NCBI GenBank assembly: GCA_027492255.1
Contig: JAPUFB010000004.1
Span: forward strand, 1 to 64,000
DNA length: 64,000 nucleotides
Direction: 5' to 3'
Source: Candidatus Saccharimonadota bacterium
GTDB lineage: Bacteria > Patescibacteriota > Saccharimonadia > Saccharimonadales > Saccharimonadaceae
This document shows, piece after piece, positions 1 to 64,000 of the stretch (positions are counted from its first letter, which is position 1; each line of letters begins with the position of its first letter). A program made the translations under genes and the position numbers. The notes under the pieces are model-generated. The model saw only the letters and a program-made list of their open reading frames with translations, did not search any database and had not been told where the DNA came from.

Positions 1-61
1 AACGTCGAAACCCGCACCCCTCAGCGGAGCGTGGGCTCGACGCGAAGAAAATGCGGGGTAA

Positions 62-373
62 TTACCAGTCCAATGGCAGAAATATCAACAACGCGGGTTG
101 AGAGATATCCATCCCACGATATTCAACATTCCATCCATAGGATCCATACAACTCCTGAATTCGACGCCTATATGACTCCCAAATTCGGAAATCATTCTCA
201 AAATATTCCTTAAATAAGTCATATATCTCGTTATCCATGATCTCAACGCGACGATTACTTATTTGAGCAAGGCGAATTTGTTCATTAATGAACTCAATGA
301 CCTTCTGAGGAATAACAAGAGGCGGGGGAGGTGGAGGTTTTGGACCTGGTCTAACTGGTTCAATAAGTGCCAT
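62..373 (-). CDS. hypothetical proline-rich small protein
   Basis: I do not recognise this 103-residue protein. Residues about 9-18 are a proline-rich tract with six consecutive prolines, which would normally call for EF-P during translation. The rest (residues 20-103) is charged and looks soluble, rich in E, I, Y and R, with no signal peptide or membrane segment. The start is supported by a strong Shine-Dalgarno (GGAAGGAG) 7-8 nt upstream. It is transcribed divergently from the ribosomal operon and has its own promoter candidate at 424-452. In start-site style and proline content it resembles the other SD-type accessory genes of the window. The ORF is likely real; its function is unknown. 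Confidence 0.6.
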   Translation of the reverse strand: MALIEPVRPGPKPPPPPPLVIPQKVIEFINEQIRLAQISNRRVEIMDNEIYDLFKEYFENDFRIWESYRRRIQELYGSYGWNVEYRGMDISQPALLIFLPLDW

Positions 374-423
374 AGTAAGGTACTCCTTCCGGGCGAGCGC
401 ACACCATGCACGCTTGTAGCATT

Positions 424-452
424 ACAACAGCACATATAGAAATAGTTATCAA
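424..452 (-). promoter_or_regulatory. candidate sigma70 promoter for the 62-373 gene
   Basis: On the reverse strand TTGATA (447-452) is followed after exactly 17 nt by TGTTGT (424-429). The -35 is good and the -10 is weak. It lies about 50 nt upstream of the start at 373. Confidence 0.35.
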
Positions 453-488
453 TGGTTCGCTATCCCCTATGATTTATGGTCTAGAGTG

Positions 489-517
489 TTGACTTTGGCC
501 TCTGTTTTTGCTACAAT
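489..517 (+). promoter_or_regulatory. sigma70 promoter of the ribosomal-protein superoperon
   Basis: TTGACT (489-494), a 17-nt spacer and TACAAT (512-517) preceded by TGC (extended -10). Transcription should start near 524, giving a leader of about 100 nt before rplC. Confidence 0.8.
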
Positions 518-548
518 TTCAAGGTTACCTATAAGAAATATCAAGTTT

Positions 549-600
549 CTTGGTGCGATGCAAGGTCCCTCATCAGAGGTAGAAACCAGCATCTGCCAAG
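549..600 (+). promoter_or_regulatory. structured 5' leader of rplC, candidate autoregulatory RNA
   Basis: The leader folds by eye into a stacked stem: CTTGG (549-553) with CCAAG (596-600), a small internal loop, GATGC (557-561) with GCATC (589-593), GGT (564-566) with ACC (585-587), and an apical hairpin CCTC (568-571)/GAGG (576-579) with an ATCA loop. It sits between the promoter and the Shine-Dalgarno of rplC, where r-protein autoregulatory leaders occur in other bacteria. A regulatory role is inferred. Confidence 0.5.
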
Positions 601-626
601 AATTTTAAGTGGGAAAGGGATGTCTC

Positions 627-1244
627 ATGAAGACCCTACTCGGTACCAAAGTTGGTATGACCCAGATCCTCAGTGAGAGCGGCGAAGCTATTCCAGTGAC
701 GCTTGTTCAAACTGGCCCTATGACTGTCACTCAGGTCAAGACAGTTGAGACGGATGGCTACAACGCCGTTCAGCTCGGGTATGGAATGGGTAAGAACCTG
801 AGCAATGCCGTTTCCGGCCACGTCAAAAAAGCCGGCATAACACCAAAAGTAATTAAAGAAGTCCGCGTCGATGAAATCGATGGCGAGACGAAAGTCGGCG
901 ACAGCTATGACGTCAGTGTTTTCACTGTCGGCGAAAGCGTCGATGTGACAGGTGTCAGCAAAGGTAAAGGTTTTGCTGGTACGATCAAACGACACAATTA
1001 CAACCGCCAACGCAAAACGCATGGTGGTAAAGGTGATACGCGTAAAGTCGGTTCTATCGGCTCTATGTATCCACAGAAAATTTTTAAGGGCAAAACAATG
1101 GCCGGCCGTATGGGTCACGAACAAGTGACTGTCAAAAATCTGACAGTTGCCTACGTCGATGCTTCAACGGGCGTCATTGGTCTCAAGGGCGCAGTGCCTG
1201 GCCCACGCCGCGGCATTGTCCGTATCAAGGGAGAGGAGAAATAA
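627..1244 (+). CDS. rplC: 50S ribosomal protein L3
   Basis: Ribosomal protein uL3, a 23S-binding early assembly protein near the peptidyl-transferase centre. The protein starts MKTLLGTKVGMTQ, the canonical L3 N-terminus, and carries the conserved GFAGTIKRHN segment and the glycine-rich GSIGSMYPQ loop. I chose ATG 627 rather than the upstream in-frame ATG at 609, because a GGGAAAGGGA Shine-Dalgarno lies just before it and homologues start there. It is the first gene of the superoperon; rpsJ (S10), which usually precedes it, is not present. The stop is followed within 2 nt by rplD. Confidence 0.97.
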   Translation: MKTLLGTKVGMTQILSESGEAIPVTLVQTGPMTVTQVKTVETDGYNAVQLGYGMGKNLSNAVSGHVKKAGITPKVIKEVRVDEIDGETKVGDSYDVSVFTVGESVDVTGVSKGKGFAGTIKRHNYNRQRKTHGGKGDTRKVGSIGSMYPQKIFKGKTMAGRMGHEQVTVKNLTVAYVDASTGVIGLKGAVPGPRRGIVRIKGEEK

Positions 1245-1245
1245 T

Positions 1246-1863
1246 ATGGCCGAAACTAAGACTACTTCAACTCTACCAAAAGACATCTTCGGCGTCGAAG
1301 TCACTAACCACGAACTACTCAAGGTTGCCTATGACAGCTACCTCGCACAATCACGTACGAGTGCTGCAAAAACCAAGCGCCGCGGTGAAGTCAGTGGTGG
1401 TGGTAAAAAACCTTGGAAGCAAAAAGGTACTGGTCGTGCTCGTTTTGGTAGCTCACGCAACCCAATCTGGCGCGGTGGTGGTATCGTCTTTGGTCCACTT
1501 GGCATCGAAAACTATACGAAGAAGATTAGTGTTGGCGCTAAACGAACCGCTCTTCGCCAAGCACTGAGCCTCGCCAACCAGGCTAAGAAGCTCGTTCAAA
1601 TCACTGATGTAACAACAACTGGTAAGACAAAAGATATCGTCAAGCTTGTTGCAGACAATAAACTCGAGAAGAGTCGTCGTATTCTCCTCGTCGTTGCTGA
1701 GAAGACACCCGAACTGCTTCGTGCAACCAATAACCTAGAGGCTGTTGAGCTGATCCGTGCTAATTATCTCTCTGTGTATCATATCTTGAATGCCGACAAA
1801 ATTGTCATCACAAAAGATGCGCTAGCAGTCATTAAAACATGGCTCACAAAGGAGGAGAAATAA
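1246..1863 (+). CDS. rplD: 50S ribosomal protein L4
   Basis: Ribosomal protein uL4, 205 residues. It lines the exit tunnel and in some bacteria represses its own S10 operon. The diagnostic central loop is clear (residues ~45-75: RRGEVSGGGKKPWKQKGTGRA, followed by the GSSRNPIWRGGGIVFGP segment). The start ATG 1246 follows the rplC stop by one base and has AGGAG in the end of rplC; the longer in-frame extension back to 1147 overlaps rplC and is rejected. A normal full-length family member. Confidence 0.97.
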   Translation: MAETKTTSTLPKDIFGVEVTNHELLKVAYDSYLAQSRTSAAKTKRRGEVSGGGKKPWKQKGTGRARFGSSRNPIWRGGGIVFGPLGIENYTKKISVGAKRTALRQALSLANQAKKLVQITDVTTTGKTKDIVKLVADNKLEKSRRILLVVAEKTPELLRATNNLEAVELIRANYLSVYHILNADKIVITKDALAVIKTWLTKEEK

Positions 1864-1864
1864 T

Positions 1865-2167
1865 ATGATTATTACTCCACGCATGAGTGAAAAGGCCTAC
1901 AAGAGTGCTCAGGCCGGAACCTATGTATTTAACGTTCCAAAAGATGCCAGTAAACAACAGATTATCGCTATGGTTGAGGCTGAACACGGTGTCAAAGTTG
2001 TTGATGCACGCATGAGTGTTCACAAGGGCAAGGCAGTTGCAGCTAGCCGTGGTAAGCGCCGCTCACCAGGTATTGCTCATCGAAAAGACACTAAGAAAGC
2101 CTACGTTCGCTTGGCTGATGGTGCCACGCTTGATCTGTTTAACGAAGCGAAAGAGGAGAAGAAGTAA
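1865..2167 (+). CDS. rplW: 50S ribosomal protein L23
   Basis: Ribosomal protein uL23, 100 residues. It sits at the tunnel exit and is the docking site for trigger factor and SRP. It begins MIITPRMSEKAYKSAQAGTYVF, the usual L23 opening (…P.$(S/T)EK), and has the basic loop RGKRRSPGIAHRKDTKKAYV. It is separated from rplD by one base and its stop overlaps the rplB start (TAATG). AAAGGAGG lies at the end of rplD as ribosome-binding site. Confidence 0.96.
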   Translation: MIITPRMSEKAYKSAQAGTYVFNVPKDASKQQIIAMVEAEHGVKVVDARMSVHKGKAVAASRGKRRSPGIAHRKDTKKAYVRLADGATLDLFNEAKEEKK

Positions 2168-3006
2168 TGGCTATTCAGCAGTACAAACCTACGACCAATG
2201 GTCGCCGTGGTATGACGAGCCAAGATTTCTCTGATATTACGACTCGTAAACCAGTCAAGGGCCTCATAAAGATCCGCAAATCGACCGCTGGCCGCAATAA
2301 TCAAGGCCGTATCACTACTCGACATATGGGTGGTGGTGTAAAGAAATTCTACCGACTTGTTAACCATCAGCTCGCTGCTGGAACAGTCGCAATGGTTGAA
2401 GAAATTGAATACGATCCAAACCGTAGTGCTCGTCTTGCACGCGTCAAGGATCAACACGGGCTATTCCACTACATTCTTGCCAATAAAGGCCTGAAGGTAG
2501 GTGACAAAGTCCTGAGTGGTGAAGATGCTGCGGTTGAAACAAGTAACCGCCTGCCACTTAGTAAGATTCCTGTCGGTACTCAAGTCTACGCAATTGAGCT
2601 TCAGCCAGGCAAGGGCGCACAAATGGTACGCTCAGCTGGCACAAAAGCACAGTTAATGGCTAAAGAAGGTGATTACGCTCAACTTAAGATGCCGTCAGGT
2701 GAAGTTCGTCGCGTACGACTTGAATGTATGGCAAGTATCGGTGTTGTCGGAAACGAACAGCATCAGAACGTCAAAATCGGTTCAGCTGGCCGTAAGCGCC
2801 GCATGGGTATTCGTCCAACTGTCCGTGGTGTCGTTATGAATGCCGCAGATCACCCACACGGTGGTGGTGACGGTGGTCGTCACGGTACTGGTAAAGCACC
2901 TCGAACACCTTGGGGACAGCTCACACTTGGATATCGAACTCGAAGGCGTAAAAGTACAAATAATATGATAGTTAAACGTCGCCATGACGCGAAGAGGAGA
3001 GGATAA
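2167..3006 (+). CDS. rplB: 50S ribosomal protein L2
   Basis: Ribosomal protein uL2, 279 residues, needed for subunit association and peptidyl-transferase centre architecture. The conserved C-terminal region is intact: RPTVRGVVMNAADHPHGGGDGG followed by GKAPRTPWG and the basic tail; the invariant His of the HPHGGG segment is present. Start ATG 2167 overlaps the rplW stop by one base, implying translational coupling. Normal length for the family. Confidence 0.97.
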   Translation: MAIQQYKPTTNGRRGMTSQDFSDITTRKPVKGLIKIRKSTAGRNNQGRITTRHMGGGVKKFYRLVNHQLAAGTVAMVEEIEYDPNRSARLARVKDQHGLFHYILANKGLKVGDKVLSGEDAAVETSNRLPLSKIPVGTQVYAIELQPGKGAQMVRSAGTKAQLMAKEGDYAQLKMPSGEVRRVRLECMASIGVVGNEQHQNVKIGSAGRKRRMGIRPTVRGVVMNAADHPHGGGDGGRHGTGKAPRTPWGQLTLGYRTRRRKSTNNMIVKRRHDAKRRG

Positions 3007-3009
3007 GCT

Positions 3010-3276
3010 ATGAGTCGTTCACTCAAAAAAGGTCCTTTCGTTGACTTCAAGCTCGCTCGCAAAGTGGCGAACTTAGGGGCTGACGATCGAACCGTTATCA
3101 AGACGTGGGCGCGTGCTAGCACGATTACACCAGAGATGGTAGGTCGTACGATCGCCGTTCACAACGGCCGCATGCATGTGCCTGTATACGTGTCGGAAAA
3201 TATGGTCGGCCACAAACTCGGTGAGTTTAGCCCGACCCGTAAGTTCCGCAAACACGGTGGAAAGGATAAGAAATAG
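3010..3276 (+). CDS. rpsS: 30S ribosomal protein S19
   Basis: Ribosomal protein uS19, 88 residues, in the head of the small subunit, contacting S13 and A-site tRNA. It opens [12 protein letters not shown], the family signature, and ends in the typical [18 protein letters not shown] tail. It starts 3 nt after the rplB stop with GAGAGGA as Shine-Dalgarno. Full length, nothing unusual. Confidence 0.97.
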
Positions 3277-3277
3277 T

Positions 3278-3667
3278 ATGGCTACTAAATCTACCAAAGC
3301 GGTTGTCAACGGCCTTCAGCTTGCACCACGTAAGGTGAGTCTCGTTGCAAGTCTCGTCCGTGGCCGCTCAGTTGCTGACGCGCTTGTTATTCTTCAATAC
3401 ACCCCAAAGCGCGCCGCATTACCACTTTCAAAGCTCATCGCTAGCGCAAAAGCAAACGCTATCAAAACACATGGCATCCAAGAGAAAGATCTTGTGATTG
3501 AGACATTGAGTGTTACCGCAGGTACGCGCCTTAAGCGATACCGTCCAGCGTCTCATGGCCGCGCAATGCCGTTCCAGAGGAAGACATCAAATATCCTCGT
3601 TGTTGTTACTGGTGAAGAAAAACCTAAGAAGGTTGCTAAACCTGTAGAAAAGAAGGAGACAAAGTAA
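3278..3667 (+). CDS. rplV: 50S ribosomal protein L22
   Basis: Ribosomal protein uL22, 129 residues, whose beta-hairpin lines the exit tunnel. The N-terminal LAPRKVSLVASLVRG and the C-terminal hairpin (KRYRPASHGRAMPFQRKTSN) are typical, with a short lysine-rich tail beyond the family core. I start it at ATG 3278, one base after the rpsS stop; the longer in-frame version from 3176 overlaps rpsS. The stop overlaps the rpsC start. Confidence 0.96.
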   Translation: MATKSTKAVVNGLQLAPRKVSLVASLVRGRSVADALVILQYTPKRAALPLSKLIASAKANAIKTHGIQEKDLVIETLSVTAGTRLKRYRPASHGRAMPFQRKTSNILVVVTGEEKPKKVAKPVEKKETK

Positions 3668-4305
3668 TGGGTCAAAAAGTTAACCCAATTAGCATGCGTC
3701 TTCAGGTCCAGAAGAACTGGCGTTCTCGCTGGTTTGCAACCGGACGTGAATACGTTCAATGGCTACACGAAGACATCACTGTCCGTAAAGCGATTGAAAA
3801 GCGTTTCGAGACACGTGCTGTTATTAATCAGATTGAGATCGAGCGCTCGGCTAATCTCTGTACTATCAATATCTTTACCAGCAAAGCCGGTGTTGTCATC
3901 GGGCGTGCCGGTGTTGGTGTTCAGGAGCTTAAAGCTGATATCGAAAAGATTGTCGGCATGCCAGTTCGTCTCAATATTGAAGAAGTTAAGCGTCCAGAAC
4001 TCGCTGCAAAGCTTGTTGCTGAAAATATCGCCCGCCAGATGGAACGACGTATTAATTTCCGCCGTGCTACCAAGATGGCAGCAGAAAACACTATGAACGC
4101 TGGCGCTAAAGGTATTCGTATCGAAGTAGCTGGTCGTTTAAATGGTGCTGAGATGAGCCGCCGCGAAAAGATCATTAAGGGCTCTGTTCCCCTTCACACA
4201 CTCCGTGCTGACATCGATTACAGTGGTGCTCGCGCACAACTACCTGGTGCTGGTATCGTTGGCGTGAAAGTTTGGATCTATAAAGGCGAAAGGAGCGATC
4301 GATAA
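3667..4305 (+). CDS. rpsC: 30S ribosomal protein S3
   Basis: Ribosomal protein uS3, 212 residues, part of the mRNA entry channel. It begins [12 protein letters not shown], has the type II KH domain (residues ~60-110, [17 protein letters not shown] containing the GxxG-type loop) and the C-terminal [14 protein letters not shown] region. Start ATG 3667 overlaps the rplV stop (TAATG). Normal length. Confidence 0.97.
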
Positions 4306-4718
4306 TGCTTCTTCCTAAGAAAACCAAGTTCCGCAAAGTCCGTAAGGGCAAGAACGAAGGTGTTGCAACTCGCTCAAATTACATTGCATATGGCGACTTC
4401 GGCCTCCAGAGCATTACAAATGAGCGCATCACCAGCCGCCAAATCGAGTCAGCCCGCCAGGCAATGACTCGCTACATCAAGCGCGGTGGTAAGATTTGGA
4501 TTCGTATTTTTCCCCACACGCCAGTCACCCGTAAGCCACTCGACGTAAAGATGGGTAGTGGTAAAGGCAACCCAGAATTCTTCGTTGCCAAGGTAAAGAC
4601 TGGTACTGTGATGTTTGAGATGAAAGGTGTTACTGAAGATATCGCTCGTGAGGCAATGCGTCTTGCTGGTAATAAGCTTCCAGTCCGCACCCGATTTATA
4701 AAGAAAGAGGAGGCATAA
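4305..4718 (+). CDS. rplP: 50S ribosomal protein L16
   Basis: Ribosomal protein uL16, 137 residues, which helps organise the A-site tRNA and 5S rRNA. Recognisable features are [15 protein letters not shown] at the start, the [22 protein letters not shown] segment and the [18 protein letters not shown] loop that approaches the peptidyl-transferase centre. Start overlaps the rpsC stop by one base. Full length. Confidence 0.97.
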
Positions 4719-4719
4719 T

Positions 4720-4968
4720 ATGGCCGATAACAAGAAAGCCACCTCAAAGAAAGTTGTCACCAAAAAGGCTGTCGTCGCTACGACTGAGGCCGAGATGCAA
4801 AAAGAGTTACAAAAGCAGCGCCAGGATTTGGCAGATGCTCGTCGCTCACTTGCTCGTGGTGAGCTCGTTAACCCGCGCGTCATTGGCGAAACTCGAAAAG
4901 AGATTGCTCGTCTTATGACTCGCATGAACGCAAAGTCAGCAACGTCTACAAAGAAGGAGGACGCATAA
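4720..4968 (+). CDS. rpmC: 50S ribosomal protein L29
   Basis: Ribosomal protein uL29, 82 residues, located at the tunnel exit beside L23. The core (residues ~22-70: EAEMQKELQKQRQDLADAR and NPRVIGETRKEIARLMT) matches the two-helix fold. It carries an N-terminal lysine-rich extension of about 20 residues, longer than the usual 60-70 aa protein. It starts 1 nt after rplP with AGAGGAGG as Shine-Dalgarno, and rpsQ begins directly after its stop. Confidence 0.93.
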   Translation: MADNKKATSKKVVTKKAVVATTEAEMQKELQKQRQDLADARRSLARGELVNPRVIGETRKEIARLMTRMNAKSATSTKKEDA

Positions 4969-5283
4969 ATGGCTAAGAAAGTAACCGGTATCGTAACAAG
5001 CGACGTTCAGGATAAAACCATCGTCGTGACTGTCACGCGCCGTGAGACACACCCTGTCTACGGCAAACAATATACTGTCAGCCGTAAATTTACCGCTCAT
5101 GATGAAAAGAATGAAGCGAAAAAAGGCGACCGTGTTGAAATTAGTGAAACTCGACCAATCTCAAAGAACAAGAGCTGGAAACTCGACGCTATTGTCGAAA
5201 CCGGCCACTCAGAAGTTGAGATCAAGAATGTGCTCGACGAGCTAGAGCCTGCAAAGGCTGAAGCAGACAAGGAGAGCAAATAA
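4969..5283 (+). CDS. rpsQ: 30S ribosomal protein S17
   Basis: Ribosomal protein uS17, 104 residues, an OB-fold primary 16S rRNA binder. The signature [20 protein letters not shown] and the C-terminal [20 protein letters not shown] are present. The last ~20 residues are an acidic tail beyond the usual ~85-residue core. The start abuts the rpmC stop; AGGAGG precedes it. Confidence 0.96.
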
Positions 5284-5651
5284 TGATCCAACAAGAGTCA
5301 CGACTATCCGTCGCCGATAACAGTGGAGCAAAGAATATTCTTTGTATCCGTGTTCTTGGCGGGACGCGTCGTCGTTACGCTCGTGTCGGTGATATCATCG
5401 TCGCGACCGTCAAAGACGCGAACCCAAGTGGTACAGTCAAGAAAAAATCAGTTGTGAAGGCAGTTATTGTCCGTACATCTGATAAGATTCGTCGCAAAGA
5501 CGGTTCTACTATTCGTTTTGATGAAAACGCTGCCGTTATCATCGGTGATGACAAAACGCCACGCGCGACTCGTGTCTTTGGCCCAGTGCCACGCGAACTG
5601 CGCGATCTAGGCTATGCAAAAATCGTTAGCCTTGCGCCGGAGGTACTCTAA
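5283..5651 (+). CDS. rplN: 50S ribosomal protein L14
   Basis: Ribosomal protein uL14, 122 residues, at the subunit interface (bridge B8). It begins [17 protein letters not shown] and contains the conserved [13 protein letters not shown] and [19 protein letters not shown] segments, ending [13 protein letters not shown]. The start overlaps the rpsQ stop by one base. Canonical length. Confidence 0.97.
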
Positions 5652-5652
5652 T

Positions 5653-5973
5653 ATGAATACTCTTCGCATCAAGAAAAATGATCTCGTAAAGATCATCGCG
5701 GGCAGCCACAAAGGTAAGACTGGCAAGGTTGAGCGTATTAGCAGCCGTGATGGCGTCGTCTATATCGAAAAGATTGGGATGATTAAGCGACACGTTAAAC
5801 CAAGCCAAGTCAACCCACGTGGTGGCACCAAAGAAATCCACAAAGGTTTTCCTGTCAGCAACGTCGTACTTATCGTTGACGAAGCCAAGGGAACAACCAG
5901 CCGCGTCGCTTACAAAGTGACAGCCACCGGCAAGACCCGTGTTGCGAAAGCAACCAAGAAGGAGGTCAAGTAA
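5653..5973 (+). CDS. rplX: 50S ribosomal protein L24
   Basis: Ribosomal protein uL24, 106 residues, an assembly initiator with a KOW domain (residues ~8-35: NDLVKIIAGSHKGKTGKVERI). The middle NPRGGTKEIHKGFPVSNV is typical of the family. I start it at ATG 5653, one base after rplN and preceded by GGAGGTACTC; the in-frame extension to 5614 overlaps rplN. Short lysine-rich tail. Confidence 0.96.
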   Translation: MNTLRIKKNDLVKIIAGSHKGKTGKVERISSRDGVVYIEKIGMIKRHVKPSQVNPRGGTKEIHKGFPVSNVVLIVDEAKGTTSRVAYKVTATGKTRVAKATKKEVK

Positions 5974-5974
5974 T

Positions 5975-6547
5975 ATGGCAACTAAACCTTACGAACCACG
6001 TCTTAAAACACTTTATAAGGGTACGATCGTTAAAGCGCTTGAGAAAGAACTTGAACTTACAAACGTACACCAGGTGCCAAAGCTCGAAAAAATCGTTGTG
6101 AGTGTCGGTATCGGCAAACACAAAGACGACAAACACTTCCATGAAGCTGTTGTAACAACTTTGCGCAAAATCACTGGCCAACAACCGGTTGATCGTATGG
6201 CGAAGAAATCAATCGCCACGTTTAAAATCCGTAAGGGTCTTAACCGAGTTGGCGTCAGTGTTACGCTTCGAGGTGCTCATATGTATGAGTTTCTTGATCG
6301 CCTCATCAGTGTTGCACTTCCACGTGTTCGTGACTTCCACGGTGTTGGCGCTAAAGGATTTGACCGTTCAGGTAACTATAATCTTGGTATTGTTGAACAG
6401 TCCGTCTTTCCAGAACTTAACTTTGAAGACACGCAGACACTGCATGGCTTACAGATTACCTTTGTGATAGCCAATGAACACAAAGGACATTCCCGTGCAT
6501 TACTAGAAAAATTTGGGTTACCTTTTGAAAAGGAAGGAGGTCGCTAA
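5975..6547 (+). CDS. rplE: 50S ribosomal protein L5
   Basis: Ribosomal protein uL5, 190 residues, binds 5S rRNA and contacts P-site tRNA. Typical segments: [14 protein letters not shown], the [21 protein letters not shown] loop, [18 protein letters not shown], and C-terminal [12 protein letters not shown] 5975 follows rplX by one base with AAGGAGG upstream; the extension to 5939 overlaps rplX. Slightly longer C-terminus than the usual ~180 aa. Confidence 0.97.
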
Positions 6548-6548
6548 T

Positions 6549-6818
6549 ATGGCAAAAAAATCAATGGTTGTTAAAGACGCACGTCGTCAACGCATGATCA
6601 CAAAATTCGCTGCAAAGCGTGCTGAGCTGAAAGCTACGGGTGACCTCGAAGGCCTCCAAAAGCTTCCAAAGAACAGTAGTCCGTCACGCTGGAAAAATCG
6701 CTGCTCTGAGTCAGGTCGACCTCACGCCTACATGCGTAAATTCGGTCTCAATCGTATCGAATTCCGTGAAAAGGCAAGCAAGGGAGAGATCCCTGGTGTA
6801 ACGAAAGCGAGTTGGTAA
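6549..6818 (+). CDS. rpsN: 30S ribosomal protein S14, zinc-independent (C-) form
   Basis: Ribosomal protein uS14, 89 residues, in the 30S head. This is the long form without the CxxC…CxxC zinc knuckle: the corresponding stretch reads [21 protein letters not shown] with a single Cys. The [13 protein letters not shown] segment is diagnostic. Start ATG 6549 is one base after rplE, preceded by AAGGAGG. Together with L33, L36 and S4 it points to a ribosome with little zinc content. Confidence 0.95.
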
Positions 6819-6827
6819 GGAAATATT

Positions 6828-7229
6828 ATGGCATTACAATCTACAGATCCAATAGCAGATATGCTGACCCGCGTACGTAACGCTGCAGCAGTTGGTAAAA
6901 ATGAAGTCCGCATGCCGCATAGTAAACTGAAGGCAACTGTTGCCGCACAGTTAAAAAAAGCTGGCTACATAAGCGAAGTGAAGGTTGAAAAAGCAACTCC
7001 TCGTGACGAGATGATTATTACCATCTTCGAAACAGGTAAAAACGCTGTTTTCACCGAAATTGAGCGCGTGAGCAAGCCTGGCCGCCGTGTCTACGCTGGT
7101 GCAGCTGAGATTCCAAAGATCAAACAAGGCCGCGGTATTGTGCTCATCAGCACCTCAAAAGGCGTGATGACCGGTAGTGAAGCTATCAAGCAAAAACTTG
7201 GTGGTGAGTTGCTACTGAAGGTGTATTAG
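6828..7229 (+). CDS. rpsH: 30S ribosomal protein S8
   Basis: Ribosomal protein uS8, 133 residues, a primary 16S binder and, in E. coli, the translational repressor of the spc operon. N-terminal DPIADMLTRVRNA and C-terminal GRGIVLISTSKGVMTGSEA (the STSxG motif) are diagnostic. It starts 9 nt after rpsN with AAGGAAAT as ribosome-binding site. A 40-nt gap follows before rplF, the widest in this part of the operon. Confidence 0.97.
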   Translation: MALQSTDPIADMLTRVRNAAAVGKNEVRMPHSKLKATVAAQLKKAGYISEVKVEKATPRDEMIITIFETGKNAVFTEIERVSKPGRRVYAGAAEIPKIKQGRGIVLISTSKGVMTGSEAIKQKLGGELLLKVY

Positions 7230-7269
7230 GTTAGAAAACGTATAAATTTGAGTAATGAAAGGTAAAGAT

Positions 7270-7809
7270 ATGAGTCTGAGTCGAATCGGAAAACTACCCA
7301 TCGAGATTCCATCCGGTGTGACAATCACGGTTGATTCTGGCGATGTGACCGTTAAAGGTCCAAAAGGTGAACTTAAGCAGTTCATCACGCCAGCCGTCAC
7401 CGTTAAAGTCGAGGATGGCGTTCTCACAGTCTCGCCAAAAGACGAGAGCAAGGTCGCACGTAGCCAACATGGCCTCATGCGTACCCTTATTAACAATATG
7501 GTTACAGGTGTTACGAAAGGCTTCGAAAAGAAGCTCGAAGTAAACGGTGTTGGCTTCCGCGTCAATGGTGGTGGTCAGAACCTTGAAATGTCACTCGGCT
7601 TTTCACACCCTGTGAAATACAGCGCTCCAGAAGGTGTTAATCTCCTGGTTGAGAAGATGAGTATTACTGTCAGCGGTATCAACAAGCAACAGGTTGGTCA
7701 GGTTGCTGCTGAAATCCGTTCACTTAAGAAACCTGAACCATACAAGGGTAAAGGTATTAAATATGCTGACGAAGTTATTATTCGTAAAGCAGGAAAGACG
7801 GGTAAATAG
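7270..7809 (+). CDS. rplF: 50S ribosomal protein L6
   Basis: Ribosomal protein uL6, 179 residues, near the sarcin-ricin loop. It opens MSLSRIGKLPIEIPSGV, contains two repeated alpha/beta domains, and ends with the typical KKPEPYKGKGIKY segment. I start it at ATG 7270 (AAAGGTAA upstream) rather than the in-frame ATG 7255, since homologues begin with M(S)RIGK. Full length. Confidence 0.97.
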   Translation: MSLSRIGKLPIEIPSGVTITVDSGDVTVKGPKGELKQFITPAVTVKVEDGVLTVSPKDESKVARSQHGLMRTLINNMVTGVTKGFEKKLEVNGVGFRVNGGGQNLEMSLGFSHPVKYSAPEGVNLLVEKMSITVSGINKQQVGQVAAEIRSLKKPEPYKGKGIKYADEVIIRKAGKTGK

Positions 7810-7812
7810 TAT

Positions 7813-8166
7813 ATGGCAAATCTCGCTACTAAACTACTTGGCCGAACGCTTCGTAAAGGCCGCGTTCGTTCTCGTGTCAGCGGTACGGCTGAACGCCCAC
7901 GTCTGACTGTGACAATTTCAAACATGCATGTCTCTGCTCAACTTATCGATGACGTTGCGGGCAATACACTTGCTGCTGCGACTACAGTCGGCAAGAAAGC
8001 AACCGGCACAATGACCGAACGAGCCGCAATTGTCGGTACGGAAATTGCAAAAAAAGCTAAAAAGGCAAAGATAACGACGGTCGTATTTGACCGCAACGGT
8101 CGTCAGTACGCCGGACGCCTCAGCGCGCTCGCCGATGCTGCACGCAAGGAAGGACTGGAGTTCTAA
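7813..8166 (+). CDS. rplR: 50S ribosomal protein L18
   Basis: Ribosomal protein uL18, 117 residues, binds 5S rRNA. Features: RVRSRVSGTAERPRLTVTISN near the N-terminus, VFDRNGRQYAGRLSALADAARKEGLEF at the C-terminus, both typical. It starts 3 nt after rplF. One base separates its stop from rpsE. Confidence 0.96.
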   Translation: MANLATKLLGRTLRKGRVRSRVSGTAERPRLTVTISNMHVSAQLIDDVAGNTLAAATTVGKKATGTMTERAAIVGTEIAKKAKKAKITTVVFDRNGRQYAGRLSALADAARKEGLEF

Positions 8167-8167
8167 T

Positions 8168-8830
8168 ATGGCTGAACACGCACAAACAACCGCTCCTGCA
8201 GCACGCGCTCATTCGGGTGGCCCTCGTCAGGATAACCGACGCGGTGGCGGTCCTCGCCGTAATGACCGTTCAAATGCTCCTCGTGAAGAAAAACTCTTTG
8301 AGGAAAATGTCATCTCGATCGACCGTGTTGCACGCGTCGTAAAAGGTGGCCGTCGTTTCCGCTTTAAAGCGCTCGTCGTCGTTGGCGACAAGAAGGCTAA
8401 GGTAGGTATCGGTGTTGCAAAGGGCGCAGACGTACAAGCTGCTGTCGCCAAAGCAACTGATGTTGCTAAGAAGCACATGATCACAATCCCACTTGTTAAC
8501 TCAACTATCCCACACGAAACAGAGATAAAATTGAGCGGCGCACGCGTCCTCATTAAGCCAGCTGCCCCAGGTACTGGTATTATCGCTGGTGGTGTCGTAC
8601 GAGCTGTCGTTGGCGTTACTGGCATCTCAAACCTGCTGTCAAAGAGTCTTGGCTCAACCAACAAGGTAAATATTGCCTACGCAACTATTGAAGCTCTCCG
8701 CTCACTTGTTCCAAAAAGCGAATGGCACACAACTGTCCATAACTTAGCGAACACTAAGAGTGCAGAGAAGAAACCTACAAAGGCCGTCAAAGCTGTCGCA
8801 GTTGAAACAGTCGCAGAAGGGAGCAACTAA
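8168..8830 (+). CDS. rpsE: 30S ribosomal protein S5 with arginine/glycine-rich extension
   Basis: Ribosomal protein uS5, 220 residues, at the mRNA entry and decoding region. The dsRBD-like domain (EENVISIDRVARVVKGGRRF) and the C-terminal domain with GIIAGGVVRAVVG and SLGSTNKVN are intact. It carries an R/G/N-rich N-terminal extension of ~40 residues and a basic C-terminal tail beyond the usual ~165 aa. ATG 8168 lies one base after rplR. Its stop overlaps the rplO start, so rpmD (L30), normally between them, is absent. Confidence 0.96.
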   Translation: MAEHAQTTAPAARAHSGGPRQDNRRGGGPRRNDRSNAPREEKLFEENVISIDRVARVVKGGRRFRFKALVVVGDKKAKVGIGVAKGADVQAAVAKATDVAKKHMITIPLVNSTIPHETEIKLSGARVLIKPAAPGTGIIAGGVVRAVVGVTGISNLLSKSLGSTNKVNIAYATIEALRSLVPKSEWHTTVHNLANTKSAEKKPTKAVKAVAVETVAEGSN

Positions 8831-9330
8831 TGAAATACAATGAACTAGAAGCCGCTCCTAACAAGAACCGCAAACGTGTTGGTCGCGGTATTGCCGCTGG
8901 TCAAGGTAAAACTGCTGGCCGTGGCACAAAAGGTCAAGGCGCACGTACAGGCAAGAAATTCGGCTCAACCTTCATGGGCGGCCAAGGGCCACTTGTACGA
9001 CGCATACCGAAAGCTAAGGGCTTCAAGTCACTCCGTGCTCCAGCACAAGTCGTGTATGCTGATCAGCTAAATGATCTTAAGGGTACGACCATTGATAATA
9101 TGTCTCTCTACGAAGCTGGACTCGTCAATACGCCATACCACACTGTTAAAATCATCGCTCGCGGTGAATATACAGGCAAGGCAATTGTGAAGGTTCAATC
9201 AGCAAGTGCAAGCGTAAGGGCTGCAATAACAAAGGCTGGTGGATCATTTGAAGCAGTTGATGTTCCAAATCTTCCTGCAAGTAAGGACGAAAAGAAGATC
9301 GAAGCACGAGAACGAGCAGCTAAAAAATAG
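8830..9330 (+). CDS. rplO: 50S ribosomal protein L15
   Basis: Ribosomal protein uL15, 166 residues, a late 50S assembly protein. The glycine-rich N-terminus (RKRVGRGIAAGQGKTAGRGTKGQGAR) is diagnostic, as is GGQGPLVRRIPK. It has a short charged tail. The start overlaps the rpsE stop. It is the last gene of this transcription block, followed by a strong hairpin. Confidence 0.96.
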   Translation: MKYNELEAAPNKNRKRVGRGIAAGQGKTAGRGTKGQGARTGKKFGSTFMGGQGPLVRRIPKAKGFKSLRAPAQVVYADQLNDLKGTTIDNMSLYEAGLVNTPYHTVKIIARGEYTGKAIVKVQSASASVRAAITKAGGSFEAVDVPNLPASKDEKKIEARERAAKK

Positions 9331-9338
9331 CCTAGCAA

Positions 9339-9382
9339 AATTTAATAACAGAGTATTCATGCGGATGCTCTGTTATTAAATT
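9339..9382 (+). terminator. long inverted repeat after rplO
   Basis: A 15-bp perfect stem (9339-9353 with 9368-9382) around a 14-nt loop closes the spc block. The stem is AT-rich and is followed only by TTGTATCT rather than a long T run, so read-through or 3'-end protection is also possible. Confidence 0.7.
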
Positions 9383-9443
9383 GTATCTATGAGATAACGA
9401 TTTATTATGTTCTCGCAAAAACACGATTTAACCTTCGCATATC

Positions 9444-9472
9444 TGGACAAATGTATCCCAAGGCGTTACTCT
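9444..9472 (+). promoter_or_regulatory. candidate promoter for secY
   Basis: TGGACA (9444-9449), 17-nt spacer, TACTCT (9467-9472). It is moderately close to consensus and well placed ~34 nt before the secY start. It indicates that secY is expressed separately from the spc block. Confidence 0.45.
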
Positions 9473-9505
9473 AGTATGAGTTAAAAGTAAAAGGGTAAAC
9501 ATATC

Positions 9506-10924
9506 ATGAACTGGCGAACTATCTTCGCGTCACTCAAAAACCGGGACATGCAGAAGCGACTGCTGATTGTTGTCGGTATTATTATTGTCTTTCGTTTTCT
9601 TTCTCAAATTCCTGTACCTCTCGCGGAGCCTACACAGCTGCGCCAGGTGATCGAGAACGCGATTAATGCGACTGATCTAGGTGGATTTATGAACCTTATC
9701 TCTGGAGGTGCCCTCTCAAGCCTCAGTATCGTGCTTGTTGGCCTCGGGCCATATATTACCGCATCGGTCATAACACAGCTCCTTACGAAAGCCATCCCAA
9801 GCCTCGAAGAGCTTCATAAAGATGGTGAAGCTGGCCGTCGTCGTATAAACCAGTGGACACGTATGTTGACCGTACCTCTTGCTATCCTGCAGTCAATTGC
9901 CTATATATTTATCATCCGTCAGGGGGTACTGGCAAATAATACTGCGGCTCTCGGGCAAATGGATGCATTTCAGTGGGTACTTGCTGTGAGTGCCATGTCT
10001 GCAGGTTCGATAATTATGATGTGGCTAGGTGAATTAGTGACCGAGCAGGGTATAGGTAACGGTATTTCGATGCTTATCTTTGCGGGTATCGTTTCACGCC
10101 TACCAAGCACATTCTCGACAATCTTTAGTTCATTAACAAACGTGCCAGATGAAGCCTCAAAACTGCATATATTTAATTGGTTTACGATACCAATCAATAG
10201 TCTTGCATTCTATGTACTATTAGCGATAGCCGCGGTAGGTATTGCCGTACTATATGTCCTTGTGAAGATCAATGAAGCTCAGCGAATTATTACCATCAAC
10301 TATGCAAAACGAGTCCAGGGAAATAGTGCCTACTCGGGAGTAAAAAGCATCCTTCCGGTTAAGCTCATCACCGCTGGTGTTATCCCGGTTATCTTCGCGG
10401 TTGCATTCTTGGCACTTCCAGCGTTCCTAGGGCAACTATTCCGTTCGATGCACGGCAACGCAGGTCTTGTAGCACTTGGAGAGAACTTAGTTAAGTGGTT
10501 CCAGACCCCGAGCGCAACTACTTTTGCACAAGCTACAGACTGGACAGTGATAGTCTATCCACTTGCATACTTCTTGCTTGTTGTCCTCTTTACGTACTTC
10601 TATACCGGCATCGTCTTCAATAGCAACGAGATTGCCGAAAACCTGCAAAAACAAGGGGGATTTATAGAGAATATTCGTCCTGGCCTGCAGACTGAGAAAT
10701 ATCTTGCTCGCACCGTAAATCGCCTCACATTGTTTGGCTCACTTGCCCTTGGTCTTATTGCTGTCCTCCCATTCGTCTTTGAATACATCTTTGGACAGTT
10801 AGGCATCAACACAGCCAATCTCGCTATCGGTGGTACTGGATTACTCATCGTTGTGTCTGTTGCACTCGAAACTCTTCGTCAAGTCAACTCACGTGCTCTC
10901 ATGGTCACATACGACAATTACTAG
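9506..10924 (+). CDS. secY: protein translocase subunit SecY
   Basis: The central channel of the Sec translocon, an inner-membrane protein with ten transmembrane helices; 472 residues, somewhat longer than the usual ~430. Diagnostic segments are FRFLSQIPVP at the first helix/plug region, GLGPYITASVITQLLTKAIPSLEEL in TM2, the QGIGNGISMLIFAGIVSRLPS segment and the cytosolic loop RIITINYAKRVQG. It lies after rplO as in most bacteria, but its own promoter and both flanking hairpins make it monocistronic, and it is not followed by adk or map. Its partner secE is at 44791. Confidence 0.96.
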   Translation: MNWRTIFASLKNRDMQKRLLIVVGIIIVFRFLSQIPVPLAEPTQLRQVIENAINATDLGGFMNLISGGALSSLSIVLVGLGPYITASVITQLLTKAIPSLEELHKDGEAGRRRINQWTRMLTVPLAILQSIAYIFIIRQGVLANNTAALGQMDAFQWVLAVSAMSAGSIIMMWLGELVTEQGIGNGISMLIFAGIVSRLPSTFSTIFSSLTNVPDEASKLHIFNWFTIPINSLAFYVLLAIAAVGIAVLYVLVKINEAQRIITINYAKRVQGNSAYSGVKSILPVKLITAGVIPVIFAVAFLALPAFLGQLFRSMHGNAGLVALGENLVKWFQTPSATTFAQATDWTVIVYPLAYFLLVVLFTYFYTGIVFNSNEIAENLQKQGGFIENIRPGLQTEKYLARTVNRLTLFGSLALGLIAVLPFVFEYIFGQLGINTANLAIGGTGLLIVVSVALETLRQVNSRALMVTYDNY

Positions 10925-10940
10925 ACGAAATGAAAAAGAA

Positions 10941-10969
10941 AATAACGGACTCAACCCCGTTATTTTTTA
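10941..10969 (+). terminator. rho-independent terminator of secY
   Basis: AATAACGG (10941-10948) pairs with CCGTTATT (10957-10964), followed by a T run. A classical intrinsic terminator. Confidence 0.85.
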
Positions 10970-11007
10970 TGGATTAATCGCATACATAGCCCAGTACATG
11001 AGCACTA

Positions 11008-11016
11008 TGCTATAGT
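11008..11016 (+). promoter_or_regulatory. extended -10 promoter for the 11039 gene
   Basis: TGC-TATAGT (11008-11016), no clear -35. The predicted start near 11023 leaves a short leader containing an AAGGGGGAT ribosome-binding site. Confidence 0.5.
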
Positions 11017-11038
11017 TAAAATATTAAGGGGGATATGT

Positions 11039-12178
11039 ATGAGTAAGTTAGAGAAAATGCTTGACGAGGGTGAACCAACGCCACTGCTCGAGAAAACATA
11101 TGATGACGATTCGGTTATCGTAACAAAATCAGGTATAAAAGAGCTTCGTCCCACGCCGAATAACGCCATAACACTTATATTACAATGGCTTACCTATGTG
11201 CTCTGGGGTGGAACCGCAATAGCACTCACGTGGCTCTCAACAGCCGTCTTTACGTATTTATTCAGTCAACACCAAGCAACCAGTGACATGTACGCGTATG
11301 GAGTGTCAAACGGTGCAACCGATATCATCTATCCAATGTCGGCGGCAATCGTTCTTTTATTGATGGCTCTTGTATGCGATTTCTTTTACAAAGGTCGTGA
11401 AACACTCCATAAGAGCAGTGTATCGATGGTAATTATGGTCGTACATGCAGTTGGCGCAACACTGTTTAGCGTTGGGTCGCTTATTGTTGCTGTTTTTATG
11501 GGCATTCAACTGCTGGCGAATATTACAAGTTCATCTGATATCGGAACAAAGGCAACACTCTTTGCCTCTCTTATCTCTTTAGTGCTGTGGGTTTTTGTGA
11601 CCGTGCGAATTCTGAGACCTGCAAAATTAAAATTTTGTCCATATGGCCTTTGGACACTGATGTCCCTCGCAACAATCGGACTAGTTATAACTGCTTGGGT
11701 AGGCCCATTAGCTAAGGAAGCATCACTGCGCAATGATCGGTTGATAGAGAATAATCTTAGCGAACTCAGTTCCTCTATTATTGCATTCACAGCAAAGCAT
11801 CAGGTACTACCGAGCAACCTTACAGAGCTAAGTGATCTCAGTGCGACTGCAAAAGAACTTGTGACAAAAAATCTTGTTGAATTTATTCCTGGCAAAGAAT
11901 TCACACCAGATGCGTACGATAAGACTATTAGTACAGATATATATCCACCCTTAACATCCACGAAGGCCTTTGAATACGATCTCTGTGTGACCTATAAAGA
12001 AAAGCAATGGCTTAGCGCCGGGTATAGTTACGCTAAAGATGGAAGTACAACCAGCACTGATCGTCAGACATATCCTTCAACGTACGGTCACGATGGAGGA
12101 CGAGTGTGTTACTACCTTGCCACCTCTTATAGCACGACATATCCAACACCGATTCCTCTTGCAGAACCAGTTATGTAG
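11039..12178 (+). CDS. polytopic membrane protein with C-terminal pilin-like domain
   Basis: Unknown function, 379 residues. After a ~45-residue charged cytosolic start there are four to five hydrophobic helices (about residues 45-225), reminiscent of DUF5671-type four-helix domains common in CPR bacteria. The C-terminal ~150 residues are outside the membrane and begin with an amphipathic helix (RNDRLIENNLSELSSSIIAFTAKH) like the stalk of type II/IV pseudopilins, ending with a Cys pair (YDLC…RVCYY) that could form a pilin-like disulphide loop. It occupies the place between secY and infA where many bacteria have adk and map. Shine-Dalgarno AAGGGGG supports ATG 11039. Function and fold are inference. 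Confidence 0.75.
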   Translation: MSKLEKMLDEGEPTPLLEKTYDDDSVIVTKSGIKELRPTPNNAITLILQWLTYVLWGGTAIALTWLSTAVFTYLFSQHQATSDMYAYGVSNGATDIIYPMSAAIVLLLMALVCDFFYKGRETLHKSSVSMVIMVVHAVGATLFSVGSLIVAVFMGIQLLANITSSSDIGTKATLFASLISLVLWVFVTVRILRPAKLKFCPYGLWTLMSLATIGLVITAWVGPLAKEASLRNDRLIENNLSELSSSIIAFTAKHQVLPSNLTELSDLSATAKELVTKNLVEFIPGKEFTPDAYDKTISTDIYPPLTSTKAFEYDLCVTYKEKQWLSAGYSYAKDGSTTSTDRQTYPSTYGHDGGRVCYYLATSYSTTYPTPIPLAEPVM

Positions 12179-12254
12179 CGTGATATAATTAGTCGCATAA
12201 ATAACAAAACAAACAACAAGCGATACTCTCGCCTGCCTAATTTGTCTGTATCTG

Positions 12255-12283
12255 TTTACATCGGTCACGTTTTCGTGTACAAT
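12255..12283 (+). promoter_or_regulatory. sigma70 promoter of infA, leader only ~9 nt
   Basis: TTTACA (12255-12260), 17-nt spacer, TACAAT (12278-12283). Transcription is expected at about 12290, so the infA mRNA has about nine leader bases and no Shine-Dalgarno. Confidence 0.75.
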
Positions 12284-12298
12284 GGCTAGCTGTAACTT

Positions 12299-12523
12299 AT
12301 GTCTAAAGATAAGGAAGTCATTAAACTACTTGGTAAGGTTGTGGAAGCACTGCCTAACGCTCAGTTTCGTGTCGAATTGGAAAATGGACATATGATTATC
12401 GCTCACGTGTCAGGGAAGATGCGCAAGCACTACATTAGGTTGGTGCCGGGCGATAAAGTCGAGGTTGAGTTAACCCCTTATGATCTTACAAAGGGTAGAA
12501 TCAGCTTCCGACTGCGAGATTAA
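12299..12523 (+). CDS. infA: translation initiation factor IF-1
   Basis: IF-1, 74 residues, an S1/OB-fold protein that binds the 30S A site during initiation. The sequence [18 protein letters not shown], then [19 protein letters not shown] and [14 protein letters not shown] match the family end to end. There is no Shine-Dalgarno before the ATG, and the promoter sits immediately upstream, so this initiation-factor gene itself is probably translated from a near-leaderless mRNA. It heads the rpmJ-rpsM-K-D-rpoA-rplQ-rplM-rpsI run. Confidence 0.97.
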
Positions 12524-12550
12524 ATTTAACGGTTTAAAGGGGAAAGACTG

Positions 12551-12667
12551 ATGAAAGTCCGCGCAAGCGTTAAAAAAATCAGCCCTGATGACCAAATGGT
12601 TCGCCGCAAAGGCCGCCTTTACGTCATCAATAAGAAAAAACCAAAAAACAAGCAGAGGCAGGGATAA
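12551..12667 (+). CDS. rpmJ: 50S ribosomal protein L36, cysteine-free
   Basis: Ribosomal protein bL36, 38 residues. It begins [11 protein letters not shown] and ends KNKQRQG, exactly the family ends. In the zinc form, Cys residues occupy the CxxC and C…H positions; here they are replaced (SPDDQM and VINKKK), so no zinc site remains. Start ATG 12551 has GGGGAAAG upstream and lies 27 nt after infA; rpsM begins 3 nt after its stop. Confidence 0.93.
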
Positions 12668-12670
12668 ACT

Positions 12671-13057
12671 ATGGCACGAATCGCTAACGTCACTATTCCT
12701 GAACAAAAACAAGTACAAATAGCTCTACGCTATATTTTTGGTATTGGCCCTAAGCATTCGGCCGATATCTGTGCAGCAACCAAAGTTGATCCTACGACTC
12801 GCGTCAAAGATCTTACGGAAGGCGAATTAAAAGCCATTCGTGACGAAATTGATGCGAACTATCATGTCGAGGGTGACCTACAGCGTGTTGTTGCGAATAA
12901 CATCAAACGCCTTAAGGATATTCAATCCTACCGAGGCGAGCGACACAAGAAAAACTTGCCGTCACGCGGCCAGCGTACCCGTACTAACGGACGCACCCGT
13001 CGTGGTAAGCGTGTCGCAGTTGGTGGTAGTCAACCTAAAGCAGCAACGAAAACCTAG
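12671..13057 (+). CDS. rpsM: 30S ribosomal protein S13
   Basis: Ribosomal protein uS13, 128 residues, in the 30S head contacting P-site tRNA and 50S (bridge B1). MARIANVTIPEQKQVQIALRYIFGIG and the C-terminal LPSRGQRTRTNGRTRRGKR are diagnostic. The final lysine-containing tail reaches the P site in homologues. GGCAGGGA lies just upstream as ribosome-binding site. Confidence 0.97.
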   Translation: MARIANVTIPEQKQVQIALRYIFGIGPKHSADICAATKVDPTTRVKDLTEGELKAIRDEIDANYHVEGDLQRVVANNIKRLKDIQSYRGERHKKNLPSRGQRTRTNGRTRRGKRVAVGGSQPKAATKT

Positions 13058-13072
13058 GAAAGGAGCAGACAT

Positions 13073-13480
13073 ATGGCAGACGCTAAATCAGCTAAAACAA
13101 CGACATCAAGCAAGAAAAAGCAACGCCGGTCAGTTCCAACTGGTCAGCTACATATCTTGGCTACATTTAATAATACTATTGTCTCTTTTACAGATAACAA
13201 CGGTAACGTCCTTGCACAGTCAAGCGCCGGAGCCTGCGGATTCAAGGGAAGCAAGAAGGGAACAGCATACGCTGCGCAAATCGCGGCTGAAAAAGCTGGC
13301 GAAGTCGCAAAAAGCCAATACGGCCTCACTAAAGTTGACGTTTTCGTCAAAGGTGTTGGTCTTGGACGCGATGCTGCAATCCGTACTCTTCAGAACTTCG
13401 AAATCTCTGCTGAAAGTATCAAAGACGTAACTGGCGTGCCACACGGTGGTACTCGTCCACCAAAGGCAAGGAGAGGCTAG
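13073..13480 (+). CDS. rpsK: 30S ribosomal protein S11
   Basis: Ribosomal protein uS11, 135 residues, on the 30S platform. Diagnostic: GQLHILATFNNTIVSFTDNNG, SSAGACGFKGSKKGTAYAAQIAAE and C-terminal VTGVPHGGTRPPKARRG. Starts 15 nt after rpsM behind AAAGGAG. It has a lysine-rich N-terminal extension of ~20 residues. Confidence 0.97.
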   Translation: MADAKSAKTTTSSKKKQRRSVPTGQLHILATFNNTIVSFTDNNGNVLAQSSAGACGFKGSKKGTAYAAQIAAEKAGEVAKSQYGLTKVDVFVKGVGLGRDAAIRTLQNFEISAESIKDVTGVPHGGTRPPKARRG

Positions 13481-13481
13481 T

Positions 13482-14099
13482 ATGGCAAGAGATCGTTCCC
13501 CAATCGTCAAACAGAGCCGCCGTGAAGGTTATGCGCTTCATCCGAAAGCACATAAGATCATGGCGAAGAAAAGCGGTATTCCTGGTGCCCACGGTCGTGA
13601 CCGACAGGGTAAAACCAGCATGTACGCTCAACAACTTCGTGAGAAGCAGAAAGTTCGTCGTCTATACGGGCTGCTTGAGAAGCAATTTTCAAATCTCATG
13701 AAAGAAGCTTCACGCGCCGCCGGTCAATCTGGAGAAACATTACTTCAGTTGCTTGAGCGCCGTCTTGACAATACTATTTACCGCGCAGGTTTTGCTGTCT
13801 CTCGACGTGCCGCACGTCAACTGGTAACTCATGGTCACTTTATGTTGAACGGACGCCGTGTTGATATCCCTTCTATTCGCGTGAAGTCTGGTGATGTTAT
13901 TACCGTTCGTCCACGTAGCACTAAGTCTGACTACTTCGTTCATATCGATGACGTTATCAAAGAGACTAATCAACCAAGTTTCAGCTGGATGAAAGCTGAC
14001 CCGAAAAAAATGACTGTTACTATCTCTGGCCTTCCTCTTCGTACAGAAGCTGAAGCCGATATCAATGAACAACTAATCGTTGAGTACTACTCACGTTAA
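13482..14099 (+). CDS. rpsD: 30S ribosomal protein S4, cysteine-free form
   Basis: Ribosomal protein uS4, 205 residues, a primary 16S binder. The S4 RNA-binding domain is at residues ~95-155 (RRLDNTIYRAGFAVSRRAARQLVTHGHFMLNGRRV). The N-terminal zinc site of many S4 proteins is absent, as no CxxC motifs occur. I start at ATG 13482, one base after rpsK; the in-frame extension to 13446 overlaps rpsK. In E. coli S4 represses this operon; no evidence here either way. Confidence 0.96.
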   Translation: MARDRSPIVKQSRREGYALHPKAHKIMAKKSGIPGAHGRDRQGKTSMYAQQLREKQKVRRLYGLLEKQFSNLMKEASRAAGQSGETLLQLLERRLDNTIYRAGFAVSRRAARQLVTHGHFMLNGRRVDIPSIRVKSGDVITVRPRSTKSDYFVHIDDVIKETNQPSFSWMKADPKKMTVTISGLPLRTEAEADINEQLIVEYYSR

Positions 14100-14120
14100 A
14101 TAAGGAGAAGTGTACATACT

Positions 14121-15044
14121 ATGGCACAAGCAATTCACAATCCAACCCTGGCGAGCGTTGACGAACATAACGCAACTAGTGCAACATTTGTTGTCGAACC
14201 GCTTCACTCGGGTTATGGAATGACACTCGGCAACAGCCTTCGACGCGTTTTGCTCTCAAGCATCGCTGGCGCTGCCATTACGTCTTTCCGAGTTGACGGA
14301 GTTACTCACGAATTTACAACCGTTAAGGGCGTAAAAGAAGATGTTGTTGACATCATGCTCAACCTCAAAGGTGTACGAGTAAAATCTGCGAGCAACAATC
14401 CTGTTGAAGTTACGCTTGAGAAAAAAGGCGCTGGTGTTGTTACGGCAGGTGATATCAAAACTACTGCTGACGTTGAAGTCGTTAACCCAGAAGCGGTTAT
14501 CTGTACTATTGATGATCCAAAAGCCAGTATTAAAATCGAGCTAGTTGTTGAAACTGGTCGTGGATATCGAACAATTGAAGAATCCGGTGATAAGCGTCTC
14601 CATAGCGATATGATCGCTCTCGATGCGCTATTCAGCCCTGTTATGCGTGTCCGCTATAAGGTTGAAAATACCCGTGTTGGCCAAATGACTGACCTTGATA
14701 AGCTACTCCTTACAATTGACACCGATGGCACTATGAGCCCTAAGGATGCATTCGAAGAAGCTGCTGCTATCCTCGTTAATCAATATACGTCACTCGCAGG
14801 TGCTACCCGAGTTGAAGCTGCCCCAAGTCTTGGTGGAAGCGACGACGAAAGCGGTGCCGAGCTGACAACACCTATTGAAGATCTTAATCTGAGTGCTCGT
14901 ACAACAAACGCGCTAATCAATAACGATATTCGTACTATTAATGATCTTGTAAACCTAAGCGAAACCGATCTTCGTGAGCTGAAAGGCTTTGGCAGCAAAG
15001 CTCTCGACGAAGTGAAGGACGCACTTGCAGAACTGGAGTTCTAA
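14121..15044 (+). CDS. rpoA: DNA-directed RNA polymerase subunit alpha
   Basis: RNA polymerase alpha, 307 residues. The N-terminal dimerisation domain is recognisable by EPLHSGYGMTLGNSLRRVLLSS and FTTVKGVKEDVVDIMLNLK, and the C-terminal domain (residues ~240-305) has two helix-hairpin-helix-like motifs (EDLNLSARTTNALINNDI; ELKGFGSKALDEV) for UP-element and activator contact. It lies between rpsD and rplQ as in most bacteria. Start supported by AAGGAG ~12 nt upstream. Confidence 0.97.
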   Translation: MAQAIHNPTLASVDEHNATSATFVVEPLHSGYGMTLGNSLRRVLLSSIAGAAITSFRVDGVTHEFTTVKGVKEDVVDIMLNLKGVRVKSASNNPVEVTLEKKGAGVVTAGDIKTTADVEVVNPEAVICTIDDPKASIKIELVVETGRGYRTIEESGDKRLHSDMIALDALFSPVMRVRYKVENTRVGQMTDLDKLLLTIDTDGTMSPKDAFEEAAAILVNQYTSLAGATRVEAAPSLGGSDDESGAELTTPIEDLNLSARTTNALINNDIRTINDLVNLSETDLRELKGFGSKALDEVKDALAELEF

Positions 15045-15047
15045 ATT

Positions 15048-15578
15048 ATGCATCGACACGGATACAAAGGACGCAAATTTGGTCGTGAAACCGACCAACG
15101 ACGCGCTCTTATAAAGGGTCTTGCGACGAGTCTCGTTGAACACGGGTCTATCGAAACTACCCTTACAAAAGCCAAGGACGTTGTTCCATATGTTGAGGTG
15201 CTTATCACCAAAGCGAAAAGAGGCGATCTTCATAACCGCCGCCAGGTAATTGCTGGTCTTTCAATTCTTTCAGTTGCGAACAAACTTGTTGACGAGATTG
15301 CGCCCCAACTATCGGGCCGTGTCAGTGGTCATTTGCGCATCAAACGAACACGAGCACGTGTTGGCGATAATGCCGAACTTGCACGCATCAGCTTCGTAGA
15401 TGACGTATATAGCAATAAAGCTGATACCCAAAAGCAAAAGGTTGCTGAAGAAGAAGTTAAGGTTGAGAAAAAAGCTGCAAGTAAATCTGTCGCACCAGTA
15501 CCAAAGAAGATTGTTGCTGAAGACAAGCATCTTGCAAATAAACCTGCTGTTAGCGTAAGAAAGAGTGGAGCGAGATAA
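15048..15578 (+). CDS. rplQ: 50S ribosomal protein L17 with basic C-terminal extension
   Basis: Ribosomal protein bL17, 176 residues. MHRHGYKGRKFGRETDQRRALIKGLATSL is the family signature. The core ends around residue 125 (ARISFVDD); a further ~50 residues rich in K, V, E and A follow, so the protein is longer than the typical 120-130 aa. Starts 3 nt after rpoA. Confidence 0.95.
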   Translation: MHRHGYKGRKFGRETDQRRALIKGLATSLVEHGSIETTLTKAKDVVPYVEVLITKAKRGDLHNRRQVIAGLSILSVANKLVDEIAPQLSGRVSGHLRIKRTRARVGDNAELARISFVDDVYSNKADTQKQKVAEEEVKVEKKAASKSVAPVPKKIVAEDKHLANKPAVSVRKSGAR

Positions 15579-15580
15579 TT

Positions 15581-16012
15581 ATGAAAACATTTTCACTAAA
15601 AACAGGCGATATCAAACGCGTATGGACGCTCATTGATGCCTCAGAAGCTCCGCTTGGTCGTGTTGCAACAGTTATCGCTACTCGTCTTATTGGTAAATAT
15701 AAACCTACGTTTACTCCTCATGTCGATGATGGTGATTACGTTGTCGTTATCAATTCCGACAAACTAGTAGTTACTGGTGATAAAACTGAAGATAAGACGT
15801 ACTATCGCCATAGTGGCTTCCCTGGTGGTATTAAGAGTCGTACGCTAAAAGAACAGCAGGGACTTGATTCAACACGAGTCATCCAAGAAGCTGTACGCGG
15901 TATGATTCCAAAGAATAAACTCTCACCTGAGCGTATGAATCGTCTACGTGTATTTACAGGCGAAGCACACGATCATACTGCACAGCAACCTAAGAAATTG
16001 GAGATTAAATAA
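15581..16012 (+). CDS. rplM: 50S ribosomal protein L13
   Basis: Ribosomal protein uL13, 143 residues, an early 50S assembly protein. Typical: WTLIDASEAPLGRVATVIATRLIGK, GDYVVVINSDKLVVTGDK, YYRHSGFPGG and AVRGMIPKNKL. It is separated from rplQ by 2 nt and overlaps rpsI by one base, so L13-S9 is fused to the alpha operon here. Confidence 0.96.
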   Translation: MKTFSLKTGDIKRVWTLIDASEAPLGRVATVIATRLIGKYKPTFTPHVDDGDYVVVINSDKLVVTGDKTEDKTYYRHSGFPGGIKSRTLKEQQGLDSTRVIQEAVRGMIPKNKLSPERMNRLRVFTGEAHDHTAQQPKKLEIK

Positions 16013-16413
16013 TGGCAGCGAAAAATTCATACTTCTACGGCCTCGGTCGTCGAAAAAGTGCAACGGCTCGCGCTCGTCTCATGGGTGGCAAGGGTGCTAT
16101 CACGATTAATGATAAATCTGCTGAAGAATACCTCGACGGCAATAAAACCCTTCTCGCCGAACTTACCGACCCACTTGCTCTTATCGGCAAGCAAAAAGAT
16201 TTTGACGTCAGTCTCGTTATCCGAGGCGGCGGCACAAGCGGCCAGGTAGGTGCAGCAAAAAATGCTATCTCACGCGCAATTGCCGAGATGGATGAAACGC
16301 TCCGCGGCACACTCAAGAAAGCTGGTCTCATGAAGCGTGACCCACGTGAAGTCGAACGTAAAAAATACGGCCTTCGTGGTGCTCGCAAACGCGAACAGTT
16401 CTCAAAGCGTTAA
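16012..16413 (+). CDS. rpsI: 30S ribosomal protein S9
   Basis: Ribosomal protein uS9, 133 residues, whose C-terminal arginine tail contacts P-site tRNA. YGLGRRKSATARARL at the start, RGGGTSGQVGAAKNAISRAI in the middle and the terminal KYGLRGARKREQFSKR are diagnostic. Start overlaps the rplM stop. Last gene of the superoperon, followed by an intrinsic terminator. Confidence 0.97.
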   Translation: MAAKNSYFYGLGRRKSATARARLMGGKGAITINDKSAEEYLDGNKTLLAELTDPLALIGKQKDFDVSLVIRGGGTSGQVGAAKNAISRAIAEMDETLRGTLKKAGLMKRDPREVERKKYGLRGARKREQFSKR

Positions 16414-16430
16414 TATATTACGCAACGATA

Positions 16431-16461
16431 AAATACACCTCATTAACAGGGGTGTATTTTT
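16431..16461 (+). terminator. intrinsic terminator of the alpha/L13 block
   Basis: AAATACACC (16431-16439) pairs with GGTGTATTT (16451-16459) and is followed by further T residues. Confidence 0.85.
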
Positions 16462-16470
16462 GTGTGATGC

Positions 16471-16499
16471 TTGACGGAAACAGATGGGAGACGTACAGT
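16471..16499 (+). promoter_or_regulatory. sigma70 promoter of zwf
   Basis: TTGACG (16471-16476), 17-nt spacer, TACAGT (16494-16499). It overlaps the upstream in-frame ATG at 16484 and therefore decides the zwf start at 16514. Confidence 0.7.
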
Positions 16500-16513
16500 T
16501 GAAGTCACTGAAT

Positions 16514-17809
16514 ATGAGTACACATACGAAATTAGTAATATTTGGAATTACCGGTGACCTCAGTCGTCGAAAACTTATACCGGCACTTCGCGAGGTATCT
16601 CGTTCTAATGAAGTAGGTAATTTAGAAATCATCGGTGTTTCGAGACGCGACTTTGATGCCACCGAGCTTGTAGGGAAAGAGCTGGCCAGTATTACCCGCG
16701 GTATCTCGATGGATTTACTTAATGACAGTGATTATAAGCGACTCTATCAAGAATGTAGTGTTGAAAATGGAGCCCAGGTTGTCATCTACTTATCGGTACC
16801 GCCACTAGCCGTTACTCAAATCGTCAAACATCTTGGCGACGCTGGATTCGGTAAGAAAAATGTAAAGCTACTACTTGAAAAGCCATTCGGAGTCGATGGA
16901 TCATCGGCCGAGGAGATTATCGAAGAAATCAGACAATATTTCAACGAGAAAAATATCTATCGAATTGATCATTATCTTGCGAAGGAAATGGCTCAAAATA
17001 TTATCTCATTCCGCGCGAGCAACGCACTCTTCAGTCATATCTGGAATCACAAGTTCATCGAAAGAGTTGAAGTTATCGCTAGTGAAAAAATTGGTATCGA
17101 AGGTCGAGCGGACTTTTATGAGCAAACAGGCGCCCTTAGAGACGTCCTGCAAGGCCATCTCATGCAGCTCTTGGCGCTTGTCCTCACCGAGGTACCTGAT
17201 GAGCTTGATTGGAACGATCTGCCTGCCTTGCGCGCTAAGGCACTTCAGGCGCTTGAACCCGTGATCGCGACTGAAAGTATCCGCGGACAATATGCAACCT
17301 ATCAGGATGAAGTTAATAATCCAGGGTCTAGTATCGAAACGTACGTCAGTGTCGAACTGCATTCTGTCGACCCGGAATGGAAAAATACTCGCTTCATCCT
17401 CGCAACCGGAAAGGGACTTGATCAAAAAACGACTGAAGTTCGTATACATTTTCGAAAAACGCATGATGCCCAACGAAACTGCCTTCGGTTCCGTATTCAA
17501 CCAAATGAAGGGGTGGAAATCGATCTTTTCGCAAAGAAACCTGGGTACGACCGCGAATTCGAGCCTCAAACCCTATCTTTTTCGTATCCTCCAGATAAGG
17601 TTCTGCCGGACGCGTATGAACAGGTGCTTGTTGACGCAATACGGTCGAATAAAAGTATCTTTGCATCTAGTGAGGAGATTCTTGCAAGTTGGCGCGTATT
17701 ACAGCCACTGCTCGACGCATGGTCTATGGATGAACTGCCTCTCACTATATACTCTTCCGGCTCAAGTATTGGAACAGACTACTATCCTGTCATGAATCCG
17801 TTACAATAG
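16514..17809 (+). CDS. zwf: glucose-6-phosphate 1-dehydrogenase
   Basis: Oxidises glucose-6-phosphate to 6-phosphogluconolactone with NADP+, the entry to the oxidative pentose phosphate pathway. 431 residues, a little shorter than the usual ~480-500. The nucleotide-binding GxTGDLSRRK motif (IFGITGDLSRRKLIP) is at the N-terminus, EKPF follows, and the active-site RIDHYLAKE motif contains the catalytic His. The C-terminal YSSGSSIGTDY resembles the family end. ATG 16514 is chosen because the upstream in-frame ATG lies inside the promoter. No gnd or pgl is adjacent. Confidence 0.93.
   Translation: MSTHTKLVIFGITGDLSRRKLIPALREVSRSNEVGNLEIIGVSRRDFDATELVGKELASITRGISMDLLNDSDYKRLYQECSVENGAQVVIYLSVPPLAVTQIVKHLGDAGFGKKNVKLLLEKPFGVDGSSAEEIIEEIRQYFNEKNIYRIDHYLAKEMAQNIISFRASNALFSHIWNHKFIERVEVIASEKIGIEGRADFYEQTGALRDVLQGHLMQLLALVLTEVPDELDWNDLPALRAKALQALEPVIATESIRGQYATYQDEVNNPGSSIETYVSVELHSVDPEWKNTRFILATGKGLDQKTTEVRIHFRKTHDAQRNCLRFRIQPNEGVEIDLFAKKPGYDREFEPQTLSFSYPPDKVLPDAYEQVLVDAIRSNKSIFASSEEILASWRVLQPLLDAWSMDELPLTIYSSGSSIGTDYYPVMNPLQ
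17802..17807 (+). promoter_or_regulatory. -10 element placing rnhA on a leaderless mRNA
   Basis: TACAAT at 17802-17807 ends 7 nt before the ATG at 17815. No convincing -35. It lies in the last codons of zwf. Confidence 0.4.
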
Positions 17810-17814
17810 TACTC

Positions 17815-18234
17815 ATGAGAATTTTTTATACCGATGGCTCGGCGAGCCCAAACCCTGGCCCTGGCGGCTATGCCGTTATTGAAGATAAAAAACCGATCGC
17901 ACTTGGCAGTGAAGACGGCGATACTACCAATATCCGCATGGAAGGCAAGGCGATCATTGCTGCACTACATATCGCAAATGGCGAAGAGGTTGAGATTCAT
18001 ACGGATAGTGAATTTTGGATTAATGTCATTACAAAATGGGCACCCGGCTGGGAAACAAAGGGTTGGAAAAAGTCAGGCGGGCCAATCAAAAACCTTGATA
18101 TCGTTCAAGAAGTCTACCCACTCTATGGTACGTCCCATGCAACACTTGTCTGGGTACGCGGCCACGACGGGCTTGAGGGCAATGAAATCGCTGATGAATG
18201 GGCCAACAAAGCCCGTGAAGGCTCTCGACTGTAA
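17815..18234 (+). CDS. rnhA: ribonuclease HI
   Basis: Endonuclease cutting the RNA strand of RNA-DNA hybrids, used in Okazaki-fragment and R-loop processing. 139 residues. The four acidic metal-binding residues are visible: D in YTDGSASPNPGPGGY, E in RMEGKAIIAAL, D in HTDSEFW and D in GNEIADEWAN, with the catalytic His in VRGHDG. The family's usual glycine-rich first strand is present. It starts 5 nt after zwf, with a -10 element just upstream and no Shine-Dalgarno. Confidence 0.93.
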   Translation: MRIFYTDGSASPNPGPGGYAVIEDKKPIALGSEDGDTTNIRMEGKAIIAALHIANGEEVEIHTDSEFWINVITKWAPGWETKGWKKSGGPIKNLDIVQEVYPLYGTSHATLVWVRGHDGLEGNEIADEWANKAREGSRL

Positions 18235-18238
18235 GGTT

Positions 18239-18247
18239 TGCTATACT
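18239..18247 (+). promoter_or_regulatory. extended -10 placing the 18254 gene on a leaderless mRNA
   Basis: TGC-TATACT (18239-18247), 6 nt before the ATG at 18254. Confidence 0.5.
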
Positions 18248-18253
18248 ACGAAT

Positions 18254-19561
18254 ATGTACGAACCATTATCCGCTCAGAAAGTATATAACTACCTTCAAAC
18301 TGAGCTCGCTGCATATCATCTAGACACATTTGGTGAGCTCAAACTTACATCATTCGAGGATGAAGAATCAGACGATGATTTACCTGTAGTTTCTTGGAGC
18401 TATACACCAATAAGTGATACTGGCTTAGATGTTAGTATTCTATATTATGAATTCGGTGTCACTTCGCTACATATCGGTCCCCTTAATTTTCAATTTGACA
18501 ATAATGACCCAAAAATGATTAAACAACAGATACTAAAAACTATTCTTGTCACGGCCAATGGTCAGCTAAAGCTGGTTGTAACACATGATACCGTGTCGAC
18601 AAAAACTCGGTGGCAAGCAGCTGAGATGTATTTGCTAGGATTTGAAAAACACCCCACAATCATTAGCGTTGTCTCGAATCACACGAGAAGCGCAAAACAT
18701 CTCGCTGCCGTTACACTTGCCAATAATGAGCCAGTCGATCGCCAAATAATCACTAATACCTTCTGGCTACTCCCAGTCCCGATAAACGGCAAATACCCAA
18801 AGAGTCGAACGTTCGACCTAGAGAAGCCGACGTCACTAACTCGCAGCGTCTACAAAAAAATTGATACTTCGCTTATGATCCAGTCGTTTGGGGGAGAGGC
18901 TTGGGAACCGTTTTGGAGTTATTTTTACCGGACGACCGAGTTTTGGCTGGTCGTGGTTGTCTTAGGAATATTTGATTTTTGGATAATCGATACATTCATC
19001 CATGATGATTCAGCAGTAAGTCTCATAGTAAAAAATGCAATACATCTCGTTAATACTATTCTGGCGATAGCCTTGACTGTATTGCTCTTATCTTGGCGCC
19101 AGAAACGTCTCGAAGCCAATAATACTCCGCGTTTTGAAAGGATAGAGGATGGGATTTCCATACTCGGCATAAGTAAGGTGCTATCCATTGCCGCCATCGC
19201 CACACTTCTGTTTGCTCCATTTTGGACACCGATAGGCGATACCACTCACCTCGATCCTGGCACGAAGTATATCTTCACAACTCCAACACTACTTATCGGC
19301 TGCCTGCTACTGCTAGCACCTCTAGTATTCAACAAAACTGCTCCCAGAACGACCCGTTTTTTGGTCTCATCGGTATACGCTCTTGGTCTTGCGTTAATTT
19401 TCATAACAAACAGTTACTACATGAACGGATCGGACAGCGCTCCCGCCACCCCAGTCCCTTGGCTGGTACTAGGAGTTCTTGTACCTATTAGTATTGGTGT
19501 CTGGATGTTCTATAAAACATTTGCTAAGCCCAATCCTCGCGATCAAAAAGAGTGGAATTAG
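18254..19561 (+). CDS. unknown membrane protein with N-terminal soluble domain
   Basis: 435 residues, not recognised. Residues 1-230 form a soluble alpha/beta-looking domain without obvious catalytic motifs; residues ~235-425 contain about six hydrophobic helices (around FWLVVVVLGIFDFWIID, LVNTILAIALTVLLL, VLSIAAIATLLFAPFW, LLIGCLLLLAPLVF, VSSVYALGLALIFI, WLVLGVLVPISIGVWMF). The reading frame is open further upstream through rnhA, but ATG 18254 is preceded directly by a -10 element, and upstream residues are antisense-like to rnhA usage. Downstream, the methyltransferase gene starts 3 nt later. Confidence 0.75.
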   Translation: MYEPLSAQKVYNYLQTELAAYHLDTFGELKLTSFEDEESDDDLPVVSWSYTPISDTGLDVSILYYEFGVTSLHIGPLNFQFDNNDPKMIKQQILKTILVTANGQLKLVVTHDTVSTKTRWQAAEMYLLGFEKHPTIISVVSNHTRSAKHLAAVTLANNEPVDRQIITNTFWLLPVPINGKYPKSRTFDLEKPTSLTRSVYKKIDTSLMIQSFGGEAWEPFWSYFYRTTEFWLVVVVLGIFDFWIIDTFIHDDSAVSLIVKNAIHLVNTILAIALTVLLLSWRQKRLEANNTPRFERIEDGISILGISKVLSIAAIATLLFAPFWTPIGDTTHLDPGTKYIFTTPTLLIGCLLLLAPLVFNKTAPRTTRFLVSSVYALGLALIFITNSYYMNGSDSAPATPVPWLVLGVLVPISIGVWMFYKTFAKPNPRDQKEWN

Positions 19562-19564
19562 TCA

Positions 19565-20500
19565 GTGGCAAAACGAAAAGATATCACTGCCGATCGTGAA
19601 AAGAAACGCGCACTTTGGATAGAACGTATGATGCGAGTAATCGATCAAAATGAAGCGTTTGTCTGTAAGTTGTTATCTATAGAACGAACACAGAGTGTAC
19701 GCGTAAATCCATTAAAAACATCCACTAAGTCTGAACTGTGCGGCAAGCCAATTTCGTGGTGCGAGCACGGATTTAGTATTATTCCCGGCTATGACCACGA
19801 GAAACAACGCGAAGAAACGGAAAACGGTGCAGTATACATCCAAAACGCTGCCAGTTGGCTGCCCATACTTACACTCGATCCTCAACCAAACGACTCAATA
19901 TTGGATGTCTGTGCAGCGCCTGGTGGTAAAGCGAGCCACATACAGGCAATTACTAATAATCGGTCATATTTAACCTGCAACGATAACTCAAAACCACGTT
20001 TATTGAAACTGAAGCGCAACATGGAACGTCTTGGCGCCGTTGCCAACTACACACTTGCAGACGCAACGCGCCTCACGCGAACTTTCCAACCTGAAACCTA
20101 TGACAAAATCCTTCTTGATGCGCCATGCAGTGGGGAAGGACTCATGACGTTCGACGATATGAAGCTGTTTGACAGCTGGTCGGTCGCTCATATACGCCGT
20201 CTCAGTGACCTCCAGAAGAAGATTCTATCCGAAAGCTGGCAGTTGCTCAAACCAGGCGGTACGCTTATTTACAGCACGTGTACGATGGCTCCAGAAGAAA
20301 ATGAGGCGGTTATCGACTATTTCCTCCGTAAAAACCCTAACGCGACACTTGAACCCATCGATTTTCCACTTGAAAACCGTATCCCAGCGCTTTCATCGTG
20401 GAACAACAAACCATTTACACATAATCTTTCGCCATGTCTTCGTTTGACTCCTGGCAAACTGACCGAAGCATTCTTCGTGGCAAAAATTATCAAGAACTAG
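19565..20500 (+). CDS. RsmB/RsmF-type RNA (cytosine-5-)-methyltransferase
   Basis: NOL1/NOP2/Sun family SAM-dependent rRNA or tRNA m5C methyltransferase, 311 residues. SAM-binding motif LDVCAAPGGKASH, the motif IV catalytic LDAPCSGEG and the motif VI catalytic STCT (both Cys) are present. The length is that of the minimal catalytic core, without NusB or PUA additions, so substrate (16S rRNA versus tRNA) cannot be decided. Start is GTG at 19565, 3 nt after the preceding stop, in a likely operon. Confidence 0.88.
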   Translation: MAKRKDITADREKKRALWIERMMRVIDQNEAFVCKLLSIERTQSVRVNPLKTSTKSELCGKPISWCEHGFSIIPGYDHEKQREETENGAVYIQNAASWLPILTLDPQPNDSILDVCAAPGGKASHIQAITNNRSYLTCNDNSKPRLLKLKRNMERLGAVANYTLADATRLTRTFQPETYDKILLDAPCSGEGLMTFDDMKLFDSWSVAHIRRLSDLQKKILSESWQLLKPGGTLIYSTCTMAPEENEAVIDYFLRKNPNATLEPIDFPLENRIPALSSWNNKPFTHNLSPCLRLTPGKLTEAFFVAKIIKN

Positions 20501-20677
20501 TTATTCGATATACCCTGATTGACGCAGTTTCCAGTAGATGTAGACACTTATGAGTCCACCAATAAGTGAGCCGAGAATACTCCATCCGTCAAACATATTC
20601 GCACCGAATAATGTCGGTATCCACGAACCAAGCCCGGTACCGATAGAAATAATAATATACATAGGCAGTTTAGACAT
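20501..20677 (-). CDS. small glycine-rich two-helix membrane protein
   Basis: 58 residues. Two hydrophobic segments (MYIIISIGTGLGSWIPTLFG and ILGSLIGGLISVYIYW) with GxxxG-like glycine spacing, similar in layout to the GlsB/YeaQ/YmgE small membrane proteins. I start it at ATG 20677, which is 6 nt after a reverse-strand TATACT (leaderless type). It converges on the methyltransferase gene, sharing the boundary at 20500/20501. Role unknown, possibly envelope stress. Confidence 0.7.
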   Translation of the reverse strand: MSKLPMYIIISIGTGLGSWIPTLFGANMFDGWSILGSLIGGLISVYIYWKLRQSGYIE

Positions 20678-20683
20678 ATGGGT

Positions 20684-20716
20684 AGTATAGTCGAAAAAAC
20701 ACGTTACTGATATACT
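20684..20716. promoter_or_regulatory. divergent -10 elements between the small membrane gene and trpS
   Basis: Reverse-strand TATACT (20684-20689) serves the gene starting at 20677, and forward-strand TATACT (20711-20716) serves trpS at 20725. The two start codons are only 47 nt apart, so any -35 contacts of the two promoters must overlap. Confidence 0.5.
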
Positions 20717-20724
20717 ATGCACAG

Positions 20725-21807
20725 ATGAAAGATGTTATTCTCACCGGTATTCGCGCTAATAACGACCTCCATATTGGTAATTATTTTGGGGCAATGCTGC
20801 CTATTATCGATATGGCGAAACGTCATGCCAATGAATACCAAGTCAATATGTTTATTCCTGACCTTCACAGCTTCACAACGCCCGTTGAGTATGGCAAACC
20901 GCTTAATGACGCCGTTCTAAATAATGCGCGCGTCTTTGCCGCTGCTGGGTTACCGTTTGATGATGACAATATCAACCTTTATCGCCAGAGTTACATTCCG
21001 GCACACAGCGAATTAACCTGGATCCTGGATTGCTTTACAGGTTTTGGTGAAATGAATAGAATGACTCAATTTAAAGAAAAACAACGAAGACTTGGGCCTT
21101 TTGTATACGAAGCAACCGAAGAAGATGTTCCATATATACCAAATCCACGTCTAAGTGTTGGGTTATTTAACTATCCAGTTTTAATGGCATCAGACATTCT
21201 TCTTTATGGCGCAAAATATATTCCTGTAGGTGATGATCAAACACAGCACCTCGAATTTACGAGAATAATAGCGGACAGAATGAATCGAGATTTTGGTGAT
21301 CTATTTGTCGTGCCTGAACCAGTCAAGAAACAACACGAATTCTTCGGCAAAGACCAAGGGCTACGCATCAAAGACTTAGTTGATCCAAGCAAAAAGATGA
21401 GTAAGAGTGACGATACCGGCAAAGGTGTTATATTCCTCAGCGACAGTCCTGAGGAGGCCCGTAAAAAGATTATGAGTGCCACAACCGACAGTCTCGCGAA
21501 TGTGAATTACGACAAAGATACACAACCGGGCGTATCGAACCTTATTGATATTCTCGCTCTGCTCCGCGGAGCATCACCGCAGGCAGTTGAGTCTGAATTC
21601 AAGGGTATGGAGCGATACGGCGATTTCAAAAAAGTCGTAGCAGATGAAATGGCCAATTTCCTTACTTCATTTCAAGAAGCTCTCGCACATGTTGACGATA
21701 CCGCAGTTATAGCAAAACTTGAACGATCCGAGATGGCCATGAACACACAGGCTAATACAACACTCCTCCGTGTACAACAAGCCGTCGGCTTACGACCAAA
21801 GGATTAG
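20725..21807 (+). CDS. trpS: tryptophanyl-tRNA synthetase
   Basis: Class I aminoacyl-tRNA synthetase charging tRNA-Trp (the tRNA is at 40909). 360 residues. The HIGH-type motif is DLHIGNYFG, and KMSKS is present in PSKKMSKSDD. The tryptophan-specific NRMTQFKEK segment and GDDQTQHLE are visible. The start lies 8 nt after a -10 element, with no Shine-Dalgarno. Followed by an RluA-type gene one base after the stop. Confidence 0.95.
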   Translation: MKDVILTGIRANNDLHIGNYFGAMLPIIDMAKRHANEYQVNMFIPDLHSFTTPVEYGKPLNDAVLNNARVFAAAGLPFDDDNINLYRQSYIPAHSELTWILDCFTGFGEMNRMTQFKEKQRRLGPFVYEATEEDVPYIPNPRLSVGLFNYPVLMASDILLYGAKYIPVGDDQTQHLEFTRIIADRMNRDFGDLFVVPEPVKKQHEFFGKDQGLRIKDLVDPSKKMSKSDDTGKGVIFLSDSPEEARKKIMSATTDSLANVNYDKDTQPGVSNLIDILALLRGASPQAVESEFKGMERYGDFKKVVADEMANFLTSFQEALAHVDDTAVIAKLERSEMAMNTQANTTLLRVQQAVGLRPKD

Positions 21808-21808
21808 T

Positions 21809-22657
21809 ATGCGTCTCGATCAACATGTCGCAGGCGTATTTCCAGAATATTCGCGCAGCCAATGGCAAAAGTTTATTGCTCAAGGATATGTTAAAGTAAA
21901 CAGTCAGATAGAAAATAGTCCAAAGCGCGACATCGGCGAGACGGATAAAGTTCGGGTTGCACTACCGGACGCACCTGATTATTCAAAGCATATACTGCCC
22001 GTCATCTATGAAGATGAGCATGTTGTCGTTATCAATAAACCTGCTGGCATACTGACGCACGCTAAGGGCACAATTACGGAAGAATTTAGTGTCGGTGAAT
22101 TTATGCGGCACCGTATGACCCAGCCTGATACAACTAATCGTCCAGGAATTGTTCATCGGCTTGACCGCGATACGAGTGGGGTAATTATCTGCGGGCGAGA
22201 CGATGTGACAAAACGACTTTTACAGAAACAGTTCCAGGATCGCAAAGCCCATAAAACGTATATTGCAATCGTTAAGGGCGTACCGAAACATCATAAAGCC
22301 AAACTCGACCTCCCGATCGAGCGAAATCCCCAGGCCCCAGCATCATTTCGAGTTGGACCTAGCGGTAAATCAGCAACCACAACCTACAGTGTACTGGCGC
22401 ACAATAACACGATGAGTGTTCTTGAATTAAAGCCAGAAACTGGACGCACACATCAACTTCGAGTGCACCTCGCACATCTTGGCCACCCGATTGTTGGAGA
22501 TCCTGTATATGGTGGCGGTAAAAGCCCTATTGCGCGGATGTGTTTGCACGCATACGAACTTGAGATTACGATTCCCAAGAGCCAACGGCGAACCTTTAGG
22601 GCCGATATACCAGAAGATTTTATGCATCTTATTGATCGGATCAAGCATGAAGCATAA
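21809..22657 (+). CDS. RluA/RluD-family 23S rRNA pseudouridine synthase
   Basis: 282 residues. Converts specific uridines in rRNA to pseudouridine. N-terminal S4 RNA-binding domain (residues 1-55) followed by the RluA catalytic domain with the HRLDRDTSG motif containing the catalytic Asp, plus GRTHQLRVHLAHLGHPIVGDPVYG. I start it at ATG 21809, one base after trpS; the frame extends back to 21770 inside trpS but lacks a start signal there. Target position cannot be read from sequence. Confidence 0.92.
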   Translation: MRLDQHVAGVFPEYSRSQWQKFIAQGYVKVNSQIENSPKRDIGETDKVRVALPDAPDYSKHILPVIYEDEHVVVINKPAGILTHAKGTITEEFSVGEFMRHRMTQPDTTNRPGIVHRLDRDTSGVIICGRDDVTKRLLQKQFQDRKAHKTYIAIVKGVPKHHKAKLDLPIERNPQAPASFRVGPSGKSATTTYSVLAHNNTMSVLELKPETGRTHQLRVHLAHLGHPIVGDPVYGGGKSPIARMCLHAYELEITIPKSQRRTFRADIPEDFMHLIDRIKHEA

Positions 22658-23474
22658 TCTATATTTTCACGAAAGCACTCAAGCCTTTTTTGCAAGCTAT
22701 AAGGATGCTCCCTCCCAAGCAGTACTTCTTACCGGCGAAGAGGGTGTAGGGCTCTATACAGCCGCTACCGTACTCTCAGAGTCGATTGTTGACACAGCTG
22801 TCTCGATTAATAAGATAGCACCCGACGAAAAGGGAACTATCAGTATAGAAACGGTTCGCTCATTGTATATTTCTACGCGCACCTCACACACGGAACGACA
22901 GGTTGTGCTTATAGACGATATTGACGCGATGAGTTTTGATGCACAAAATTCATTTCTTAAACTGCTTGAAGAGCCGACCGAACACACGTATTTCATAGCT
23001 ACGTCGCATCATCTCGAAAAATTACTTCCTACAATTCTTTCGAGAGTACAGCAGACGCATATTCACTCTCTTTCAGTTAATCAAACGACCGCCTTATTGA
23101 AAGATCTCGCAGTTGACGACACCACGAAACGCTCTCAGCTTCTTTTCATTGCTCCGGGGTTACCTGCAGAATTGTCCCGGCTCGCCAAGGATGCTCTGTA
23201 TTTTGAAAAGAAATCTAGTCTTGTGAAACAAGCCCAGACACTACTGCAAGGCGATACCTATACACGACTCACACTTATCTCAGGTATCACCGACCGCGCA
23301 ACCGCGCAAGAGTTTGTGCGACTGCTTGCACGCATCATCAGTTTCATGTTTTCAAAGAAGCATTCACCTGAACTACTGGGGAGTATCGACGTCATCGAAA
23401 CCGTAAGCCGCAGACTTGCCGCGAACGGCCATGTTCGTACTCAGCTCTCGTATCTCGCGGTAAAAATTCGCTAG
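22647..23474 (+). CDS. DNA polymerase III delta-prime-like protein
   Basis: 275 residues, AAA+ clamp-loader-like. The region VVLIDDIDAMSFDAQNSFLKLLEEPTEHTYFIATSHHLEKLLPTI matches delta-prime/gamma clamp-loader subunits, with LLEEP and SRxQ-like (LSRVQQ) motifs. The Walker A loop is degenerate (GEEGVGLYT, Leu in place of Lys), as expected for delta-prime, which does not bind ATP. The Cys zinc module of many homologues is missing. ATG 22647 overlaps the preceding gene by 11 nt, implying coupling. Confidence 0.82.
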   Translation: MKHNLYFHESTQAFFASYKDAPSQAVLLTGEEGVGLYTAATVLSESIVDTAVSINKIAPDEKGTISIETVRSLYISTRTSHTERQVVLIDDIDAMSFDAQNSFLKLLEEPTEHTYFIATSHHLEKLLPTILSRVQQTHIHSLSVNQTTALLKDLAVDDTTKRSQLLFIAPGLPAELSRLAKDALYFEKKSSLVKQAQTLLQGDTYTRLTLISGITDRATAQEFVRLLARIISFMFSKKHSPELLGSIDVIETVSRRLAANGHVRTQLSYLAVKIR

Positions 23475-23477
23475 ATC

Positions 23478-23486
23478 TGTTATAAT
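23478..23486 (+). promoter_or_regulatory. extended -10 promoter (leaderless) for the TPR gene
   Basis: TGT-TATAAT (23478-23486), 9 nt before the ATG at 23496. Confidence 0.6.
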
Positions 23487-23495
23487 ACACTCTGT

Positions 23496-24161
23496 ATGTT
23501 AGGTTTTATAGGCTTACTTTTTCTTGCAGCTCTCGGCATCTGGATATCACTCTATCAACGTCCAGTTGAAAATTTAGTTAAGGCTGATACGCCAGCTAAA
23601 GAAACGAACCGTCTCGATAAACTCTGGGGAATTGCTCAGGAGTCAATTCGTGATAAAAAATATCTCCGTGCAGAAAAAGCCCTCCTCACGATTCTTCGTG
23701 TTGATGAGCGAAGTTCAACCGCCTACAATCGTCTTGGTATCCTCTATGCTAAACAACGCGCCTACCAAGACGCAATCGAATGCTTTGAAATTGCACAAAG
23801 TCTCGAACCGAGCGCCTCAAGCTTGCATAATGTCGGACTTATTTATCTTGAAACAGGTAACTTCGATAAGGCATCGCTAGCTTTTGAGCAAGCCTTAGCC
23901 CTTGAAGGCGATTTAGCCGCCCGACATATCGCCTACGCAAAAGTACAGGAAAAATTAGGAAATACGAAGAAAATGATCGCTGCACTTGAGCGAGCAGTTG
24001 AGATTGAGCCAAATCCACAAAGCCTTGGTATCCTTGCTGATGCTTATGACCGTGATGGACAAACAGAGTTAGCTGACGGCCTCCGCAAAAAATCGCAGAA
24101 GATGATTATTCCTTCCGGCACACCTAAGAGAGTTCAGCAGCCACGCAAAGTAGTTATGTAA
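23496..24161 (+). CDS. membrane-anchored TPR protein
   Basis: 221 residues. An N-terminal transmembrane helix (LGFIGLLFLAALGIWISLY) is followed by about four tetratricopeptide repeats (residues ~45-200, for example STAYNRLGILYAKQRAYQDA and SLHNVGLIYLETGNFDKAS). TPRs mediate protein-protein interaction; the partner is unknown. The layout suggests cytosolic TPRs facing away from a membrane anchor. Its 3' end overlaps the convergent gene at 24154 by 8 bp. Confidence 0.85.
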   Translation: MLGFIGLLFLAALGIWISLYQRPVENLVKADTPAKETNRLDKLWGIAQESIRDKKYLRAEKALLTILRVDERSSTAYNRLGILYAKQRAYQDAIECFEIAQSLEPSASSLHNVGLIYLETGNFDKASLAFEQALALEGDLAARHIAYAKVQEKLGNTKKMIAALERAVEIEPNPQSLGILADAYDRDGQTELADGLRKKSQKMIIPSGTPKRVQQPRKVVM

Positions 24162-24537
24162 TATCGTCTATCAATAAACCAGGAAACTGACTTTTTACTT
24201 CTGCAACTTTGGCACCAAATTCGTAACCTTGTATTATAGGTCCTGCTTGAAAGATAGCTGGTCTAAGATCATTCCTCCAGCATGTATCCAAGACTAGACT
24301 AGTAATTGTCGCGTTTGATTCTTTCAATAAGCCTGGATAATTTGCGAGATTCACCCCAGCGAGAAATAGTGCGCGTTTTGCTACTTCTGCATCAGGAGAA
24401 GTCATTGCGATACGCTCCTCCTCGCTAAAGAGAATCTCATATTCATCATGGGAAACTTGACCTTCGATCGGAAGTCCGTCCTGATCAAAATCTATAGTTC
24501 GCATTGTATGAAATGTGTGCGTTATAACATCTACCAT
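24154..24537 (-). CDS. hypothetical protein
   Basis: 127 residues, not recognised. It looks soluble, alpha/beta, with a central acidic segment (EYEILFSEEERIAMTSPDAEV). No signal peptide or catalytic motif seen. ATG 24537 follows a reverse-strand TATACT by 6 nt, the leaderless arrangement seen for many genes here, which supports it as a real gene. Convergent with and overlapping the TPR gene. Confidence 0.65.
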   Translation of the reverse strand: MVDVITHTFHTMRTIDFDQDGLPIEGQVSHDEYEILFSEEERIAMTSPDAEVAKRALFLAGVNLANYPGLLKESNATITSLVLDTCWRNDLRPAIFQAGPIIQGYEFGAKVAEVKSQFPGLLIDDIT

Positions 24538-24543
24538 AGTGCA

Positions 24544-24549
24544 AGTATA
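24544..24549 (-). promoter_or_regulatory. -10 element for the 24154-24537 gene
   Basis: Reverse-strand TATACT at 24544-24549, 6 nt before the start codon. Confidence 0.45.
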
Positions 24550-24603
24550 TCTTAGTCCTTATACTATTCAATAATAATAACCCATCACGAGGATGGATCT
24601 TTA

Positions 24604-24787
24604 CTTGGTACTGGAAGTAGGACATCGCTTTGCTCCTCCGCTTCGAAAGGGACACAAGCAAGCTTGAGTTTCCTTTCTCCGCTTCGCCGACCTACGAAGT
24701 TTCGACGTCTTCGACGTCACTTCATAGGTTCAAGCTATATCGCAATACCAAGCAAAAACCCGATCAAAAGACCGGGGTTTTGCTTGG
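24604..24787. repeat. ~180-bp structured element bounded by a copy of the tRNA-Tyr 3' end
   Basis: Positions 24604-24623 match 24783-24802 (3' end and CCA of tRNA-Tyr, same strand) at 19 of 20 bases, 179 bp apart, the signature of a tRNA-targeted attachment-site duplication. Between them lie a long inverted repeat (24690-24700 with 24719-24729, 10 of 11 positions pairing plus one G-T) with nested GACGTC palindromes, two copies of CGAAGCGGAG (reverse strand), and the tRNA terminator. No coding sequence is evident inside. A comparable element follows tRNA-Trp. Confidence 0.5.
24748..24787 (-). terminator. terminator of the tRNA-Thr/tRNA-Tyr transcript
   Basis: On the reverse strand CCAAGCAAAACCC…GGTC, a TTTT loop and GATC…GGGTTTTTGCTTGG form a nearly perfect hairpin of about 18 bp directly after tRNA-Tyr; its 5' arm includes the encoded CCA. 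Confidence 0.75.
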
Positions 24788-24869
24788 TGCTGGAAGTAGG
24801 ACTCGAACCTACGAAGCCGAAAGGCAGGAGATTTACAGTCTCCCGTGATTGCCACTACACGATTCCAGC
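24785..24869 (-). tRNA. tRNA-Tyr (anticodon GTA)
   Basis: 85 nt including an encoded CCA. Acceptor GCTGGAA/TTCCAGC, anticodon loop CTGTAAA (GTA), a class II long variable arm (TGCCTTTCGGCT region) and T-loop GTTCGAGTC. Co-transcribed with tRNA-Thr three nt upstream. Confidence 0.95.
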
Positions 24870-24872
24870 GCA

Positions 24873-24948
24873 TGGAGCCGATTCAGGGACTCGAACCCAG
24901 GACCTGCTGTTTACAAAACAGCTGCTCTACCAACTGAGCTAAATCGGC
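24873..24948 (-). tRNA. tRNA-Thr (anticodon TGT)
   Basis: 76 nt including an encoded CCA. Acceptor GCCGATT/AATCGGC, anticodon stem GCTGT/ACAGC with loop TTTGTAA (TGT), T-arm CTGGGTTCGAGTCCCTG-like. Confidence 0.95.
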
Positions 24949-24973
24949 ATAGGTAAAAATAAGGTGCTAGCTA

Positions 24974-24982
24974 ATTGTAGCA
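24974..24982 (-). promoter_or_regulatory. extended -10 promoter of the tRNA pair
   Basis: Reverse-strand TGC-TACAAT (24974-24982), 26 nt upstream of tRNA-Thr. No strong -35. Confidence 0.55.
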
Positions 24983-25014
24983 AATCTTATCTGTTACGCC
25001 AAGACCGTGGAGAG

Positions 25015-26775
25015 TTATTTGTCACGAGATAAGATGAGAACACCGAGAGGGGCGAAGGGAACCGATACCGTACCGTTATCATCGGTTGTAAATTCTTCAC
25101 AATCCGTTTCTCCGAAATCTGGACTATAACCCTTCCATGACGAATTATAGCGAACCTTCCAGATTCCACCGACTGGCAACGTGACAGTGTAATCCGTAAA
25201 GTGGCCATTGCCAAAGTTCACAAGAACGATAACATCGTCCTTCGGCCCGCCCTGCGCCCAGCGATGATATCCAAGTACCATATTTTGCTCATCATGATGA
25301 AACACAGAAAGTGACTGACCCGTAAGTCCTTTTGTATTGCCATCGGTATTGAGACGGAGTTTTATGAGATCACTGTGAGCATGTACTACTCCTGCAAACT
25401 GCTTCGTCTTCGGCCAATCAAGTTCACGCCAGTCATTAAATGCACCTTCTTGCATAAACTCCTGTCCCTGAAGCAGCATCGGTATACCCGGAGAGGTCAA
25501 TATAAGTGCATTCGCAAGCATAGTTTTCTGACGGGCACTGACACTACCTGGATTGCCGGGTGTAATCGCTTCGGCGAGCCGTGTTCCTCCATTGGCAGCA
25601 GTATCGTGGGAATCACTAAAGACGACTCGCTTGAACGCATCAAGATTAAAGCTATGAGTGAGCGCATAAATCACCCCGTCAAGCGTTGTTCTACCGGTAA
25701 GACCAAGTGCATCACGAATCACGTGAGGAAACCCAAGTTCCCACTGCGCACTAAATCCGCATCCACCATACTCGACTTCTTTTGTGAGATATTCGTTACC
25801 AGACATATCTTCGGCAATAACAATAGCTGAAGTATTAATCTTGTGTGCGAGACTCGTAATTTCACCCATAAGGCTCCACGCCTCACCGATATCATGCGAG
25901 GGGTCGTTATTGGCCCCTATTGAGTTGCGCATATAGATCGTGGAATCAACGCGTAAACCGTCAAGCTTGTACTCCGTTAACCACATCACGACATTATCCA
26001 AGATAAACTGGCGTACTTCGGGACGACCATAGTCAGGACGTGACCCCCATGGCGTATCGCCTCGATCATCATTATAGAAATAGATTCCACCATGGCCATC
26101 TTTACTCCAGCCATCGAACTGCCAAAGATCACTCTCGGCTGAAAAGTGATTGTAAACGACATCGAGGATAACACCTATTCCACGTTCGTGACACGCTTTC
26201 ACGAATGACATAAGCCCGTAGCGTCCACCATACGTATTCTCAACTGAGAAAAGGTGATTTGGCGCATACCCCCATCCATTCGCAAAAGCCATGCTTGTAA
26301 TCGGCATAAGCTCGATCATATTAACCCCGAGTGAAGAGAGGTAATCGAGCTTCTCAATTGCATCACTAAAAGTACCAGGAGTCGCGGCATCGGGACGATA
26401 AAATGTACCAATATGCATCTCGTAGATAACCTGCTCATTAAATGGTATAGACGTATTTGTCGTATGCTCCCAATCAAAGTCAAAATCAACGACTACCGAC
26501 ATACCTTTTTCTGAAGCCGTTAATTGTCGTGCGTATGGATCATTTTTTTGAAGAGTAGTGGAGCCAGTATCGATAAAGTAACTATAAGAATTCCCAGCCT
26601 CAACACCTTCTTTATAGAGTGACCAGTAGCCCTCATCATCACGTTCCATAGCAAAGAGACCCTCGGCAAAATTACCGCCCACGCTTACTTGTTTTGCAAA
26701 TGGTGCCCACACGCAAAACTCAGCTCCATTATCGCGAAGTCGTGCCCCCAGAATTCTCTTTACAGTATGCGCCAT
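25015..26775 (-). CDS. glgB: GH13 1,4-alpha-glucan branching enzyme-like protein
   Basis: 586 residues. An N-terminal CBM48/early-set domain (residues ~1-110, ARLRDNGAEFCVWAPFAKQVSV) precedes the GH13 (alpha/beta)8 barrel. Visible conserved regions: DVVYNHF, GLRVDSTIYM with the nucleophile Asp, IVIAEDMSG with the acid/base Glu and FSDSHDT with the third carboxylate His-Asp. The domain order fits GlgB (branching) or malto-oligosyltrehalose trehalohydrolase; the length, shorter than classic GlgB (~730), leaves both open. Leaderless-type start: a reverse-strand TAGAAT ends 6 nt before ATG 26775. It may act with the GT4/GH57/GH15 cluster at 33491-37846. Confidence 0.85.
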   Translation of the reverse strand: MAHTVKRILGARLRDNGAEFCVWAPFAKQVSVGGNFAEGLFAMERDDEGYWSLYKEGVEAGNSYSYFIDTGSTTLQKNDPYARQLTASEKGMSVVVDFDFDWEHTTNTSIPFNEQVIYEMHIGTFYRPDAATPGTFSDAIEKLDYLSSLGVNMIELMPITSMAFANGWGYAPNHLFSVENTYGGRYGLMSFVKACHERGIGVILDVVYNHFSAESDLWQFDGWSKDGHGGIYFYNDDRGDTPWGSRPDYGRPEVRQFILDNVVMWLTEYKLDGLRVDSTIYMRNSIGANNDPSHDIGEAWSLMGEITSLAHKINTSAIVIAEDMSGNEYLTKEVEYGGCGFSAQWELGFPHVIRDALGLTGRTTLDGVIYALTHSFNLDAFKRVVFSDSHDTAANGGTRLAEAITPGNPGSVSARQKTMLANALILTSPGIPMLLQGQEFMQEGAFNDWRELDWPKTKQFAGVVHAHSDLIKLRLNTDGNTKGLTGQSLSVFHHDEQNMVLGYHRWAQGGPKDDVIVLVNFGNGHFTDYTVTLPVGGIWKVRYNSSWKGYSPDFGETDCEEFTTDDNGTVSVPFAPLGVLILSRDK

Positions 26776-26781
26776 ATATAC

Positions 26782-26787
26782 ATTCTA
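26782..26787 (-). promoter_or_regulatory. -10 element for the branching-enzyme gene
   Basis: Reverse-strand TAGAAT (26782-26787), 6 nt from the ATG. Confidence 0.45.
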
Positions 26788-26864
26788 TTATGAAGCATAA
26801 GCTGTTTATTACCAAGTAAAGCAGCCGGATATGCCGACTGCTTTCAAGGTCTGTGACTTAAAAT

Positions 26865-27539
<675 letters not shown>

Positions 27540-27675
27540 TTATCTTTCTAAATATGGCGTGCAACACGGTAGATAACAGGGGTGAATATTGAAAATTGTC
27601 GCTTCCCGATTGTTAGCACGTGACATCTAGCTTATTCTTTTTAAGCTTATATGTCAAGGTTTATACGTCCTCGCG

Positions 27676-28887
<1,212 letters not shown>

Positions 28888-28888
28888 C

Positions 28889-29734
28889 CTACAACCCACA
28901 CGCGCTAAGAGATCCGTTTCCAGTGAAGCCGTTATTAAATGCGTTAACGCGTTCAGCTGAAGATCCGTGTGTCCACGACTCAGGATTGACCATGTCGCCA
29001 GTCCGTTCTTGAATATTATCATCACCAACCGCTTTCGCTGACTGAATCGCTGCTTGTGTTTCTGATTGTTCAATAATTCCTTGATTTTTCACGCTGCGAG
29101 CCCACATGCCTGCGTAGCAATCTGCTTGTAATTCCATGCGGACTGAGAGACTGCCATCACCCGTTCGTCCATACGACCCGCTGTTTGTAACCTGCGTCAT
29201 CGTCCCGAGCACATCCTGAACATTATGTCCGACTTCATGAGCAATCACATACGCCTGGGAAACATCACTATTACTACCACCCAGTTGCTTGAGTGTATCA
29301 AAGAAAGTTTCATCAAGATAAATCATAGAATCCTCAGGACAATAAAATGGGCCGACAGCTGATGTCGCGTAGCCGCAACCAGACTGCGTTCCGCTACGAT
29401 AAAGGAGTAGCGACGGCGGATTGTATGTGATACGTTTCTGACTAGCAAGCGTTGTCGTCCAAAAATCATTTGTCGAACCAAGAACGCGTGACGCAAACGT
29501 TACATATGCCTGGCCATCCGCGGACGTATCACCTGAAGAAACCTGGGAAGATGTATTTGTTTGATTCACGACATCATTTATGAGCGACGGGTCAACATTG
29601 ACTCCGAAATACTGAAGAGCGAAAAAGATAATAATTCCCACGATCATGCTTCCGCCACCAACGGCCAATCCAGGATTTGTAGCTCGACGGTCGATAACAG
29701 TGCCTTCCGAATTAATCGTATCCCAATTAGCCAT
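28889..29734 (-). CDS. YpfJ-type neutral zinc metallopeptidase, membrane-anchored
   Basis: 281 residues. One transmembrane helix near residues 27-46 (GSMIVGIIIFFALQYFGV), then a large extracytoplasmic domain with the zinc motif HEVGHNVQD and a downstream ELQADCYAG segment, both characteristic of the neutral zinc metallopeptidase (YpfJ/ KPN_02809) family. Several Cys residues suggest disulphides, in line with an exported domain. ATG 29734 has AAGGAG upstream. Substrate unknown. Confidence 0.88.
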   Translation of the reverse strand: MANWDTINSEGTVIDRRATNPGLAVGGGSMIVGIIIFFALQYFGVNVDPSLINDVVNQTNTSSQVSSGDTSADGQAYVTFASRVLGSTNDFWTTTLASQKRITYNPPSLLLYRSGTQSGCGYATSAVGPFYCPEDSMIYLDETFFDTLKQLGGSNSDVSQAYVIAHEVGHNVQDVLGTMTQVTNSGSYGRTGDGSLSVRMELQADCYAGMWARSVKNQGIIEQSETQAAIQSAKAVGDDNIQERTGDMVNPESWTHGSSAERVNAFNNGFTGNGSLSACGL

Positions 29735-29813
29735 AGCAAAAGCTCCTTATGTCCCTCAAGTGTAGCATAGCCAAGAATCACAAGTATATGAAAATTATCA
29801 TAACAGCCACTCG

Positions 29814-29842
29814 TTGCCACTAGGGTAATAAAATGCTACAAT
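29814..29842 (+). promoter_or_regulatory. sigma70 promoter of tRNA-Thr(GGT)
   Basis: TTGCCA (29814-29819), 17-nt spacer, TGC-TACAAT with the -10 at 29837-29842. The tRNA begins 16 nt after the -10. Confidence 0.75.
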
Positions 29843-29857
29843 CTCTTCGGTAATAAT

Positions 29858-29932
<75 letters not shown>

Positions 29933-29941
29933 TTTTTATTT

Positions 29942-30658
29942 TTAGTAGTCTTCTTTTTTGTACTGGTATTTTTTCTCTTTGAGGAACATTTTTCCGTTTT
30001 TAATAATTTCAGTCGTTTCAATCGCAGAGCCGAAACGTTTTTCTTTTGTCATAAATTCTTCATCGCTGAGCCACGCATTTCGCTGACCATCCGAAATCTC
30101 AAGCATCGTTCCTTTGGGATGTGTACCATGAACAAGACAGAGATATTTGTCTTCAAGTAACTCGCCATTTTCGTCATAATCCATCTTGTGATAAAACCCG
30201 AGAGGTCGCAAATCAGCAGTAAGTCCCGTTTCTTCCAGAAGTTCACGAGCTGCAGTTTCTTCAATCGTTTCACCCCAGCGAATCTTACCAGTTGGATGGC
30301 CCCAATAGCCAAAATACGGCTGCTTTAATCGTTCTTGCTGCAAGTGTTCACCCTTCTCATTCTCAATCACCAATACAACCGATAACTTAGGTTGTTTCTC
30401 GATCACTTTTTCATCAGTATCCATACGATTGGCATACTCTTTGCCGTCACGAGTCAGCCTGTATTCGCCGTAGACTTTTGGTACATGTTCAATCAGCCCA
30501 TTTGTCACCAATTGTTTGATATGAAAGCTGGCATGATCATTTGAAAGCGCGCATGCATGCGCGAGATCTGCAAAATGTGCGGTTCTCGTAAGCAGAAGAT
30601 GGTGTAGTATATTCATCTGTGCCACATGGGCATCCGCTGTGTAGTTAGAGTTCGCCAC
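29942..30658 (-). CDS. winged-helix + Nudix hydrolase protein
   Basis: 238 residues with a GTG start. N-terminal winged-helix DNA-binding domain (residues ~10-75: LLLTRTAHFADLAHACALSN, HIKQLVTNGLIEHVPKVYGEYRLTRDG) and a C-terminal Nudix domain with a perfect Nudix box (GKIRWGETIEETAARELLEETGL). The domain order is the reverse of NrtR regulators. GTG 30658 is chosen for its AGGAGA Shine-Dalgarno; an ATG 15 nt upstream is an alternative. It overlaps the NADAR gene by 14 nt, so the two are co-expressed. It may sense or hydrolyse an ADP-ribose-like nucleotide; this is inference. Confidence 0.85.
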   Translation of the reverse strand: MANSNYTADAHVAQMNILHHLLLTRTAHFADLAHACALSNDHASFHIKQLVTNGLIEHVPKVYGEYRLTRDGKEYANRMDTDEKVIEKQPKLSVVLVIENEKGEHLQQERLKQPYFGYWGHPTGKIRWGETIEETAARELLEETGLTADLRPLGFYHKMDYDENGELLEDKYLCLVHGTHPKGTMLEISDGQRNAWLSDEEFMTKEKRFGSAIETTEIIKNGKMFLKEKKYQYKKEDY

Positions 30659-31127
30659 CGAGCATCTCCTCACGCAGCCTCATCCACACTTTACCGAGCT
30701 CGTTGCGACCTTGCCAGTCGCTTCCTCGACCCCAAAATCCATCAACTGGAGAATTCTCAACGATAAGCTTATCACCGCTTTCTCGAAGCTTGACTTGAAT
30801 GTACGGATGCTGCTGCAATTTGCACCTAACGATGTCTTCCATGGTTGGAATTTTTACTTCATCCCAGTCGCTCCGAACAAGTTCTGGTTGTGAGCGAGCA
30901 AGCTTAAATGCATCGTGAGCAGAGCGGGTAAGTGCGATCCGAGCAAATAGATCCGGGCTCGTTCCAATAAACTTCGCTGCCTGATACGCATGCTCACTCG
31001 TCATCCAGTCTTGATCGCGCCAATTCACCATAAAACTCGAAAAGTTTGAAAACATATAATATGTATTCTCATAAAACAGGATCGCGTCTTTCATACTGTC
31101 TGGGCGCACTACTCGTCTCTCTGTCAT
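30645..31127 (-). CDS. NADAR (YbiA-like) domain protein
   Basis: 160 residues. The family layout is visible: FYENTYYMFSNFSSF, W..Q.W.TSEHAYQAAKF and C-terminal DGFWGRGSDWQGRNELGKVWMRLRE. NADAR proteins act on ADP-ribose derivatives; YbiA/RibX members cleave N-glycosidic bonds of riboflavin intermediates, and others remove ADP-ribose from guanine bases. ATG 31127 follows AAAGGAGTGAGG. Coupled to the HTH-Nudix gene, giving a two-gene ADP-ribose-type unit. Confidence 0.88.
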   Translation of the reverse strand: MTERRVVRPDSMKDAILFYENTYYMFSNFSSFMVNWRDQDWMTSEHAYQAAKFIGTSPDLFARIALTRSAHDAFKLARSQPELVRSDWDEVKIPTMEDIVRCKLQQHPYIQVKLRESGDKLIVENSPVDGFWGRGSDWQGRNELGKVWMRLREEMLGGEL

Positions 31128-31208
31128 AGCCTCACTCCTTTACTCTTTCACCTTACTATATCGCGTATACTGCGGCCTGGTCTAGTAAAGTTAACTTCCA
31201 TAATATCG

Positions 31209-31214
31209 TATACT
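31209..31214 (+). promoter_or_regulatory. -10 element for the PspC gene (leaderless)
   Basis: TATACT (31209-31214), 6 nt before ATG 31221. Confidence 0.5.
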
Positions 31215-31220
31215 ATAGGC

Positions 31221-31412
31221 ATGAAGCACCTGTATCGTTCTCGTGATAATAGAAAAATCGCCGGAGTGTGTGGCGGACTCGGTGAATACTTCGATATAGA
31301 CCCGACACTGCTACGTATCATCTTCGTCATTCTCTTACTGCCGGGTGGATTGCCAGGTTTTATACCCTATATCATTCTGTGGGTATTAACTCCATTAAAA
31401 CCTCGCTCTTAG
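31221..31412 (+). CDS. PspC-domain small membrane protein
   Basis: 63 residues. The PspC signature is clear: KHLYRSRDNRKIAGVCGGLGEYFDIDPTLLRIIFV followed by one transmembrane helix (VILLLPGGLPGFIPYIILWVL). PspC proteins are envelope-stress components in other bacteria; no pspA/pspB is nearby, so a stand-alone membrane role is likely. No Shine-Dalgarno; a -10 element lies directly upstream. Confidence 0.9.
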   Translation: MKHLYRSRDNRKIAGVCGGLGEYFDIDPTLLRIIFVILLLPGGLPGFIPYIILWVLTPLKPRS

Positions 31413-31428
31413 TTAAGTGCGGTTATGC

Positions 31429-31457
31429 TTGCATTGGATGAAATTGCCGTGTATTCT
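31429..31457 (+). promoter_or_regulatory. sigma70 promoter for the 31467 gene (near-leaderless)
   Basis: TTGCAT (31429-31434), 17-nt spacer, TATTCT (31452-31457), 9 nt before ATG 31467. Confidence 0.65.
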
Positions 31458-31466
31458 CATGACTAA

Positions 31467-32465
31467 ATGAAGACACCTCAATATAGATCTATAGAAGGGC
31501 AACTAGAACGGCTTGGCGTCAGTGGAAAAATCGCTCGCGGCGGGATTGAGGGCGGCAGAGAGACAGACGCAATGCTAGAAGGCGGTGTTATAAAAGATAC
31601 CTGGGGAGGGTATGCAAGCCGTCTTATTGAATATTGGGGAGAAAAGGGTGTTGATCTTGACACTAAGACAGTACTAGAGCTTCTCGGTATCGACATTGAA
31701 GACACTAAAAATCCTAAAACGCACTTCACGCGTAGCACAGGACTCACGTTTAGTGATTATGAATCAATACGCCGAAGTAAATTCCGCGATGAAGCAAAGG
31801 CAACTTATACTGAGCACGAAAAAGAACTAGAAACGACTCTCGATATGATCCGCGATAGTTTTGCAATTACTGACACAAGTGAGGCTCAGGCAATACAAGG
31901 GGAAATAGAAGCGGTTGTCCATGGCGAGGAATATATTGCACTTCTCACTCAAATCAGACACTTGTCCGGATTATCGGAAGATTATTATCATAATTCAATC
32001 ATGAGCCCTGATGAAAAAGAGCGTCAAGACGCTATCGAAAAAAGAGCGAAGGTGCAAAGAGAGCTCAATCAACTTCACGATAAAAAAGAGGCTATCGATG
32101 ATAGCCTGAAAATTCTTTGCGTTCGTCGCGACGCAGTCGCGTCTGGTATATGCGCGCCACTTGATGTCGTTATCACCGCCCTAATGAGCGCCGATATACA
32201 CAGTAATCCGCTTGCACATATATGGTTTACTCGAATTAGGGATGCGCTCAGTAACTTTGAGGATGAATATGAACTTGACCGTGTACATACGCAAGTTACA
32301 GATATTGTAGTAGGGCGAAAGTTTTTTAGTTCATTACGACATTTTGAGCCGTCAAAAAATATTCGACGTGCAGTGGAGGAAAAATGGGCGATAATTCGGC
32401 CAGCCTTTGTCACAAACTCACAGCTTCATACCCACCCCCTTGTGACCGGCATAGGCGAGAAGTAA
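31467..32465 (+). CDS. hypothetical charged, helix-rich protein
   Basis: 332 residues, not recognised. Soluble, with a long charged alpha-helical centre (residues ~105-215, for example EKRAKVQRELNQLHDKKEAIDDSL) that may form a coiled coil, and a C-terminal mixed domain. No signal peptide, membrane helix or catalytic motif is seen. A well-formed promoter at near-zero leader distance supports it as a real, monocistronic gene. It lies between PspC and L33. Confidence 0.7.
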   Translation: MKTPQYRSIEGQLERLGVSGKIARGGIEGGRETDAMLEGGVIKDTWGGYASRLIEYWGEKGVDLDTKTVLELLGIDIEDTKNPKTHFTRSTGLTFSDYESIRRSKFRDEAKATYTEHEKELETTLDMIRDSFAITDTSEAQAIQGEIEAVVHGEEYIALLTQIRHLSGLSEDYYHNSIMSPDEKERQDAIEKRAKVQRELNQLHDKKEAIDDSLKILCVRRDAVASGICAPLDVVITALMSADIHSNPLAHIWFTRIRDALSNFEDEYELDRVHTQVTDIVVGRKFFSSLRHFEPSKNIRRAVEEKWAIIRPAFVTNSQLHTHPLVTGIGEK

Positions 32466-32476
32466 AAATATATCTG

Positions 32477-32505
32477 TTTACTCTCTGTTAAAACTATGCT
32501 AGAAT
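32477..32505 (+). promoter_or_regulatory. sigma70 promoter of rpmG (short leader)
   Basis: TTTACT (32477-32482), 17-nt spacer, TGC-TAGAAT with the -10 at 32500-32505. ATG 32517 is 11 nt downstream of the -10. Confidence 0.7.
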
Positions 32506-32516
32506 AGTCCGCAGTT

Positions 32517-32723
32517 ATGCCAAAGAAGAATACGAAACGAAAATTGGTCGGTTTGGTGTCCAAAGCTTCAGGACATCGTTCTTATTACACCGTCAAGAAT
32601 ACTCAGAATACAACTGAGAAGCTCAGCCTTAAGAAATATGATCCTATTACTCGAAAACACGAGTTATACGAGGAAACAAAGAAAAACTTAGGCCGCAACG
32701 AAGTTAAGGCTAAGAAGCATTAG
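32517..32723 (+). CDS. rpmG: 50S ribosomal protein L33, cysteine-free
   Basis: Ribosomal protein bL33, 68 residues. The centre (HRSYYTVKNTQNTTEKLSLKKYDPITRKHELYEETK) aligns with the family's N-Y-Y-T-x-K-N…L-x-K-Y-x-P…H-x-x-H-x-E-x-K pattern. The CxxC pairs of the zinc form are replaced (KASG; DPIT), so it is the zinc-independent type. The N- and C-termini are extended by several lysine-rich residues. Monocistronic, with a terminator 16 nt after the stop. Confidence 0.9.
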   Translation: MPKKNTKRKLVGLVSKASGHRSYYTVKNTQNTTEKLSLKKYDPITRKHELYEETKKNLGRNEVKAKKH

Positions 32724-32738
32724 TACCATCTGATTCAG

Positions 32739-32765
32739 AAATACGCCCGTCTGGGCGTATTTTTA
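32739..32765. terminator. intrinsic terminator between rpmG and the convergent 32794 gene
   Basis: AAATACGCCC (32739-32748) pairs with GGGCGTATTT (32753-32762) around GTCT; T-rich on the forward side, A-rich before it, so it can work in both directions. Confidence 0.85.
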
Positions 32766-32793
32766 TTGCTCTTGCTATTGTGATAAGGAACGC

Positions 32794-33501
32794 TTACGAT
32801 TCGTCACTGCTTGTAGTAACACCTGAAACTTTCGGGTCTAATTCTCCCGAAAGCCATACACCGGCGCGCAACATCAATTCAAGTTTCATGAGTGATGGTG
32901 TTCGAGTCTGATAATAGACGTAGAGTTTGTCTGCATGCCATTCGAAATCAAAATCAGAAAAATGATGAGCCAGTATGGCGGCCGTGTCGGGCGAAATCAA
33001 TTCACCAAGTTGCTGCGCAGCATACAGCGGAGCAAAAACTCGAAATTTAGCAGCAAATTTCGCACCCTGCGCGCTGAAATATTCTTCTGGAATATGCTGA
33101 AGTGTCCGATGAGAGCTAAGAAGAGTACTATAGAACCCTCTTTCATGATGACCGCCGTCAAGCACCGTATGTGTGAGCTCAAGACTGTCCGAAAGATCGA
33201 TTTCAAGTATATTCCAAACATAGGATTCATGTTTACGCGAGTCAGATGAGAGTATATTGTCTGATCGCTGCAAGAATACGACATCCCGACCAAATACTGT
33301 CCCAACACAGTAATGCGCATCGGCATGAACATTTGAAAGTGTCATGCCTCTCACGATATGCGCATCTTCATCATGTATAGTCACTGCACCAAAATACACT
33401 AAGTTGTTGCGCTCGCAGAGATCATGGTAGGCTTTTTTTGATCCGAGCATATTCCTCACATACGAAAGACTGAAGAGCTGTGTGAAACGATTATTTTTCA
33501 T
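32794..33501 (-). CDS. hypothetical protein of the alpha-glucan cluster
   Basis: 235 residues, not recognised. Soluble, beta-rich, with repeated D/H-rich turns (DEDAHIVRGMTLSNVHADAHYCVG) and a C-terminal segment resembling a Trp-containing hydrophobic patch. ATG 33501 overlaps the GH15 gene stop and is preceded by AAGGGTG, so it is translated with that gene and probably shares its pathway. No known catalytic motif found. It ends before a bidirectional terminator and is the last gene of the GT4-GH57-GH15 operon. Confidence 0.7.
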   Translation of the reverse strand: MKNNRFTQLFSLSYVRNMLGSKKAYHDLCERNNLVYFGAVTIHDEDAHIVRGMTLSNVHADAHYCVGTVFGRDVVFLQRSDNILSSDSRKHESYVWNILEIDLSDSLELTHTVLDGGHHERGFYSTLLSSHRTLQHIPEEYFSAQGAKFAAKFRVFAPLYAAQQLGELISPDTAAILAHHFSDFDFEWHADKLYVYYQTRTPSLMKLELMLRAGVWLSGELDPKVSGVTTSSDES

Positions 33502-35458
33502 CTTCGTCACCCTTAATAACTGGATCACTTACAAAATCAAGCAGTGTGCTAACAAGTTCAGCATGGCTCCAGATAAGCGGTGCGACAGAAGTAGGAACGT
33601 AATGATGAGGGCTATACTGCTCTGAGAGAATATCTTCTTTTCTCATAAGACTAAGGATCCAGTCAATCGTCTTGTTCGCCTCAACCGTATCTTCAACTTC
33701 AAGCGCATACTGCGCAAACCAAAGAGTTACAACAGGCCATACATTGCTCTCGTGATCATCTTCCCCGTGACGATAGTACGCATCCTTCTCATAGCGTATC
33801 TTACCGTTTGGTGTTGTTTCATTGCTCAAATGCTTTACAGCAACCTTGTATGCGGCTTTGACGAGATCATCCTCAAGATCGAATAATCCGAACATAAATA
33901 CCCCGTACAGACTTGATGAGTCAATCGTTTCATCAAATTCCTTGTTTCCGTCAGCATCAGCAAGATACCCTTTGTAGAAATAGTGATTCTTGGAGTTGAT
34001 GAAAATTTTTGAAGCGCTCTTCATTGCGTCAGCGGCTGCTCGCCACCGAGCGCCGTCTTCCGCACGTCCAAATTCATCCGCCATCTCACTCGCTTCAAGT
34101 AAGCTCGCGTACGTAATTGCGGTGGTGTATGTCGTTGTGAGGAATTTTTCTTCCCATAATTCGTAAGAGGGAAGCGGCAACCCATCCTTATCAGTATAGC
34201 CCGCTAAAAAGTTTGCCATTGGTTCAACAAGATGGGCAAAATATTCTTCTAAGAACGCTTTATCGCCATTTTGTCGGTAGTACTGCCCGATAAGGAAGAG
34301 TACCGCTGCAGTTTCATCCGTTTGGATAGGTGGTGCAAGTGTCCCGTTTTTGTGAACATATGGATGCCATGAAGAGCCAATTGCACCATCAGCCTGATAT
34401 TTGTGATGCAAGTATCCGTCTTCATGCAGCACGCGACGTATAAATCCAAAAAAACGAAGTAATTCTTTTTTATATCCTAACCTCAAAAGCGGCCAAAGGA
34501 CATAAAAACTATCTCGTGGCCAGCAATATGCATACGAATCACAGTTATGATTGAGCATCGTCGTATCAAGACTGGCAATGACCGCGCCGCGGTCATCGAT
34601 ATGGCTTTTGACAACTAGTAACGAGTCAATAAACGCATCGCGATATACGGCAGGTATTTTTTTCTCAATTGCCTCGACCGGCTTCAACCATTCTCGCCAA
34701 TGCCTCACCGTTGTATCGATAACGGCGTGTACGCCACTGCGAACCATATGTTCATTGATCTTATGAGCTTCCGCAAAAGACTTGCCTGCGGCGATCCAAT
34801 AATGAATACGTGCGGAATCATTACTCGCAATTTTCTGATAGAAGCCGATAACCGAATCAACACGGCCATGTTCAACAGTATTTTTAGCAAGTATGCCATC
34901 TTCCGCATCACGAAATGTTCCTTCGTGTCCCTGTGAATCGTAAGCACCGACACTATAGTCGTCGATTGGTGATCCATCAGCATGGCAGCCATTCACGATA
35001 AAGACTCGACGTCCTTTATAGTGCATTACTGCTTGTTCGGTAGGGAGGTATTGCACCGTATCGGACATAAGCGAGTCGCTGATTACAAAAACTTGGTGTA
35101 GATACAACCGGATATCGCGTTCATGGTCGGCCATATTGATAACATGAATATTACGGACAAATGCCGTTTGACTGCCGTCGACGCAATCGTCAAACTCAAG
35201 TTTTATTTGATGACCTTGGTTAACAGCTTGGATATTGCCAATAAGTGCGTGGTCGTGGTAGCGGGCATCGAATTGCCATGATCCGTCATCAAGCCAGGTA
35301 AATGCGCCGTCGATCCATAACCCAATACGGTGTCGTAGACCACCTGCGGCAGAATGATTCTCTAGCCCTACGTATGGGTAATAGAAATCATGCACTTCGG
35401 CAAAATGATTAATACCGACGTGCATCTCCCCGTTGCTTAAAACGACCATTCTCGCCAT
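33491..35458 (-). CDS. GH15 glucoamylase-like glycoside hydrolase
   Basis: 655 residues. N-terminal beta-sandwich domain (residues ~1-260) followed by an (alpha/alpha)6 catalytic domain. Conserved GH15 sites: DSYAYCWPRDSFYVLWPLLRLGY, PIQTDETAAVLF, a PSYELWEEKF segment with the catalytic Glu, and SEQYSPHHYVPTSVAPLIWSHAELV with the second catalytic Glu. No signal peptide, so it would act on internal glycogen-like polymer, releasing glucose. One base after the GH57 stop. Together with GT4 and GH57 it suggests storage-polymer turnover. Confidence 0.9.
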   Translation of the reverse strand: MARMVVLSNGEMHVGINHFAEVHDFYYPYVGLENHSAAGGLRHRIGLWIDGAFTWLDDGSWQFDARYHDHALIGNIQAVNQGHQIKLEFDDCVDGSQTAFVRNIHVINMADHERDIRLYLHQVFVISDSLMSDTVQYLPTEQAVMHYKGRRVFIVNGCHADGSPIDDYSVGAYDSQGHEGTFRDAEDGILAKNTVEHGRVDSVIGFYQKIASNDSARIHYWIAAGKSFAEAHKINEHMVRSGVHAVIDTTVRHWREWLKPVEAIEKKIPAVYRDAFIDSLLVVKSHIDDRGAVIASLDTTMLNHNCDSYAYCWPRDSFYVLWPLLRLGYKKELLRFFGFIRRVLHEDGYLHHKYQADGAIGSSWHPYVHKNGTLAPPIQTDETAAVLFLIGQYYRQNGDKAFLEEYFAHLVEPMANFLAGYTDKDGLPLPSYELWEEKFLTTTYTTAITYASLLEASEMADEFGRAEDGARWRAAADAMKSASKIFINSKNHYFYKGYLADADGNKEFDETIDSSSLYGVFMFGLFDLEDDLVKAAYKVAVKHLSNETTPNGKIRYEKDAYYRHGEDDHESNVWPVVTLWFAQYALEVEDTVEANKTIDWILSLMRKEDILSEQYSPHHYVPTSVAPLIWSHAELVSTLLDFVSDPVIKGDEDEK

Positions 35459-35459
35459 G

Positions 35460-36674
35460 CTAATCGATACCTCTTCGTTTCAGGGCGTAGAGACGATATC
35501 GTATATCGCGTAGTGCGTTCATAACATAGAGATACCCGTCGTATGGAGAGCTATATGGGCTGAAATAGGCATGGACACTTCCGTCTGTGAACCATTTTGT
35601 ACACATATAGTAGTAATGGTCAGACGTTTGTAACGCGCGCCAATCTCGAATCAACTGGTCATCACCACATCGAAGTATTTCATTCTCAAGTGCGTAAACG
35701 CCCTCAATCGCTGTACGCTGCATAGGATTACCAGTCCAGGCGCTGAGATCCCGCTCATTGTCTGCCCATGTCACGATATACGGCATGTCGATTGTGCCAA
35801 CCGGCTCATAGGCGTTTGCTGCTTCGTCGAGGGTTAAGAAACTATTACCGTCCTCACACCACCCACCTGCGAAGTCCTCGAAGAAATCAAAAATACCTGT
35901 ATCACTCCATTGATGTTCACCGAACGTCTCAAAATCCATAAACAGATTAATGAGTTTTTCTTCCTCGGGAAGCTTTTCAATCCAGCTACGGTACTTCGCG
36001 GGCGTTAACGGCCACTCATTCCACGTACGGTCGGAGTAACGAAACGCCAAATCATCGCTAAGATGGTAGTCTTTCATGAACAAGATGATGTCATTAGCCG
36101 TTCGTGGACGATAAAGATAATGAGGACTCTTCCATCCAAGCACCGGATCCCATCCCTCAGCCAAAACTCCCTTATAACCGGCTTCTTCTACCCAGTTTGC
36201 AAGATCATTGTTGTAGGCAAGCTCAGTATTCCGGAAATACCGCGGTGTTTTACCGAAGTATTTTTCGATTGCTTCGCGGTGCATGTATACCTGTTTCTCG
36301 AATTCAAAACGACTATAGAAAAAGGAGAGTGTGTGATGATATGTCTCAGCCAAAACCTCAACTCTTCCGGTTGCGATCAATCCCTGCAGCTCTTTTAGGA
36401 GTTCTGTATCCCACTGCTCGCACTGTTCCAAAAACAGACCTGATACACTGAGGTTGAGGGCAAAATTAGGATAAGTTGCAATTAATTTCTTCAAGAGAGC
36501 TATCATCGGATAGTATGATTTCTTTGCTACTTTATGGAAGATTGCCTCATTATCGGTACGCTCTTCATGACCAAGAAAATAGTTTTGATTTTCTCCAATA
36601 TCAAACACCGTATATGGCTGTACACGAAACGGTTGATGTATATGGAGATAGAAGATGATATCGCGCTTGCTCAT
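35460..36674 (-). CDS. GH57 alpha-amylase-family protein
   Basis: 404 residues. GH57 conserved regions are visible: LHIHQPFRVQPY (region 1), EVLAETYHHTL (region 2), RYFRNTELAYNNDLANW with the nucleophile Glu (region 3), and LFMDFETFGEHQWSDTGIFDFF with the acid/base Asp (region 4). The family is common in archaea and thermophiles and includes alpha-amylases and branching-type enzymes; this one is closest to the alpha-amylase type by motif spelling. ATG 36674 overlaps the GT4 stop (ATGA), and the upstream in-frame extension to 36719 lies inside GT4. Cytosolic. Confidence 0.92.
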   Translation of the reverse strand: MSKRDIIFYLHIHQPFRVQPYTVFDIGENQNYFLGHEERTDNEAIFHKVAKKSYYPMIALLKKLIATYPNFALNLSVSGLFLEQCEQWDTELLKELQGLIATGRVEVLAETYHHTLSFFYSRFEFEKQVYMHREAIEKYFGKTPRYFRNTELAYNNDLANWVEEAGYKGVLAEGWDPVLGWKSPHYLYRPRTANDIILFMKDYHLSDDLAFRYSDRTWNEWPLTPAKYRSWIEKLPEEEKLINLFMDFETFGEHQWSDTGIFDFFEDFAGGWCEDGNSFLTLDEAANAYEPVGTIDMPYIVTWADNERDLSAWTGNPMQRTAIEGVYALENEILRCGDDQLIRDWRALQTSDHYYYMCTKWFTDGSVHAYFSPYSSPYDGYLYVMNALRDIRYRLYALKRRGID

Positions 36675-37846
36675 AGTATATGGTCTCCGATCGCAGCTTT
36701 CTGATAGGTCGAGATACATTTATCGGCAAGGGAACTCCAAGAAAGCGTATCAAGTTCAGCATACGTATCTTCAGCCATCTGTTTTGCGAGACCCAGCGAT
36801 GTCGCAACATCAACGATGCATTGCCCAAGACGATCTGTATCCCAATAATCATAGGTAAGCGCATGGCCAAGCACCTCGGCTGCTCCTGATGATTTCGTAA
36901 TAATGATCGGAGTATAGTGCGCGGCAGCCTCAAGAGCAGTGATACCAAACGGCTCACTGATAGAACTCATCACAAATATATCTGACAGATCGTAAATCTT
37001 GCGCCATGCACTTCCGCGAACAAATCCAGTAAAGATGGTTTTATCACCAATACCCAGCTCTGCGGCCCGTGCAATCAATTCATCGCGCTGCTCGCCATCG
37101 CCGGCAAGAACAAAACAGAGTTTCTCATGTTTTTCGGCTGCCTTTGCACAACCCTCTAAGAAGTGGGTGAGTCCCTTTTGTAGTGTGAGACGACCAATCG
37201 TTGAAACAATCGTGTAACCCATCTCATGCAGCATATCGAGATATTTGTAGCTGACTTCGTCGGCGGCAGCAAGATCATCGAGAGAAAACCCGTTATGCAG
37301 AACATCAATCTTGTCAGCAGGGATGCCATACTGCTCCATGATGACTTGCTTGGTGTAATGGCTCACGGCAATAATCTTATCCGCCATCATGAGTCCGTGT
37401 TGCTCGATTTCATGGATAATAGGATTACCATACCCACCCCCAGAGCGATCAAACTCAGTAGCGTGTACTTGCGCAACAAGCGGACGATTCATGAGTTGCT
37501 TTGCGAGCATACCAGCACGAAGCGTCAGCCAATCATGTGCATGGATGACATCTGGCGGCTCCTCTGTACGAGCGTAGTGGTGAACTTGAGCAAGATACTT
37601 ATCTTGAACTTTGAATATACTATGGACGTCGTCGCTGTACGTCAGCTTTTTTATATCCTCAAACTGGTGGTCCTTGACTTCATGGACATCCATAAAATCA
37701 ATATCAAAAGGTGCCGGAGCTGCCGGTAACATAAAATCGATTTTCATACCGCGGCTAGCAAGTGCTTTCGCAAGGTGATAACATGCGACCCCCATCCCGC
37801 CAGCATTATGAGGTGGAAGCTCCCACCCGAGCATCAATATTTTCAA
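36671..37846 (-). CDS. GT4 glycosyltransferase, glycogen-synthase-like
   Basis: 391 residues with a TTG start (AAGGTG 7 nt upstream). GT-B fold: N-terminal glucan-binding region with GWELPPHNAGGMGVACYHLAKAL, central VVSTIGRLTLQKGLTHFLEG, and the EPFGITALEAAAHY motif (E-x7-E) for nucleotide-sugar binding. The opening PPHxAGGxG loop is that of starch/glycogen synthases. It is the first gene of an operon with GH57, GH15 and an unknown gene, so it probably builds an alpha-1,4-glucan that the next two cut. Donor (ADP- or UDP-glucose) unknown. Confidence 0.88.
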   Translation of the reverse strand: MKILMLGWELPPHNAGGMGVACYHLAKALASRGMKIDFMLPAAPAPFDIDFMDVHEVKDHQFEDIKKLTYSDDVHSIFKVQDKYLAQVHHYARTEEPPDVIHAHDWLTLRAGMLAKQLMNRPLVAQVHATEFDRSGGGYGNPIIHEIEQHGLMMADKIIAVSHYTKQVIMEQYGIPADKIDVLHNGFSLDDLAAADEVSYKYLDMLHEMGYTIVSTIGRLTLQKGLTHFLEGCAKAAEKHEKLCFVLAGDGEQRDELIARAAELGIGDKTIFTGFVRGSAWRKIYDLSDIFVMSSISEPFGITALEAAAHYTPIIITKSSGAAEVLGHALTYDYWDTDRLGQCIVDVATSLGLAKQMAEDTYAELDTLSWSSLADKCISTYQKAAIGDHIL

Positions 37847-37879
37847 CTGATTTCACCTTAATATTTATTGTTTGTCTTT

Positions 37880-37909
37880 AGTATACGCTTGGCATAAGCA
37901 CATTAGCAA
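37880..37909 (-). promoter_or_regulatory. promoter of the alpha-glucan operon
   Basis: Reverse-strand TTGCTA (37904-37909), 18-nt spacer, TATACT (37880-37885), about 34 nt before the TTG start, leaving room for AAGGTG. Confidence 0.55.
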
Positions 37910-38093
37910 GAGGTAAAAGGCATGTTGTATCCAAGTCTACGAAATTGTCATATCATACAATCTTTTCACGACTTTTCACGAACTTCACAGATATTACGAA
38001 TGGACTATTCTATCCCTGTTGACCGTAAAGCATTATATGTAGTAATTTCCTCAACGAGTAGCAAATTGTTCCATACATATTTTTGCCAATAAT

Positions 38094-38120
38094 AAAAACC
38101 GGCAGGGAATACCGGTTTTT
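38094..38120 (-). terminator. intrinsic terminator of the 38140-38562 gene
   Basis: AAAAACCGG (38094-38102) pairs with CCGGTTTTT (38112-38120). Usable in both directions. The remaining spacer (37910-38093) shows no other clear signal. Confidence 0.8.
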
Positions 38121-38139
38121 ATAGACATCAATATGGGGG

Positions 38140-38562
38140 TTACATTTCTTTGCGCGTCACATTCACGGGTTCATTGTTACCATCAAGGGGCGCTAAAGGC
38201 GAGGTGCATACATTCACTGTATATTCAACACCGCCTCTTACGGCTCGCATACCGAGTGGTCCCGCACAACCATCAATCAAGATATTCTTCGCAGCTTCAA
38301 TATCGTCTATATGTGCTTGTATCTTTTCACATAATTCTCCGATATCTCCTGGCTCAGCCTCACTACCGTCACCGATCATCATTGCCTGATCGCCAGTATA
38401 GGAGTGGCCCTCCGCAAAGGCGGCAACAGCGCCTTCAAGTTCATGGTCGACGGTTTGCGACAGTAGGTAGTCTATTTGTCGACTATGCTCATCGATATGA
38501 TCTTTCATACTTCCGATCACGGCACATTTATTGAGACATTTTTCTGGATTACATTCACTCAT
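38140..38562 (-). CDS. hypothetical acidic protein with N-terminal cysteine cluster
   Basis: 140 residues. The first 15 residues have three Cys (CNPEKCLNKC), and single Cys occur near residues 80, 95 and 120. The rest is helical and acidic (ADGHxxx: EHSRQIDYLLSQTVDHELEGAVAAF, then SEAEPGDIGELCEKIQAHIDDIEAAK). It could bind a metal or redox partner, but I do not recognise a family. A near-consensus promoter 6 nt before the ATG supports it as a real leaderless gene, and a terminator follows. Confidence 0.75.
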   Translation of the reverse strand: MSECNPEKCLNKCAVIGSMKDHIDEHSRQIDYLLSQTVDHELEGAVAAFAEGHSYTGDQAMMIGDGSEAEPGDIGELCEKIQAHIDDIEAAKNILIDGCAGPLGMRAVRGGVEYTVNVCTSPLAPLDGNNEPVNVTRKEM

Positions 38563-38568
38563 GTAACT

Positions 38569-38597
38569 ATTATACTACATTTGATAGTATTTGTCTA
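38569..38597 (-). promoter_or_regulatory. strong sigma70 promoter of the 38562 gene (leaderless)
   Basis: Reverse-strand TAGACA (38592-38597), 17-nt spacer, TATAAT (38569-38574), 6 nt before ATG 38562. Confidence 0.75.
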
Positions 38598-38617
38598 GTA
38601 TTTTGTATGGAAAGATA

Positions 38618-39166
38618 TCATGAACCCTGACAGTAGTGGGAGCCGCTTTCAAGCAGAATCTGTACCTTATAGGCACGAGCGGAAGGAACGCCATTGCAGT
38701 CTTCGCCCACGGTATATACTGCACCGCTTATACTAGGCTCGTCGGAATCGGAAAGCGTTTCGATAACATGAAGCCGGGCCGTTGTAAGATCACTCGCTGC
38801 TGGCAGCTGTCCACGATTATTCGCTTGAAAAGTGGAAACCTCACTTGAGATAGTGGTGATATCAGTTTTTCGTGCAGTATCACGTTGATTTTTTAGAAGG
38901 GCAGGTGCGGCACTATATAGTGCAATAAGAAGAAGGATGCTCAGAAGCATACCGACAATTCCCGTGACGATGCCGGCTATAGCCTTTTTGCGACCACGAG
39001 ATTGTAATGAAAGAATCCCAAAAACGATAGCAAGACTGCCGACCAGAATAGCCAGATACCAGACAACTATCGTGAGTGCTATAACAATCGCGACACAGCC
39101 AAGTACTAACGATGCTGTTGCCAGTCCCTCGTTCCCGGTTCGAGTTTCCGTAGTTGCTTCGGACAT
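38618..39166 (-). CDS. DUF4190-like membrane protein with pilin-like C-terminal domain
   Basis: 182 residues. Two hydrophobic segments joined by a short basic loop (ATASLVLGCVAIVIALTIVVWYL, then LAILVGSLAIVFGILSL, then GRKKAIAGIVTGIVGMLLSILLLIALY) match the DUF4190 layout. The C-terminal ~75 residues start with an amphipathic helix (RDTARKTDITTISSEVSTF) and end with two cysteines (EDC…HYC), resembling minor pilin/pseudopilin heads. Same architecture as the protein at 11039. The start is uncertain: ATG 39166 has AAAGGAG at 12 nt; ATG 39208 or 39178 are in frame upstream. Confidence 0.72.
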   Translation of the reverse strand: MSEATTETRTGNEGLATASLVLGCVAIVIALTIVVWYLAILVGSLAIVFGILSLQSRGRKKAIAGIVTGIVGMLLSILLLIALYSAAPALLKNQRDTARKTDITTISSEVSTFQANNRGQLPAASDLTTARLHVIETLSDSDEPSISGAVYTVGEDCNGVPSARAYKVQILLESGSHYCQGS

Positions 39167-39235
39167 AGCAGATTTCATCTCCTTTGTTACGTGATTTTCT
39201 ATAATCATAACGCAATTAACAGCCGATGTGACAAA

Positions 39236-39272
39236 AATAAAATAGCCAGTTGATCAAACCAGCTATTTTATT
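39236..39272. terminator. hairpin closing the 39370-39236 transcript
   Basis: AATAAAATAGC (39236-39246) pairs with GCTATTTTATT (39262-39272); on the reverse strand it is followed by TTTTG, so it can end a leftward transcript. Confidence 0.65.
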
Positions 39273-39370
39273 CCTCTTGCAAGATGGAAAGAACTATGTG
39301 GTTCTGCATTCTTTTCGTTTGCATTACCGGTGTAAGGGTATTTCTTTTTTGAAGGAACTACTCCTACATG
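39236..39370 (-). ncRNA. candidate small RNA or very short peptide gene
   Basis: The 348-nt gap between the genes at 39166 and 39515 holds an orphan reverse-strand promoter (39376-39404) and, about 100 nt later, a terminator-like hairpin. The predicted transcript has small hairpins (AGGA/TCCT near 39361, GAAC/GTTC near 39300). The only ORF inside is 18 codons, beginning with ATG near 39329, with no good Shine-Dalgarno. Known RNAs (SRP RNA, RNase P, tmRNA, 6S) are not recognised. It could also be an upstream leader of the 39166 gene if the hairpin is read through. Confidence 0.4.
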
Positions 39371-39375
39371 TCGTC

Positions 39376-39404
39376 AGCGTAGCAAAGCATAAGGATTTTG
39401 TCAA
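39376..39404 (-). promoter_or_regulatory. orphan near-consensus promoter
   Basis: Reverse-strand TTGACA (39399-39404), 17-nt spacer, TGC-TACGCT with the -10 at 39376-39381. The next annotated start on this strand is 203 nt away. Confidence 0.6.
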
Positions 39405-39441
39405 GAGAAGTTCGTAAAATATTTCGTCAGTATATAATTTC

Positions 39442-39472
39442 TTTACTTTTTGGGAATTAGTGGTATTATAAT
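39442..39472 (+). promoter_or_regulatory. promoter of the 39515 TPR gene
   Basis: TACTTT (39444-39449) with 17 nt to TATAAT (39467-39472); TTTACT-16-TATTAT with TGG before the -10 is an overlapping alternative. Confidence 0.5.
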
Positions 39473-39514
39473 CATCTAATCGTACCTACACAATTCACCT
39501 GAGAGGGAGTTATC

Positions 39515-40111
39515 GTGATCGCACAGATTCGCGAACGTCATAGGCGTGCAATTCAGCTGCGTCTTGAAGGGAAATACGAGGAATCGAGGCTAGTGTTTCA
39601 GCAGCTCGTCAATGAGCTGAGGACTTGGCCCCACCTTCAGGGTATGCTTGGCCGAGTATATCGCGACATGGGCATGCTGTTTATCGACAAGGGTCAATAC
39701 TCTCTTGCCGAGAAACATATGCGATGGTCACTCCAACTGCTTGATGGTGTCGTACAGAGTGAATCACTCGGTGATTCTGCGTTGATCCCAGATGCAGAAT
39801 ATGCCAATTCCTTAGGCTTCATGGCTCGAGCTCTTGCTATGCAGGGAAGTACTGAACGAGCACTTGAGCTGTTCGAGACGACCGACACTGTCCTCATGCG
39901 ATACTCCCCTCAATACGACGGTGCTCGTGTGAATAACGCGATCTGGTGGTTGAGGTGGCTCAATGCAGCCAAGAGACGGCAGCTGATTCCTGAGTACATC
40001 GATCTTGCGCGCCATACCCCCGGCGTCAAGAAGACGCGAGTCATCGAGTTGATGGTGCTTGGTCTGTTTGGAAGGCGTGTCTACGACATGCTCAAACGGA
40101 TCGTACGATAG
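39515..40111 (+). CDS. TPR-like soluble protein
   Basis: 198 residues with GTG start and a strong Shine-Dalgarno (GAGGGAG, 5 nt). The sequence has several TPR-like helix pairs (RRAIQLRLEGKYEESRLVFQQLV, GMLFIDKGQYSLAEKHMRWSL, ANSLGFMARALAMQGSTERALELFE) and a basic C-terminus (GRRVYDMLKRIVR). Base composition looks GC-richer than the neighbouring genes and start style is SD-type, as in the secretion operon at 46052-54195, so it may belong to the same functional set. A strong terminator follows. No membrane segment. Confidence 0.78.
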   Translation: MIAQIRERHRRAIQLRLEGKYEESRLVFQQLVNELRTWPHLQGMLGRVYRDMGMLFIDKGQYSLAEKHMRWSLQLLDGVVQSESLGDSALIPDAEYANSLGFMARALAMQGSTERALELFETTDTVLMRYSPQYDGARVNNAIWWLRWLNAAKRRQLIPEYIDLARHTPGVKKTRVIELMVLGLFGRRVYDMLKRIVR

Positions 40112-40120
40112 CCACATGCA

Positions 40121-40164
40121 GGGTCTACACTTTTCCGGTCCACTGGAAAGGGGTAGACCCTTTT
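40121..40164 (+). terminator. strong intrinsic terminator of the TPR gene
   Basis: GGGTCTAC (40121-40128) pairs with GTAGACCC (40153-40160), extended by CTTTTCC/GGAAAGG inside, then TTTT. Confidence 0.88.
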
Positions 40165-40234
40165 CAATTTGCAATGTTTCTCGAGGGGCGTCTGGCGGGT
40201 CAAATAGATATAAACAAGGTGATATCATAAGACT

Positions 40235-40702
40235 ATGGCAGAAATTCTAAATATTACTCGTTTCGGCAACCCTATACTACGACAAATAGCAAAAAGATTG
40301 ACCCGTGACGAGATTTTGTCTCATGATACTCAGTCACTCATTAACAATATGCGCTATAAGCCTACTCCAAATCGACCAGAGCTTGAGCCGTTTGATACCG
40401 TGCTTATCAATCCTGAAATTGTTGAAACATTCGGTGAACCTACAAGTGCATGGGAGGGATGTGTTAGTTGCGGAACGGATGACGACATTTTATTTGCTCA
40501 AGTGTTACGATTTAAGAAGGTACGGGTTACATGGCTTGATGAATATGCTGTATCTCATGAAGAAATCATCGAAGGTTTTGTTGCGCAAGTTGTTCAGCAT
40601 GAAACAGATCACTTAAATGGTGTCCTCTTCGTTGATCATGTTCAGGACTCCACGTCGTTTATGATGGCCGATGAATACCGGAAACGTATTCTTAGTAAAT
40701 AG
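40235..40702 (+). CDS. peptide deformylase lacking motif I (probably inactive or altered)
   Basis: 155 residues, homologous to Def, the metalloenzyme that removes the N-formyl group from nascent proteins. Motif 2 (WEGCVSCG, metal ligand Cys76) and motif 3 (QHETDHLNG, two His ligands and catalytic Glu) are intact. Motif 1 (G-x-G-hydrophobic-A-A-x-Q), which supplies the catalytic Gln, is missing: after NNMRY at residue 41 the sequence continues directly with KPTPNRPEL, as if ~25-30 residues had been cut out in frame. No Shine-Dalgarno is obvious beyond AAGGTG ~14 nt upstream. A second def elsewhere is likely. Not a sequencing frameshift, since the frame stays open. Confidence 0.85.
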   Translation: MAEILNITRFGNPILRQIAKRLTRDEILSHDTQSLINNMRYKPTPNRPELEPFDTVLINPEIVETFGEPTSAWEGCVSCGTDDDILFAQVLRFKKVRVTWLDEYAVSHEEIIEGFVAQVVQHETDHLNGVLFVDHVQDSTSFMMADEYRKRILSK

Positions 40703-40717
40703 TTCACTGTTCATATC

Positions 40718-40923
40718 GCAGGGGCACGTGTCCGACGCTTCGATGGTATAGCTATGCTAGCTATACCATCGGCTAGATACTGTACAAATCAAAGATTTGA
40801 CAGTATGCGAACCACGGTCATACTCGCTTTGCTCGTTGATCGTGGATTCGGTACACGAAGCTGCAATCAAGAAAATATGACTAGCCGCAAAGACTAGTCA
40901 TATTTTCTTGGCAGGGGCACGTG
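40718..40923. repeat. ~190-bp hairpin-rich element bounded by a copy of the tRNA-Trp 3' end
   Basis: The 13 bases 40718-40730 repeat 40911-40923 (3' end of tRNA-Trp, same strand) exactly, 193 bp apart. Inside lie a perfect 14-bp hairpin (40741-40754 with 40758-40771), a second hairpin (TACTGT…ACAGTA around CAAATC/GATTTG, about 40778-40805), CCACG…CGTGG, and the tRNA terminator. No ORF. It shares the 11-mer TCGCTTTGCTC with the tRNA-Tyr element. It looks like a decayed or miniature tRNA-targeted insertion. Confidence 0.45.
40871..40907 (-). terminator. terminator of tRNA-Trp
   Basis: GAAAATATGACTAG (40871-40884) pairs perfectly over 14 bp with 40894-40907; a TTTTC tail on the reverse strand. 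Confidence 0.8.
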
Positions 40924-40983
40924 GAATCGAACCACGATCTAAGGTTTTGGAGACCTTTATACTAACCGTTGTACTATGCCCCT
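40909..40983 (-). tRNA. tRNA-Trp (anticodon CCA)
   Basis: 75 nt including an encoded CCA. Acceptor AGGGGCA/TGCCCCT with discriminator G, anticodon loop CTCCAAA (CCA), T-arm CGTGG TTCGATT CCACG. Charged by TrpS (20725-21807). Confidence 0.95.
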
Positions 40984-41000
40984 AAAAAGTACTGTTTAAC

Positions 41001-41029
41001 AGTATACAACAATAGATATTTGTTATACT
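41001..41029. promoter_or_regulatory. divergent -10 elements of tRNA-Trp and the 41036 gene
   Basis: Reverse-strand TATACT (41001-41006) for the tRNA and forward-strand TGT-TATACT (41021-41029) for the P-loop gene, which starts 6 nt later. The odd palindrome TACTGTT-T-AACAGTA (40990-41004) overlaps the tRNA start. Confidence 0.5.
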
Positions 41030-41035
41030 AGAAAG

Positions 41036-41659
41036 ATGAGCCAGTTAAGTCAGTCGCAGCCGCTTATTGTTTTGACCATTGGTACCCCTGGTGCAGGGAA
41101 GAGTTTTTTTGCCCGACAGTTTGCCGATACATTCCGCGCGCCCCTTGTCAGCTTTGATCTTCTCCGTTACGAATTATTTCCAAAACCAACGTATTCCAAA
41201 CAGGAAGTCAGCTTTCTTGCTCGTATGGCATCACATCAAATTGTGGAACTATTAAAAACTGGCCGCACATTTATCGTCGATGGAGGGCACAATAATAGCG
41301 CAGTACGACAAGAGCTCGAACGAATCGCAAAGAAATCAGGCTATAAGATTCTTGTTGTATGGGTACAAACTGATACTACAACAGCTAAAAGTCGTTCGAT
41401 GCGCCGTAGTGAAAAGCGAGCTGGAGACGAACTCAATACCTCGCTTACCGAAGAAATTTTCGAGCAACAATCAAGCGAATTCCATTCACCACTTCGCCAT
41501 GAGGCCTTCGTTGTTATCAGTGGCAAACATACCTATCCAACACAAGCTCGTGTCGTATTAAGAAAGATGGTAAACCCTAGTGAAACCCCGCTTCCTCCAC
41601 CGCCGCGACCAGCCTCGCCTAGTCCACGACCAGGTCGTAGCCCTATTCGCGTCTCGTAA
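41036..41659 (+). CDS. P-loop kinase-like ATPase with proline-rich tail
   Basis: 207 residues. Walker A GTPGAGKS at residues ~17-24, followed by a zeta-toxin/AAA_33-type kinase layout: FDLLRYELF, a GRTFIVDGGHNN Walker B-like strand and a lid-like RSMRRSEKRAGDEL region. Possible substrates are small molecules or nucleotides. The last ~25 residues are a P/R/S-rich tail (PPPPRPASPSPRPGRSP). Leaderless-type start 6 nt after an extended -10. The next gene overlaps its end in another frame. Confidence 0.78.
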   Translation: MSQLSQSQPLIVLTIGTPGAGKSFFARQFADTFRAPLVSFDLLRYELFPKPTYSKQEVSFLARMASHQIVELLKTGRTFIVDGGHNNSAVRQELERIAKKSGYKILVVWVQTDTTTAKSRSMRRSEKRAGDELNTSLTEEIFEQQSSEFHSPLRHEAFVVISGKHTYPTQARVVLRKMVNPSETPLPPPPRPASPSPRPGRSPIRVS

Positions 41660-42365
41660 AAAATCTTTATCGACAAGCGTGCTGCAAGACCCTGAATTTG
41701 GTGATATTGTTTTGCGGTTTAATTCCGCATCAAAAAATGTCCGTTTGCGTATGAATGAAAAAGGTGAGCTGATTATCACACTTCCTCCTCGGACGCCCGT
41801 GTATTTTGCCCAGCGTCTTGTTGATAGTTCGCGGGATAATATTCGTGACTGGCAAAAGAAACACGTCGTGAAAACAAAAACTTTTCACGATGGCGACCAG
41901 ATCGGACATTCGCATAGCATTAAAGTTGTGCAGTCAGCCGCGAATCACCCAGATGTAAAAATCAAAGGACTTGTAATCGTCGTTTCATTGCCAACAACTA
42001 TACGTATTGAAAATCCACCAGTTCAGAAACTTATCTCAACGCATATCGCTAAAGCGCTCCAAAAAGAAGCCCGCGCCTATCTGCCGCGCCGTCTGCGTTA
42101 TCTCGCGGATCAGCATGGATTTCATTATGTCTCGACACGATTTGGGACACAAAAGGGACGCTGGGGGAGTTGTTCGAGCAGAGGAACAATTTCACTCAAT
42201 GTTGCGCTCATGGGGCTTCCGCTGGAACTTATCGATTACGTACTTGTTCACGAGCTCTGCCACACAAGACAGATGAATCATTCACCACAGTTTTGGGCTG
42301 AAGTGGCGGCGATACTACCTGACTACAAACTATTGCGAAAACGAATCAAGACCGAGCACCCATAA
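41580..42365 (+). CDS. YgjP-like (DUF45, SprT-family) zinc metallopeptidase
   Basis: 261 residues from GTG 41580. The zinc motif is VLVHELCHTRQMNHSPQFWAEV (HExxH…H), preceded by the family signature GRWGSCSSRGTISLNVALMGLP. Catalytic function is likely proteolytic, role unknown. The start is unsure: GTG 41580 would overlap the P-loop gene by 80 nt; GTG 41679, just past its stop, precedes the conserved core (DPEFGDIVLRFN…) and may be the real start. Lies in a run with the P-loop gene and histidine kinase. Confidence 0.8.
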   Translation: MKPRFLHRRDQPRLVHDQVVALFASRKKSLSTSVLQDPEFGDIVLRFNSASKNVRLRMNEKGELIITLPPRTPVYFAQRLVDSSRDNIRDWQKKHVVKTKTFHDGDQIGHSHSIKVVQSAANHPDVKIKGLVIVVSLPTTIRIENPPVQKLISTHIAKALQKEARAYLPRRLRYLADQHGFHYVSTRFGTQKGRWGSCSSRGTISLNVALMGLPLELIDYVLVHELCHTRQMNHSPQFWAEVAAILPDYKLLRKRIKTEHP

Positions 42366-42415
42366 ATAGAGGAGTGAGAGAATTCCGTTCTTTGCTATAC
42401 GTTCTCGTTTTGATA

Positions 42416-42424
42416 TGTCATAAT
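42416..42424 (+). promoter_or_regulatory. extended -10 promoter of the histidine kinase gene
   Basis: TGT-CATAAT (42416-42424). Initiation near 42431 would exclude ATG 42423 and favour ATG 42435 as a leaderless start. Confidence 0.5.
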
Positions 42425-42434
42425 GCTTATAGTT

Positions 42435-44060
42435 ATGAGTGGGAACATCAACGACACCGATCGTTTTACTGGACGCTTTTTAAATATCGTGCGTTATACG
42501 GGAATTATTATTCTGGTTCCTATAGTGATGTATGGTATCGCCGCTCTCAATGGCGCAGTACCCGCCAGTATACTTTTTACGCCTCTATTGCTGGTTACGA
42601 TCAGTTTCGGGTTTGTACTTTTTAGTCTCTGGCAGTATTTCACGACTGATTATACAAAGACGGCAATTATTGCTCGGCTTGTCGGTTTTCATCTCTTTGC
42701 GATTCTGTATCTTGTCTTCATTGCCGGCCTGAGTGCTACGCTTGTCGTATGTTGGTTTTTTCTCCTAGTTATTGCTGAGATATTCTACGGAATACGTGGC
42801 TTTACACTCAGCGCACTTGGACTTGTTATAGCTGCAGGAACAACTGCTGTTGTCTCGATGCCACATGCTGGTGCTCCCGCAGTAACAGCCTATTTAGCAA
42901 CCTGTCTGATAATTATCGCGTGTGGCCTCTTTTCGGTCGGGATGCGAAAAATCACTTTCTCAGAACACCAGTTGCTTGAACGTGCCCAGAATGAACGCGA
43001 ACACGAACGCGAACAACTCCTGACGCTTATTAATAGTGTTGGGCTTGCAATTATGAGTACATCAAAAGCTGGTACGATTCGGGTTTACAATGCCGCACTA
43101 CTGAACCTGCTCGACACGAACGTCAGCCTAGTTGGTAAAAACGTCAATCACGTCTTTAATCTCTGTGACAAAAAGGGCGAGCCTGTTGAATTAATCGATA
43201 TCGCAAAAGATGACCGTATCGACGAACGACAAGATATATCTCTACGGTATGATGACGGGGAACAAATCCGTCTTAGTATCTTGATTAGTCCTTTGCATGG
43301 CCGTTCAAGTAAGGCTGGCGAGAAGATTGAAGGATATATCTTCATCATGGAGGATATTACACGAGCCAAGAGCCTCGAAGAGGAGCGGGACGAATTTATA
43401 TCAGTCGTTAGCCATGAACTACGAACACCACTTACTATCGCTGAGGGGAATATCTCCAATGCACGACTCTTACTGGAACGCGGAGCGGACGACACATTAT
43501 TGCAAGATACGTTTAAGACGGCACATGAGCAAATCGTTTTTTTGGCAGGAATGGTTAACGATCTAGGTACGTTATCGCGCGCAGAAAGAGGGGCGGGGGA
43601 CGCACACGAAGATGTTGATATCGACAATCTCGCCCGCGAGCTCTATATGACATATAACCCGAGTGCCGAGAACAAACAACTTCGTTTTAATCTTGATATC
43701 ACCGAGCATCTCGGTATCGTCAATACGAGCCAATTGTATCTTGAAGAAATACTTCAGAATTTTATAACGAATGCAATTAAGTACACAAAAGAAGGTTCCG
43801 TAACATTGCGTATCAAAAAGATTGGGAATCAGGTAGAGTTTTCCGTACGCGATACAGGAATAGGGATTAGTAAAAGTGATCAGAAACGAATCTTTGAAAA
43901 GTTTTTCCGCTCTGAAGACTATCGCACCCGGGAAACAAATGGCACTGGACTCGGACTGTATGTTGTCAAAAAACTAGCTGATAAGCTTGATACCAAAGTC
44001 GAAGTCGTCAGCCGATTAAACCACGGCTCGACTTTCAGTTTCAAATTATCGTTGAAATAA
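42435..44060 (+). CDS. orphan membrane histidine kinase with PAS domain
   Basis: 541 residues from ATG 42435 (545 from 42423). About six transmembrane helices (residues ~20-175), a linker helix, a PAS-like domain (~195-300, LTLINSVGLAIMSTSKAGTIRVYNAA), a HisKA domain with phospho-acceptor His in FISVVSHELRTPLTI, and a HATPase domain with N-box (LQNFITNAIKYT), G1 (DTGIGI) and G2 (GTGLGLYVVK). It should autophosphorylate and pass phosphate to a response regulator, but none is encoded next to it. A terminator follows. Confidence 0.92.
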   Translation: MSGNINDTDRFTGRFLNIVRYTGIIILVPIVMYGIAALNGAVPASILFTPLLLVTISFGFVLFSLWQYFTTDYTKTAIIARLVGFHLFAILYLVFIAGLSATLVVCWFFLLVIAEIFYGIRGFTLSALGLVIAAGTTAVVSMPHAGAPAVTAYLATCLIIIACGLFSVGMRKITFSEHQLLERAQNEREHEREQLLTLINSVGLAIMSTSKAGTIRVYNAALLNLLDTNVSLVGKNVNHVFNLCDKKGEPVELIDIAKDDRIDERQDISLRYDDGEQIRLSILISPLHGRSSKAGEKIEGYIFIMEDITRAKSLEEERDEFISVVSHELRTPLTIAEGNISNARLLLERGADDTLLQDTFKTAHEQIVFLAGMVNDLGTLSRAERGAGDAHEDVDIDNLARELYMTYNPSAENKQLRFNLDITEHLGIVNTSQLYLEEILQNFITNAIKYTKEGSVTLRIKKIGNQVEFSVRDTGIGISKSDQKRIFEKFFRSEDYRTRETNGTGLGLYVVKKLADKLDTKVEVVSRLNHGSTFSFKLSLK

Positions 44061-44075
44061 TTCTTTAATTTGAGC

Positions 44076-44102
44076 GCCCCCGTACTGTCATTGTACGGGG
44101 GC
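44076..44102. terminator. hairpin between the histidine kinase and the convergent 44138 gene
   Basis: GCCCCCGTAC (44076-44085) pairs perfectly with GTACGGGGGC (44093-44102); no T run, so termination may be factor-dependent or bidirectional. Confidence 0.6.
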
Positions 44103-44137
44103 CTGTAGCTATCACCACTGCTCGAAGTTAGAGATCA

Positions 44138-44548
44138 TCACACGAGATCATCTCTCGGAAAAACTGGTTGAGACCAAGGGGCTTCAGCTGACTTTTTATC
44201 CAGCTCATACACGGTAACATCTGGCTCAACAGGGCTAAGTTGTGGCGGCAGCGTGACAACACTGCGGATCACTTCCATTTTGACGCATACTGTTGATAGC
44301 CGAGAGTCAAACGCATCACGTAGTATCCATAGAATGAGATAATACGGAATCGACAGTATAACCGCAATGATCCCAAGATTGAACATTAGAGTCACGATCA
44401 CGTTGAGTGAATATTCGAGCAAATCATAGAACCAGGGGTGCATGAAGTGCCTCAAGCCGCTCTCAATCTGTAACCAGATATACGTGATAAGTAGAGCGCC
44501 TCCAATTGCGGAAAAACCATTTTTCACGAGCGCGTACGAACGAGCCAT
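44138..44548 (-). CDS. small two-helix membrane protein under a structured leader
   Basis: 136 residues, not recognised. Two hydrophobic segments (SAIGGALLITYIWLQI near residue 15; SLNVIVTLMFNLGIIAVILSIPYYLILWI near residue 48) and a C-terminal tail of ~55 polar residues with VEPDVTVYELDKKSAEAPW. I start at ATG 44548 (AGGAGG 5 nt upstream); the in-frame extension to 44614 runs through the leader. It has its own consensus promoter and a leader that can hide its Shine-Dalgarno. SD-type, GC-richer style as in the secretion operon, so possibly related to it. Confidence 0.75.
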   Translation of the reverse strand: MARSYALVKNGFSAIGGALLITYIWLQIESGLRHFMHPWFYDLLEYSLNVIVTLMFNLGIIAVILSIPYYLILWILRDAFDSRLSTVCVKMEVIRSVVTLPPQLSPVEPDVTVYELDKKSAEAPWSQPVFPRDDLV

Positions 44549-44550
44549 CG

Positions 44551-44609
44551 GGCCTCCTAATTCCCGCAACTCCGGGATAGAGGGTAGCCAGGAGGCCAAC
44601 CAAGCTGGC
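44551..44609 (-). promoter_or_regulatory. switch-like leader RNA sequestering a Shine-Dalgarno
   Basis: The Shine-Dalgarno region AGGAGGCC (reverse strand of 44551-44558) is perfectly complementary over 8 nt to GGCCTCCT (reverse strand of 44590-44597), with an inner TCCCG/CGGGA hairpin (44562-44566/44573-44577). The alternative hairpin AGCCAG/CTGGCT (reverse strand, 44586-44610) overlaps the anti-SD strand, so the two folds exclude each other. This is the layout of a translational riboswitch or RNA thermometer; ligand or trigger unknown. Confidence 0.55.
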
Positions 44610-44666
44610 TTCAACGAATATTATGTTAAAACCAAATTGGTTGACCCTAACAAAGGCTTGTAATTT

Positions 44667-44695
44667 ACAATAGCACTTTTCTTTATATATGTCAA
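44667..44695 (-). promoter_or_regulatory. consensus promoter of the 44548 gene
   Basis: Reverse-strand TTGACA (44690-44695), 17-nt spacer, TGC-TATTGT with the -10 at 44667-44672. The leader is about 110 nt. Confidence 0.75.
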
Positions 44696-44712
44696 TTTCA
44701 TGGATCTTTTTC

Positions 44713-44741
44713 TTGAATAATACTAAGATTCGTGGTACAGT
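44713..44741 (+). promoter_or_regulatory. sigma70 promoter of secE-nusG
   Basis: TTGAAT (44713-44718), 17-nt spacer, TACAGT (44736-44741). The leader holds a small hairpin GACTG/CAGTC (44752-44756/44763-44767) followed by TATTTTTA, which could act as a weak attenuator, then AGGAGAGAG. Confidence 0.65.
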
Positions 44742-44790
44742 TGACTTGACGGACTGCAAAGACAGTCTATTTTTATAGGAGAGAGCATAT

Positions 44791-45132
44791 ATGGCAGTAC
44801 ACAAGTACAAAGCACAGGCAACGACAGATGAGGGCACACCAGTCAAAAAGAAAGCGACTCTTGTGAAAAAGGTTTCAGTAACCCCGAAAAAGGGTACTGA
44901 TAAAAAGAAGCAAAAAACTGAAAGAAAACCTATCAGGGTATTAGCACCACTTCGAGCATTAGGTGGGTATATCAAGGGATCATGGCAAGAACTTCGTCTC
45001 GTACACTGGCCTAACCGCCGTGCGACATGGGGACTAACGATTGCAGTAATTCTCTTTTCGATCGTCCTTGGTCTACTGATTTTTGTGCTTGACCTTGGAT
45101 TTACCTACTTGTTTAAAAACGTCATTCTATAA
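44791..45132 (+). CDS. secE: protein translocase subunit SecE
   Basis: 113 residues, single C-terminal transmembrane helix. The conserved cytosolic amphipathic region ELRLVHWPNRRATWGLT precedes the helix (IAVILFSIVLGLLIFVLDLGF). The ~55-residue lysine/threonine-rich N-terminus is longer than in minimal SecE. It clamps SecY in the translocon. It lies before nusG as in nearly all bacteria. Shine-Dalgarno AGGAGAGAG 9 nt upstream. Confidence 0.93.
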   Translation: MAVHKYKAQATTDEGTPVKKKATLVKKVSVTPKKGTDKKKQKTERKPIRVLAPLRALGGYIKGSWQELRLVHWPNRRATWGLTIAVILFSIVLGLLIFVLDLGFTYLFKNVIL

Positions 45133-45152
45133 GGACTGAAAGGAATACACCT

Positions 45153-45701
45153 ATGACAAATTCAAAACGTTACGATTCAACACGGCAATGGTATGCCGTT
45201 CATACCTACTCGGGTTACGAAGAAAAAGTGGGCGAAAGCATACAACAGCGTGTCGAATCTGTCGATATGGCAGATAAAATCTTTGGCGTTATGGTGCCAA
45301 AAGAAAAAATGATCGAGATCAAAAACGGTAAGAGAAAGGTTGTTGAAAAGAAAATTTTTCAAGGCTATGTGCTTGTCGATATGAAGATGACGGAAGATGC
45401 TTGGTATATTGTCCGTAATACACCTGGTGTTACAGGTTTTGTCGGTTCCGGAACGATGCCAACTCCTGTTTCAGACGCTGAGATCGCCAAGATCAAGAAG
45501 CGTATGGGTGTCGAAGATCCAAAACACCACATCGATTTCACTATTGGCGAAGTGGTCAATATTACCGACGGTCCATTTAAGGGCTTCGATGGTGCTATTA
45601 ATGAAATTGATACACAAAAAGGCAAGATTAAGGTTCTCGTGAGCATGTTCGGCCGTGAAACCCCGGTTGAACTCGACGCTCTGCAAGTTAAGAAGGTTTA
45701 A
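45153..45701 (+). CDS. nusG: transcription elongation/termination factor NusG
   Basis: 182 residues. N-terminal NGN domain (RQWYAVHTYSGYEEKVGESI… KKIFQGYVLVDM… WYIVRNTPGVTGFVGSG) and a C-terminal KOW domain (FTIGEVVNITDGPFKGFDGAINEID). It binds RNA polymerase and links it to Rho or ribosome. The start has AAAGGAAT upstream. The usual next gene, rplK, is displaced to 54638 by the inserted secretion operon. Confidence 0.95.
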   Translation: MTNSKRYDSTRQWYAVHTYSGYEEKVGESIQQRVESVDMADKIFGVMVPKEKMIEIKNGKRKVVEKKIFQGYVLVDMKMTEDAWYIVRNTPGVTGFVGSGTMPTPVSDAEIAKIKKRMGVEDPKHHIDFTIGEVVNITDGPFKGFDGAINEIDTQKGKIKVLVSMFGRETPVELDALQVKKV

Positions 45702-45707
45702 GATTCT

Positions 45708-45941
45708 ATGACGCACCAAGCAAAGGAAGTGGTTGCGGTTATTGATGGCGGGGACCAGTATTCAATTTATTCTGACGTACTTGATGAAGCTAAACACCAA
45801 ACTCAAGAGGGAAAACTGATTGAATGCCTCGGACTCGTGGGGCTTAATACCTCTGTTACTCGATTTCGAGTTGAAAATGGTATACAGATCTATGATATGT
45901 ACGAGCGGAGTGAAAAATCTCAAATTACATCCAGCTTGTAA
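45708..45941 (+). CDS. hypothetical small protein after nusG
   Basis: 77 residues, not recognised. The N-terminal half looks like a short alpha/beta unit (EVVAVIDGGDQYSIYSDVLDEAKHQ), the C-terminal half contains LGLVGLNTSVTRFRVENGIQIYD. No signal peptide or catalytic motif. ATG 45708 lies 7 nt after the nusG stop with AGAAGG inside nusG as ribosome-binding site, so it is co-expressed. It ends before a hairpin. Confidence 0.65.
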   Translation: MTHQAKEVVAVIDGGDQYSIYSDVLDEAKHQTQEGKLIECLGLVGLNTSVTRFRVENGIQIYDMYERSEKSQITSSL

Positions 45942-45974
45942 TACAAAAATTTTTATATAAATGCATAAGAAAAT

Positions 45975-45994
45975 GCCCGGCATCACAGCCGGGC
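45975..45994. terminator. hairpins between the nusG block and the secretion operon
   Basis: GCCCGGC (45975-45981) pairs with GCCGGGC (45988-45994). A second hairpin CCTTTG/CAAAGG follows at 45998-46013. They lie between convergent transcripts and can serve both. Confidence 0.7.
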
Positions 45995-46051
45995 TTCCTT
46001 TGTTGCCGCAAAGGTCGGGCTCAATCTCAGGAGAGCTGACTGTACTGTTGC

Positions 46052-47668
46052 CTAGACAGTGTATTCCGGGCGATTAATCTGTGCGAAGAAGCTGACCGGA
46101 TCGATCGTCTGGCTACCCCAGCCTGTATCAGGCAAGGTTGTATCGACGATCGTGAGATGGAGATGACACCCTGTTGCTGAACCAGTTGCACCAACAAGTC
46201 CAACTGTGTCACCCTTTGAGATATTCTGTCCCGGTTTCACACTTGCCGAAGCATTGTGCTCATACCGTGACACGTATCGTCCGTGTGATACCTCAACGAT
46301 CAAACCCCCGCCACCAGACTCGAAGTAAACCCGAGTCACGGCGCCGTTCTGGATCGCAAGATTTGGTGCTCCACACGGTGCTCCGTAATCCGTACCATCA
46401 TGCAGCTTCCACACTCCCTTAACGGGATGATAGCGCAATCCATACGCAGAGCTGATCGGGTACTTCGGGATAAGCCATGATCCACTCGGAGCTCCAGAGA
46501 ACACCGCATTGGATGAAAGGCTTTGTAGGGGCCTACTAGCACCGACGAATCGAGTCCAATAGTACCCACCCGGATCTCCTAGATCATAGACGCCGATCGC
46601 CTTACTGGGATTAGGTGCATGAAGCATCTGATTGTTTCCCCAGTAGATTCCAACGTGATCAACGGCGATGCCGTTATCCGCGATGGTATCAAAGAACAGG
46701 AGATCACCCTTTTGTAGGTTGCTTCTGGACACACTGTACGGCTTCGTGAACTCGTACTGTTGCTGGGCAACACGAGGAAGATTAATTCCTACGAGACCAA
46801 AAAGATACTGTGTGAGGCCAGAGCAATCAAAGGCATCACCTGGTGCCGAAGCACCAAGAATGTAGCGTGTACCAACTTGTGCGAGACCAGCATTGACGAT
46901 TGTCGTCAGCGCGTTACTTGTATTTTCGGCATAGAACCGTGCACAAAGATCAGCAATCCCAGAAACCTGCTGTGCAGTTATAGCACTACTAACGTCAGCG
47001 GAGCCAACGATAGCAGCTGCCAATACATCCCACCGCCATCGTGAAGCATAGGCCGCAGGATCAGGTCTCTGAACCTTCATCGCCAGCTCCATAAGAGGAA
47101 GTGATTCGCGCTCAGCAGCGGTCGTCTTACTCAGAAGAGCGTTGATGAACGCATTTGTCGCGTACACAGGGTCCATGATTTGGGTCACAGTACCCCAGCC
47201 TTGACTAGGCCGTTGCTGGAACAAGCCTACGCTGTCTCGATCACCACCAGTGAGATTATGCATGTCTGTTTCCTGGATTGAGGTGGCGAGAACAAGCGCG
47301 CGTTCACGAACCGAAAGGCCACGAGCCAATCCGACACGATTCATGATGTCGGCGTTGCTGAGTTGGTCAGGCTGCCGAAACTCTGGTACCTTTCCGTACA
47401 TGCTCGTACTGACAGACAAGCCGTCAGTCTTAGCAATAATGGAGGTAACAGGGTTGGAAATCATCAAGGATAAATCTCTGGAATTTCCGTATGCTGAAGG
47501 ACTCGGAGATGGGGAGTTGCCTCCACTATCACCACCGCCCACATAAGGAGCACAGATTGCGGGAAGCGATTCTCCGGTTGCGATGATGACTGCGGTCGTG
47601 GCGACTACAGCACCGCATGCTGGCAACCCCAGAACGAGCAAGAATGTTGCCCACTTTCTCAGCTTCAT
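46052..47668 (-). CDS. secreted three-module cell-wall hydrolase of the secretion operon
   Basis: 538 residues. An N-terminal membrane anchor or lipobox-like segment (residues ~8-31, LPACG) and a P/S/G linker are followed by three modules. (1) ~115-225: a transglycosylase-like region with SIQETDMHNL and GGDRDSVGLFQQRPSQGWG, typical of actinobacterial wall hydrolases (candidate catalytic Glu133). (2) ~255-380: NlpC/P60 cysteine peptidase with DCSGL (Cys282) and VDHVGIY (His338). (3) ~405-525: M23/LytM zinc peptidase with HDGTD (His423, Asp427) and HLH (His502, His504). Glycan and peptide cuts in one protein would open a passage for a secretion channel, perhaps through the host wall. Start ATG 47668 has GAGGTGA upstream. 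Last gene of the operon. Confidence 0.88.
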   Translation of the reverse strand: MKLRKWATFLLVLGLPACGAVVATTAVIIATGESLPAICAPYVGGGDSGGNSPSPSPSAYGNSRDLSLMISNPVTSIIAKTDGLSVSTSMYGKVPEFRQPDQLSNADIMNRVGLARGLSVRERALVLATSIQETDMHNLTGGDRDSVGLFQQRPSQGWGTVTQIMDPVYATNAFINALLSKTTAAERESLPLMELAMKVQRPDPAAYASRWRWDVLAAAIVGSADVSSAITAQQVSGIADLCARFYAENTSNALTTIVNAGLAQVGTRYILGASAPGDAFDCSGLTQYLFGLVGINLPRVAQQQYEFTKPYSVSRSNLQKGDLLFFDTIADNGIAVDHVGIYWGNNQMLHAPNPSKAIGVYDLGDPGGYYWTRFVGASRPLQSLSSNAVFSGAPSGSWLIPKYPISSAYGLRYHPVKGVWKLHDGTDYGAPCGAPNLAIQNGAVTRVYFESGGGGLIVEVSHGRYVSRYEHNASASVKPGQNISKGDTVGLVGATGSATGCHLHLTIVDTTLPDTGWGSQTIDPVSFFAQINRPEYTV

Positions 47669-47674
47669 GTTTCA

Positions 47675-48217
47675 TCACCTCGTTTCAGTCTCTGAGAAGA
47701 CACGCCACGCACCATTCTGTAGTACCCAAGTTGTGTTGTGGGGTACCGTGAATGTGTTGACGCGCTTTCCATCGCGCATACTTGCAACAGCCAATAGCGC
47801 AGTAACATACATCACATCGCCATCGAACTCGGTCCTGAATACCGTCTCCGACCCGAGGACATACTTCAGGCTGAGCTGTGCTGTTTCCGCAGGGCTTGTG
47901 CCATTTATCTCGGGGATTGTCGACATGTACTGTGACGTCACATACGGCTCAAGCGCCGTGCGACGACTTTGAGCGTCAGCGATCAACCACGCATTTTCAA
48001 ACGCGTAGATACGCTCTCGCAATCCGACGCTAGTTTGCATTGACGGAGTTCGTGTGCTTGGATGAGCAGTAACTGCTACAGAAGCTGTTGGCGTTACGGG
48101 TGGGGGAGTGGTGCTGTTACCTTTCGGAATTTGCACCACCACCCACACCACAAACGCTACAATCACACTAACTACCGCCACAATAACTACGGGATGAACC
48201 CTGTAGCTACGTGACAT
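47675..48217 (-). CDS. VirB8/TcpC-like bitopic protein
   Basis: 180 residues. Short cytosolic N-terminus, one transmembrane helix (VVIVAVVSVIVAFVVWVVV), a proline/threonine linker and an extracytoplasmic ~120-residue alpha/beta domain with a VirB8/NTF2-like look (LRERIYAFENAWLIADAQSRRTALEPYVTSQYMSTIP… WVLQNGAWRVFSE). VirB8/TcpC proteins are bitopic scaffolds of the type IV secretion inner complex. The identification rests on topology, size and operon position, not on a signature motif. Starts 9 nt after the ATPase with AAGGAG. Confidence 0.6.
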   Translation of the reverse strand: MSRSYRVHPVVIVAVVSVIVAFVVWVVVQIPKGNSTTPPPVTPTASVAVTAHPSTRTPSMQTSVGLRERIYAFENAWLIADAQSRRTALEPYVTSQYMSTIPEINGTSPAETAQLSLKYVLGSETVFRTEFDGDVMYVTALLAVASMRDGKRVNTFTVPHNTTWVLQNGAWRVFSETETR

Positions 48218-48226
48218 TTCTTCTCC

Positions 48227-49618
48227 TTAGTGGATGCGTCTGCGGCCACTGAGGACCGCCTCGTTAGCAGATTCCGACTGCGCGACGGTAAGCACATCAT
48301 GCGTCATCGCGTGATGGAACCGTCGGCTGCCATACTCGCTATTCCGTAGCACGAACTCAAAGCCACCTTGCTCGTAGCCTGGAATCGCAGCAGCTCGGTC
48401 TGGTGAGACATTCCACGAACTCACGAGTTCTTCGCGATTCGCTTCTGTGTCCGGCATAGCACCGATAAACATACCGTCAGTACCTTGTGATACGCGATCA
48501 GACAAGCGTCGCAGATATGAATCCGGCTCACCAGCCTTAATACCCGACAAAGTTTGCGTTGTAGAGGCCTCGAAGGTGAATGTCGAACGCGACTTTGCAT
48601 AACGCGCTGCTTTCGCTTCGAGGACTGGCTTGATCATCATACTCTCGTGATCTTCCTCACTCACAAGAATAGTCGGGATGATCTCTTTGATCCCTCCGAC
48701 AACCGCCGCAGTATCAAAGCTGAGCATAATGGTATGCATCAGGTTCGCCATTTCTTCTTCAACACCCGTCCAGTCGAGCACAAGTGCCGGCATCGTCAAG
48801 ATATCATACATAGACTGACGTCCACTGAACATCTCGCCATGAACACCGCTGATTACCTGCATCAGAGCGGCGTTCATATTACTAGCCGAACGCTTTAGCT
48901 GTGTCATATCTGTTGTCAAATCAGGTCGCCCCATGAGCAGATTTAACTGCGCACGAATCGTAGGATCACCCTCGAGTTCCTCTTGATGATTGCTCAAAAG
49001 CTGCTGGGCAAAACCTTCGAAATAACGACTGTGATCGTCATCATTAAGCTTGCGGAGTTGTTCCGCCATCACGTCTGGTGCTGCAATCTTTTCGAGCGAG
49101 CTCCCATAGATCATGTCAGCAGCGATCTGCAATGTCAGATTCTCGTACACATCAATCGAGCGTCCGAGCACAATCTCGATAACCTTCTTTGACAAACCGA
49201 GTAGTGTCACTCGATCTTTTACAAGACGTGGATCGAAGATGTTGAGCCGCTGGTCCTTGAGAGGAACTGTTGTACAACCCAACGCGCGAGCAAGAGGTGC
49301 CCACTCGGGCTGCCCGTTTTCAGGCTTCCTATCGTTGATTCGCACCTTAGGCTGCCCACCTTCATAGGTCTGTAGCATCATCAGGAGCGAAACAATGGTC
49401 TTGAGAAGCGCAGTTTTACCTGCACCTTTTTGCCCAAAGAAGTGGTAGATCATCGAACTTGTGATCCTTAGGACTTTGAGTACCCATGGGTCAAAGTAGA
49501 ATGGCCTACCGAACTCATCTGGCCCCAGCGACATGCCTTCTTTAAGCAACATCGGGGGAATGGCTGTCGTTGCGACGGTAGCAGCCTCCAAGGGCATGCC
49601 AGTAAACCCACGCATCAT
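48227..49618 (-). CDS. VirB4/TraC-type secretion ATPase (C-terminal ATPase half)
   Basis: 463 residues. Walker A FGQKGAGKT (residues 62-69), a Walker B-like strand ALVLDWTGVEEE, and a C-terminal RecA/HerA-like region. It corresponds to the motor domain of VirB4/TraC; the N-terminal domain of VirB4 seems to be encoded by the preceding gene. It powers assembly or substrate transfer in type IV secretion. I start at ATG 49618, 8 nt after AAAGGAGG (a second ATG follows directly); the in-frame extension to 49690 lies before that site. Preceded by a 170-nt spacer with two hairpins. Confidence 0.85.
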   Translation of the reverse strand: MMRGFTGMPLEAATVATTAIPPMLLKEGMSLGPDEFGRPFYFDPWVLKVLRITSSMIYHFFGQKGAGKTALLKTIVSLLMMLQTYEGGQPKVRINDRKPENGQPEWAPLARALGCTTVPLKDQRLNIFDPRLVKDRVTLLGLSKKVIEIVLGRSIDVYENLTLQIAADMIYGSSLEKIAAPDVMAEQLRKLNDDDHSRYFEGFAQQLLSNHQEELEGDPTIRAQLNLLMGRPDLTTDMTQLKRSASNMNAALMQVISGVHGEMFSGRQSMYDILTMPALVLDWTGVEEEMANLMHTIMLSFDTAAVVGGIKEIIPTILVSEEDHESMMIKPVLEAKAARYAKSRSTFTFEASTTQTLSGIKAGEPDSYLRRLSDRVSQGTDGMFIGAMPDTEANREELVSSWNVSPDRAAAIPGYEQGGFEFVLRNSEYGSRRFHHAMTHDVLTVAQSESANEAVLSGRRRIH

Positions 49619-49692
49619 GGTGACTGCCTCCTTTATAGGCTTGGTTTCGAATGTTAAGTTGCTGTACCGGGCTAATGCATGTTCCGACACCG

Positions 49693-49773
49693 CACAAATA
49701 TAACGAAGTGTTATTCCTTAGATTTGTGTGATGCCGGAGTGGGAAAGTCGATGATTCGACCAACCCACTCCGG
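49693..49773 (-). promoter_or_regulatory. two strong intercistronic hairpins in the secretion operon
   Basis: CCGGAGTGGG (49734-49743) pairs perfectly with CCCACTCCGG (49764-49773), with an inner GTCGA/TCGAC. Downstream on the reverse strand, CACAAAT (49693-49699)/ATTTGTG (49722-49728) with inner ATAAC/GTTAT forms a second hairpin. No T tract, so they are more likely RNA-processing or stability elements than terminators. They separate the SCO6880-like gene from the ATPase gene in an otherwise closely packed operon. Confidence 0.6.
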
Positions 49774-49788
49774 TTGCACTTCCTTTTA

Positions 49789-51366
49789 TCACAACATCCT
49801 CCCCAATCCTGCACTCACGAACAGCAAGGGGAGTTGGAGCGACTGGCCAGATACGACCGTCGCTTTGAAACCGTGCTGCTGCAGCTTGGCCTGCACCTGG
49901 TCAATCGCGTCATTGAGCGCCTTGTCATTTGTCGCTGTCAGCGCAATGAGTGGTATGTACTTGACTTGCCACGCACCGCTCTCAAACAGTTCACTGCGAC
50001 GCCTCTGACTCTCTTCACCCTGCTTTCGTACAGCTGGATCATCCAAGAATTGACGGTTGAAGATACCCTCGAGCAACGAACGCCCGATAGGAATACCCCA
50101 ACGCAAGAATGTTGATTCTTGCGCAACGTCGATCTTGACCATTGTATTAGACAGTGTCATCCAGACAGGACTCCGTCCGGCCTTACCACGCAGCTGCATG
50201 AGCTGCGGCCAGAAAGTATTGGGAACTTCCTGAGGCTGCTCTGTAATCTTGAGTACACAGAATGGTCGGTCATCCAGATATAGTCGAGTTCTGGTTGCTC
50301 GAATGGATGTCTCCGGCATGTAGTGCTTATCGCTTGCACCGGACTCGAACATATCATCGAATTCACCCGTATGGAACCTCTCGCGGTAGCGAGCAATTCC
50401 ACTCCCAACGTCCCAATGCTCGCGAATGTAGAGTGCGAGCTCGGTGGCGTCCAGAGTTTCAGGATTTCCAAAGCCCTGATCCGCTAGTAGACGTCTTGCA
50501 AGAGGCTCGATCGAAACGATCGGCTGCCGGTTAATCAGCTCTCGCTGTTGTTCGGGCGATCGCTTCGCATTTCTGCGGCTGTCAAGATCATCCTTGCGTC
50601 CGATCGTAACAACAAATGCCACAGTAACCTTGCGGGTGTTAATCGCGGTAACCCTTGCATTCTGAGATGCCACACGACGCAGATAGACCAGCTCTTGCCC
50701 ACGGGGTGTAGTTGTGTCTATCGTCCCACGGTACACCTCCTCTCGGAGGTTATTCTTGTAGGACTCGTGGATGTGATAGACGTCATGGCTACGACTCATA
50801 AACACCGTCGTAACCTTGACGGATAATCCGGATGAGACATTGAGCAGGTTTGCGGCAACTACACCCGCACGCGCAAGCTCTTGTTGCTGTTGTCCGGGGG
50901 TTGTTGACAGTAGGTTTCTGCCGTCACAATATATAACGAACGAATCCGTCATACGTGTTGGGTCATAGAAGAGACCGATAAGACCATCAGCCGTCTCGAT
51001 TTCGTCAAGACGATAGGCTAACGGCTCCTTAGAGCGCTTCTTTGCCTCTCGACGGTGTAGGAACGATGCTGAGGCATCGGGGTTGTACACCTCCCAAACC
51101 ACTCCACGTCTATTCCAGATACGGAGATCAGCTGGTAGTTGGCGAAAAAGTATCTCGTAGCAACGTCCCATTTCGAATGGATAGACACTCACAATTGCTA
51201 CCGAGATACCTACGACCATTAAAAGCGCCTGTTGATGGATTGCGTTTCCAAGCAGCCCAAAGCACGCCACGATCGAGACCATAACAACCCACTCCTTGAG
51301 ACCGAGTGGGAAAAAGCCTGAACGCTCAGTGGGATGAACCGGGATTCGCCGTCGTGGATCAGTCAT
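49789..51366 (-). CDS. PrgI/VirB4-N-like (SCO6880-type) secretion protein
   Basis: 525 residues. Residues ~10-60 contain two transmembrane helices in the PrgI/VirB3 style (GFFPLGLKEWVVMVSIVACFG; QALLMVVGISVAIVSVYPF). The following ~460 soluble residues look like the N-terminal domain of VirB4 and have no Walker motif. This architecture matches the actinobacterial SCO6880-type conjugation proteins. It would join the inner-membrane platform to the VirB4-C motor. ATG 51366 overlaps the preceding stop (ATGACTGA) and is preferred over the longer in-frame ORF from 51411. Confidence 0.72.
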   Translation of the reverse strand: MTDPRRRIPVHPTERSGFFPLGLKEWVVMVSIVACFGLLGNAIHQQALLMVVGISVAIVSVYPFEMGRCYEILFRQLPADLRIWNRRGVVWEVYNPDASASFLHRREAKKRSKEPLAYRLDEIETADGLIGLFYDPTRMTDSFVIYCDGRNLLSTTPGQQQQELARAGVVAANLLNVSSGLSVKVTTVFMSRSHDVYHIHESYKNNLREEVYRGTIDTTTPRGQELVYLRRVASQNARVTAINTRKVTVAFVVTIGRKDDLDSRRNAKRSPEQQRELINRQPIVSIEPLARRLLADQGFGNPETLDATELALYIREHWDVGSGIARYRERFHTGEFDDMFESGASDKHYMPETSIRATRTRLYLDDRPFCVLKITEQPQEVPNTFWPQLMQLRGKAGRSPVWMTLSNTMVKIDVAQESTFLRWGIPIGRSLLEGIFNRQFLDDPAVRKQGEESQRRRSELFESGAWQVKYIPLIALTATNDKALNDAIDQVQAKLQQHGFKATVVSGQSLQLPLLFVSAGLGRML

Positions 51367-52504
51367 TTTCGCCCGCATTCTGTCTTTCGACTCGACGAGT
51401 TGGAGTATCAAACTGGTTAGCGGCGATCTTCATCGCTAACGCAATCTCAGGATGACCGGCTGCAGCAACAACAGGAGCTGCGGCCGTCAACTTGTCAGAG
51501 ATTGGACTCGGACTAGACGGGCTGGCAGGGTTCAATGATGTATCATCCTTAGACTCTCCACGCTGAATAGCGTCAAGCGCCGTTGAAGGCACATCAGCTC
51601 CGCCATCCTGTTGACCATCTACCAAAGTAACTGGGTTGTCGATCGTCGCGTCAATATCTCCGTCCTCGATATCCGTCTTCGTCTTAACTGTGTTGTCGAC
51701 GTCAGTGTTGCCATGCTTCGGTGGGCTACTAGGACCACCACCTGAACCAGACCGGTTCTTGACAATGACATCTATGCCCACTGCCGCAATAATGATGGCT
51801 GGGACAATAAGCACAGCAGCTAACATCAGCAGAAAACCCCAACCGCTGGTCGGGATTCCGTTGTCATTGCCAGATTCGATAGACGCCCCGTATAGCCAGT
51901 AAAGCAACGGGTAGCCAAGGATCCCTGTCGTGATAACGGTGTAGAGACTAAACCGCATGAGACGCTGTCCGATGCCCTTGAGCCAGATCAGCGCGATTCC
52001 CACCAGTAGCAACGTGGATGCAATCCACAGTAGATAAGGTAGAAGAATGAGCTCTGCGTTGAGGATCGAACCGACAGCGCCATAGGCCATGATCGTGATA
52101 AACAGGGTTCCGATGAGTGGGGAGTCTCCAGTTCCAGCCGTAACTGGTGGAAGACCCTTAGCACCAACGAAATCAAGCACCACTGGCATGAATGACGGTA
52201 TCAGCTCAAAGAGCAACCATCCGATGACCGAGAATCCTGCGTTCAGCAGGATAACGACACCGAACACGTACAGAGCCTGTCGGGGGCTGTCAAGATTGAA
52301 CATCGTGAGGATAGGTAGCATTAGCACGAGGGCTATTGCTACACAAATCAGGATGCCGATGGCAAAACCACCAACATCATTGAACAGGTTCGCTACCCAG
52401 CTAGGCACAGCGAAAGAGCTCATGGGTGACTCAAGCATCGCACGAATCGACGCGTACAGCTTGTCGATTTCTTTTGCGAATTCCTCAATTCCGAAAATGT
52501 CCAT
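51359..52504 (-). CDS. TrbL/VirB6-like polytopic channel protein
   Basis: 381 residues. About six hydrophobic helices between residues ~45 and 250 (for example FAIGILICVAIALVLMLPILTMF, GVVILLNAGFSVIGWLLFELI, LLPYLLWIASTLLLVGIALIWL, FLLMLAAVLIVPAIIIAAVGI), then a ~130-residue low-complexity acidic/serine-proline tail. VirB6/TrbL proteins form the inner-membrane channel of type IV secretion; topology, size and neighbours fit. AGGAG precedes the start. It lies after the pilin gene, separated by a hairpin. Confidence 0.75.
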   Translation of the reverse strand: MDIFGIEEFAKEIDKLYASIRAMLESPMSSFAVPSWVANLFNDVGGFAIGILICVAIALVLMLPILTMFNLDSPRQALYVFGVVILLNAGFSVIGWLLFELIPSFMPVVLDFVGAKGLPPVTAGTGDSPLIGTLFITIMAYGAVGSILNAELILLPYLLWIASTLLLVGIALIWLKGIGQRLMRFSLYTVITTGILGYPLLYWLYGASIESGNDNGIPTSGWGFLLMLAAVLIVPAIIIAAVGIDVIVKNRSGSGGGPSSPPKHGNTDVDNTVKTKTDIEDGDIDATIDNPVTLVDGQQDGGADVPSTALDAIQRGESKDDTSLNPASPSSPSPISDKLTAAAPVVAAAGHPEIALAMKIAANQFDTPTRRVERQNAGEND

Positions 52505-52524
52505 TGGTCTCCTAGTCTTTGTTG

Positions 52525-52558
52525 TTTCTGTGGCGCGCCCGAGGACGCGCCACAGAAA
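52525..52558 (-). promoter_or_regulatory. strong hairpin between pilin and channel genes
   Basis: A perfect 13-bp GC-rich stem (52525-52537 with 52546-52558) directly after the pilin stop. It lacks a T run, so a 3'-end stabiliser or partial terminator is likely, which would raise pilin over the downstream proteins. Confidence 0.6.
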
Positions 52559-52562
52559 TCCC

Positions 52563-52910
52563 TCAACACACCCAGAAGGATGTGATGAGGGCGACGATCA
52601 CCGCGGCGAGGACAAAGAGCAACAGTGACATCGCGAACTTTGTCAGTACTTCCTTGCCCGCCTTGGTCCAGATGAGGATCGCGAGAGCCAAAGTGACCAC
52701 CGCCAGAAGAACAAGGGCGATACCCGTGATAATCGGGCCAACTGTCTCTACCAACCCCCAGAGGGAATTGAAGAACTTCTGAACCGCCGAGTTACTGCAG
52801 TTCGGCGTGTAGTCCGGGGGGGCGGACACCGCAAGCGGCGCCGTCATGAACATGATCAGCAGCGACAGGAAAGCCGTCTTCGTGACGACACCCGTCTTTC
52901 GGTTTGACAT
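52563..52910 (-). CDS. VirB2/TrbC-like pilin-like membrane protein
   Basis: 115 residues. A Sec signal peptide (about 1-30, cleavage after VSA) followed by a short polar segment with a Cys and two hydrophobic helices (GLVETVGPIITGIALVLLAVVTLALAILIW; KFAMSLLLFVLAAVIVALITSFWV). Signal peptide plus two helices at this size and position is the VirB2/TrbC major-pilin layout. It ends with a Cys. Followed by a strong hairpin, fitting a need for higher amounts than its neighbours. AAAGGAC is the ribosome-binding site. Confidence 0.75.
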   Translation of the reverse strand: MSNRKTGVVTKTAFLSLLIMFMTAPLAVSAPPDYTPNCSNSAVQKFFNSLWGLVETVGPIITGIALVLLAVVTLALAILIWTKAGKEVLTKFAMSLLLFVLAAVIVALITSFWVC

Positions 52911-52920
52911 TTCTGTCCTT

Positions 52921-54195
52921 TCAGATCTTGCCTGAAGAAGTCAGGCGGGGGGTTCCACTGGGGATATTGAGTGGAGGAACGTAGATTCTCTGAGAGACCG
53001 TAGCCTGCTCAAGCAGGTGTACCGCGATCTCCAGAATCGCCTGTAGCGTCTCTGGCGCAATCTTCCACAGATTGCACGGTTGCATGGACGCGATATACGG
53101 GTCATATGGCACTTCCATACCACGACCCTTCCAGGCGAAAGTATCCTCTTCGAACACGCTCTGAACCCGAGTTGAGCGGGTCAGGGTATCGAAGTTTGTT
53201 GGCTCCGACTGATCCGTGACACCCGACATAACGACAGTTGCTACTTGGGTCTTGCGAGCGATCGTCACTGCAGTGCCCGGCATGGGCTCAGCACTTGACT
53301 CTGGAAGTCCGATCAACTGTTTTCCAGTCGACAAGCCATTCATAGTCTTACTGAGAGTCCCTGCCGATTCGGGTACGGTTCGTGTCGCCACGAGGGTAAT
53401 CTGGTCGGCAGCCTGAGCTGCCAACACTGCTACACTGTGGCGTTCGATATTATCGTTCCCGAGATCAAGAATGAGAACCTGCGTCAGCGGATAGAGCATT
53501 CGCAGCATATTCAGAAAAGAACTGAACGTCTGCAGCTGATCATTTCCCGCTGCGCTATTGTCATCAATGACGCTCCCCGCATCCTCCGAGATAATCCCAA
53601 CTCCGTGGGGAGTCTTCGGGATCGACCTTGAAAGTTTACGGAACGTGTCGTAATCATACAGGTGCGAGATCAACCGGCTAACTGACAGTCGTTCGCTCTC
53701 GGGGATACCTGCTCGATCAGCCAAAGTTGACGTAGCCGTATTGGCTGTCGTCGGTGCAATGATGACAAAGCAACGCGTGAACTCGGCAATCACAGATGCG
53801 ATATACAAAGCAAGCGTCGTCTTGCCACCCTTCATGATGTTGCCAAAGGCCAGCACCGGCGCAACTCCGAGATTGATGAGCTGACGCAAGCGAGCAATGA
53901 GGTAAGCCTGACGCTGCCAAAACGCCTCACGTCGAAGAATTTCTTCCTCTTGACGATTCAGGCGAGGTACTCGGTTAGGAGGAACCACGCCATTATATCG
54001 ACGCATCAACATCCTGTATCGGAGTGCCGGCATTCCCTTAGTGGGAATGCGAGGCTGAACAGCCAAAGTATCCTGAGCCTCGCTCTTTGGGACACTGACT
54101 GGTGTACTTGGCGAAGTGACAGGCAACTGAGATGTACCAGAGTCTCTAGGCGGAACGGCACTGTAGCGCATTCCCGTGCTTGATGAGGCAGACAT
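52921..54195 (-). CDS. MinD/ParA-like (SIMIBI) ATPase heading the secretion operon
   Basis: 424 residues. A ~90-residue disordered P/S/T-rich and basic N-terminus, then a P-loop domain with the deviant Walker A KGGKTT (residues 122-127, GNIMKGGKTTLALYIA) typical of ParA/MinD proteins, a Walker B-like VLILDLGNDN and downstream switch regions. Related ATPases position pili, flagella or secretion machines at the pole (CpaE, FlhG, MinD types). ATG 54195 follows GGAAAGGTGG; the in-frame extension to 54291 lies within the promoter region. First gene of the operon. Confidence 0.82.
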   Translation of the reverse strand: MSASSSTGMRYSAVPPRDSGTSQLPVTSPSTPVSVPKSEAQDTLAVQPRIPTKGMPALRYRMLMRRYNGVVPPNRVPRLNRQEEEILRREAFWQRQAYLIARLRQLINLGVAPVLAFGNIMKGGKTTLALYIASVIAEFTRCFVIIAPTTANTATSTLADRAGIPESERLSVSRLISHLYDYDTFRKLSRSIPKTPHGVGIISEDAGSVIDDNSAAGNDQLQTFSSFLNMLRMLYPLTQVLILDLGNDNIERHSVAVLAAQAADQITLVATRTVPESAGTLSKTMNGLSTGKQLIGLPESSAEPMPGTAVTIARKTQVATVVMSGVTDQSEPTNFDTLTRSTRVQSVFEEDTFAWKGRGMEVPYDPYIASMQPCNLWKIAPETLQAILEIAVHLLEQATVSQRIYVPPLNIPSGTPRLTSSGKI

Positions 54196-54273
54196 TATCC
54201 GCACCACCTTTCCTTGTTTGGGGTGAGTAGGGGTGAAAAAGCTAAAAAATGTTGTGATGTGAAAGTACAAAGT

Positions 54274-54296
54274 ATTGTTTGATATAACCAAACAAT
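54274..54296. promoter_or_regulatory. palindromic operator-like site upstream of the secretion operon
   Basis: ATTGTTTG (54274-54281), 7-nt spacer, CAAACAAT (54289-54296): a perfect 8-bp inverted repeat with the spacing of a dimeric repressor site, ~80 nt before the operon start and overlapping possible -35/-10 positions (reverse-strand TTGGTT-18-TACTTT). Confidence 0.5.
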
Positions 54297-54528
54297 CCGG
54301 ATTATTCTCCGGTAATCACCTTGATAATCAAAAATCAGAGCAAATATCGGAGAGTAAGAGTAGAGGTTCTCATAATAATGTTTCGCTCTTTTTCTTTTAG
54401 TTACTATAATATAACTACTTTTTTGCCAATAAATCAACCTTTCAATTTTGGCGTTTTTATACTCTCGTACTACTTATTAATTACATCAAAACTGACACTC
54501 AGATGTCGTTTTTTGTCACAGAATTCTA
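54297..54528. other. AT-rich intergenic region between secretion operon and rplK
   Basis: No coding sequence. Contains an imperfect palindrome around 54323-54333 (TTGAT-A-ATCAA), a long-range TCTCCG/CGGAGA inverted repeat (54308-54356) and a forward promoter-like pair (TTCGCT 54382-54387, 17 nt, TATAAT 54405-54410) followed within 15 nt by a GCCAA/TTGGC hairpin and T run (54425-54458), which could produce a very short RNA. Confidence 0.35.
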
Positions 54529-54558
54529 TAGACATTTAGTCATCGAAGATGCTATAAT
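54529..54558 (+). promoter_or_regulatory. promoter of rplK
   Basis: TAGACA (54529-54534), 18-nt spacer, TGC-TATAAT with the -10 at 54553-54558. Confidence 0.75.
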
Positions 54559-54573
54559 ATATCACCGTTACGC

Positions 54574-54603
54574 ACTAAATATCGCTTCAACAAAATATTT
54601 AGT
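54574..54603 (+). promoter_or_regulatory. leader hairpin of rplK
   Basis: ACTAAATAT (54574-54582) pairs perfectly with ATATTTAGT (54595-54603), 30 nt before the rplK start. AT-rich; role unknown. Confidence 0.45.
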
Positions 54604-54637
54604 ATTGATCTAAAGGGATTATATCCAAGGAAACGTT

Positions 54638-55063
54638 ATGGCTAAAAAAATTATCGGTAATCTTAAGCTTCGTGTACCAGGTGGCCGCGCCACTGCAGGT
54701 CCTCCAGTAGGCTCAACATTAGGCCAATGGGGACTTAATATGATGGATTTCATCAATCCATTCAATGAAGCAACTAAAGAATATAACGGCAAAGATGTGA
54801 TCGTTCATATCCAGGTCTTTGAAGACCGAACCTTTACATGGAACTGTCTTGGACGTCCTGTTGATGAATTGATCATGGAAAAAACTGGCATCAAAAAAGG
54901 GTCAGGAAAACCTCACTCTGATAAGGTTGGTAAGATTACTCGTGCCCAACTCGAGGAAATCGCCAATGAAAAGATGACGCTACTCAACGCAAACGATCTT
55001 GAAGCAGCAGTAAAAGTTATCGCCGGCACTGCCCGTTCAATGGGCGTTACTGTCGAAAAATAA
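54638..55063 (+). CDS. rplK: 50S ribosomal protein L11
   Basis: Ribosomal protein uL11, 141 residues, base of the L7/L12 stalk (GTPase-associated region). KLRVPGGRATAGPPVGSTLGQWGLNMMDF and the C-terminal rRNA-binding part GKPHSDKVGKITRAQLEEIA…VIAGTARSMGVTV are diagnostic. AAGGAAAC is the ribosome-binding site. It is a single-gene transcript here, with own promoter and terminator; the usual neighbours nusG and rplA are 9 kb upstream and 2.6 kb downstream. Confidence 0.96.
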   Translation: MAKKIIGNLKLRVPGGRATAGPPVGSTLGQWGLNMMDFINPFNEATKEYNGKDVIVHIQVFEDRTFTWNCLGRPVDELIMEKTGIKKGSGKPHSDKVGKITRAQLEEIANEKMTLLNANDLEAAVKVIAGTARSMGVTVEK

Positions 55064-55073
55064 TACTTTTTTC

Positions 55074-55107
55074 AAAAATACCGCTCCAAACGGGGCGGTA
55101 TTTTTTT
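55074..55107 (+). terminator. intrinsic terminator of rplK
   Basis: AAAAATACCGC (55074-55084) pairs with GCGGTATTTTT (55095-55105), followed by more T. Confidence 0.88.
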
Positions 55108-55114
55108 GAGGTTA

Positions 55115-55123
55115 TGGTACTAT
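55115..55123 (+). promoter_or_regulatory. extended -10 promoter of the tsaC gene (leaderless)
   Basis: TGG-TACTAT (55115-55123), 7 nt before ATG 55131. It overlaps the first of two in-frame ATGs (55122), so the second is preferred. Confidence 0.5.
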
Positions 55124-55130
55124 GGGACGC

Positions 55131-55667
55131 ATGTTTACGAGTAACCTTGCGGCAAAAACACTTCAAAACGGCGGTGTTGTTGTGATAAGAACAGATACAC
55201 TGTATGGTATTTTGGCGTGTACCGAGAATAAAGAGGCAGTCGAAAAAGTATATTCGCTCAAACAACGCGATCCTCAGAAAGAATGTATTGTTCTTATCGC
55301 TACTGCACATGACGCGCCGAGCCACCACGCAATGCTTGAAACATACTCAGCACACGCTGTCCAACCGACAACCGTCATTATACCTGCAACTACTGAGCCA
55401 AGCTGGGTCACGCGCGGCGGTAATACGGTTGCCTACCGAGTGATCTCAGAGGGAGCGTTGCATGAAATTCTTACTATGACAGGGCCATTAATTGCTCCTA
55501 GTGCGAACCCCGAGAGTCTCCCGCCTGCAGCAACCATAGAGCAAGCTCAACAGTATTTCGGTGATCAGGTGGATCTTTATGTTGACGGCGGAGAAGTACC
55601 GGCAATCGTCCATGCGTCGCAAATTATTCATATAAAGCCTAATGGCGACATCGAACATATTCGCTAA
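55131..55667 (+). CDS. tsaC: Sua5/YciO/YrdC-family L-threonylcarbamoyladenylate synthase
   Basis: 178 residues. Makes threonylcarbamoyl-AMP from Thr, bicarbonate and ATP for the t6A37 modification of ANN-decoding tRNAs. Family signatures: GGVVVIRTDTLYGILA, KQRDPQKECIVLIA, a GNTVAYRV strand and PLIAPSANPESLPP (the SAN motif). Short single-domain form without the Sua5 C-terminal domain. I start at ATG 55131; ATG 55122 would fall in the -10 element. Confidence 0.9.
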   Translation: MFTSNLAAKTLQNGGVVVIRTDTLYGILACTENKEAVEKVYSLKQRDPQKECIVLIATAHDAPSHHAMLETYSAHAVQPTTVIIPATTEPSWVTRGGNTVAYRVISEGALHEILTMTGPLIAPSANPESLPPAATIEQAQQYFGDQVDLYVDGGEVPAIVHASQIIHIKPNGDIEHIR

Positions 55668-55691
55668 TGCCATTGTTTTTTAAATAAAAGA

Positions 55692-55716
55692 AGGGGTCGA
55701 GCGATGCTCGACCCTT
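55692..55716. terminator. bidirectional terminator between tsaC and the small membrane-peptide operon
   Basis: AGGGGTCGAGC (55692-55702) pairs with GCTCGACCCTT (55706-55716). An additional hairpin GCGTCC/GGACGC lies at 55723-55739. Confidence 0.8.
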
Positions 55717-55743
55717 GTTTGCGTCCTGGCTGGACGCACCCAA

Positions 55744-55860
55744 TCAACCCTTCTTCTTTTTCACCCAAGTTGTGACCTGGATGACGACCATACCGAGTGC
55801 AAGAGTACAGATCATGATGACCTGCACCCAGTTCACCCAGGTGAATGGAAGCGGATCCAT
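55744..55860 (-). CDS. 38-residue single-pass membrane peptide
   Basis: Very short ORF: MDPLPFTWVNW, then one hydrophobic helix (VQVIMICTLALGMVVIQVTTWV) and a KKKKG end, a clear positive-inside single-pass layout. AAAGGAG stands 7 nt before the ATG. It follows the 41-residue peptide gene by 20 nt, within a three-gene operon ended by a hairpin. Unknown function; shape is like small regulatory membrane peptides or secretion accessory subunits. Confidence 0.7.
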   Translation of the reverse strand: MDPLPFTWVNWVQVIMICTLALGMVVIQVTTWVKKKKG

Positions 55861-55880
55861 GACTGATCTCCTTTCGGATC

Positions 55881-56006
55881 TTAGGGAGTCTTGTCACCGG
55901 AATCATCGAGCGAGAGCTTCTGAGTCGGCTCGCAGCCGATCACAACTCCGACGATGACTACTACTATGACGATGACACCGGCGACTACATACATCCAGTT
56001 CATCAT
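55881..56006 (-). CDS. 41-residue membrane peptide
   Basis: Begins MMNWMYVVAG, followed by a very hydrophobic valine/isoleucine helix (VIVIVVVIVGVVIG), a Cys and an acidic hydrophilic tail of 16 residues. ATG 56006 overlaps the stop of the 82-residue gene (ATGA), with AAGGTGG upstream, so it is translationally coupled. Unknown function. Tight operon packing, Shine-Dalgarno and clean topology argue that it is real. Confidence 0.7.
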   Translation of the reverse strand: MMNWMYVVAGVIVIVVVIVGVVIGCEPTQKLSLDDSGDKTP

Positions 56007-56251
56007 GCTACCACCTTGCGGGAAGTAACTTCGAACAGGATCTTAATGATGATGATGCTCAGAACCACCCAGATGCCGAGACCAACTGCGAAGTCGATCA
56101 GGGTGTTCGGGATAGCAATGATTGCCACCAGTGCCGTGACAGCAGCGAGCACACGGACCAGATTGCGTCGTCGTCCATCAGCGATCACGAAGATCAGCGT
56201 CAGGGAAGTCAACGCAACACCGAGCCAGAGCGCATCGAATGTTTCAAGCAT
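56003..56251 (-). CDS. 82-residue membrane protein, first gene of a small-peptide operon
   Basis: Not recognised. Three hydrophobic segments (ALWLGVALTSLTLIFVI; LVRVLAAVTALVAIIAI; FAVGLGIWVVLSIIIIKILF) with a basic loop GRRRN between the first two. ATG 56251 has AAGGAG 8 nt upstream; the in-frame extension to 56344 lies in the leader. It has a near-perfect consensus promoter and a ~100-nt leader containing a CCGGC/GCCGG hairpin, suggesting high expression. Perhaps related to the secretion operon by style. Confidence 0.75.
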   Translation of the reverse strand: MLETFDALWLGVALTSLTLIFVIADGRRRNLVRVLAAVTALVAIIAIPNTLIDFAVGLGIWVVLSIIIIKILFEVTSRKVVA

Positions 56252-56358
56252 GAGATTTCTCCTTGTACCTTGGGGAAGGACCGGCAAACGCCGGAAGGAA
56301 GGGTTAAAAGGTGACGAGTTGCGTTTTCTTCGTGAGAATAGCAACTGTCTAATATTCT

Positions 56359-56387
56359 ATTATAGCACTAGCATAATGTTTTGTCAA
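56359..56387 (-). promoter_or_regulatory. near-perfect consensus promoter of the small-peptide operon
   Basis: Reverse-strand TTGACA (56382-56387), 17-nt spacer, TGC-TATAAT with the -10 at 56359-56364: all 12 consensus positions plus an extended -10. Confidence 0.85.
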
Positions 56388-56424
56388 TAATCATAGTATT
56401 CATAGTGATAGTCAGTGAAGAATT

Positions 56425-56453
56425 TTGCTTTCTAGCATAAGACATTATATAGT
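56425..56453 (+). promoter_or_regulatory. promoter of the 56523 gene
   Basis: TTGCTT (56425-56430), 17-nt spacer, TATAGT (56448-56453). The leader of about 63 nt includes the palindrome CACGCGTG. Confidence 0.55.
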
Positions 56454-56522
56454 AGATACATTGGTCTGTCGCACACGCGTGACGGGCTTAAAAGGACCTA
56501 CTAGTACACTTGGGAGTCGCTC

Positions 56523-57227
56523 ATGACAATCCAGCCTCAGAAACCTCCTGACTATGCTTTTCCAAAAAGCTGGCTCAGTATCCTGGGCATTTGGATAAGC
56601 AGTATTTTGTTGATAGTAATCTATATCTTTGGTGCTGTGGTGATTTTCACTCTCCCCGCACCCCCGAAGAGACCCGTGTTTTTTATGATAGCTGCGGTTG
56701 TCTTGTGTGCGATCAGTATGCTGAGCGGGTGGATGATGTTTACTAGCTATTGGCTTATGTCACATCAATATATCCGCTCGAGCGTAGACCGTGGTAGTGT
56801 TGTTGTTGAGCAGGCTATTCCTTGGTGGATTAATCCTTTCCGCAATGACAAGCCTGACACGATACCGCTTAAGGGAAAAACGATGGAGCCGCTTGAGCAG
56901 GGACTCCTGCACATCATATTCCATTGTAGTGACGTATTGATCCACGACGGCTCAGGTGAAGGATATCTCCTCAGGTACGTGAGAAACGTTGATGCTCTCA
57001 CTGCGATCAAGGACTATATGGATGCGCAAGAAACGCGTCAAACCCTTGCGCTCGTAGAAACTGCCGAGAATACGAGAAGGATCTATGCTGCTCAAGAGGA
57101 GCAGAATCGACTCCTCAGAGCAATCGCCGCGCAGCAGCAACCGCACGCGCCCAATACCACACCTGGTCCCACTGTGATCAACCTCGTTCCGCGAGCAGAT
57201 GGTACATTCGGTTCCTATGAGAGCTGA
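56523..57227 (+). CDS. two-helix membrane protein, possible bacterial PH-like domain
   Basis: 234 residues. Two transmembrane helices (SILGIWISSILLIVIYIFGAVVIF; VFFMIAAVVLCAISMLSGWMMFTSYW) followed by a cytosolic domain that begins MSHQYIRSSVDRGSVVVEQAIPWW, like membrane-flanked bPH domains, and a C-terminal helix with E/Q/R-rich coiled-coil character (EETRQTLALVETAENTRRIYAAQEEQNRLL-type) and a P/T tail. GGGAG precedes the ATG. SD-type with its own promoter and terminator. Function unknown. Confidence 0.72.
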   Translation: MTIQPQKPPDYAFPKSWLSILGIWISSILLIVIYIFGAVVIFTLPAPPKRPVFFMIAAVVLCAISMLSGWMMFTSYWLMSHQYIRSSVDRGSVVVEQAIPWWINPFRNDKPDTIPLKGKTMEPLEQGLLHIIFHCSDVLIHDGSGEGYLLRYVRNVDALTAIKDYMDAQETRQTLALVETAENTRRIYAAQEEQNRLLRAIAAQQQPHAPNTTPGPTVINLVPRADGTFGSYES

Positions 57228-57245
57228 TACCCAAGTGAGATCACT

Positions 57246-57274
57246 ACACCCCCAGCCGCAAGGCTCGGGGGTGT
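57246..57274 (+). terminator. terminator of the 56523 gene
   Basis: ACACCCCC (57246-57253), AGCC-GCAA-GGCT inside, GGGGGTGT (57267-57274), then TTCTC. Confidence 0.8.
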
Positions 57275-57291
57275 TCTCATGTCTTTACCCC

Positions 57292-57320
57292 TATACATTC
57301 CTTACAATTCGTTGTATACT
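57292..57320 (+). promoter_or_regulatory. promoter of the 57396-rplA operon
   Basis: TATACA (57292-57297), 17-nt spacer, TATACT (57315-57320). The leader holds GCATAT/ATATGC (57349-57368), a possible L1-binding or regulatory hairpin. Confidence 0.5.
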
Positions 57321-57395
57321 GTCTCTGTTATTAACCAAAGGCTTGGGAGCATATCCATCGAGATATGCGTTTGCACCACGAAAGGAATATGTCTT

Positions 57396-57635
57396 ATGAC
57401 AGAAGTAGCTCATGGCGATGAGCGAATGAGGAAATTATTTGCTCCACCAACCGCGGAGCAAATTGCGGCATCAAACCGAAGAGTTCAAGCTGCTATTGAA
57501 AACGCAATCTATCGCGGCGCAGGAACGCCAGATGAAATTGCTGGGCTCGTAGAAGAGTTACAAAAAGCTGGAGATATTACCAGACAAGAATTTCTCAACG
57601 CACTCGATATATTGTTTCCTGACGATTTAAATTAA
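57396..57635 (+). CDS. hypothetical small protein upstream of rplA
   Basis: 79 residues, helical and acidic (ERMRKLFAPPTAEQIAASNRRVQAAIENAIYRGAGTPDEIAGLVEELQKAG). No family recognised. ATG 57396 has AAAGGA 10 nt upstream; the in-frame extension to 57279 crosses the promoter. 23 nt before rplA, so co-transcribed; it takes the position rplK has in most genomes. Confidence 0.65.
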   Translation: MTEVAHGDERMRKLFAPPTAEQIAASNRRVQAAIENAIYRGAGTPDEIAGLVEELQKAGDITRQEFLNALDILFPDDLN

Positions 57636-57658
57636 TTAATAAAGGAGTATCTACAACT

Positions 57659-58648
57659 ATGGCTAAAAAAGCCGAATTACTAGCAGAAGCGAAGAAACTA
57701 AAACTCGCTGTCACTGAAAAAAATACTATCGCTGAGATTGAAGCAGCTATTAAAGCTGCAAGCGAAAAGAAAACCGACGACGTCGAAGTCGTAGCAGAAC
57801 GAAAAGCTGATGTTGCCAAAGCTGGCAAGCGAAGTGAAAAAGCGGCTCAGGAAGCTGAAGAAAAGGCCGAAAAAGAAGCCCGCAAAGCCGTCCACGACAC
57901 GACACCTCAAAGCGAAGAAGCTGAAGCTCATATGAAAAAGGGGCCGGCTCCAAAAATCCGACCACTTCATGAGCGCAAAGGTAAGAAATACCAAGCCTCT
58001 TACGCAAAAGTTGAAAAAGGCAAAGCCTACTCACTTGCTGATGCTATGAAACTTGCGACCGAAACAAGCCCTAGCAAATTTGACGCCAGTATCGAACTGC
58101 ATGTTGTGCTCGGTGTTGACCCACGTCAAGCTGACCAAAATGTTCGCGCCACCGTTGCTTTGCCACATGGTACAGGCAAGAAAGTCCGTGTTGCTGCTTT
58201 CGTTTCTGATGACGAAGCTGAAGCTGCTACTAAAGCGGGCGCTGATATTGCCGGTGAAACCGCCGTGCAAAAACTTCTTGAAAAAGAACAGCTTGATTTT
58301 GACATTCTCGTTGCTACACCAGCCATGATGCCAAAACTTGGAAAATTTGCTCGTCTCCTCGGGCCACGTGGTCTTATGCCAAACCCAAAAAGTGGCACTG
58401 TTTCTGCAAAACCTGCTGAAGCTGTCAAATCCGCTAAGAGCGGCCGCGTTGAGTTCCGTGTCGACAAGCAGTCGATCGTTCACCTCTCAATCGGTAAAGT
58501 CAGCTTCGGTGCTGAAAAGCTCACCCAGAATGCTCAAGCATTCTTCGATGCGCTCGCGAGCGTCAAGCCAAGCTCACTAAAGGGAGGCTACATCACGAGC
58601 ATCCACACCAGCTCAACTATGGGCCCTGGGATCAAAATCGAGCTCTAG
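57659..58648 (+). CDS. rplA: 50S ribosomal protein L1 with a 105-residue N-terminal extension
   Basis: Ribosomal protein uL1, 329 residues; the L1 stalk directs E-site tRNA release. The L1 core starts near residue 107 (GKKYQASYAKVEKGKAYSLADA) and contains LLGPRGLMPNPKSGTVS and the C-terminal SIHTSSTMGPGIKI. The first ~105 residues are extra: a SAP/HeH-like helical start (AELLAEAKKLKLAVTEKNTIAEIEAAI) followed by an E/A/K-rich helix. Typical L1 is ~230 aa. Start ATG 57659 with AAAGGAG. A terminator follows; rplJ and rplL are not next. Confidence 0.94.
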   Translation: MAKKAELLAEAKKLKLAVTEKNTIAEIEAAIKAASEKKTDDVEVVAERKADVAKAGKRSEKAAQEAEEKAEKEARKAVHDTTPQSEEAEAHMKKGPAPKIRPLHERKGKKYQASYAKVEKGKAYSLADAMKLATETSPSKFDASIELHVVLGVDPRQADQNVRATVALPHGTGKKVRVAAFVSDDEAEAATKAGADIAGETAVQKLLEKEQLDFDILVATPAMMPKLGKFARLLGPRGLMPNPKSGTVSAKPAEAVKSAKSGRVEFRVDKQSIVHLSIGKVSFGAEKLTQNAQAFFDALASVKPSSLKGGYITSIHTSSTMGPGIKIEL

Positions 58649-58670
58649 TAATTACTAGATAACTCGTTAT

Positions 58671-58705
58671 AAAAATACCCGCCTGCACCCCAGGTGGGTA
58701 TTTTT
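58671..58705 (+). terminator. intrinsic terminator of rplA
   Basis: AAAAATACCC-GCCTG (58671-58685) pairs with CAGGT-GGGTATTTTT (58691-58705), one G-T pair, T-rich end. Confidence 0.88.
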
Positions 58706-58739
58706 ATGAACCACGCGTTAACACATAAAACGCTGATGC

Positions 58740-58769
58740 TTGCAAGGTGTTATACAAAAACCTTAGAAT
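58740..58769 (+). promoter_or_regulatory. promoter of the 58778 gene (leaderless)
   Basis: TTGCAA (58740-58745), 18-nt spacer, TAGAAT (58764-58769), 8 nt before ATG 58778. Confidence 0.6.
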
Positions 58770-58777
58770 AGAGAGCA

Positions 58778-60226
58778 ATGAGCACGATGGAGGCAAGTCA
58801 GCGGGGATATGATATTGATACACAGTTCCGAGAAACTGGGTATGCAACGCATTTGAAGCAACACCCTCGTTGGTCGCGTTTCATGCCTGAGGGAATAAGT
58901 CCGGAAGAGTGGCGACACATATTATACGCAGATAGCGACGGACTCGATCAGGCGCGGTTATTAATTCGACTCGGTGAATTGTTTATTGAGCAGGATACAG
59001 AGAATACTTCACAACTCAGTAGTGAGGAAAAAGAATTATTATTTATCGCTTTAGCTGCCCAGAATTGGGGAAAGAGTTTTGATGATGAAACCGGTCTTGG
59101 ACGAGATATTAGCTATGAATTTATTACCTCTGATGATATCGATATACGCTCACAGAAATTCCATACTGTATTTTCCGAATTATTACCGGACATAGACATT
59201 AAACGAAGATTCATCGTCGAGCGGACAATTTATGATAAATCCACGAAACTTGGCTCGGTATTCGACGCGATTAGACGACTCAACTGTTTGCGCACCGCTT
59301 GTCTCGCCTATGATCGATTCACTATATCGCCGGATAAGAAAGGTAATGAAAATCTAGGAGCTCTCTCGGCAAGTACATTATCAAACCAACTCATGCCACT
59401 TATTACCTATGCAGAAAAGTTTGCACCCGTTAAGAAAGCGCTCGAAGATGCGAGCAGCCAGATTGAAGCAATACTCAATGACGAACACCTTCTGTCTCAT
59501 CCGTTTATCAACCAACAGAGCAGAGATGCGATCGAAAGAACACGTATTATATGGGAGCGATCACATGGTGAACTCTCAACACCAAATGGTTCCAAGAATA
59601 AGAAAAATGGTCTCCTGTCGGATGAATCAAGTTTCGAATACCGCTATATTCGTTCACAGGAAGATCTAATACAAATCGTAGAGGGATTGCGCGCAATCGG
59701 AGCCAGTATTGTTTTGACCTCCGGATCATTTGACCTTGTCCATATCGGGCACGCAGCCTATATCGAAAAAGCCTCTCAGTTCGGTGACGTGCTGATTGTC
59801 GGTGTTGATTCCGATGCAAAAATTAAAAAACGCAAAGGCCCTAATCGTCCCATTGTCGGGGAAGAAGAGCGTCTGCGGCTACTCACGCATCTGCGCGGCG
59901 TTGATTTCGTAACACTTAAAGATCCCGATGAAGCCCGCTGGAATCTCATACGATTAGTCCACCCGGATGTATTAATCGTCACGGCTGAAACCTACACCCC
60001 CAAAGAAATCCATGAACTCGAGGACGGCTATTGCAAAAAAGTAGTTGTACTTGAACCTCAAGCTACGACGTCGACAGGTGCACAGATTCGAAAAATTGAA
60101 ATTGATGCAGTTGGTCGCTCCACCCAATCCTTAGGAACGGAAGTACTTCGACTACTTGCTGAACACCCTGATGCACAAGAAATAATAAAGCCACTCATAA
60201 ACAATCATGACCAACATCATCAATAA
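58778..60226 (+). CDS. HD-like domain fused to a RfaE2/TagD-type nucleotidyltransferase
   Basis: 482 residues. N-terminal ~270 residues look like an HD-superfamily helical domain in which the metal His-Asp pair is lost (LFIALAAQNWGKSF where active members have LLHDxGK). The C-terminal domain (residues ~300-445) is a cytidylyltransferase-like fold with the HIGH motif in SGSFDLVHIGHAAYIEKA and the RPIVGEEERLRLL segment; it should transfer a nucleotide to a phosphorylated or alcohol substrate. Leaderless-type start. Its last 20 nt overlap the deaminase-fusion gene, so the two are coupled. Substrate unknown. Confidence 0.8.
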   Translation: MSTMEASQRGYDIDTQFRETGYATHLKQHPRWSRFMPEGISPEEWRHILYADSDGLDQARLLIRLGELFIEQDTENTSQLSSEEKELLFIALAAQNWGKSFDDETGLGRDISYEFITSDDIDIRSQKFHTVFSELLPDIDIKRRFIVERTIYDKSTKLGSVFDAIRRLNCLRTACLAYDRFTISPDKKGNENLGALSASTLSNQLMPLITYAEKFAPVKKALEDASSQIEAILNDEHLLSHPFINQQSRDAIERTRIIWERSHGELSTPNGSKNKKNGLLSDESSFEYRYIRSQEDLIQIVEGLRAIGASIVLTSGSFDLVHIGHAAYIEKASQFGDVLIVGVDSDAKIKKRKGPNRPIVGEEERLRLLTHLRGVDFVTLKDPDEARWNLIRLVHPDVLIVTAETYTPKEIHELEDGYCKKVVVLEPQATTSTGAQIRKIEIDAVGRSTQSLGTEVLRLLAEHPDAQEIIKPLINNHDQHHQ

Positions 60227-61103
60227 CGAAACATTCGTTGGCTACGTTCCAGTCATACATAAAGGCTATGTAAATCTATTCGCTAGACATCCTGAAGCAA
60301 CCCTTGGTGTTTTAGGGCCTGAGATATTATCCGACTTCTCTTATCTACGAAAAGATATCCGCGCACTTGAACCTGAACAAATTGTTACGCTTTTGCAGCG
60401 CGGTATGGGCAGGAACGCGTTCGTGTTGTCCCGGGACACGCTATCAGATGTTATGGCTTCCTCGCCAAACATCATTATGCCAGATGACGACGTGACTGCT
60501 GGGTTACTAGAGCAATATCCCGATACGACCGCGACGACCGAACCAGTTTTTCTACGGTGGGACCGGAAGAATGCAAATTCGTCCCAAGAGGTTATTCCTG
60601 ACCGGACAATAACCGACAAAGAGCTTATACCCGAGATTATCACCGAACTTCAGCGCGCGGCAGACAAGAGCAGCAACTGGTGGCGTTCGGTTGGAGCGGC
60701 CGTATTCAATAAGGATCACGTACTGACAATAAGCCATAATCATTCTCTTCCAACTGAACATACTTCATGGATTGACGGTGATCCGAGAATTACCGAAAAG
60801 AAGGGTCAAGGGATTGATATTAGCATCGATATTCACGCCGAACAGGAAGCACTAATGCAACTCCTGAAGAATAATGAAAATATTGACGGGTGTCATATTA
60901 TCGCAACAACTTTCCCGTGTCCGAGCTGCGCAAAACTCATTGCGCTTAGCGGTATTAAAACGTGTTATTTCATCGAAGGTTATGCAACACTTGATGGTGC
61001 AAAAGTACTTCGTGATTTTGGTGTTGAAATCGTCAAAATCACGACCGAAACACCTTTTGACCAAACCGATGAACAGCGTCTCGTCCCATATCCAGCTAGC
61101 TAA
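60207..61103 (+). CDS. nucleotidyltransferase-like domain fused to a dCMP-deaminase-type domain
   Basis: 298 residues. The N-terminal ~120 residues begin FVGYVPVIHKGYVNLFARH, resembling the first strand and HxGH of a nucleotidyltransferase but with HKGY, so it is probably inactive or binding-only. The C-terminal domain (~145-298) is a zinc cytidine/deoxycytidylate deaminase: HAE near residue 210 and PCPSC near 236-240 give the metal ligands and catalytic Glu. It would make dUMP from dCMP for ThyA encoded next door. Overlaps the previous gene by 20 nt, and the convergent HIT gene by 8 nt. Confidence 0.82.
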   Translation: MTNIINNETFVGYVPVIHKGYVNLFARHPEATLGVLGPEILSDFSYLRKDIRALEPEQIVTLLQRGMGRNAFVLSRDTLSDVMASSPNIIMPDDDVTAGLLEQYPDTTATTEPVFLRWDRKNANSSQEVIPDRTITDKELIPEIITELQRAADKSSNWWRSVGAAVFNKDHVLTISHNHSLPTEHTSWIDGDPRITEKKGQGIDISIDIHAEQEALMQLLKNNENIDGCHIIATTFPCPSCAKLIALSGIKTCYFIEGYATLDGAKVLRDFGVEIVKITTETPFDQTDEQRLVPYPAS

Positions 61104-61545
61104 TCTTGAAGCGAACTTTTGCGTCAGCTGGCTTATTAGGATCAGGTACAATCAAGTGTGCATGAAGATGCTTTACGGACGCTCCATTGATTCTCACATC
61201 TCCAAAACGCATAGCTAGCCCACCGGCAGCGATTCCGTAAGTCGTTTCAGCCCAAGTAAAGAGTTGCTGCAGGTCATCAAATGACCCTTCGTGAAGATCG
61301 GCAAGACTTTCAGCGTGATATCTTGAAATTGCCAGAAGATGAAGTCTCGTAAATTCATAGGGCCATTGATTGGTTGTGAGTGTCCACTGGGAACCTTCTC
61401 GTAGAACCGGTTCTTTATGATATGTTGGTAAATTTTCTGGACAAAATGGACACTCAGCATTGGCGGCAATATCTTGCATGACTCTTCGTTGTTCGTCGAG
61501 CCGGGCATTATCAAGATTAACAAATGATCCTTCGGTGCTAGTCAT
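61096..61545 (-). CDS. HIT-family nucleotide hydrolase/transferase
   Basis: 149 residues. The histidine triad is in SVKHLHAHLIVP (HxHxH), and an N-terminal CPFC pair probably binds zinc. HIT proteins hydrolyse nucleoside phosphoramidates, dinucleotides or similar substrates. The start lies 1 nt after the thyA stop, so it is co-expressed with thyA and folA. Nothing indicates the exact substrate. Confidence 0.88.
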   Translation of the reverse strand: MTSTEGSFVNLDNARLDEQRRVMQDIAANAECPFCPENLPTYHKEPVLREGSQWTLTTNQWPYEFTRLHLLAISRYHAESLADLHEGSFDDLQQLFTWAETTYGIAAGGLAMRFGDVRINGASVKHLHAHLIVPDPNKPADAKVRFKIS

Positions 61546-61546
61546 A

Positions 61547-62530
61547 CTACACCGCCACTCGTCCCATCCTCATTGGAGGGTGGGCCCTGTATTCTTCGAT
61601 AGAGAAGTGATCGACACGAAAATCTTCAAGTCGTTTTACGCTTGGATCAAGTTTTAAAATAGGGAATTTGTAGGGATCACGCGAAAGCAGCTCTTCAACA
61701 TTCCCCATATGCTGTTCATATATATGGGCATTTGAAAACTGATGAACTAGTTTGCCGGGTTTATAACCCGTTACTTGAGACACCATCATCAGTACTGCTG
61801 AGTAATGTAGCAAATTGAACGGTACCCCAATCGGGATGTCGCCGCTGCGCTGCCAGTGAACAAGCGATATCGTACCTTCATTAGCATCAACGGTGAAATG
61901 CTGTATTCCATGACATGGAACAACAAGTACCTTCTGTTGTTCCCCCGGAGCTCGTGAGATGTACTGAGGTATAAACGGTGTGATGATGTGTGTCCGAAGT
62001 TCAGGTCGTGCTTTGATCTGCTCGATCATTTTTGCATACTGATTGAAGCTACCGCCTTCGGCTGTGGGAAAATCATGAAACGCTGCGCCATATGAACCTG
62101 GACCAAGATCACCAAGCTCTAACCCACGTTTTTGGGCCTTGGCCGCGTCACTCGTCCAAGGCTTCCAGAAATTGCAACCATACGCCTCGAGTTCTTCTTG
62201 TGTCCTTGCGCCATTCATGAAAGCTATAATTTCTGCCAATGACTGTCTGGCAGGGCCGGCAATTCTACGGTGTTTAACCCAGGGTTTATAGTTCTCAATA
62301 ATCTCATCTGTCGTTCCGCGAGTCAGATCTCGTTCCGTAATGAGTGGAAAGCCATCTTCTACGAAATCAAACTCCATCATATGACCAACAATCTCATATG
62401 ATTTATCATCCATTCCAGACATCGCGATTTTGCCGTGGCGACGAATTCGATCGAGTAATTCATGATACTGCCAATTCGGCGCTCGGTTTGGATTTACCTC
62501 AACTGGAGAGACATGGTTTTCGATTGACAC
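61547..62530 (-). CDS. thyA: thymidylate synthase
   Basis: 327 residues, GTG start. Converts dUMP to dTMP with methylene-tetrahydrofolate. Active-site Cys in VVPCHGIQHF, QRSGDIPIGVPFNLLHYS (dUMP phosphate and N177-type Asn), and HIYEQHMGNVEELLSRDP. It is longer than the usual 264 aa, with an extended N-terminus and insertions between residues ~90 and 150. It lies between folA and a HIT gene, downstream of dCMP-deaminase convergent supply. No ATG alternative fits the family start. Confidence 0.92.
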   Translation of the reverse strand: MSIENHVSPVEVNPNRAPNWQYHELLDRIRRHGKIAMSGMDDKSYEIVGHMMEFDFVEDGFPLITERDLTRGTTDEIIENYKPWVKHRRIAGPARQSLAEIIAFMNGARTQEELEAYGCNFWKPWTSDAAKAQKRGLELGDLGPGSYGAAFHDFPTAEGGSFNQYAKMIEQIKARPELRTHIITPFIPQYISRAPGEQQKVLVVPCHGIQHFTVDANEGTISLVHWQRSGDIPIGVPFNLLHYSAVLMMVSQVTGYKPGKLVHQFSNAHIYEQHMGNVEELLSRDPYKFPILKLDPSVKRLEDFRVDHFSIEEYRAHPPMRMGRVAV

Positions 62531-62587
62531 CTTGCGTTAAATATCCTTCTCCCACACCGCTATATAGTACTAATAAGTATACTATAC

Positions 62588-63094
62588 CTATTGAACAGAC
62601 TTCCGTTCATATATGACAAACTCATACTCAAAAGGATTTTTGTCATCACCTTCATGTGGATCACGGGAGATTTCCGTCCAATCAGCCTCTTCAATAGCAG
62701 GAAAATATACATCGCCCTCTGGTTTGGTATGTACTTCCGTAATAACCAATTTCCTTGCTGCGCCAAACAATTCACGGTAGATTTCACCTCCACCAATACC
62801 AAACGCTTCTTCATTATCGCGGCCGAGTGCAGTGAGTATCCTATTAATTTCATCAATCGAATGCACAATATGCGCGCCAGGAAATGTATAGTTTTCGTCA
62901 CGCGTAAGGACAATGCTGTCGCGCCCGGGAAGAATTTTTCCGATCGACTCAAGGGTTTTCCGGCCCATAACTATTGCATGACCGGTCGTCGTTTCTCGAA
63001 AATGTTTCAGGTCAGCCGGAAGATAAAAGGGAAGTTCGCCGCTATTTCCAATAACGCCGTTATCAGCGACTGCCGCAATAAGTGTCATACTCAT
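62588..63094 (-). CDS. folA: dihydrofolate reductase
   Basis: 168 residues. Regenerates tetrahydrofolate after ThyA, using NADPH. Typical features: TLIAAVADNGVIGNSGELPFYLPADLKHFRETTTGHAIVMGRKTLESI, GRDSIVLTR and a GIGGGEIYRELF nucleotide-binding loop. Leaderless-type start: a reverse-strand TATAAT ends 7 nt before ATG 63094 (a second ATG follows two codons later). Confidence 0.94.
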   Translation of the reverse strand: MSMTLIAAVADNGVIGNSGELPFYLPADLKHFRETTTGHAIVMGRKTLESIGKILPGRDSIVLTRDENYTFPGAHIVHSIDEINRILTALGRDNEEAFGIGGGEIYRELFGAARKLVITEVHTKPEGDVYFPAIEEADWTEISRDPHEGDDKNPFEYEFVIYERKSVQ

Positions 63095-63101
63095 AAAACG
63101 T

Positions 63102-63107
63102 ATTATA
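63102..63107 (-). promoter_or_regulatory. -10 element of folA (leaderless)
   Basis: Reverse-strand TATAAT (63102-63107), 7 nt before the ATG; it overlaps the 3' end of the preceding gene. Confidence 0.5.
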
Positions 63108-63954
63108 CAGTATCAACGACAGCGTCGGCCGGTTCCATGACCAAAAATATCGCCGTATCAATGCGGGTAACTATATCCTTACCGCTCTCGGTATACATCC
63201 AGCGTTCAATATGTTTCATCTCATTATTACTAATTGGGCCGTCTGGTCCTTCACTTGCGCGAGGATACATCGCATCTAATCCATGTTGTATAACGCTCTT
63301 TTGGTGAAAATGAACGTCTTCGAAAAACGGCTTTGAAAGTGCGATATTCGTCTCCTTATAGAGATGCATTGTGTAGCGTACGTTATTGATTGTCGTCTCT
63401 GTCGAAACAAATGGACGAATACGGGTAATAAGAACGTGGTCACCTACGTATTCATACGTCATCCAACGACTACTCCTAAGACGATCGACGACGTTTTCAA
63501 AATCACCGTCCTCAGGGTTTTCATCATCATCTGATCCAATATCGTCAGAATATGTTGCATCATCAAGCGGGAGTTCAGCGACGTGACTGAGTGGCCCTTT
63601 GGTTTTTGCCCAATACATGAAATCCTTCATCTCTTTAAACATCTTGAGCGACGCATCTTTTTCGCTATGATCTGTTTCGGCTAGTCGTGTGACACATACC
63701 TTACCTAAAAACTCAGGTGAAACAGCAAGTTCAAAACACTCGCCAATATTTAACCCTTTCTTTTTCTCAAGGAAATCCTGCTTTAACTGTTCAGCCTCAG
63801 AAGGGTATAGTTCAGCATGTCGTGGATCCACAAGAAAATCACGGTCCAACTCTTCTTGGCGCCGTTCATGTATCATCTCGAGACATTGTCGCTTAAAGGC
63901 GTATCGTCTTCCGAGTTCAAAATATTCTTGGGTGTTGCCTGTTTCAATGGTCAT
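63103..63954 (-). CDS. hypothetical acidic protein
   Basis: 283 residues, not recognised. Charged helical N-terminal half (RRYAFKRQCLEMIHERRQEELDRDF) followed by an acidic linker (DDIGSDDDENPEDGD) and a C-terminal mixed domain. No membrane segment, signal peptide or catalytic motif. A reverse-strand TGG-TAAAAT (63974-63982) lies 19 nt before ATG 63954. It is followed by folA, whose -10 lies in its end. Confidence 0.68.
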   Translation of the reverse strand: MTIETGNTQEYFELGRRYAFKRQCLEMIHERRQEELDRDFLVDPRHAELYPSEAEQLKQDFLEKKKGLNIGECFELAVSPEFLGKVCVTRLAETDHSEKDASLKMFKEMKDFMYWAKTKGPLSHVAELPLDDATYSDDIGSDDDENPEDGDFENVVDRLRSSRWMTYEYVGDHVLITRIRPFVSTETTINNVRYTMHLYKETNIALSKPFFEDVHFHQKSVIQHGLDAMYPRASEGPDGPISNNEMKHIERWMYTESGKDIVTRIDTAIFLVMEPADAVVDTV

Positions 63955-64000
63955 AGTGTGTATCCAACAGAGTATTTTACCATAATTTATAGAGATATAC

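What the first reader, a model, noticed from the sequence alone, without database searches (positions are those of the whole stretch)
46052..54195. Actinobacterial-style type IV secretion-like operon in a CPR genome
Seven reverse-strand genes in order: a MinD/ParA-like ATPase, a VirB2-like pilin, a TrbL/VirB6-like channel, a PrgI/VirB4-N-like (SCO6880-type) protein, a VirB4-C ATPase, a VirB8/TcpC-like protein and a three-module wall hydrolase. Seen: topologies, Walker motifs, hydrolase motifs. Inference: in an episymbiont whose known hosts are Actinobacteria, this machine is a good candidate for host attachment, DNA uptake or effector transfer. No relaxase or VirD4 coupling protein is in the window, so it need not be a conjugation system.
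Basis: partly seen in the sequence, partly recalled or inferred. Interest (0 to 1): 0.85.

Follow-up and report, generated by a model that had tools for sequence, protein, structure and literature searches.

The report
Borrowed conjugation pore in an epibiont
This tiny symbiotic bacterium carries, besides the secretion machine its relatives have, a second and rare one built like the DNA-transfer machinery of actinobacterial plasmids but without the parts that load DNA, so it probably does something other than mating.

Summary
Seven intact minus-strand genes (46052-54195) form a type IV secretion (T4SS) cassette: ParA-like protein, VirB2-like pilin, VirB6-like channel, SCO6880-type protein, short VirB4, VirB8-like protein and SLT-like/NlpC-P60/M23 wall hydrolase. 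The SCO6880-type protein and the short VirB4 are the two halves of one VirB4.

It is not the genome's main T4SS. The canonical Patescibacteria system lies beside dnaN/dnaA on another contig. The cassette is a second, accessory system, found in 14 of 393 Saccharibacteria-class genomes, in nearly constant gene order at different sites. Here it is inserted between nusG and rplK, has the highest GC on its contig, and is missing from both congeners.

Its closest relatives are tra operons of actinobacterial MOBF plasmids (shared order Par-pilin-VirB6-SCO6880-VirB4). The short VirB4s form one clade that groups with those plasmids, not with canonical Patescibacteria VirB4. No cassette has VirD4; no carrier has a MOBF or PF03432 relaxase.

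Best reading: a conjugation pore related to actinobacterial plasmids, now used without DNA loading, probably for contact-dependent envelope breaching or export.

The parts
52921..54195 (-). ParA/MinD-like protein (424 aa from ATG 54195), with a proline-rich N-terminal extension; first gene of the cassette
   Evidence: Profile of 13 relatives hits Soj/MinD/FleN structures (best E 4e-8); 8-9 of 13 members hit CbiA/AAA_31; the profile finds Par of MOBF plasmids at E 1e-16 to 7e-26. This copy has a degenerate Walker A.
52563..52910 (-). VirB2-like pilin candidate (115 aa, signal/TM plus two TM segments)
   Evidence: Topology and position conserved in 13 loci; weak similarity only
51359..52504 (-). 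VirB6/TrbL-like polytopic membrane protein (381 aa, about 7 TM)
   Evidence: Topology and synteny; profile against MOBF-plasmid VirB6-like proteins gives probability up to 79%; no Pfam hit
49789..51411 (-). SCO6880-type protein: two N-terminal TM segments, C-terminal third = VirB4 N-terminal domain; start may be ATG 51363
   Evidence: hhalign: canonical VirB4 residues 44-200 match residues 368-533, probability 88%; profile hits N-terminal domains of VirB4s of other classes; one of 13 relatives hits NF042935 SCO6880_fam, E 1.8e-9
48227..49690 (-). Short VirB4: C-terminal ATPase domain only (487 aa)
   Evidence: hhalign: canonical VirB4 residues 217-605 match residues 34-475, probability 99.3%; profile best PDB hit VirB4 4ag5, E 8e-6; Walker A at residue 86
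47675..48217 (-). VirB8/TcpC-like bitopic protein (180 aa, one TM, NTF2-like domain)
   Evidence: AlphaFold model pLDDT 65; Foldseek hits include PrgL VirB8 domain 7aed (E 2e-3, prob 1.00) and TraM of pIP501 (4ec6)
46052..47668 (-). Modular wall hydrolase (538 aa): membrane anchor, SLT-like module, NlpC/P60, M23
   Evidence: Pfam; catalytic motifs; best-covered plasmid matches all actinobacterial
45975..45994 (.). 7-bp GC-only stem-loop with T-rich flanks on both strands; candidate bidirectional terminator closing the cassette
   Evidence: consensus match only
45153..45701 (+). nusG, left flank of the insertion
   Evidence: Congener G001 has nusG and rplK 417 bp apart; here 8.9 kb
54638..55063 (+). 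rplK (ribosomal protein L11), right flank of the insertion

Best explanation
The seven genes are a horizontally acquired mating-pore cassette that shares ancestry with the tra operons of actinobacterial MOBF plasmids. It has lost, or never took in, the coupling protein VirD4 and the relaxase. Mechanism, inferred from the families: the two halves of VirB4 (the SCO6880-type protein and the short ATPase) assemble at the membrane and power assembly of the pilin and the VirB6/VirB8 channel. The anchored hydrolase opens the wall of the cell itself and probably of the contacted cell. Without VirD4 the machine most likely works as a contact-dependent pilus/channel or a two-step exporter of already secreted proteins, among them possibly the modular hydrolase itself, rather than as a DNA conveyor. 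Shown: gene set, order, split VirB4, insertion site, plasmid kinship, absence of VirD4 from the cassette and of two relaxase families from the genome. Inferred: pilus, target cell, substrate.
For: Conserved order in 13 loci, with VirB8 missing in two. Split VirB4. Colinearity with MOBF plasmids of Tessaracoccus, Brachybacterium, Tomitella, Rhodococcus, Kitasatospora. Tree: 14 cassette VirB4s form one clade (100/99), joined with seven plasmid VirB4s against canonical Patescibacteria and Firmicutes (98/84). Insertion: empty site in the congener, GC 0.523 against 0.457 +/- 0.015. Hydrolase kinship with actinobacterial plasmids, and a Pimelobacter MOBF-plasmid hydrolase with the same unusual EEP insertions as carrier G104. 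No MOBF (PF08751) or PF03432 relaxase in 14 carriers. Separate canonical T4SS in the same genome.
Against: No function was tested. Pilin and VirB6 rest mainly on topology and position. The class-general VirD4-like protein could serve in trans. The Par protein of this copy has a degenerate nucleotide site, which could mean decay. Cassette branches are long, so the direction of transfer and the donor are unsure.
Confidence: 0.68

Rival explanations
1. Host-attachment or effector machine central to the episymbiotic life style.
For: Secretion and pilus components are present; in Southlakia epibionticum the (other) T4SS is essential for epibiotic growth (PMC10633639).
Against: Present in only 14 of 393 class genomes and absent from both congeners; the canonical T4SS is present in the same genome.
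Confidence: 0.12
2. Functional conjugation or mobilisation, with the class-general VirD4-like protein and an unrecognised relaxase acting in trans; the cassette may spread by it.
For: Relatives are conjugation operons; the cassette tree is scrambled against taxonomy; a VirD4-like gene exists in most carriers.
Against: No PF03432 or PF08751 relaxase in 14 carriers; no integrase noticed next to the cassettes and no flanking repeats at this one; the VirD4-like protein is present without the cassette too.
Confidence: 0.15
3. DNA uptake machine, like the VirD4-less ComB system of Helicobacter pylori.
For: Same lack of VirD4; ComB takes up DNA without it (PMC12857230).
Against: In a cultured relative transformation depends on comEC, and type IV pili are credited with competence (PMC12857230); relatives live without the cassette.
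Confidence: 0.1
4. Decaying remnant of an integrated actinobacterial plasmid.
For: Degenerate Walker A in this Par copy and in some others; long branches; no recombination genes left.
Against: All ORFs intact in this genome and in 12 others at low identity; Walker A of VirB4 kept in nearly all copies; same gene set kept across several families.
Confidence: 0.1
5. Cell-envelope or chromosome function inside the bacterium, as proposed for the Streptomyces cmdABCDEF cluster.
For: cmdB, C and D resemble SCO6878, SCO6880 and SCO6881, and CmdB is VirB4-like; mutants are defective in sporulation and chromosome segregation (PMC2782261).
Against: The cassette also has a pilin candidate, a VirB8-like protein and a wall hydrolase; Saccharibacteria do not sporulate (own knowledge).
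Confidence: 0.06

Closest known systems
tra operons of actinobacterial MOBF plasmids (e.g. Tessaracoccus NZ_CP019608, Brachybacterium NZ_CP022318, Tomitella NZ_CP041766, Rhodococcus pR1CP2 NZ_CP009113)
   Same: ParA, pilin-size protein, VirB6-like, SCO6880-type and short VirB4 in the same order; wall hydrolase in or near the operon in several
   Different: The plasmids have VirD4 just after VirB4 and a MOBF relaxase; the cassette has neither, and its VirB8-like and hydrolase genes follow VirB4
Canonical Patescibacteria T4SS (PMC12102498), present in this genome at G000:C1 about 82.9-98.5 kb
   Same: Pilins, VirB6, VirB4 and hydrolases; no relaxase reported for most
   Different: Undivided 638-aa VirB4, separate PrgI and TrsD, seven pilins, beside dnaN/dnaA; VirB4 in another clade
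Streptomyces cmdABCDEF and SCO6871-6884 clusters (PMC2782261)
   Same: Chromosomal VirB4-like plus SCO6880-type plus membrane proteins
   Different: No pilin, VirB8 or hydrolase is described in the passages read; role is differentiation
VirD4-less T4SSs: Ptl, Brucella VirB, ComB, Bartonella Trw (PMC12857230)
   Same: VirB machine without a coupling protein
   Different: Diderm systems; not related at the operon level

Membership tests
Type IV secretion system | VirB4 ATPase | tested here: met
   Split over two genes; hhalign 88% and 99.3% to canonical VirB4; PDB 4ag5
Type IV secretion system | VirB8-like NTF2-fold bitopic protein | tested here: met
   Model of moderate confidence (pLDDT 65); Foldseek PrgL/TraM/DotI among top hits, best E about 1e-3, mixed with other NTF2-like folds
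Type IV secretion system | VirB6-like polytopic protein | tested here: inconclusive
   Topology and synteny; profile probability 44-79% to plasmid proteins, no Pfam hit
Type IV secretion system | VirB2-like pilin | tested here: inconclusive
   Topology and position only
Actinobacterial SCO6880-type (MOBF plasmid) tra operon | Order Par-pilin-VirB6-SCO6880-VirB4 | tested here: met
Actinobacterial SCO6880-type (MOBF plasmid) tra operon | VirB4 groups with that clade rather than with canonical Patescibacteria | tested here: met
   98/84 support
Actinobacterial SCO6880-type (MOBF plasmid) tra operon | VirD4 next to VirB4 | tested here: not met
   Absent from this cassette and from the 12 others read
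Conjugation system | Relaxase | tested here: not met
   PF03432 and PF08751: 0 of 14 carriers; other MOB families not tested
Canonical Patescibacteria T4SS | VirB4 in the Patescibacteria clade, with PrgI and TrsD | tested here: not met
ParA/MinD family | Deviant Walker A KGGxxK[ST] | tested here: not met
   This copy reads NIMKGGKTT; 8 of the 13 aligned copies keep the motif; fold family supported by profile
VirD4-less protein exporter | Secreted substrate | not testable with these tools
   needs experiment

The most novel reading that the evidence does not exclude
Epibionts of Actinobacteria captured the mating pore of actinobacterial plasmids, dropped the DNA-loading parts, and use it with an exchangeable, multi-domain wall hydrolase (with nuclease/phosphatase-like or glycosidase insertions in some carriers) to breach or dose actinobacterial cells; the cassette moves between Saccharibacteria as an accessory weapon or host-range module.
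Probability: 0.27. Interest if true: 0.85.

Novelty: new variant of a known kind. Interest (0 to 1): 0.62.

Why it matters
How Patescibacteria act on their hosts is a main open question, and attention has been on one T4SS. This cassette is a second T4SS of separate origin, related to plasmids of the phylum in which their known hosts lie, and without DNA-loading parts. It gives a concrete gene set for testing whether epibionts reuse host-phylum conjugation machinery. Surveys that rely on full-length VirB4 models could miss it, because its VirB4 is split in two and hits standard families only weakly.

Tried and rejected
AlphaFold for the SCO6880-type protein failed (pLDDT 40), so its assignment rests on profile comparisons. 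TrsD gave no match to the middle of the SCO6880-type protein and PrgI only 17%, so a PrgI-TrsD-VirB4N fusion is not claimed. No relatives in viral contigs or phages. No direct repeats of 10 bp or more flank the cassette and no tRNA is adjacent, so no integration mechanism is proposed. The weak hits of the VirB4 profile in about 140 further genomes were rejected as canonical VirB4s, mostly of 600 aa or more. Outside the class, hits of the SCO6880-type profile are only VirB4 N-domains.
Full report
WHAT IS THERE. Seven intact minus-strand ORFs fill 46052-54195. Only the last has clear Pfam domains: NlpC/P60 and M23, with catalytic motifs in place. The other six are almost invisible to Pfam and NCBIfam taken singly, so relatives were collected.

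THE GENOME. The window is part of an 854-kb, 99%-complete genome. The genome has a canonical Patescibacteria T4SS on contig C1: seven pilins, VirB6, PrgI, TrsD, a 638-aa VirB4, a large M23 protein and a further hydrolase-like protein, beside dnaN and dnaA (gene names from the description in PMC12102498). The window's operon is therefore a second system.

DISTRIBUTION. A profile of the short VirB4 gives a bimodal result over 393 class genomes: 13 with strong hits to a protein of about 440-550 aa (E 1e-13 or better), and about 140 weak hits, nearly all confined to the P-loop region of ordinary VirB4s. A profile of the SCO6880-type protein (S80) finds 14 carriers and none outside the class in a sample of 380 phylum genomes. 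Both congeners lack it. Neighbourhoods of 13 carriers show the order Par-pilin-VirB6-S80-VirB4-VirB8-hydrolase throughout, with VirB8 missing in two (G182, G202), among different neighbouring genes. The 14th carrier, G106, was seen only in part (VirB6-S80-VirB4).

INSERTION. In congener G001 nusG and rplK are 417 bp apart; here they are 8.9 kb apart with the cassette between them on the opposite strand. The cassette has GC 0.523 and holds the most GC-rich 8.1-kb window of a 275-kb contig whose other windows average 0.457 (sd 0.015). No flanking repeats or neighbouring integrase were found. It is best read as a horizontally acquired island of unknown integration route.

WHAT THE PROTEINS ARE. 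The two central proteins are the halves of one VirB4. Against the canonical VirB4 alignment, residues 44-200 match the end of S80 (368-533, probability 88%) and residues 217-605 match the short VirB4 (34-475, probability 99.3%). Independent profile searches give the same division in VirB4s of other classes. The best PDB hit of the short protein is VirB4 4ag5, and one S80 relative hits the SCO6880 family model. The VirB8 assignment rests on a moderate AlphaFold model whose Foldseek hits include PrgL, TraM and DotI domains, mixed with other NTF2-like folds. The Par profile hits Soj/MinD/FleN, but this genome's copy lacks the full deviant Walker A. VirB6 and the pilin rest on topology and position.

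WHERE IT COMES FROM. The only plasmid matches to the window's short VirB4 are two Arthrobacter-group plasmids with SCO6880, TraC and VirD4 genes. The best-covered hydrolase matches are all actinobacterial. From these, plasmids of Tessaracoccus, Brachybacterium, Tomitella, Rhodococcus, Kitasatospora, Miniimonas and Cellulosimicrobium were read. Five of them (the first five) carry a Par homologue (profile E 1e-16 to 7e-26) followed by a pilin-size protein, a one-TM protein, a VirB6-like protein, an SCO6880-type protein, a short VirB4 and VirD4, with a MOBF relaxase nearby or typed on the plasmid. In a 42-sequence tree the 14 cassette VirB4s form one clade (100/99) that joins seven of the plasmid VirB4s against canonical Patescibacteria and Firmicutes (98/84); the Arthrobacter-type VirB4 falls just outside that join. 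Branches are long, so donor and direction are inferred, not shown. Carriers of one genus fall in different parts of the cassette clade (G303 and G140; G106 against G182 and G202), which points to transfer among Saccharibacteria.

WHAT IS MISSING. No cassette contains VirD4. The ~900-aa VirD4-like protein of these genomes is also present in genomes without the cassette, a congener included, so it is not the cassette's own. Relaxase families PF03432 and PF08751 have no match in 14 carriers.

A VARIABLE LAST GENE. The hydrolase differs in modules between carriers: M23 in most; NlpC/P60 in several; CHAP in G365; one or two endonuclease/exonuclease/phosphatase (EEP) domains with catalytic motifs in G019, G203 and G104; a GH3 domain in G067. 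A Pimelobacter MOBF plasmid encodes a hydrolase that, by reading its open frame, has EEP-like segments on both sides of the SLT-like module plus M23, beside VirD4 and a MOBF relaxase. Variation of this gene is thus shared with the plasmid relatives. Matching the target envelope is a possible reason, but that is inference.

MECHANISM AND LIMITS. VirD4-less T4SSs are known or proposed as two-step exporters, adhesive pili or DNA-uptake machines (PMC12857230). By analogy the cassette most likely forms a contact-dependent pilus/channel with local wall opening. The substrate is unknown. A general role in epibiosis is unlikely because most relatives lack the cassette; an accessory role toward particular hosts or competitors is open. 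In the library searched, SCO6880 is mentioned in a single paper, on Streptomyces, and the Patescibacteria T4SS passages read do not describe such a cassette. That paper's supplementary tables could not be read, so single entries there cannot be excluded.

Noticed in passing
L138 (NZ_CP108778, Embleya plasmid) 4383-12438: VirB4 39% identical to the canonical Saccharibacteria VirB4, with PrgI, VirD4, a replication-relaxation protein and NlpC/P60; sister to the Patescibacteria VirB4s in the tree (88/89). A possible lead on the origin of the canonical Patescibacteria T4SS.
   Followed up: partly
L061 5500-8664; L060 5788-8247; L022 8058-10322: Cassette hydrolases with inserted EEP (nuclease/phosphatase-like) domains, two in G104, with GDFNS and SDHP motifs.
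   Followed up: partly
L068 5453-8302: Cassette hydrolase with a GH3 domain beside NlpC/P60.
   Followed up: no
L069 11995-19896: Five large uncharacterised minus-strand genes next to the cassette of G202.
   Followed up: no
window 45708-45941: 77-aa ORF directly after nusG, not found in the congener's nusG-rplK gap by tblastn; may have come with the insertion.
   Followed up: no
window 48227-49690: In this copy the Walker B region reads SEED where most relatives have a DE pair; with the degenerate Par site, a possible sign of drift.
   Followed up: no
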